Of a stretch of 23,592 nucleotides of DNA, positions 1-23,592 are shown piece after piece; position 1 is the stretch's first letter; each line of letters begins with the position of its first letter. Both the position numbers and the translations under genes were made by a program. This DNA comes from Elusimicrobia bacterium HGW-Elusimicrobia-2 (GTDB lineage Bacteria; CG03), in NCBI GenBank assembly GCA_002841685.1, contig PHAM01000029.1:1-23592 (forward strand). The letters are read 5' to 3'. A model generated the notes under the pieces. The model saw only the letters and a program-made list of their open reading frames with translations, had not been told where the DNA came from and did not search any database.

Positions 1-7
1 CATGCTT

Positions 8-70
8 AGGCCTCCTTTTGGGTTTTGTATTTTGTCTTTCCCGACGATATCATACCATAAAAGGAGGCCT
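8..70. repeat. 12-bp perfect inverted repeat with long loop
   Basis: The arm AGGCCTCCTTTT (8-19) is perfectly complementary to AAAAGGAGGCCT (59-70), separated by 39 bases. The right arm runs into TTTT and is followed by another run of T (79-83), so it could act as a bidirectional terminator. The loop is long for that. The right arm can also form a small hairpin of its own (AAAAGG, loop AGG, CCTTTT). It sits directly before the truncated gene fragment, so it could also mark an element end or a rearrangement junction. No gene is visible in 1-99; the reading frame of the following fragment is closed by a stop at 97-99. Confidence 0.45.
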
Positions 71-99
71 TTTACAACTTTTTATCGTCAAGAGTATGA

Positions 100-1182
100 A
101 TAATTAGGGATAATATTGTCTGGGATGGTCTTGACGACAAGGGGAAGATTGTTCCGGCCGGGGATTATAAAGTTAGAGTTACGGCGACCGATTTGGCGGG
201 GAACACTTCGGAAAGCGAGGCAGTGATTAAAGTCAGGTATGATTTTATTGTTGACGATACCCCGCCGACAACGCCGGTTGTTGAGGACGACGGGGATTAT
301 ACAAATTCCACGACGGAGCTTTATTGTCAGTGGCAATCGGTTGACCCATACCCCGAAAGCGAAATAACCGATAACCGCTATCAGCTTTACTCAATAACGC
401 CGCAAGGGCTGGGGGAATGGATTGATACGGGCAGTCATTATCCCGAAGTCAGGTCAGAGGCGCAGGCGGTGATATTGAATGATTTTATGTATATCATCGG
501 CGGGGAGAGATATGAGTCTGACGAGATATTCAGAGTGGATTACAACAAAATAAAGAGTGACGGCTCAATTGATCCTCAAAGCTGGATTCAGGCCGCTGAT
601 TTGCCGGAAGCTATGAGTCAGTTTTCGGCGGTCACATACGGGGGGCGGATTTATCTCATAAGCGGCTATCATACGTCTTCTGTTTATTACACGGAACCTG
701 ATCCGGTAACAGGAGCCATATCCAATTGGATCAAAGGCCCTTCGCTACCGAGGAGTGTGTATTTGAATTCGGCTTTTATCAGTAACGGGAGAATATATAT
801 CACAGGCGGGTGGTATCAGGATTATTACAACGAACCGGAATATAATATTTATTATTCCGCAAAAATCAAAGAAGACGGAAGTCTCGGGGAGTGGCAGATA
901 AGCGAAATAGGCCTTCCTCAGATAGGTTATATCTGTTCGGCAACAGGATTCGGGGGTTATATTTACGCGCTTGAGGATAAGAGAGTTTTTTACAGCAAAA
1001 TAGATGCGGCCAGCGGCGATGTGGAATTCTGGTATGAAGGGCCTCCGCTTCCTGAAAAAGTCTGGGCGCATACGATGTTCGCGACGAGAGATGTTTTATA
1101 TGTGTTCGGGGGCTGGAGCTATGATACGAATGATGTCAGCGACAGAATTTGCTCCTTGACAGACGCTGTAATAAGTGGTTAG
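100..1182 (+). pseudogene. Internal fragment of a Kelch/FlgD-domain giant surface protein
   Basis: The frame opens right after a stop at 97-99 and ends at TAG 1180-1182. The first plausible start (TTG 193) has no ribosome binding site and lies inside a domain, so this is a remnant rather than a complete gene. The encoded peptide begins in the last strands of a FlgD-type Ig-like domain (VWDGLDDKG, DYKV, DLAGN). It continues into a fibronectin-like segment and five Kelch-type repeats (MYIIGG, IYLISG, IYITGG, IYALED, LYVFGG). It matches the giant gene of this window at 13103-14183: bases 121-620 align with 13118-13617 without a gap and differ at only occasional positions, then similarity drops sharply. 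Homology ends on both sides, at about 106 on the left and after a shared 13-mer ending at 1150 on the right. The last 10 codons are unrelated. It could be decay of a paralogue, a silent recombination donor, or an assembly artefact. Confidence 0.75.
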
Positions 1183-1273
1183 ATTTAATTGAAATGAAAA
1201 GAATAAAAATACTCAATTTGCTTTCTTTTCAGAACAACAACATAAACGAACATTTGTTCAATCAAAATAAAAT

Positions 1274-1300
1274 CACGGAGCAACAGCCGTGTAATTTTTT
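1274..1300 (+). terminator. Weak candidate intrinsic terminator
   Basis: CACGG (1274-1278) pairs with CCGTG (1287-1291) over an 8-base loop and is followed by TAATTTTTT. A 5-bp stem is short. It would close off any transcript reading through the gene fragment and isolate the riboswitch-led transcript. Apart from this hairpin I see nothing definable in 1183-1395; a 75-codon frame there overlaps the end of the fragment and shows no family features. Confidence 0.3.
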
Positions 1301-1399
1301 GAGTCAAAACAATGCCCGTGCCCGTCGAGGGGATGGAGAAGAATGCACATATAACGTAGGAGCTGGAGGGTTTTGAAATAAAATTATAAGGTAGAAATA

Positions 1400-1488
1400 G
1401 TTTCTCGATAAGGGCAAATCCGTCGTGAGGCGGAGACGCAAAGCTACGGGACTGATGTAAATTAGTCAGCATGGCCGCCGAAGGAAAC
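1400..1488 (+). ncRNA. Class I cyclic-di-GMP riboswitch aptamer (GEMM-I)
   Basis: The sequence follows the GEMM-I pattern: AGGGCAAA (1411-1418); a 6-bp stem TCCGTC/GGCGGA closed by a GNRA-type loop GTGA (1419-1434); the conserved GACGCAAAGC (1435-1444); then ACGGGACTGA pairing with TTAGTC (1462-1467); and the 3' lobe GTCAGCATGGCCGCCGA (1465-1481). An outer stem GTTTC/GAAAC (1400-1404 with 1484-1488) closes it. The base aligned with Vc2 G20, which contacts the ligand, is G (about 1413). Cyclic GMP-AMP variants carry A there, so c-di-GMP is the expected ligand. It precedes a strong terminator and the protease-adhesin gene pair, so it should gate transcription of both. A promoter just upstream is likely; AATTATAAG near 1383 resembles a -10 box but I could not pair it with a convincing -35. 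Confidence 0.85.
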
Positions 1489-1511
1489 AGCATTGATAAT
1501 TTATCAGTCAG

Positions 1512-1550
1512 CCGGGTTACCGAAAGAAGAATCGGTAACCCGGTTTTTAT
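1512..1550 (+). terminator. Intrinsic terminator in riboswitch expression platform
   Basis: A perfect 12-bp stem, CCGGGTTACCGA (1512-1523) with TCGGTAACCCGG (1532-1543), has an 8-base purine loop and is followed by TTTTTATTT. It lies 24 bases after the aptamer and 37 bases before the first start codon, the position of a transcriptional expression platform. Its 5' arm lies within GTCAGCCGGGTTACCGA (1507-1523), which itself resembles the GEMM-I 3' lobe. The arm could therefore be captured by an alternative aptamer fold. Confidence 0.9.
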
Positions 1551-1586
1551 TTGATGGGGATAATCAAGAGAAAAAATGGAGGATAG

Positions 1587-4500
1587 ATGAGACAGATAAA
1601 TAGATTAATTTTAATCGGAGCGATAACGGGCGTTTTGTTTACCGGCTGCGCGACGACGGAGAAGGTAAAAGTGAAAAGTGAAAAGGCAAAAGCGTCAGAG
1701 GGTGCCGCCAAAACAGAAGATAATATAATCCGTATAGACGGCAAACCATATCGGGTATTGACGATAAAAGATGAGGTCAAGCCGGAAGACATAGAATATG
1801 ATGTGGAAGTACAGTTTGAAGAAGGCGTGAGTAAGGACGGGATAGCTGAAATAATCAAAAAATATCAAGGCGAAATAATTTACACAATTCCGGAACGCAG
1901 ATTGTATATGGTGAAGTTTTCAGACGGAGAAACGGCAGATAAAAAGCAGGGCGAATTAGAAAAAGAAAAAGCAGTACAATATTTTGGGATAAATCCGTTT
2001 AAAGGGATTGCTGTAATATATGCGGAGAAGCGGTTGAGGGTGAAGTTTAAATCAGAAGTTTCAGAAGAGAAGATAAAAGAAACAGTAAAAAAATACGGAG
2101 TGGAAATAGCGGTTAAGAACGAAAAAGGGGTATATGAATTAGAGATAATAAAAAATCAAACGGTTACTGAGACAGTAAATTTATTCAGGAAGGATGATAA
2201 TGTAATCTCTGCGGATCCGGAGTATCTGGGTGAATTGCAGAATAAACCGAATGACAGATATTTTACAGACCAGTGGTATCTTGAGCAGCCAAGTAACATT
2301 GATATAGACATAGAGCAGGCATGGGGGTTAATGGAATCGACGAGAATGGTAAAAGTGGCTGTAGTGGACAGCGGAGTAGATTATAAACACAGTGAAATAA
2401 AAAGGGCACTGATACAAACAACAGGCAGTGAAGATATTTACGGCCACGGGACAAATATAGCGGGCATAATAGGGGCGGAGACAAATAACGGAGAAGGGAT
2501 ATCCGGGATATGCTGGAACGGGAAAAAGATGGTCGTAAAAGTAATACCGATAAAAGTAACAAATGGCAGATATATAAAACTGGAAGATATGATAGAAGGT
2601 TTGGATGCGGTAATTAAAGAAAAGCCGGAAGTAATAAATTTAAGTGTGGTTTTAGATAATAGCGACCGGTTAAAAGCTGTAATAGACAAAGCAATGGAAA
2701 AAGGAATCACAATAATAGCGTCAGCAGGGAACGATGGGATTGAAATAAATGAGAATAATAAGAAATTTCATAGAGTATTCCCGGGAGCGTATGGCGGAGT
2801 AATAAATGTTGGAGCATACAACAGAGAAGGAAAGAGATGGAAGGACAGTAATTACGGCGAAGGAATAGAAATATATGCTCCGGGAGAGGATATTTATACA
2901 ACAGGCCTCAATAATACTTACAACTCCACCGATGGAACATCAATGTCGGCGGCGATAGTAACGGGGATAGTTGCGCTGATGAAGTCGGAGAAGCCAAATC
3001 TGACTACAGAGCAGATAAGAACAATACTGAAAGAGACGAGCAAAAACGGGATGGTGAATGCGTATCAGGCGATAAAGAGAGTGCAAAATATGAAAGGAAA
3101 TAAAGAAACAGAATTATCGCAGCAGTCACAAGAAACAGATGAAGATATTTATATCCCGACTGTGATAGCTCAAGGGAAGTGGGGGGACGGAGAAGGAGAG
3201 TTTGGATATATGGAAACTGAGGTTGTTCCAATAGCGCCAAGGGCAATTACTGTAAGTGACAAAGTTATTTATATTTTAGACCCTGAAAATGGAAGAGTTG
3301 TCAAATATAAAACAGATGGGGAATATTTAGGAGTTGTAGAATTAGAGAAAATAAAAGAGCTTGAAGTTAGGGGAAAGAAATGGAAGATTGATAAAGATGC
3401 TTCTAAAATTGAAATTGCCCCAGGTGTTTATATTGGTGGCGAAGCAGATTTTTTAGAAGTAGATTATAAAGGGAATTTATATTTAAAAGCCTCGGATGGA
3501 TGGGGTATTCAGCGAGTAATAATTTATAATTCTTTTGGAAAGTTCATTATAGAATGGAGTGAGGAAAAAACGGGAGAAGGGGTGTATCGTTTGTTGATTA
3601 ATGATAATGGGGAAGTTTTCTTTACTCAAGTATATAAGAGAAATTCGTATGGAAAATTAATTGAGTTGTCGAATGAACAAAGAAACTTTTTTAAAATATC
3701 TCCCCCTAAAAAAATAATGAAAGTTCATCTAAAAGAAATTCAACCCAAAATAAAAATTTTATGGAAAAAAGAAGAAATGCCTAAAATATCTCCAAAAGCC
3801 AAGTTGAATAGAATTGCGGATAAACTTATTGAAGTTCACAATAAAAAACCCTGGTTAGGTAAAACAATTAAATTACTAATATCAGGAGAAATTTACCAGA
3901 TAGTGTACGACGACGAAAATGTTGATTTAGGCTGGAAAATAATAAAATGGGAAAAACAAAAAAAGGTCAAAGTGCAGGATAAAAATAAAATCGACTGGGC
4001 GTGGAAGTTTGAGTTTCCAGAGAAAATGGAAGATATGATAATAGAAAAAAAGAAAACAAAAACGAAGATATTAAAAAATGGCAAAGAAATAATAATCGAA
4101 AAAGTGGTTAAATATCCTAAAGCAATAATACGGGAAGATGGGTTAAAGTTTTATGATGAAAATGGGAATAATAAAAAAACTGTTGATTTTAAGAATATAT
4201 CTCAGCCGGGCTGGAGAAGCAGAGCAAAAGTATCAGGAAAGTATATCGGAGTTTCGAGTAAAATAGGAGGATATGACAAAGAGGGGAATCGAAGAGCATC
4301 CGCAGGTAACTTTGTAATGATAGACAGCGAAGGAAATATCTTATGGAAATTTAAAAAACACTTAGATTATTTTCATCCTTCTCCTGACGGGAAATATGTT
4401 GTCGGGGTTCCTAATGGTGAGTGGTCGGAAAGTCCGCTATATATTTATAATTCAAAAGGAATTGTTATTAAGGAAATTCAAAAACCAAATGATGGGTATA

Positions 4501-4973
4501 AGATAGATTTTTCAAAAAACGGGGAACTCATTGCTTTAGGTTTAAATGATACCAGAACGCGAAGAGGGTATCTCACTTTGTTGGATAAAAATGGCAACGA
4601 GAAATGGAGAAAGGAAATCACAGAACGCGAAAAGGAAATTGATGGTTTTGGGATAAATAATGTAGCGATATCAAATAACGGAGAGTACATACTGGTTGTG
4701 ACTATTAAGGCACAAATCGAAGAAACCGGAGAAATAAAAGTTATAAAAGGAAGGACAGGTAGAGAAAAGGTCTTAAAAAAACGAAAATATATAGGCACAC
4801 AATATCATTTAGATAGGTTCAATAAAAGTGGAAAACTAATTTGGAGAAAAGAAATTAGCCCCTCAAATTATAAATTCATGTTTTCGGAGGATGACAGCAG
4901 GATAATAGTTAATGATATTAATGGATGCCGTGAATTTCAATTAGAAGGAAAAACAGGAAAAGAAATAGAATGA
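1587..4973 (+). CDS. Subtilisin-family (S8) serine protease lipoprotein
   Basis: 1128 residues. ATG 1587 follows GGAGG (1578-1582) by four bases and starts a lipoprotein signal with lipobox LFTGC (Cys21), so the mature protein should be membrane-anchored and exported. Residues about 68-220 hold two propeptide-like segments (DVEVQFEEGVSK and RLRVKFKSEVSE), like a doubled fervidolysin-type prodomain. The linker PNDRYFTDQWYL is typical just before an S8 domain. The catalytic residues are Asp261 (VVDSGVD), His287 (GHGTNIAG) and Ser452 (DGTSMSAA), with oxyanion Asn382 (SAGNDG), so it should be active. From about residue 525 the protein is no longer protease: one NHL-like segment (NGRVVKYKTDGE), a lysine-rich stretch, then WD40/PQQ-like repeats (GNILWKF, GNEKWRKE, GKLIWRKE) at about 860-1128. 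Base composition becomes AT-rich from about 3240. Its stop overlaps the start of the next gene (ATGA), so the two are translationally coupled. Substrate unknown; the neighbouring giant protein is an obvious candidate for processing. Confidence 0.92.
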   Translation: MRQINRLILIGAITGVLFTGCATTEKVKVKSEKAKASEGAAKTEDNIIRIDGKPYRVLTIKDEVKPEDIEYDVEVQFEEGVSKDGIAEIIKKYQGEIIYTIPERRLYMVKFSDGETADKKQGELEKEKAVQYFGINPFKGIAVIYAEKRLRVKFKSEVSEEKIKETVKKYGVEIAVKNEKGVYELEIIKNQTVTETVNLFRKDDNVISADPEYLGELQNKPNDRYFTDQWYLEQPSNIDIDIEQAWGLMESTRMVKVAVVDSGVDYKHSEIKRALIQTTGSEDIYGHGTNIAGIIGAETNNGEGISGICWNGKKMVVKVIPIKVTNGRYIKLEDMIEGLDAVIKEKPEVINLSVVLDNSDRLKAVIDKAMEKGITIIASAGNDGIEINENNKKFHRVFPGAYGGVINVGAYNREGKRWKDSNYGEGIEIYAPGEDIYTTGLNNTYNSTDGTSMSAAIVTGIVALMKSEKPNLTTEQIRTILKETSKNGMVNAYQAIKRVQNMKGNKETELSQQSQETDEDIYIPTVIAQGKWGDGEGEFGYMETEVVPIAPRAITVSDKVIYILDPENGRVVKYKTDGEYLGVVELEKIKELEVRGKKWKIDKDASKIEIAPGVYIGGEADFLEVDYKGNLYLKASDGWGIQRVIIYNSFGKFIIEWSEEKTGEGVYRLLINDNGEVFFTQVYKRNSYGKLIELSNEQRNFFKISPPKKIMKVHLKEIQPKIKILWKKEEMPKISPKAKLNRIADKLIEVHNKKPWLGKTIKLLISGEIYQIVYDDENVDLGWKIIKWEKQKKVKVQDKNKIDWAWKFEFPEKMEDMIIEKKKTKTKILKNGKEIIIEKVVKYPKAIIREDGLKFYDENGNNKKTVDFKNISQPGWRSRAKVSGKYIGVSSKIGGYDKEGNRRASAGNFVMIDSEGNILWKFKKHLDYFHPSPDGKYVVGVPNGEWSESPLYIYNSKGIVIKEIQKPNDGYKIDFSKNGELIALGLNDTRTRRGYLTLLDKNGNEKWRKEITEREKEIDGFGINNVAISNNGEYILVVTIKAQIEETGEIKVIKGRTGREKVLKKRKYIGTQYHLDRFNKSGKLIWRKEISPSNYKFMFSEDDSRIIVNDINGCREFQLEGKTGKEIE

Positions 4974-7900
4974 GGAGATTAATCTACTGGATTTTTTTAT
5001 TAGCACTAACAATTAATATAGAGATATACGCGTATCAGTGGCCGATTTCGTCGTTCAATAGTCAGCACCAAATTAATGGCGCATTAGGTGAATACAGAGG
5101 AGATCATTTGCATAAAGGAATTGATATTCAAGGAACAGAAGGGACCGATATATATCCAGTTGAAGATGGGAAGGTAATTGAAGTAGGGAATAATTATGTA
5201 AGGATTGAAAGTTATGGAGTAATAAATAAATATTGGCATTTGAAATCAATTCCCAATTTCGTTGAATATTCAAGTTATGTAGTTGCCGGTGTTGATAGAT
5301 TAGGAGTAACTGATTCGGCAAATCATCTACATTTTGAGGATGGAGAGGGTGCGTATAATCCACTGGATTGGATATATCCGTTTAATGATTACGAGTCGCC
5401 AGTTGTTGAAGATATAACTTTTGTAAAAAATGGTACAGAAAACACATATCCGTCAGTTGATGCAACTATGGTGCTGTCAGGTAAGATAGATATAAAAGCA
5501 TGGTCGTATGACCCAAGGATAAATTCGAGTGGATACAGTGCAGGGAAAGGTGTGGGAGTATATAAAATAGGGTATCACATATCAGATATGTCAGACACAA
5601 TAATTCAATCGGCAGTTTATAATTACGAATTTAGTGATGCCATTTACAGTAAGGATGTAAGCTATGTATATGCCGCAGGTTCGAGTTACGACCCAGTAAA
5701 TTTTATTTACTGGGTAACGAATAACGGCAATTCAGATAATTTTTGGAATTCAAGCAGTGTTAATGACGGAAGATATAAAATTGTTGTTAGCGCACAGGAT
5801 ATTGAATATGGATATGGGGCTAATGAAAAAAATGTTATTGTAGACAACAACTCTCCTGTAATTTCTAATCTTGCCCCAGTAAATGGAAGTTATACTGATG
5901 ATGCTACGCCAATAATATCTGCTACCTTATCAGATGTAGGAAGTGGAATTGATGTAAATGCAATTATAATGAAGATTGATGGTGCTGCAGTGTCAGCTAC
6001 GAAATCAGAAACTTCTGTAAATTACACTCCAATGACAAATCTATCAGAGGTGAGTCATAATATTTATGTTGAAGTGAAAGATAGAATTGGAAGGTTGCAG
6101 ACCGCAAGCTGGAGTTTTACTGTAGATACAATTGCCCCTGTAATTTCAAATGTTACCGGAAACACCGCGGGAACAACAGGGGAGAGCGTTGCAATAAGTG
6201 CGGACATTGCCGAGGCAAATCTTGATTATTCAAAGACAAGAATTTATTATACACCGATAGGAGGAAGTGAAACATGGGATTGTTTTAATCCAGCATGGGG
6301 ATATACAATGAACTACAGTAACAATAAAGTCGGGGATATTTCATATTACATCACTGCTGTTGATTTAGCGGGGAATTCAGCGAGGGCACCGGTTACGGGA
6401 ACTTACAAAATTACGGTTACCGACAATGACAAACCTATAATCAGTAATGTGCCTGTGGATTTCATTACGAATCAGAATGTTGATCTAAGATATGAGTGTG
6501 ATATAGAAGATAATGTTACCTGGCCGTGGTGGGATTGCACAATAACAGGGTATGGGCCATTTACAGAAGAGGGGGAATATTTTAACAAGACAATCACAGT
6601 ACAAGACGCTGCGACAAATACGGCAACAGCGACTTTCCCGCATTTTGAAATAGACAAAACACCGCCGGATGTGTTAGATGAAAATAAATTGCAGTTTAAT
6701 GTGAAGGCATTTACCGTGGGGGAACCGGGCGCAGAAATAAATTATATTTCCCCATTGACAAAGTTTTATTTGGAGGAAGATTTTACTGATTTTGACACCA
6801 TATGGTATAAAATAGACACAGAAGAAATTTATCATCAGTATTTTTCAACTGCTCCGATACAATTTATCTCAGGTCATCATACAATCAGTTATTATGCGAA
6901 AGACAAAACAAGGGAAGGGAATTTAACGCCTGTTTTATCTTTTGCAGTAGATGTGGACGGAACGGTTCCAGAAACGGAACTTGTGTCAATTGAAACAAGA
7001 GTTAAGGATGAGAAAACAGGCATTAAATATGACCTTGAGAGTTTCACATACAGAATAACGGCGGAAGACGGGGGATCGGGAGTAAAAGAGATAAGGGTTA
7101 GCGTTGACGGGGGAGCAGAGCAGGTTTATACAAATAGTGGTTTGGTAAATCCCTTTGTAATTTCGGAGCAGTTTCTGCTCGGGAAACAGGAAGGGGAGTA
7201 TACGATAAAATATTATGCGGTTGATAATGTCGGGAATACGGGCGCGGTGAAGACATATACGGCAAAAATACCGCATCTGCCTGAGATAGCGTTTCCGCCT
7301 GATAGTTCAGCGCAGGAAGGGGGCTTGTGGTTTGGATATAATCAGACAGGGCGGGGAGAGGATTACAGGCCATTTAGCTATAGCGTGACAGCAACAGCTG
7401 AGGATTGGATAGGTGATAGTAAACATAACAGGAGGGATGGGAGCGGTGGACAGACACACGGCCCATATTTAGCTCACAGGTTTACTGATAAAATGGTGGG
7501 AACTTGGGATGTAAATTGTTATGCGGGTGTAATGTTTGATGTTACTGTAAGGTATAAAGTTGAAGTAGAGTATTGGGATATTAATTGGCATCATAGTCTT
7601 TTTGACAAAGAAGGCGTATTAGGCGCCGGGGATTGGTTATTTGTGGGGGATGATTCAAAAACATTGTTTGAAAGATTATTCGGTCATACCTGGGGAAACT
7701 TCAAAATAACAATAACAGAAATAATGGGAGACGGAGTGAATTTCTGGACAAATGCGAATGGGGCGACCTATGGTATATGTCCACTTTGCACAAAAGGAGA
7801 CGGAGAGATTACAGTGCATTATGAAACGAAATATCCTTTGACGGGCCATTATCCTGAAGATGAGTTTGTAAGTGAGCGGGATATAGTGAGCGCAAGCAGC

Positions 7901-10900
7901 ACATATACTTCAGAGCAAATCAACATAACATTAACAAGAGGTGACGGGACAGCGCCGCAGGGGAGGATAGAGTATGATTTCCCGAAGATTATATTCCGCT
8001 CTTATCCGGAGGGAGATGCGTCGGGATGGATAGGCAATGTAAATTATTCGGGAAGCACGGTAGATTTTATTGTAAAAGCAACGACAACATTCGGAGGGAA
8101 GTACAATATCGCTAAGAGCAGTTATGATGTTATCAGCGACGCGGATAACCTGAAAAAGATGAAAATATATCTGACCCCCATAGAAAAGTATGGATACGTC
8201 AAAGGATATTCCGTGTATAGAGATAGAATTAACTGGACGGAAAACGGTCCCTATTATCCGGATACGGGGGCAAATAATCCGCAGTATTTATTTGAGTGGG
8301 GAGGAGACGATTCCTTGAACGATTACACAGTCGCTGAGATAAAAACAGACACATTCACAGCGAGAACAAATCCTGATATTAAAACAGGGCGGGTTTATGT
8401 GCCCATAGAGGGCTGGGCGACGTTCAAAGAAGACGGAACAAAAAATTACAAAATAGAGTATTCGACGAATGAGATTGACTGGCAATCAATAAAGATATCA
8501 ACGGATAATGTTCTCGATAAATATTACCTTGCCTTCTGGGATGTGACGGGGCTTAACGGAACGCATTATATAAAATTAATGGTTGACGGCATTGAGGAAG
8601 ACAGAAAAATGGTTCATATAGGACGAGAAGTAGAACCCGCCGGAACATATCCCGGCTCGGAAGCAGACAGCAATCCTGTAACAGATCCATGGGGGAACGT
8701 GGAAGTTGGTTTATGGAGCGACTGGAGTAATGATACAGAGTATCTGACGATAACGCCGATACGAGCCGAAGATTTTTTATTTGAACCGCCGCCCGAGAAT
8801 TACTACAAAGTTTTAGGCGATGTGATTTATGAATTCAAGCCGTCAATGAGTTTTAATGTTCATCCCGTTGTTGGAGGAAGTTACGGCACGCTGACAATGA
8901 GATATGAAGAAGCTGACATTCCCGACGGAACGGCGGAGGATGAATTATCAATTTATCATTTTAATCCCGCAACGGAGGAGTGGGAAGTATTGGATGATTT
9001 AGAAAGAGATACGGCGGCAAACACAATAACAGCGCCGATAGATTGTTTCTCGTATTATTTTATCAGTCCTACGGTTGATATAACGCCGCCGGAGAAACCG
9101 GCGGAATTAACGGCAAATAACAAATCAGTCGCGGACTGGGACGGAGACGGTATATATTTGCTTGACTGGAAGAATCCCGTGGATTTATCGGGAATAAAAG
9201 GGGCGTACCGGAAAACCGGATTAGCTCCGGTAAATAATACGGACGGGATTTTTACGGAATCAAAACCGGCGACTGTAAGAACTTTCCTGCACGGGGCGAA
9301 TCCGCTGTATTTGTGGCTTGAAGACAGGGCGGGGAATACTTCGTATGAGGAGAGAAACTCAATAACACTCAGATATGACGGAACGGCGCCGGAAGTCCCG
9401 GTGGTGGCAAATTCCGTGGAAGAAAATCCCTCCGCGCCCCCGTTGTTAAAAGGAGAGTTTAGTTCATCCGACCCTGAAAGCGGAATAGCGGGATATAAGT
9501 ATGCGGTGGGAAGCGTCGGCGGGGGCTGGCTGGGTGCGTGGGAGATATCATTTTCACTGCCGGAAGGAGTTAATGTTTATCCGCAATGGAACGGATATGC
9601 GTACAGGCTTGAAGGAAAGAGAGTTTATTATGGAGACGCCGACCAAGGGTCGGCAACTACATGGACGGAAACGGTTTCATTGCCGGTTGAAGATGTCATG
9701 CGTTATTCGGTCAGCATTTGTCAGGGATGGATATATGTGATCGGAGGGCTGAAACCCGAAGGTTATTACTATAACCAAAGCGACGAAATATATTACGCAA
9801 AAATAAACACGGACGGTTCAATATCAAACTGGAGTGTTCAAAAACTATTTGAGCCTTTGGCGCTTCACGCTTCGGCAGTTATAGGAAACAGGCTTTACGT
9901 TATCGGCGGAGAGAATGAGAATACTGGAGTAACAAACAAAGTTTATTTCGCGGAGGTTGCTCCTGAAACAGGATTGCTGTCTCAGTGGACGAAAACGATT
10001 TCTTTGCCGGAGCAAAGAGAATGGCATTCCGCGATAGCGGACAACAACAGAATATATGTTATCGGCGGTTATGATAAAAACTGGAATAAAACCGATACGG
10101 TATATTATGCTGAAATAGATCCCGCGAGCGGTCACTGCGGAATCTGGAAGCCGATTACCCCTTTGCCCGAAGGAATAGCGAACCACAAAAGCGCGGTTTC
10201 CGGCGGAAAGATTTATGTAAAGTCGGATAATTTAACTTATTCGGCGGATATCCAGCCGGACGGCAGAGCAGGGGGCTGGGTAAAATCGGATTCGCAAATA
10301 CCATACGACATAGGCCGAGGTTTTTCAACTGTAAAACATAATAACCGCGTTTATTTTATCGGCGGCGAAAATTCAAAACAAGTGTACAAGGCGAAATTAA
10401 CATCATCCGGGCTTACGGAAGGATTTGATATTCAGAGGCAGGAGCCGCTTCCCGACGTGAGATATGACGTAGCGGCTGTTTCGCATCAGGGGAAGATATA
10501 TGTCATAGGCGGGAAAAATTCGGCGGGTGCGCCTCAAAGAAACATTTATTATACGGTTCCGAAACTCGGCAGTGAAATCGCATATTATGACGGGGATATT
10601 GAGTTCTGGAAGGAAACCACCGGTTTATTGCCTTCCGAAAAATATTATCACAAGGCGGTTGTGTGTATGGACTGGATATATGTAATCGGCGGTCAGAACA
10701 ATGAAGTTTACAGGGCAAAGCCGAATCCCGACGGAGATATAACACATTGGAGCGAAGTGGACGATTTGCCTTCCGGGGCGGAGTGTTTTTCGGGAGTCGG
10801 AGTTTATCAAAACTTTATTTACGTCACAGGCGGGTACCCCTCAGGCAACAGGGTTTACAGGGCAGAAGTAAAAGAAGACGGAAGTTTTGAAAACGGCTGG

Positions 10901-13900
10901 GCTCACATAGATTTTCTTCCCGATTACGTCAGATTGAATAAACATTCGTTAGAAACCGTCGGGAACAAAATGTATATTATCGGCGGCGAAGAATCAGGCG
11001 TTATAAAAAAAGATGTGTATTTTAGTGAGCTTGACGAAAGCGGCGGCCTCGGCGAATGGAAAAATACCGCGTCACTTGCTGATGCGGGGAAGAGCGCGGA
11101 ACCGGTTTTTCTTGATGACAAAATATTTCTGTTCGGCGGCGAAACCGGCGCCGGATATACGAGAGATATTGTTTATACGGGCGTTAATCTCGGCGGAGAA
11201 GATTTAACCAGCTGGACAGAGACCGGGGAAAGCGCTGTTTCTCTTGAAGGGCTAAGCCTTATTCCTGGACAGGAGTACTTTTTTCAGGTAAAAGCGCAGA
11301 ACGGGGCGGGCACATGGAGTGAGGTCGGGACAGGGAAAGGGACAAAGATAAAAATACCGGAGCCGGAAGTAATATCGCTGAAGCTTTGCGACAGGGATTC
11401 GGGGTCAAGGGAATTTACAAATGAAAGGATTGTAAATGTTGATATTAAAGCTACTGATTTCGCTATTGAATCTTTGATTGAGGACAATTATTTTTTCACT
11501 GGCGCCTCATGGCAGCCGCTTTACGGCAGGATACCGTTTACATTTGTTACACAGGGAGACGGCGAAAAAACAATTTACTGTCAGGTAAAAGATATTGAAG
11601 GAAAAGTCAGTATAACGAAAACAGATACAATTATTCTGGATACGACTATTCCGGAGGTCATGATTTCAGAGCCCTTAGCGGATTCTTTTGTAAGCGGCGA
11701 AGTGACGGTCAATGTCGCCGGGACAGACGGGGGTTCAGGAATTGATTATATTAAACTGTTCATTGATGAAGCGCTGGTATCTACAATCAGCAGTCGGTCG
11801 GGTTCTTACATTTGGAACACCCTGACGGAACCGGAAGGAGGTCACACAATCTCGGCTATTGCCTATGACAAAGCGGGCAATGTCAGTGAGAAAAAAACAA
11901 TTGCCGTCAAAGTCGACAATGTGCCGTTCAGAATAACAATGGCGGGGGCGGATCCGGCGACATTCAACACTTATTACGGTGAGAAGTCAAACATCTTTTT
12001 TCAGACATCAGAGGAAGGCAAAATCACAATAAACATTGAGGGTCATCCGGTTGTGGGTGATTTTGTTTCAAAGAAGGGGCTGAACTGTTTTGAATGGGAC
12101 GGCGCGGATTTTGAAAACGGAACATATCAGGGTCTTGTCAGCGGGGTGAGTTTGTCAAATCCCGGACAGTCGGACGAGAGGGCGTTTAGAATAAAGATAG
12201 ATACGGCAGTGCCTTATGCTGAGATATTATTCAGTTGGGACACGGGGGATTATTATCCTGATACAAATGAAATCGGCGCGGGAATTATTTATAGAATATC
12301 AGGGTTATTCGGGGTGTATGAGGACAATACGGTTAAAATAAGAAGGGTAATTTCCGGGCACGCTGAGGGTGTGCAGTTATATAATTCGGGCTGGGAGAAT
12401 TTCGTCGCAAACGATAGAGGGAGATGGATAGAATCTCCGCTGGACGAAACGCCGACGCCTGGGATTTTTAAGTTTGAGATACAAACAAGCAGAAAGGAGT
12501 TTCCGTATTTGCCGGGGAATTCCAAAAGCGTGGTAAAAATAATTGGCTGGCTTGATAAACCGTATGAGTGGTTTAATATCAAGAGAGAGAAAATCCCAAC
12601 GGAAAATATTCCTGCCGAGGCGGTTAAAGCTTTATCGTCCGCTGAACCCGCGATGTATATTGAGAGTGATTTATACAAATATACGCCGGAGGATATGACA
12701 TTTACGGCAGAGCATCCATATTGTATTGAATTGCCGTTAGAGGCAGAGCATGCTCTGCCTCTGCTGAAGATTTATCGTTTTGACGATGTTCAAAATGAAT
12801 GGGTCAGACTTGAAAAACAATTTGTGGATGAAGAAAATAATCGGATTGTCGCGGAAGTTAATAAATTAGGAACATTCGCAATTTTGAGCGTTGAGGACAA
12901 TGAAGCTTCTGAAATAAATAATCTAACAGCCGCGCCGAATCCGTTTTCGCCCAACAGAGACGGAACGGATGAAACAACGGTAATCAGCTTTAATTTATCT
13001 GATAACGAATCGGATTATATTCCGTGGACGTCGGTTGAGATTTTCAATCAGAGCGGCGGACTTATCAGGACAATTTTTAAGGATTACAGGCGGGAAACAG
13101 GACAGAATAATATTATCTGGGACGGTCTTGACGATGAGGGTAAGATTGTTCCGGTCGGGGATTATAAAGTTAAAATTACCGCGTCCGATTTGGCGGGAAA
13201 CTCTTCGGAAAGCGAGGCAGTGATTAAAGTCAGGTATGATTACATTGTTGACGATACCCCGCCGACAACGCCTGTTGTTGACGACGACGGGGATTATACA
13301 AACTCAACGGCGGAGCTTTACTGTCAGTGGCAATCAATTGACCCGTATCCCGAAAGCGGAATAACGGATAACCGCTATCAGCTTTACTCAATAACGCCGC
13401 AAGGGCTGGGGGAATGGATTGATACGGGCAGTCATTATCCCGAAGTCAGGCGAGAGGCGCAGGCGGTGATACTGAATGATTTTATGTATATCATCGGCGG
13501 GGAAAGGTATGAGGGTGACGAAATATTCAGAGTGGATTACAATAAAATAAAGAGTGACGGCTCAATTGATCCTCAAAGCTGGATTCAGACCGCTGATTTG
13601 CCGGAGGCCATGAGCAGATTTTCGGCTCTGAGTTATAAAGGATATATTTATTTAATCGGCGGGTATTATACCAAAGGGGTTTTTTATACAAAGCCCGACC
13701 CTGTTACCGGACAAATTAGTAATTGGACGGCCACGTCTTCGCTTCCTTTATCTGAAAAACTTTATGAAAACTCAGCGTTTATTTATAACAGCAGGATTTA
13801 TGTCACAGGGGGTTTTTACACAGAAGAGGAATATCTGTACGGGTGGCCGGTGACTGAGACATATTCTGAGACTCGCATTTATTTTTCTGCCCCAATCGGC

Positions 13901-16900
13901 GAGGATGGAACTATTGGCTGTTGGGGAATAAGCGGAGTCAGCTTACAGGAAGGAGGGCAGTATCGTTATGCGGCAGGTTTTGGGGGCAAGATTTATGCAA
14001 TAGAAGATGAAAAGGTTTCTTATGCTTCAATAGATCCCGTAAGTGGTGATATTGAAGCGCCTTGGCATGCCGGACCTGTTCTACCTGAAAAGTTGTGGGC
14101 CCCGGTGGTGTTTGCTTATCGTGATGTGCTGTATGTTTTTGGGGGGGATTCATCCACCGCCGATGAGCTGAGCGACAGAATTTATTACGCCCGTATAAAC
14201 GGCGATGGAAGTTTGGGCGCATGGAATACGGATACTTTGCCGGGGAGCAGATATTTTCACGATGTTGTTGTAAGAGGAAAAGATATATACCTTATTGACG
14301 GAATTAAGCCAGGGAGCGACCATGCCACAGATAGAACAATATACAGGGCGCCGATTGCGGAAGATATAAACGTGGTAAAATCGTGGACTTCCACGGGTTT
14401 GGAACAGCAGGTTCTAATTAACAATCTTTCGCTTGAAGCGGGCAAAAGATATTATTTTGATGTTCGGACGACAAACGGCGGGAATTTAACAAGCGCTGTA
14501 GGAGCCAGCGACGGTATTTTGGCTGGGATGCCTGTTCCGCCGCGGGTTGAAAATCTTGTTGTGAGTAACCCCGGATGCGGTGAAACTCTAATTTTGAACT
14601 GGGCGGCTGTTTCGGGGGATGTTACCGGCTATAATATTTATCAGAGCACGGCGGCTACAGCGGGATACATTAAAATAAACACGCAGACGGTTGCGGATAA
14701 TTCTTATACCGTGGAAGCGCTGAAAGACGGAACGGCATATTTTTACAGAGTCGCCGCGTTTGATTCAAGGCTCAGGGAAGGGGCGAAATCTCTTCCGGCA
14801 AGCGGTGTGCCCGCCGATGAACTGCCGCCGTCGGCGGCGGCTGATTTTCAGGCACTCGCTTCCGATGAAACATCAGTTACTTTTTGCTGGACAGCGACGG
14901 GAGACAACGGGATTTCCGGAGATATTACCGGAGGCAAATACTGGATTAAATATTCGGCTATTGAGCCGATAACCACTGATGCCGAGTGGAACAGAGCGCC
15001 GTACGAACTTATATCGGCAACGGATACGCCGACCGGACAGATAGAAACCGTCGCAGTGCAGGGTTTAACGGCAAATCAAATTTATTATTTCGCTTTGCGT
15101 TTGTGCGATGAGGCGGGAAACTGGTCGGCTGTTTCTAATTGTGTTTCAGCCAAGCCGGGGGTGGATTATTCGTCTCCGGTGAGCAGTCTTGAATTTGCCG
15201 GAGGAAAACAACATCCGGCAGCGGACGGTTATTATGCTTCTGTGGACACAAAGTACAAAATTACCGCCCTTGACCCTTATATTGAGTATGTTCCTTCGGG
15301 TGTTGATTTTACAGAATACAGGATTGACGGCGGCGGTTGGCAGGTTTATACAGAACCTTTTGGCCTGGCAGAGGGCGCTCACACAATTGAATATTACGGT
15401 CAGGACAAAAGAGGAAACAAAGAGGAACCCGCGAAAACGGAAAAAATCTATGTTGACAATACCGTGCCGGAGGCGCAGTTGGTAATAGCCGAACCCAAAT
15501 ATGAAATGGCGGACAAAGTTTATATTACCGCGCAGACTCCTTTGCTAATTTCCGCCATTGACCCTGTTATTTCAGGAGCCGCGTCAGGGATTTCAAGGGC
15601 TCAATATACGGTTGATAAAGTAAACTGGCAGCCTTATGAGGAACCGTTTTATATAACGGATGACGGAACTTATGAAATTAACTTTTCCGCGGAAGACAAT
15701 GTAGGGAACAAGAGCAGCGTCCAAACAAGCAAGGAAATTGTTGTTGATACTATTCCGCCGGCTTTCAGCGGGATTACCGTTTCTTCAAAAATAGAAGCAG
15801 AGGATGAAAATAATATTTTAGACGGTTGTTCCGGAAGTTTGGCGGGACAGGGAATAATATTGGGTTCATCCAATGGTGAAAATATTGCTTTGGATAAAGG
15901 GTATGTTTATAGTATTGAACCCGACGTATGTTACGTTGGTATAGCAGAAATATTACTCACAGACGGGGCTACTGGAAGAAATGTTGGGTGGGAAGTCGGA
16001 GGAAATGATTCCATTGCTGTGGATATAGTTGTAGATTTGAGCGCTATTTTTAAAACAAATAAAATAAGGTGTAATAGCACGAGTATTTATTATGTTCCCG
16101 ATAGAATGGAAGTATATACGAGTTTGGATAATGTGAATTTTGATTATGCGGGTTATAGTGAAGAAACCGCTGCTGCCACTTGGATGGAGATTGAATTTCC
16201 TGCTCGAGAAGCAAGGTATGTAAAATTTAGATTAAAGCAAAGTGGTCATGGTAAACCTTCATGGTGGTTATTTGTCAGCGAATTGGAGATTTATGAAGCG
16301 ATTGGACTTTTAGAAGGAACTGTTGAAACGGCATGGAAAAATATTCATCCTGATAGTCAATTGACTAATTTTTCGCCCATTCAACAACTCAATCAGGGAA
16401 ACATAACGTATCAATATTCTACTGATGGGCAAATATGGAGCGATGTCAGCGCTTTATCTCAGGCAGACACTTCCGCCGGTAAAATAAAATTTATAGCGGG
16501 ATTAAGCCGCTCTGCCCCGGAATCGGTCAGTCCGTATTTGGATTGTATTCAATTTGATATGGGGGACGGTATTTTTGTTTCACCGGAAACGGCAGGTCTG
16601 GAGCCAGTCACTATTAAATTTATGACAAGCGAAACTTTGCGGGAAGAGCCTGTTGTAAAAGTCGGCGAACACTATGCCGGATTTGCTGATTTTAGCGACG
16701 GGATATACACTTACAATTATATTGTAACGCCGCTGGACCTGCCCGGCGAATATACAATAACGGTTGAAGGAACGGACATTGCGGGAAATAACGGCATCGA
16801 TACCACGGGCAGAATTGATATTGACTGGATAGACGATGTCCCGCCGGTAAGCAGTGTTGTTTTAGGCGAGCCCGCAGATGGTGATATTATCGGAATGAAT

Positions 16901-19900
16901 ACGCCGGTTGAAATTGAGGCGAGCGACGATATTAGCGGAGTTAAAGAAATAAAATACAGGGTTAACTCAGAATGGAAAACTTATACCGGTTCATTTACGG
17001 TTAGTTCCGCAAATTCACCGCGGACAATGACGGTACCTGAAATTAACTGGAGTCGGTTAGAATTACCGCCGGAACCAAATTCGCTGTTTGTCTGCAGTGA
17101 AAATAAAATTATCAAATTTAATATGTTTGGTGAGAAAGAACTTGAAGTGACAATACCGGGGGGCACTCCTTCAAATTTAACTTATGATTCTGAAACAAAA
17201 TACATATATATCGCTGATACGATAAACAACAGGATAGCGAGAACAGTTGATGGCAGTAATTGGGAATTTCAATATGCTCATAATGTAGGTTGGGCTCCAA
17301 CGAGTGCAACCATTGATAAATACAAGAATTTATATGTTCCTTCGTATTATACAATATGGAAGTTTGAATTTGGCCAATATATCGGCTATGGAAACACGCT
17401 TATTGATTATCTTTTGTATACGAATACTGATATTGACTATGATCCGAGTGAGGATATGTTATATATTGCAGAAAGTTATTATGGAAGAATTTATAAAGCT
17501 AAGGCGGATGGTTCGGAATATGTTCAGGGGTATGGGCGTGGCGGTGCTACGGGAATTGATTTCAATTCTACTGATAAGAGTATATATCTTGCTGATAATG
17601 AATGGAACACGATTATAAGAACTAACATAGATGGAAGCATAAGGGAAAGTATAGGAGCGTATGGTAGTGGAAATGGGAAATTCAAACACCCATGGGATGT
17701 AGCAATTGATGAACAGACGGATATTCTTTATGTGTCAGATACGGGGAACAACAGGTTAGTCAAAACCAAAATGGACGGGAGTGTATGGGAAGTATTTACT
17801 GAGGTAACTTCTCCAAAAGGAATATTTTTTTCTATTCCGGAACCAAAATATATGGATGTAGCGCAAGTTATAGATGCCGGTGAAAGTGTTGGCTGGAGAT
17901 ACATGTCGTGGGAAACTTCAGACAGCGGCGCATATCTGAAAACCCGCACAGGAAATACCCCTCAGCCTGATGAAACATGGTCTGATTGGTCGGATAATTT
18001 TAATGCGAGCGCCGGGACAAGAATAGTATCTTCTCCGGGGAGATATTTGCAGATTGCGGCAGGTATTCAGGACGCGGGAGATATCTTGCCTGAAATAACA
18101 AATATACGATTAGATGTCGTTCCGGTGGTGGAGATATCTCATTACAGTGTTGATTTGAGAGGTAATATTGAGCTGGCGAAGCAAACTTTAGTTTATCTTG
18201 ATAATCTTGCTCCCGGTTCTCCAAATGAGTTAGTTTATGAGATATTAAACAATAATACGGTCAGTATTGTCTGGCAATTAAATTTGGAGAATGATTTCGA
18301 CGGGTATAATCTCTATCGTAACGGGCAGAAGTTGAATGAAAGTTGTTTTTCAGGAGTAGCGTATATAGATGAAGATCTTTCTCTTGGGGAATACACATAT
18401 CAGTTAACTGCGGTTGATTTGTTTGGCAATGAAAGTGAGCCGTCGCAAATCAGCGTGAGTATTGCGGACACGGTTCCTCCGGCTACTGCGTTTATTCCGA
18501 GCAGGGATTTTTATATTAAGGATGGAAAAAATTACGCTTCGGATGAGTATAACTATGGTTTTCAGGCGACAGATGCTTTTACAGGAGTTGACCATATTGA
18601 GGTAAATATTGATGAGCAGGGATATATTGTTTATACGGATTCAATAGTTTTCACGACTACCGGCATTCACACCATAAAATACAGAGCTGTGGATAATGCG
18701 GAAAACCGGGAGACCGAGAAATCAATTACAATTTATGTTGATGCAAATAAACCGCAAACAACCGCTTTTTTTACCGGGACATATTTTGAAACTGAAGGGA
18801 AGTTCTATATTATAGAACAAACACAAATATCTTTTGTCGTCGCAGACCCTTATATTAATGGGGTGAGTTCCGGTTTAGATTTCACGGAGTACAGGACTAA
18901 CGGTGGGGCGTGGCAGGCATATACCGCTCCATTTACAGTTTCTGATAATACCAATCTCCTTGAATTCAGAAGCACGGATAATGTCGGGAATGAAGAGGTA
19001 GTTAAAAACATTTCAATCGGCTTTGACACTCTGCCGCCCGTAACAAGCGTTAAGGTGTTCGGCCCGAGCCGACAGGATGAGAAATTATGGATTTCGTCGC
19101 TTACGCCGGTTGGTTTTGAAACTCAAGACAATACAAAAGTTGATTATACGAAGTTCAAAATTGGTTATACGGATTGGGATATTTACCAAAGTGAATTTAA
19201 CTTAGCGCCTGAAATAAAGAAAGCGGAATATAAGGATGCGGGGGAGGCTGCATGGCAAAGCGGCGAATTAAATGATTTGAAAATAGATGCTTTTGGTAAT
19301 GTTGAGTTAAAGGAATATCCAAGTTATTTGTTTGTTGCTCAATCCGGCAAGATTGTAAAAATTAGTATATGTAATGGCATTGAGATTGAAAGAGAAACAT
19401 TGGATTCCCTCTATGTGCCGAGCATACCGTATAATGCACTGTCTTATGTAGAAGGTATTTCACATGATCCGGTGAATGACTTTGTTTATCTTACAAACAC
19501 CTATTGTGATGGGATAATAAAGACAAAAATGGATGGTACGGAAATAACAACTTTCGGGGAATTAGGTTCTGGTATTAACCGGTTTAGAGATCCTTATGGA
19601 ATTTTTTATGATCCAAATTCCGAATATCTTTATATAGCTGATACAGGAAATCATCGAATAGTTAAAATGAAAACAGATGGTTCTGATTGGCAAACTATTG
19701 GTGGATTTAATAGCCCAAGAGATGTCTATTATGATTCATCTACCGACTTTGTTTACATTGCCGATTATAATAACAATAGAATAGTTAAGACAAAGATGGA
19801 TGGTTCGGAATGGACATCTCTAGATGGTTTGGGAAATCCTGCGGGTGTATATTACGACAGTTTTTCTGATTACATTTACGTAACGGAATATTTGCGGTGT

Positions 19901-22900
19901 CGTATTGTAAAAGTAAAGATGAATGGACAAGGGAAGGAAATTTTTGGCAGTCATGGTTCAGGGCAAGGGCAATTTAATAATCCGCAAGATGTTTATTATG
20001 ATTCGAATGAAGATGTGATATATGTAGCAGATACTTATAATTCTCGCGTAGTTAAAACAAATATGACAGGTAGCGTTTGGCAAGTTAGTAGTGGTTTGAG
20101 ATACCCACGGGGGGTGTGCTATGAATCGGCTGAAATTGAAGGTTTTATTTCTAATGGAGAATTTGTTTCGCGCATTGTTGATGCGGGGGATATAGTCGAA
20201 TGGGGCTTAATAGAATGGCAATCACAAACGCCTTTTGGCACGACAATTTCTCTTTGTACCCGAACAGGAAATACTCTTCTCCCTGATACGACTTGGTCGG
20301 ATTGGTCGCCGCTATATACACACAGCGGTAGTCAAATTAGTTCGCCGGCGGGAAGGTTCATCCAATACAAAGCTGTTTTCGCAACTAATGACAATAGCGT
20401 TACGCCATCCTTAAATGAGGTAACATTGAAAATTAAAGAGGGCGTTAAAGACGAATTTGTGGTTTCCTATTACAGTACAGACATTTTTGGAAATCAGGAA
20501 GAAGTAAAATCAACGGTTGTTAAAGTGGACAGCATTGTACCGGAGGCGCCTCAACAAATCGCTTATGAAGTGGCTGACATGACAACGGTTAATTTCAGTT
20601 GGCAGGCAAATACAGAAACTGACCTTGCGGGATATTATATCTATCGTGACGGGGACAAACTCAATGATACTCCTTTGTGTTTTCCCGTTTATCAGGAGAC
20701 GAAAGCAATTGCGGGAATCTCACAGCTATATTGGGTAACGGCGCTTGATAAAGTAGGCAATGAGAGCGCGCCGTCTCAAAAGGTTAATGTGATAACGCTT
20801 CCCGATGAGACAGCCCCCGTGTCAACAATCACGGTAAGCGGATATAGTTATATTTCTCCGGATGGGAACAATTATGCGGCGTTGGCATCTTCATTTTCTA
20901 TAACCGCCGCGGATGATTTATCGGGCGTGGATTATATTGAATATAAGATAGGCGACGGCGATATCCAGCGGTATCAGGAACAGCTTCTCGTCGTAGGCGA
21001 GGGAGAATATTTCATAAGTTATCGCGCTGTTGACAGAGCCGGAAATCAGGAGAGTTTCAGCGAATACAGAATAATTATTGACAGCGCCGCGCCTTTCTCA
21101 ATTTTAACCGCTTCCCGCGGGTTATATAATGACGGGGAAAAAGATTATGCTAATTCCGATGTCCATTTTATTTTAAGCAGTACGGATAATTTAAGCGGAG
21201 TGAAAGATATATTTGTCGCCGTGAAAGATGATTTCCAAACTTATTCGTCGTCGTTTACGCTGAGCGACGAAGGGGATTATCAGATCAAAATTTATGCTAA
21301 GGATAATGTTAATAATTCGGAGGAAGTAAAAACATACAATATCTGCATAGATACCACGCCGCCGGCGTTGAGTGAAATACTTATTTTACCGGAAAATAGT
21401 TCTTTAGGTATTGTAGATATTTATTTTCAGGTTTCCGAACCGCTTGTTAAAAATCCAGGGATAACAATAAATGGAAATCCCGCAGAATTTATTTCTTACG
21501 CATCGCCATTTCATTATCAATACGAGGTAACAGGGTTTGATACTGAGGGCCCGGCAGAAGTGATAGTATCTGTTGAGGATTTCGCAGGGAATAAAGCCGT
21601 AGATACCTCAGGGGAACTGTTGATTGATTACACCCCGCCGGATATAGCCGTTTACAGCCCGCTGGGCGGCGACAGATATATTACTGCCGGAAACAAGATT
21701 ATCATAGCTTATGATGTGAGCGATAATTTTGATTCCTCGCCTGATAGCAGAGCATATTTAACAAATTTGACGGAAGGAACAACCATGGCTGTTTTTGCAT
21801 ATCAGATTATTAACCCCGGGGATATTAGTCCGGGCCAATGGACAATGACAATTGAGGCATGCGACAGCGCCGGGAATAATATTTCGACAACGACGGCGGT
21901 TTTTGAAGTGTCCCATGATGTGTTGCCGCCGAGGACACGCCTCAGTTTGGGTGAGCCGCGTTATTGGCAGGATCCCGTATTTATTACGGATGGTATGGTG
22001 ATTACTTTAACTGCTGATGATGATTTGGTTGAGGCGGGAGACGGCATTGGTATTGGAGTGGAAAAAATTCAGTGGCGAATAGACGAAGGCGACTGGTTAA
22101 TCTATGAAGCGGAGCAAACTCTATCGTTCGCGGAAGGCGAACACAGAATTGAATATTACAGTGTTGACGGCGCGGGCAACACGGAGCAGATAAAATATTT
22201 TGATGTTGTAATTGATAGCAGCGCTCCTGTAAGCCGGATAAAAATTGGCGAGCCGGAGTTATTGTTTGAGGGGAAAACTTTTGTAACGGCGAAAACGCCT
22301 TTTGTAATCGGAAGCGATGATAATTTGAGCGGAACAAAGTCAATAGAATATCGTTTAAACTATCTGCCTTTTCAGCCGTATGCAGGCTCGTTTAGTCTCG
22401 GAGAAAACAAAGCGGAGCAAGAGAGAGATAATTTTAATCAGCTTGAACTTTCAGATAATTGGCGCTGGCAAAGAGGTAACACCGAAAACCGTTCACTGAC
22501 GGAAGAAAGGGAAAGTCTCATCATATACACGGCGAACGGAAGCCTCCAGGGCGCGGAGAACAGTCAGGAAAATATACTTCTCAGGAATATGCCCGTTTAC
22601 GGCAACATGGTCGTGGAGACGAAGTCGGAATTTAATCCTGAATATGAAGGGCAGGAGGCGGGGATTTACATTTATCAGAATGACGACAATTATATCAAGC
22701 TGGTGAAGACGGAGAGAGATAATAAAAATTATGTGGCCGCCGCAATGGAGAAAAACGGACAATACAGTGAAAGCGTAAGCATTGAGGAATTTTACGAAAA
22801 AGATATTTATCTGAGAATCAGGAGAGAAGAAACGAATTACCGTTTATATTATTCCACCAACGGGTTGAGCTGGTTTAAGACCGGGGAATTTGACGCAGCC

Positions 22901-23592
22901 GGGATGACGGCGGAAGCGGGTATAGGAGCGTGTAACGGCATAGAAGCTATTGCCTCGGGCGCGAGAACGGCGGCGAAGTTTGATTATTTCAGTTTATACC
23001 GTACAGAGCCGTCAAATTTAAGCGACGGCGAATATGCGCTTTCGTATTATGCAGAAGATAATGTGGGGAACAAAGAGGAGCAGAAATCAGTTACAGTTAA
23101 ACTTGATGACAGCCCGCCGGAAATTGAAATCGTTTCGCCAGCGGGAGACGGAAGATACATAGCGACGAAGGATAAGATAAATATTGTTTTTGATGTTTCG
23201 GATGCGGGGCCGTATAATGAAGCGGCGTATCTGACAGTTGTTGACGCTGACGATCCGGATAAAATAGGATTGAGGGTTTACGTGAAACCCGGCGATTCAA
23301 TAGAGCCCCTGGATTTGCCGACTTATGGGCATTATAAATTAACGGTGGAAGCGATTGACTGGGCGGGGCATAAGGTGACAAGGGAAAGCAGCAGCTTTGA
23401 GGTGTTGTGGGATATTCTGCCGCCGAGAACGGAGATTGCTTCGGGACAGCCGAAATACATCACTGAAACAAGCACATTTGTCGCAAAGGGAACACAATTC
23501 GGTTTAAGCGCGGTTGATGACATGGTAGAAGTTGGAGATGCAATCGGATTGGGAGTAGAGGAAACAAGGTATTCAATAAATCAGGGGACATT
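4970..23592 (+). CDS. Giant multidomain secreted adhesin-like protein with M23 peptidase head (3' partial)
   Basis: I read frame 2 from ATG 4970 to the window end without a stop: at least 6207 codons, C-terminus missing. AGGAAA (4955-4960) lies nine bases before the ATG, which overlaps the protease stop. Residues 1-21 form a signal peptide. Order by residue: M23 peptidase 23-138; Ig-like domains to about 765; an unrecognised region about 800-1280 with a CPLC motif near 935; a DELSIYHFNPATEEWE-type domain about 1285-1366; Kelch region 1 about 1526-2079; Ig-like domains; a second DELSIYH-type domain about 2575-2640; FlgD-type Ig 2654-2752; Kelch region 2 about 2817-3137; two fibronectin-like domains to 3397; OmpL47-type repeats; discoidin-like 3604-3781; OmpL47, Ig and fibronectin repeats containing NHL cassettes (4015-4386, 4746-5160) and a concanavalin-like cassette (5812-6019). 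Likely a secreted or surface protein for binding carbohydrates, cells or surfaces; that role is inferred from domains. No anchor or sorting signal is visible because the end is cut off. Confidence 0.93.
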   Translation, partial: MRRLIYWIFLLALTINIEIYAYQWPISSFNSQHQINGALGEYRGDHLHKGIDIQGTEGTDIYPVEDGKVIEVGNNYVRIESYGVINKYWHLKSIPNFVEYSSYVVAGVDRLGVTDSANHLHFEDGEGAYNPLDWIYPFNDYESPVVEDITFVKNGTENTYPSVDATMVLSGKIDIKAWSYDPRINSSGYSAGKGVGVYKIGYHISDMSDTIIQSAVYNYEFSDAIYSKDVSYVYAAGSSYDPVNFIYWVTNNGNSDNFWNSSSVNDGRYKIVVSAQDIEYGYGANEKNVIVDNNSPVISNLAPVNGSYTDDATPIISATLSDVGSGIDVNAIIMKIDGAAVSATKSETSVNYTPMTNLSEVSHNIYVEVKDRIGRLQTASWSFTVDTIAPVISNVTGNTAGTTGESVAISADIAEANLDYSKTRIYYTPIGGSETWDCFNPAWGYTMNYSNNKVGDISYYITAVDLAGNSARAPVTGTYKITVTDNDKPIISNVPVDFITNQNVDLRYECDIEDNVTWPWWDCTITGYGPFTEEGEYFNKTITVQDAATNTATATFPHFEIDKTPPDVLDENKLQFNVKAFTVGEPGAEINYISPLTKFYLEEDFTDFDTIWYKIDTEEIYHQYFSTAPIQFISGHHTISYYAKDKTREGNLTPVLSFAVDVDGTVPETELVSIETRVKDEKTGIKYDLESFTYRITAEDGGSGVKEIRVSVDGGAEQVYTNSGLVNPFVISEQFLLGKQEGEYTIKYYAVDNVGNTGAVKTYTAKIPHLPEIAFPPDSSAQEGGLWFGYNQTGRGEDYRPFSYSVTATAEDWIGDSKHNRRDGSGGQTHGPYLAHRFTDKMVGTWDVNCYAGVMFDVTVRYKVEVEYWDINWHHSLFDKEGVLGAGDWLFVGDDSKTLFERLFGHTWGNFKITITEIMGDGVNFWTNANGATYGICPLCTKGDGEITVHYETKYPLTGHYPEDEFVSERDIVSASSTYTSEQINITLTRGDGTAPQGRIEYDFPKIIFRSYPEGDASGWIGNVNYSGSTVDFIVKATTTFGGKYNIAKSSYDVISDADNLKKMKIYLTPIEKYGYVKGYSVYRDRINWTENGPYYPDTGANNPQYLFEWGGDDSLNDYTVAEIKTDTFTARTNPDIKTGRVYVPIEGWATFKEDGTKNYKIEYSTNEIDWQSIKISTDNVLDKYYLAFWDVTGLNGTHYIKLMVDGIEEDRKMVHIGREVEPAGTYPGSEADSNPVTDPWGNVEVGLWSDWSNDTEYLTITPIRAEDFLFEPPPENYYKVLGDVIYEFKPSMSFNVHPVVGGSYGTLTMRYEEADIPDGTAEDELSIYHFNPATEEWEVLDDLERDTAANTITAPIDCFSYYFISPTVDITPPEKPAELTANNKSVADWDGDGIYLLDWKNPVDLSGIKGAYRKTGLAPVNNTDGIFTESKPATVRTFLHGANPLYLWLEDRAGNTSYEERNSITLRYDGTAPEVPVVANSVEENPSAPPLLKGEFSSSDPESGIAGYKYAVGSVGGGWLGAWEISFSLPEGVNVYPQWNGYAYRLEGKRVYYGDADQGSATTWTETVSLPVEDVMRYSVSICQGWIYVIGGLKPEGYYYNQSDEIYYAKINTDGSISNWSVQKLFEPLALHASAVIGNRLYVIGGENENTGVTNKVYFAEVAPETGLLSQWTKTISLPEQREWHSAIADNNRIYVIGGYDKNWNKTDTVYYAEIDPASGHCGIWKPITPLPEGIANHKSAVSGGKIYVKSDNLTYSADIQPDGRAGGWVKSDSQIPYDIGRGFSTVKHNNRVYFIGGENSKQVYKAKLTSSGLTEGFDIQRQEPLPDVRYDVAAVSHQGKIYVIGGKNSAGAPQRNIYYTVPKLGSEIAYYDGDIEFWKETTGLLPSEKYYHKAVVCMDWIYVIGGQNNEVYRAKPNPDGDITHWSEVDDLPSGAECFSGVGVYQNFIYVTGGYPSGNRVYRAEVKEDGSFENGWAHIDFLPDYVRLNKHSLETVGNKMYIIGGEESGVIKKDVYFSELDESGGLGEWKNTASLADAGKSAEPVFLDDKIFLFGGETGAGYTRDIVYTGVNLGGEDLTSWTETGESAVSLEGLSLIPGQEYFFQVKAQNGAGTWSEVGTGKGTKIKIPEPEVISLKLCDRDSGSREFTNERIVNVDIKATDFAIESLIEDNYFFTGASWQPLYGRIPFTFVTQGDGEKTIYCQVKDIEGKVSITKTDTIILDTTIPEVMISEPLADSFVSGEVTVNVAGTDGGSGIDYIKLFIDEALVSTISSRSGSYIWNTLTEPEGGHTISAIAYDKAGNVSEKKTIAVKVDNVPFRITMAGADPATFNTYYGEKSNIFFQTSEEGKITINIEGHPVVGDFVSKKGLNCFEWDGADFENGTYQGLVSGVSLSNPGQSDERAFRIKIDTAVPYAEILFSWDTGDYYPDTNEIGAGIIYRISGLFGVYEDNTVKIRRVISGHAEGVQLYNSGWENFVANDRGRWIESPLDETPTPGIFKFEIQTSRKEFPYLPGNSKSVVKIIGWLDKPYEWFNIKREKIPTENIPAEAVKALSSAEPAMYIESDLYKYTPEDMTFTAEHPYCIELPLEAEHALPLLKIYRFDDVQNEWVRLEKQFVDEENNRIVAEVNKLGTFAILSVEDNEASEINNLTAAPNPFSPNRDGTDETTVISFNLSDNESDYIPWTSVEIFNQSGGLIRTIFKDYRRETGQNNIIWDGLDDEGKIVPVGDYKVKITASDLAGNSSESEAVIKVRYDYIVDDTPPTTPVVDDDGDYTNSTAELYCQWQSIDPYPESGITDNRYQLYSITPQGLGEWIDTGSHYPEVRREAQAVILNDFMYIIGGERYEGDEIFRVDYNKIKSDGSIDPQSWIQTADLPEAMSRFSALSYKGYIYLIGGYYTKGVFYTKPDPVTGQISNWTATSSLPLSEKLYENSAFIYNSRIYVTGGFYTEEEYLYGWPVTETYSETRIYFSAPIGEDGTIGCWGISGVSLQEGGQYRYAAGFGGKIYAIEDEKVSYASIDPVSGDIEAPWHAGPVLPEKLWAPVVFAYRDVLYVFGGDSSTADELSDRIYYARINGDGSLGAWNTDTLPGSRYFHDVVVRGKDIYLIDGIKPGSDHATDRTIYRAPIAEDINVVKSWTSTGLEQQVLINNLSLEAGKRYYFDVRTTNGGNLTSAVGASDGILAGMPVPPRVENLVVSNPGCGETLILNWAAVSGDVTGYNIYQSTAATAGYIKINTQTVADNSYTVEALKDGTAYFYRVAAFDSRLREGAKSLPASGVPADELPPSAAADFQALASDETSVTFCWTATGDNGISGDITGGKYWIKYSAIEPITTDAEWNRAPYELISATDTPTGQIETVAVQGLTANQIYYFALRLCDEAGNWSAVSNCVSAKPGVDYSSPVSSLEFAGGKQHPAADGYYASVDTKYKITALDPYIEYVPSGVDFTEYRIDGGGWQVYTEPFGLAEGAHTIEYYGQDKRGNKEEPAKTEKIYVDNTVPEAQLVIAEPKYEMADKVYITAQTPLLISAIDPVISGAASGISRAQYTVDKVNWQPYEEPFYITDDGTYEINFSAEDNVGNKSSVQTSKEIVVDTIPPAFSGITVSSKIEAEDENNILDGCSGSLAGQGIILGSSNGENIALDKGYVYSIEPDVCYVGIAEILLTDGATGRNVGWEVGGNDSIAVDIVVDLSAIFKTNKIRCNSTSIYYVPDRMEVYTSLDNVNFDYAGYSEETAAATWMEIEFPAREARYVKFRLKQSGHGKPSWWLFVSELEIYEAIGLLEGTVETAWKNIHPDSQLTNFSPIQQLNQGNITYQYSTDGQIWSDVSALSQADTSAGKIKFIAGLSRSAPESVSPYLDCIQFDMGDGIFVSPETAGLEPVTIKFMTSETLREEPVVKVGEHYAGFADFSDGIYTYNYIVTPLDLPGEYTITVEGTDIAGNNGIDTTGRIDIDWIDDVPPVSSVVLGEPADGDIIGMNTPVEIEASDDISGVKEIKYRVNSEWKTYTGSFTVSSANSPRTMTVPEINWSRLELPPEPNSLFVCSENKIIKFNMFGEKELEVTIPGGTPSNLTYDSETKYIYIADTINNRIARTVDGSNWEFQYAHNVGWAPTSATIDKYKNLYVPSYYTIWKFEFGQYIGYGNTLIDYLLYTNTDIDYDPSEDMLYIAESYYGRIYKAKADGSEYVQGYGRGGATGIDFNSTDKSIYLADNEWNTIIRTNIDGSIRESIGAYGSGNGKFKHPWDVAIDEQTDILYVSDTGNNRLVKTKMDGSVWEVFTEVTSPKGIFFSIPEPKYMDVAQVIDAGESVGWRYMSWETSDSGAYLKTRTGNTPQPDETWSDWSDNFNASAGTRIVSSPGRYLQIAAGIQDAGDILPEITNIRLDVVPVVEISHYSVDLRGNIELAKQTLVYLDNLAPGSPNELVYEILNNNTVSIVWQLNLENDFDGYNLYRNGQKLNESCFSGVAYIDEDLSLGEYTYQLTAVDLFGNESEPSQISVSIADTVPPATAFIPSRDFYIKDGKNYASDEYNYGFQATDAFTGVDHIEVNIDEQGYIVYTDSIVFTTTGIHTIKYRAVDNAENRETEKSITIYVDANKPQTTAFFTGTYFETEGKFYIIEQTQISFVVADPYINGVSSGLDFTEYRTNGGAWQAYTAPFTVSDNTNLLEFRSTDNVGNEEVVKNISIGFDTLPPVTSVKVFGPSRQDEKLWISSLTPVGFETQDNTKVDYTKFKIGYTDWDIYQSEFNLAPEIKKAEYKDAGEAAWQSGELNDLKIDAFGNVELKEYPSYLFVAQSGKIVKISICNGIEIERETLDSLYVPSIPYNALSYVEGISHDPVNDFVYLTNTYCDGIIKTKMDGTEITTFGELGSGINRFRDPYGIFYDPNSEYLYIADTGNHRIVKMKTDGSDWQTIGGFNSPRDVYYDSSTDFVYIADYNNNRIVKTKMDGSEWTSLDGLGNPAGVYYDSFSDYIYVTEYLRCRIVKVKMNGQGKEIFGSHGSGQGQFNNPQDVYYDSNEDVIYVADTYNSRVVKTNMTGSVWQVSSGLRYPRGVCYESAEIEGFISNGEFVSRIVDAGDIVEWGLIEWQSQTPFGTTISLCTRTGNTLLPDTTWSDWSPLYTHSGSQISSPAGRFIQYKAVFATNDNSVTPSLNEVTLKIKEGVKDEFVVSYYSTDIFGNQEEVKSTVVKVDSIVPEAPQQIAYEVADMTTVNFSWQANTETDLAGYYIYRDGDKLNDTPLCFPVYQETKAIAGISQLYWVTALDKVGNESAPSQKVNVITLPDETAPVSTITVSGYSYISPDGNNYAALASSFSITAADDLSGVDYIEYKIGDGDIQRYQEQLLVVGEGEYFISYRAVDRAGNQESFSEYRIIIDSAAPFSILTASRGLYNDGEKDYANSDVHFILSSTDNLSGVKDIFVAVKDDFQTYSSSFTLSDEGDYQIKIYAKDNVNNSEEVKTYNICIDTTPPALSEILILPENSSLGIVDIYFQVSEPLVKNPGITINGNPAEFISYASPFHYQYEVTGFDTEGPAEVIVSVEDFAGNKAVDTSGELLIDYTPPDIAVYSPLGGDRYITAGNKIIIAYDVSDNFDSSPDSRAYLTNLTEGTTMAVFAYQIINPGDISPGQWTMTIEACDSAGNNISTTTAVFEVSHDVLPPRTRLSLGEPRYWQDPVFITDGMVITLTADDDLVEAGDGIGIGVEKIQWRIDEGDWLIYEAEQTLSFAEGEHRIEYYSVDGAGNTEQIKYFDVVIDSSAPVSRIKIGEPELLFEGKTFVTAKTPFVIGSDDNLSGTKSIEYRLNYLPFQPYAGSFSLGENKAEQERDNFNQLELSDNWRWQRGNTENRSLTEERESLIIYTANGSLQGAENSQENILLRNMPVYGNMVVETKSEFNPEYEGQEAGIYIYQNDDNYIKLVKTERDNKNYVAAAMEKNGQYSESVSIEEFYEKDIYLRIRREETNYRLYYSTNGLSWFKTGEFDAAGMTAEAGIGACNGIEAIASGARTAAKFDYFSLYRTEPSNLSDGEYALSYYAEDNVGNKEEQKSVTVKLDDSPPEIEIVSPAGDGRYIATKDKINIVFDVSDAGPYNEAAYLTVVDADDPDKIGLRVYVKPGDSIEPLDLPTYGHYKLTVEAIDWAGHKVTRESSSFEVLWDILPPRTEIASGQPKYITETSTFVAKGTQFGLSAVDDMVEVGDAIGLGVEETRYSINQGT
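5036..5384 (+). other. M23 (LytM-type) endopeptidase domain of the giant protein
   Basis: Residues about 23-138. The zinc ligands and catalytic residues of M23 are all present: H48-K-G-I-D52 (HxGxD pattern), H90 in YWHL, and H119-L-H121 (HxH). The usual glycine-rich beta core is recognisable (GTDIYPVEDGKVIEVGNN). M23 enzymes cleave peptidoglycan cross-bridges or other glycine-rich peptides, so the domain is predicted active, not a pseudo-enzyme. It directly follows the signal peptide and precedes about 18 kb of adhesive-type repeats. Confidence 0.9.
8820..9068 (+). other. Repeated 'DELSIYHFNPATEEWE'-type domain, copy 1
   Basis: A beta-rich segment ending in ELSIYHFNPATEEWEVL, then NTITAPIDCFSYYFIS. 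A diverged second copy at about 12700-12892 reads LKIYRFDDVQNEWVRL, then NRIVAEVNKLGTFAILS. Both occur just before a change of module type (fibronectin-like after copy 1, FlgD-type after copy 2). This kind of segment is often seen closing a block in bacterial secreted proteins. I do not assign a family name. Confidence 0.6.
9545..11205 (+). other. Kelch region 1 (about ten repeats) inserted in a fibronectin-like host
   Basis: Kelch-type signatures recur roughly every 50 residues: IYVIGG (near 9730), LYVIGG, IYVIGG, IYVKSD, VYFIGG, IYVIGG, IYVIGG, IYVTGG, MYIIGG and IFLFGG (near 11125), each with a typical later W (for example SNWSV, SQWTK, THWSE). Ten units exceed one propeller of 5-8 blades. 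The block is bracketed by SDPESGIAGYKYAVG before it and LSLIPGQEYFFQVKAQNGAG after it, which together read as one fibronectin-like domain. Confidence 0.85.
12930..13225 (+). other. FlgD-type Ig-like domain, internal
   Basis: Residues about 2654-2752. It shows the full pattern of the FlgD/C-terminal Ig family: APNPFSPNRDGTDETT, then VEIFNQSGGLIRTI, IWDGLDDEGKIVPVGDY and DLAGNSSES. The domain normally closes secreted proteins; here more than 10 kb of coding sequence follows. The end of this domain is duplicated in the fragment at 100-1182. Confidence 0.85.
13103..14183 (+). repeat. Segment duplicated in the upstream gene fragment
   Basis: This stretch (end of the FlgD-type domain plus most of Kelch region 2) matches 106-1150. 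Offset is constant at 12997 bases for 121-620, with few substitutions and long identical runs around 383-461 versus 13380-13458. From about 13615 onward similarity falls to protein level with indels (net 36 bases). The match ends at the shared 13-mer AGCGACAGAATTT. Confidence 0.9.
13418..14380 (+). other. Kelch region 2 inserted in a fibronectin-like host
   Basis: Residues about 2817-3137, six Kelch-type repeats: MYIIGG, IYLIGG, IYVTGG, IYAIED, LYVFGG and IYLIDG, a number fitting a single propeller. It is bracketed by SGITDNRYQLYSI before and SWTSTG, LSLEAGKRYYFDVRTTNGG after, the same split fibronectin-like frame as Kelch region 1. Confidence 0.85.
15167..15765 (+). other. Tandem OmpL47-type repeats
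   Basis: Two adjacent repeats (residues about 3400-3599) share the plan: long first strand, TEYRIDGGGWQVYTEPF or AQYTVDKVNWQPYEEPF, then HTIEYYGQDKRGN or YEINFSAEDNVGN, closing with VDNTVP or VDTIPP. Related copies occur at about 18475-18745, 18745-19025, 20815-21080, 21085-21350 and 21915-22215. Function of the family is structural; a binding role in leptospiral OmpL47 is known for the name-giving protein only. Confidence 0.75.
15780..16310 (+). other. Discoidin-like (F5/8 type C) carbohydrate-binding domain
   Basis: Residues about 3604-3781. Recognisable elements are WEVGGNDSIAVDIVVDL, MEVYTSLDNVNF, the characteristic ARYVKFRLKQSG and the closing strand FVSELEIYE. These domains bind sugars or lipids on cell surfaces. 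Codon usage is more AT-rich than in the flanking OmpL47-type repeats. The stretch 16310-16560 that follows is unrecognised but contains YSTDGQIWSDV, resembling accessory strands after NHL cassettes. Confidence 0.7.
17011..18127 (+). other. NHL-propeller cassette A inside an OmpL47-type domain
   Basis: Residues about 4015-4386. NHL signatures: DTINNRIARTVDG, ESYYGRIYKAKADG, DNEWNTIIRTNIDG and DTGNNRLVKTKMDG. A module with DAGESVGWRYMSWE, TRTGNT and TWSDWSDN follows (about 17850-18126). The cassette interrupts one OmpL47-type repeat: YRVNSEWKTYTGSFTVSS lies just before it and ISHYSVDLRGNIE just after. Confidence 0.8.
19206..20447 (+). other. NHL-propeller cassette B inside an OmpL47-type domain
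   Basis: Residues about 4746-5160. NHL signatures: NTYCDGIIKTKMDG, DTGNHRIVKMKTDG, DYNNNRIVKTKMDG, EYLRCRIVKVKMNG and DTYNSRVVKTNMTG. A module with DAGDIVEWGLIEWQ, TRTGNT and TWSDWSPL follows (about 20170-20440), clearly homologous to that of cassette A. The host repeat is split between FKIGYTDWDIYQSEF and VVSYYSTDIFGNQEE. Confidence 0.8.
22403..23024 (+). other. Concanavalin-like (DUF1349-type) cassette inside an OmpL47-type domain
   Basis: Residues about 5812-6019. Typical pattern of this jelly-roll family: LSDNWRWQRGN, VETKSEFNPEYEGQEAGIYI, DDNYIKLVKTERDN, YLRIRREETNYRLYYSTNG, WFKTGEF and a final AKFDYFSLYR. It resembles the C-terminal domain of GH43 enzymes and is likely carbohydrate-binding. 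The host repeat is split between SIEYRLNYLPFQPYAGSF and YALSYYAEDNVGNKEE. Confidence 0.75.

Follow-up and report, generated by a model that had tools for sequence, protein, structure and literature searches.

The contig analyzed here (the window, 23,592 nt from Elusimicrobia bacterium HGW-Elusimicrobia-2) encodes a subtilase and a giant repeat protein behind a c-di-GMP-I (GEMM-I) riboswitch leader that has a single aptamer 5′ half and two alternative 3′ halves, the distal of which is also the 5′ arm of an intrinsic terminator. We propose this shared-5′-half GEMM-I layout as a category. Whether the leader works as a strand-exchange c-di-GMP-I termination riboswitch, turned ON in the window through its distal half, we regard as an evenly balanced question. 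The leader consists of the following elements:

1404 to 1452, forward strand: aptamer 5′ half, RF03167 columns 1–49 in the cmscan alignments (P1 5′ strand, P2 with a GUGA tetraloop, P3 5′ strand)
1465 to 1483, forward strand: proximal 3′ half, which completes an aptamer over 1404–1483 and leaves the terminator free; 3′-half score 13.9
1507 to 1525, forward strand: distal 3′ half, which completes an aptamer over 1404–1525 and overlaps the terminator 5′ arm; 3′-half score 24.3
1510 to 1550, forward strand: intrinsic terminator, a stem of 14 pairs at 1510–1545 with a U-rich tail after it; the distal 3′ half forms its 5′ arm

Analysis of the whole window with cmscan revealed a single Rfam match, to RF03167 (c-di-GMP-I-GGC) at 1404–1525 of the forward strand, and its covariance-model score above the curated cut-off (64.9 bits vs. 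a gathering score of 59; E = 1.7e-13) places the leader in the c-di-GMP-I class. The second 3′ half sits within a 43-nt insertion of this match; with 1380–1490 scanned alone, the aptamer completed by the proximal half scores 59.2 bits, against the same gathering score of 59. The proximal and distal aptamers have the one 5′ half in common, and the leader shows no sign of another. An ordinary tandem c-di-GMP-I riboswitch, composed of two complete aptamers with their own 5′ halves, was rejected because there is one 5′ half and one RF03167 match. The contact nucleotides are of the c-di-GMP type: column 10 is G, and column 75 is C whichever 3′ half is used. We take these positions to be G20 and C92 of Vc2; the leader is predicted to bind c-di-GMP.

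The terminator fold of 1508–1550 has an energy of −25 kcal/mol (z = −6.9). In constrained ensembles of the window leader, whose secondary-structure energies leave out aptamer tertiary contacts and ligand, the distal fold costs 3.4 kcal/mol and the proximal fold 6.1 kcal/mol as long as the terminator is still unmade; in the full-length leader the distal cost rises to 16.1 kcal/mol and the proximal cost stays at 6.1 kcal/mol, so that only the distal fold excludes the terminator. The terminator wins at equilibrium, and control must therefore be kinetic.

In the mechanism that we propose, pairing of the 5′ half with the proximal copy would leave the distal copy free to serve as the terminator 5′ arm (OFF); pairing with the distal copy would use up that arm, and polymerase would read into the subtilase–giant protein operon (ON). 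The ligand would mainly stabilize the distal, canonical aptamer and so turn the operon ON, and at low ligand the weaker proximal copy would compete as a strand and the leader would go back to termination. The products would be a subtilase of the cell envelope and a giant surface protein with Kelch/Ig domains, with export probably via outer-membrane machinery of the PorV/SprA type.

The layout recurs at six distinct loci of the window's phylum, spread over four families; the same-genus genomes G001 and G003, which carry an equivalent leader, were entered once in this count. A strict pattern run over 84,980 genomes found only seven stretches, of which two carry the label Omnitrophota. Among 80 control GEMM loci from other phyla, scored with the 3′-half matrix, second 3′ halves were no commoner than chance (two cases, both borderline, vs. 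about 2.3 expected from the measured background, 0.028 per 200 nt), and nine control aptamers longer than 110 nt have only long P3 loops, a second 3′ half being absent. A relaxed pattern applied to 386 relatives gave no new case; it was too narrow in the proximal half and missed even the window. One of the 80 controls, L154 (genome G252), resembled another case on visual inspection only and was excluded, its two copies scoring just 4.5 and 8.1. The L154 leader precedes a subtilase and a PorV-like-looking protein. In the literature searched, largely open-access journals, we found no paper on overlapping riboswitch aptamers or partial riboswitch duplication.

The distal copy is closer to the canonical form than the proximal copy at each of the six phylum loci (3′-half scores 24.3–26.6 vs. 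13.9–25.3) and retains the C at column 75, as expected if the distal copy binds the ligand. An ordinary ON switch, in which the distal 3′ half alone works and the proximal copy is left over from an earlier tandem aptamer or a local duplication and has no role, is a reading that we hold to be improbable. The usual ON layout has a distal 3′ half only, with aptamer and terminator mutually exclusive (pilM type; PMC9262584); the proximal copy is degenerate at the G014 locus, and in the window three of its P3 pairs are broken. Nevertheless, that copy still attains the gathering score and is kept at the six loci of four families and at two further loci, which is unexpected for a relic, and the second 5′ half that a former tandem would have had has left no trace.

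A reversed sign is a credible minority reading, in which duplication would reverse the layout from ON to OFF: a ligand-bound proximal aptamer would leave the distal copy free and the terminator would form, and without ligand the distal copy would displace the proximal one and act as an antiterminator. Such a ligand-free antiterminator would have to withstand the −25 kcal/mol terminator, and the distal copy holds the full ligand-binding consensus, beyond what an antiterminator needs, and is the better copy at every phylum locus; yet the proximal aptamer and the terminator can coexist (its cost is the same before and after the terminator), as in the known OFF switch Cd1 (PMC9262584), and the proximal copy is the more canonical at the two Omnitrophota-labelled loci. 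The P1 extension, moreover, pairs more strongly on the proximal than on the distal copy at four of the six phylum loci (the window, G001, and both G009 loci), which suits an OFF switch, and the proximal copy also retains the C at column 75. The window, L091, and L092 show a clear energy separation of the folds, which is slight or mixed at several further loci. Sequence does not fix the sign of the response; for the window we lean toward c-di-GMP as an ON signal acting through the distal half.

The genes and other features around the leader are as follows:

110 to 1182, forward strand: truncated paralogous FlgD/Kelch piece upstream of the leader; 521 bp of it match giant-gene positions 13107–13626 (window coordinates) at 92% identity
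1578 to 1582, forward strand: Shine-Dalgarno-like GGAGG of the subtilase gene, read from the sequence
1587 to 4973, forward strand: subtilase (S8) lipoprotein of 1128 aa; ORF intact, prodomain present, C-terminal half without a Pfam match and reading like beta-propeller repeats
4970 to 23590, forward strand: giant M23-headed repeat protein of at least 6207 aa; ORF open at the contig end (23592)
5108 to 5338, forward strand: M23 domain of the giant protein, with HxxxD and HxH motifs

A first-pass annotation had described a GEMM-I aptamer and terminator before a lipoprotein subtilase whose stop overlaps the start of a giant M23-headed repeat gene, and our analysis confirms each of these points. 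The first protein belongs to the subtilases (S8) by its Pfam match (Peptidase_S8, E = 2.6e-44), Asp-His-Ser triad (D261, H287, and S452), and oxyanion Asn (N382), which are in place in an alignment to subtilisin; it also has a Fervidolysin_NPro-like prodomain and a lipobox, LFTGC, whose last residue is C21. The giant gene's ATG at 4970 shares ATGA (4970–4973) with the subtilase stop (4971–4973). The encoded protein has a signal-peptide-like start and an M23 domain (E = 4.4e-8; HxxxD = H48/D52, HxH = H119/H121), followed by Kelch, Big, fn3, FlgD_ig, NHL, and GH43_C2/ConA-like domains. Its end lies beyond the window; a check for a T9SS sorting domain gave an internal FlgD_ig and a weak CHU_C match in the visible part.

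The same annotation had tentatively placed both genes under one switch. A leader does stand before the overlapping genes, and promoter-like sites in 1180–5100 are at shuffle level (11 vs. 12.1), so that no internal promoter stands out; one transcript for the subtilase and giant genes is plausible on these grounds. The simple single-switch reading is incomplete, having missed the second 3′ half.

A conserved protease/giant pair was not recovered: the genus holds no subtilase ortholog (the best same-genus match is about 31% identical), and a search of 40 relatives for the M23 head found no M23-headed giant behind a subtilase. Subtilases lie directly behind GEMM-I in several other lineages, without a giant M23-headed partner where the next genes are readable, and the same-genus leader of G001 has other cargo (a 356-aa protein, a 1947-aa Kelch/Ig protein, and a UPF0164/PorV-like protein). 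Each of these results argues against a dedicated protease–substrate pair of subtilase and giant protein, with a single switch tuning both at once, as does the absence of an ortholog pair from the genus and the relatives searched with both proteins. We consider such a pair unlikely, although the ATGA-coupled genes behind one leader favor it, as does G115, where a GEMM-led gene for a large repeat protein lies downstream of a GEMM-led subtilase gene in the same orientation, an order also found in G253. Functional pairing of the two proteins is weakly indicated, and the protease might conceivably act on the giant protein. No paper linking c-di-GMP riboswitches with subtilisin-like proteases and adhesins was found in the largely open-access literature searched.

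The window's genome encodes five to six GGDEF domains, making c-di-GMP production plausible; its only other GEMM match is on contig C77. Of the 16 genomes of the window's phylum (G000–G015), 15 contain SprA-like ORFs; the SprA-like ORF of 1716 aa matches below the curated cut-off, in several collinear pieces. The window's genome also contains a C25 peptidase above the cut-off, and UPF0164/PorV-like proteins occur in related operons.

If both 3′ halves work, the leader is a natural riboswitch built by duplicating only half its aptamer, and half-aptamer duplication would show how switches could gain or reverse sign. We suggest tentatively, at somewhat less than an even chance, that such duplication gives rise to a strand-exchange switch, whose response may be inverted in sign or of band-pass type and which gates giant surface proteins in a little-known phylum. 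In this phylum, of which, to our knowledge, no member has been cultivated, the data also suggest that giant surface proteins and subtilases, and separately a FliG-like/MotAB operon, are under c-di-GMP control.

The LapA/LapG/LapD system links c-di-GMP with a protease and a giant surface protein; the protease, LapG, is a cysteine enzyme of the periplasm and is controlled post-translationally. The window resembles it in combining c-di-GMP, a giant surface protein, and a protease, and differs in having a subtilase lipoprotein under a riboswitch; its protease is of the S8 family, and the visible part of the giant protein has no RTX-type match, placing it outside this system. SprB-type giant gliding adhesins are secreted by T9SS. 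The likeness here lies in a giant repeat surface protein, SprA-like and C25 proteins in the genome, and PorV-like genes after large proteins in related operons; the C-terminus of the window protein, where a sorting domain would be, is beyond the contig.

In Clostridioides difficile, c-di-GMP riboswitches likewise lie over a secreted protease, PPEP-1, and its adhesin substrates, but PPEP-1 is a metalloprotease and the riboswitches are separate and of opposite sign, in contrast to the subtilase and the one leader before both genes in the window (PMC11477304). The window thus lacks a PPEP-1/CD2831-type pair, the other GEMM match being on C77. Tandem c-di-GMP-I riboswitches (347 doublets and 12 triplets) also allow more than one aptamer to be drawn in one leader; the survey that counted them treated overlapping hits as single riboswitches and set them aside (PMC9481103). 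Their aptamers are separate, whereas the window leader has one 5′ half in common. Cd1, a C. difficile riboswitch of class I that c-di-GMP turns OFF, is similar in the coexistence of aptamer and terminator and in the competition of a switching strand with the aptamer (PMC9262584; PMC11477304); its antiterminator is built from the aptamer A strand together with T and H, and the window's alternative pairs the 5′ half with a copy of the whole 3′ half. Geobacter pilM has an ON-type GEMM-I riboswitch with a terminator that responds to cGAMP, and there too the aptamer 3′ strand is part of the terminator, making ligand-bound aptamer and terminator mutually exclusive (PMC9262584). The window leader differs in its predicted ligand, c-di-GMP (G at column 10), and in having a second, upstream 3′ half that competes for the same 5′ half.

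The c-di-GMP-I-GGC model, the sole RNA family matched in an Rfam scan of the window, aligns to 1404-1525 of the forward strand (64.9 bits against a gathering threshold of 59), with a 43-nt insertion in P3. A scan restricted to 1380-1490 recovers a full aptamer, 1404-1483 (59.2 bits), so that one 5′ half could pair with either of two 3′ halves, a proximal and a distal one. The first-pass annotation rightly recognized a riboswitch with a terminator but overlooked the proximal half. The terminator 5′ arm is the distal copy, not the proximal one. Features, all on the forward strand, are as follows.

1404-1452, forward: aptamer 5′ half (model match)
1465-1483, forward: proximal 3′ half, completing aptamer 1404-1483
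1507-1525, forward: distal 3′ half, completing aptamer 1404-1525
1510-1545, forward: strong terminator, 14-pair stem, then U-rich tail (sequence and folding)
1578-1582, forward: Shine-Dalgarno GGAGG, followed by the ATG at 1587 (sequence)
1587 (ATG) to 4971-4973 (TGA), forward: subtilase ORF, 1128 aa (subtilase match, E 2.6e-44)
4970-23590, forward: giant repeat ORF, at least 6207 aa, open at the contig end (ORF and domain matches)

In constrained ensembles computed for the window's leader, the distal and proximal folds cost 3.4 and 6.1 kcal/mol when the distal copy has just been made, and 16.1 and 6.1 kcal/mol once the terminator is complete; because only the distal fold becomes costly, the two pairings match read-through (distal) and termination (proximal). 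A clear separation is also seen at L092 and at the Omnitrophota-labelled L091; at other loci it is smaller or mixed. Ligand may stabilize the distal aptamer and so block the terminator, with the proximal copy as competing strand (an ON switch). Scored with a 3′-half matrix derived from 80 GEMM loci outside the phylum, the distal copy comes closer to the canonical form at all six loci within it (24.3-26.6 versus 13.9-25.3), and it retains the C at column 75 of RF03167; this is modest evidence for an ON sign at the window's locus, to which we would give even chances. The distal copy's better scores at all six count against the opposite, OFF logic, in which ligand would stabilize the proximal aptamer, the terminator would form, and the ligand-free distal copy would act as antiterminator. 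The P1 extension, however, is stronger on the proximal copy at four of the six, and at both Omnitrophota-labelled loci it is this copy that scores as more canonical, which favours OFF at those two. An OFF sign is a lesser but real possibility; that the proximal copy is a relic seems improbable. The same aptamer class runs both logics, pilM being an ON and Cd1 an OFF riboswitch (PMC9262584).

A pattern of 5′ core plus two 3′ halves matched in 6 of 17 genomes (the window's own and 16 relatives), its reversed control in none of the 17. A stricter form of it, run on 84,980 species genomes, found at least seven stretches, five in records of the phylum (named Elusimicrobia bacterium, bacterium or Candidatus Sumerlaeota) and two in records labelled Omnitrophota; these are lower bounds, since the pattern is strict and the window's own genome records may be absent there. 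The matrix threshold is exceeded at six distinct loci of the phylum and at the two Omnitrophota-labelled ones (L090 was among those scored); a second 3′ half occurred in 2 of the 80 control loci, versus about 2.3 expected from the measured background. A survey of tandem riboswitches treated overlapping matches as single riboswitches and left them out (PMC9481103), so leaders sharing a 5′ half could have escaped notice; our search of the open literature, with most subscription journals outside it, found no paper on one.

The subtilase has a fervidolysin-type prodomain, a lipobox cysteine (C21) and residues D261, H287, N382 and S452. The giant-gene ATG overlaps the subtilase stop codon; the giant product has a signal-peptide-like start and an M23 domain (HxxxD and HxH), followed by Kelch, Ig-like, fn3, FlgD_ig, NHL and ConA-like domains. 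The contig is exactly the window, so the gene's 3′ end lies outside the sequence seen. Upstream of the leader, 110-1182 holds a truncated FlgD/Kelch piece that matches giant-gene positions 13107-13626 at 92% identity across 521 bp, through duplication, gene conversion or an assembly join. Before it, 1-110 folds into a long hairpin (AGGCCTCCTTTT...AAAAGGAGGCCT) that could be an assembly feature or the end of an element.

Conservation of the protease-giant pair, for which the first-pass annotation suggested a functional link, is not borne out: the relatives searched yielded no close subtilase relative within the genus and no M23-headed giant counterpart, and the leader in same-genus genome G001 precedes other cargo (proteins of 356 aa and 1947 aa, the second of Kelch/Ig type, and a UPF0164/PorV-like one). 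The same leader lies at a contig edge in the congeneric G003. Elsewhere in the phylum the cargo is a 1248-aa protein plus one PorV-like by sequence appearance (G008), or a 461-aa protein plus a PorV-like protein resembling the latter (G011). The Omnitrophota-labelled L091 precedes a 1339-aa subtilase, and L092 a protein pilin-like by its N-terminus. What is conserved is the theme of a predicted c-di-GMP switch with secreted proteins, rather than this one pair.

Subtilases also follow GEMM-I aptamers in five further genomes (G042, G267, G252, G115 and G253). The 80 control loci include four such cases, three of them independent, where the few S8 matches per genome seen among the relatives imply an expectation of a few parts in a thousand (a rough estimate, with no formal test). 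At L141 (G267:C125) the aptamer ahead of the subtilase has A, not G, at column 10, a change linked to cGAMP sensing. L189 (G115:C1, 1571-8377) and L190 (G253:C1) carry three GEMM-I aptamers in succession within about 1.8 kb, the first preceding a subtilase gene and the last a repeat surface-type protein (1670 and 1897 aa).

The genome's other GEMM (L004, G000:C77, 6694-8286) precedes a UPF0164/PorV-like TPR protein. In G003 (L066, G003:C172) the operon extends further in the stretch taken: the UPF0164/PorV-like protein is followed by a 703-aa protein matching FliF_C, FliG_M, FliG_C and TPR, behind which lie coiled-coil-like ORFs, MotA and MotB. None of the 17 genomes yielded a flagellin, and this leader and operon may represent a c-di-GMP-gated rotary motor lacking a flagellar filament. 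This second leader type also occurs at L064, L068, L073, L076 and L078.

The window's genome encodes five to six GGDEF domains, a 1716-aa ORF (G000:C93) with several collinear SprA-like translocon matches below the curated cut-off, and a C25 (PorU/gingipain-type) peptidase (644 aa, G000:C18). The latter two suggest that this little-known phylum has a T9SS-like route of secretion and make such export plausible for the giant protein, whose C-terminus lies beyond the contig. In Clostridioides difficile, different c-di-GMP riboswitches, opposite in sign, control PPEP-1 and its adhesin substrates (PMC11477304). As an analogy the comparison drawn in the first-pass annotation holds, although the layout differs, a single leader preceding both genes here.
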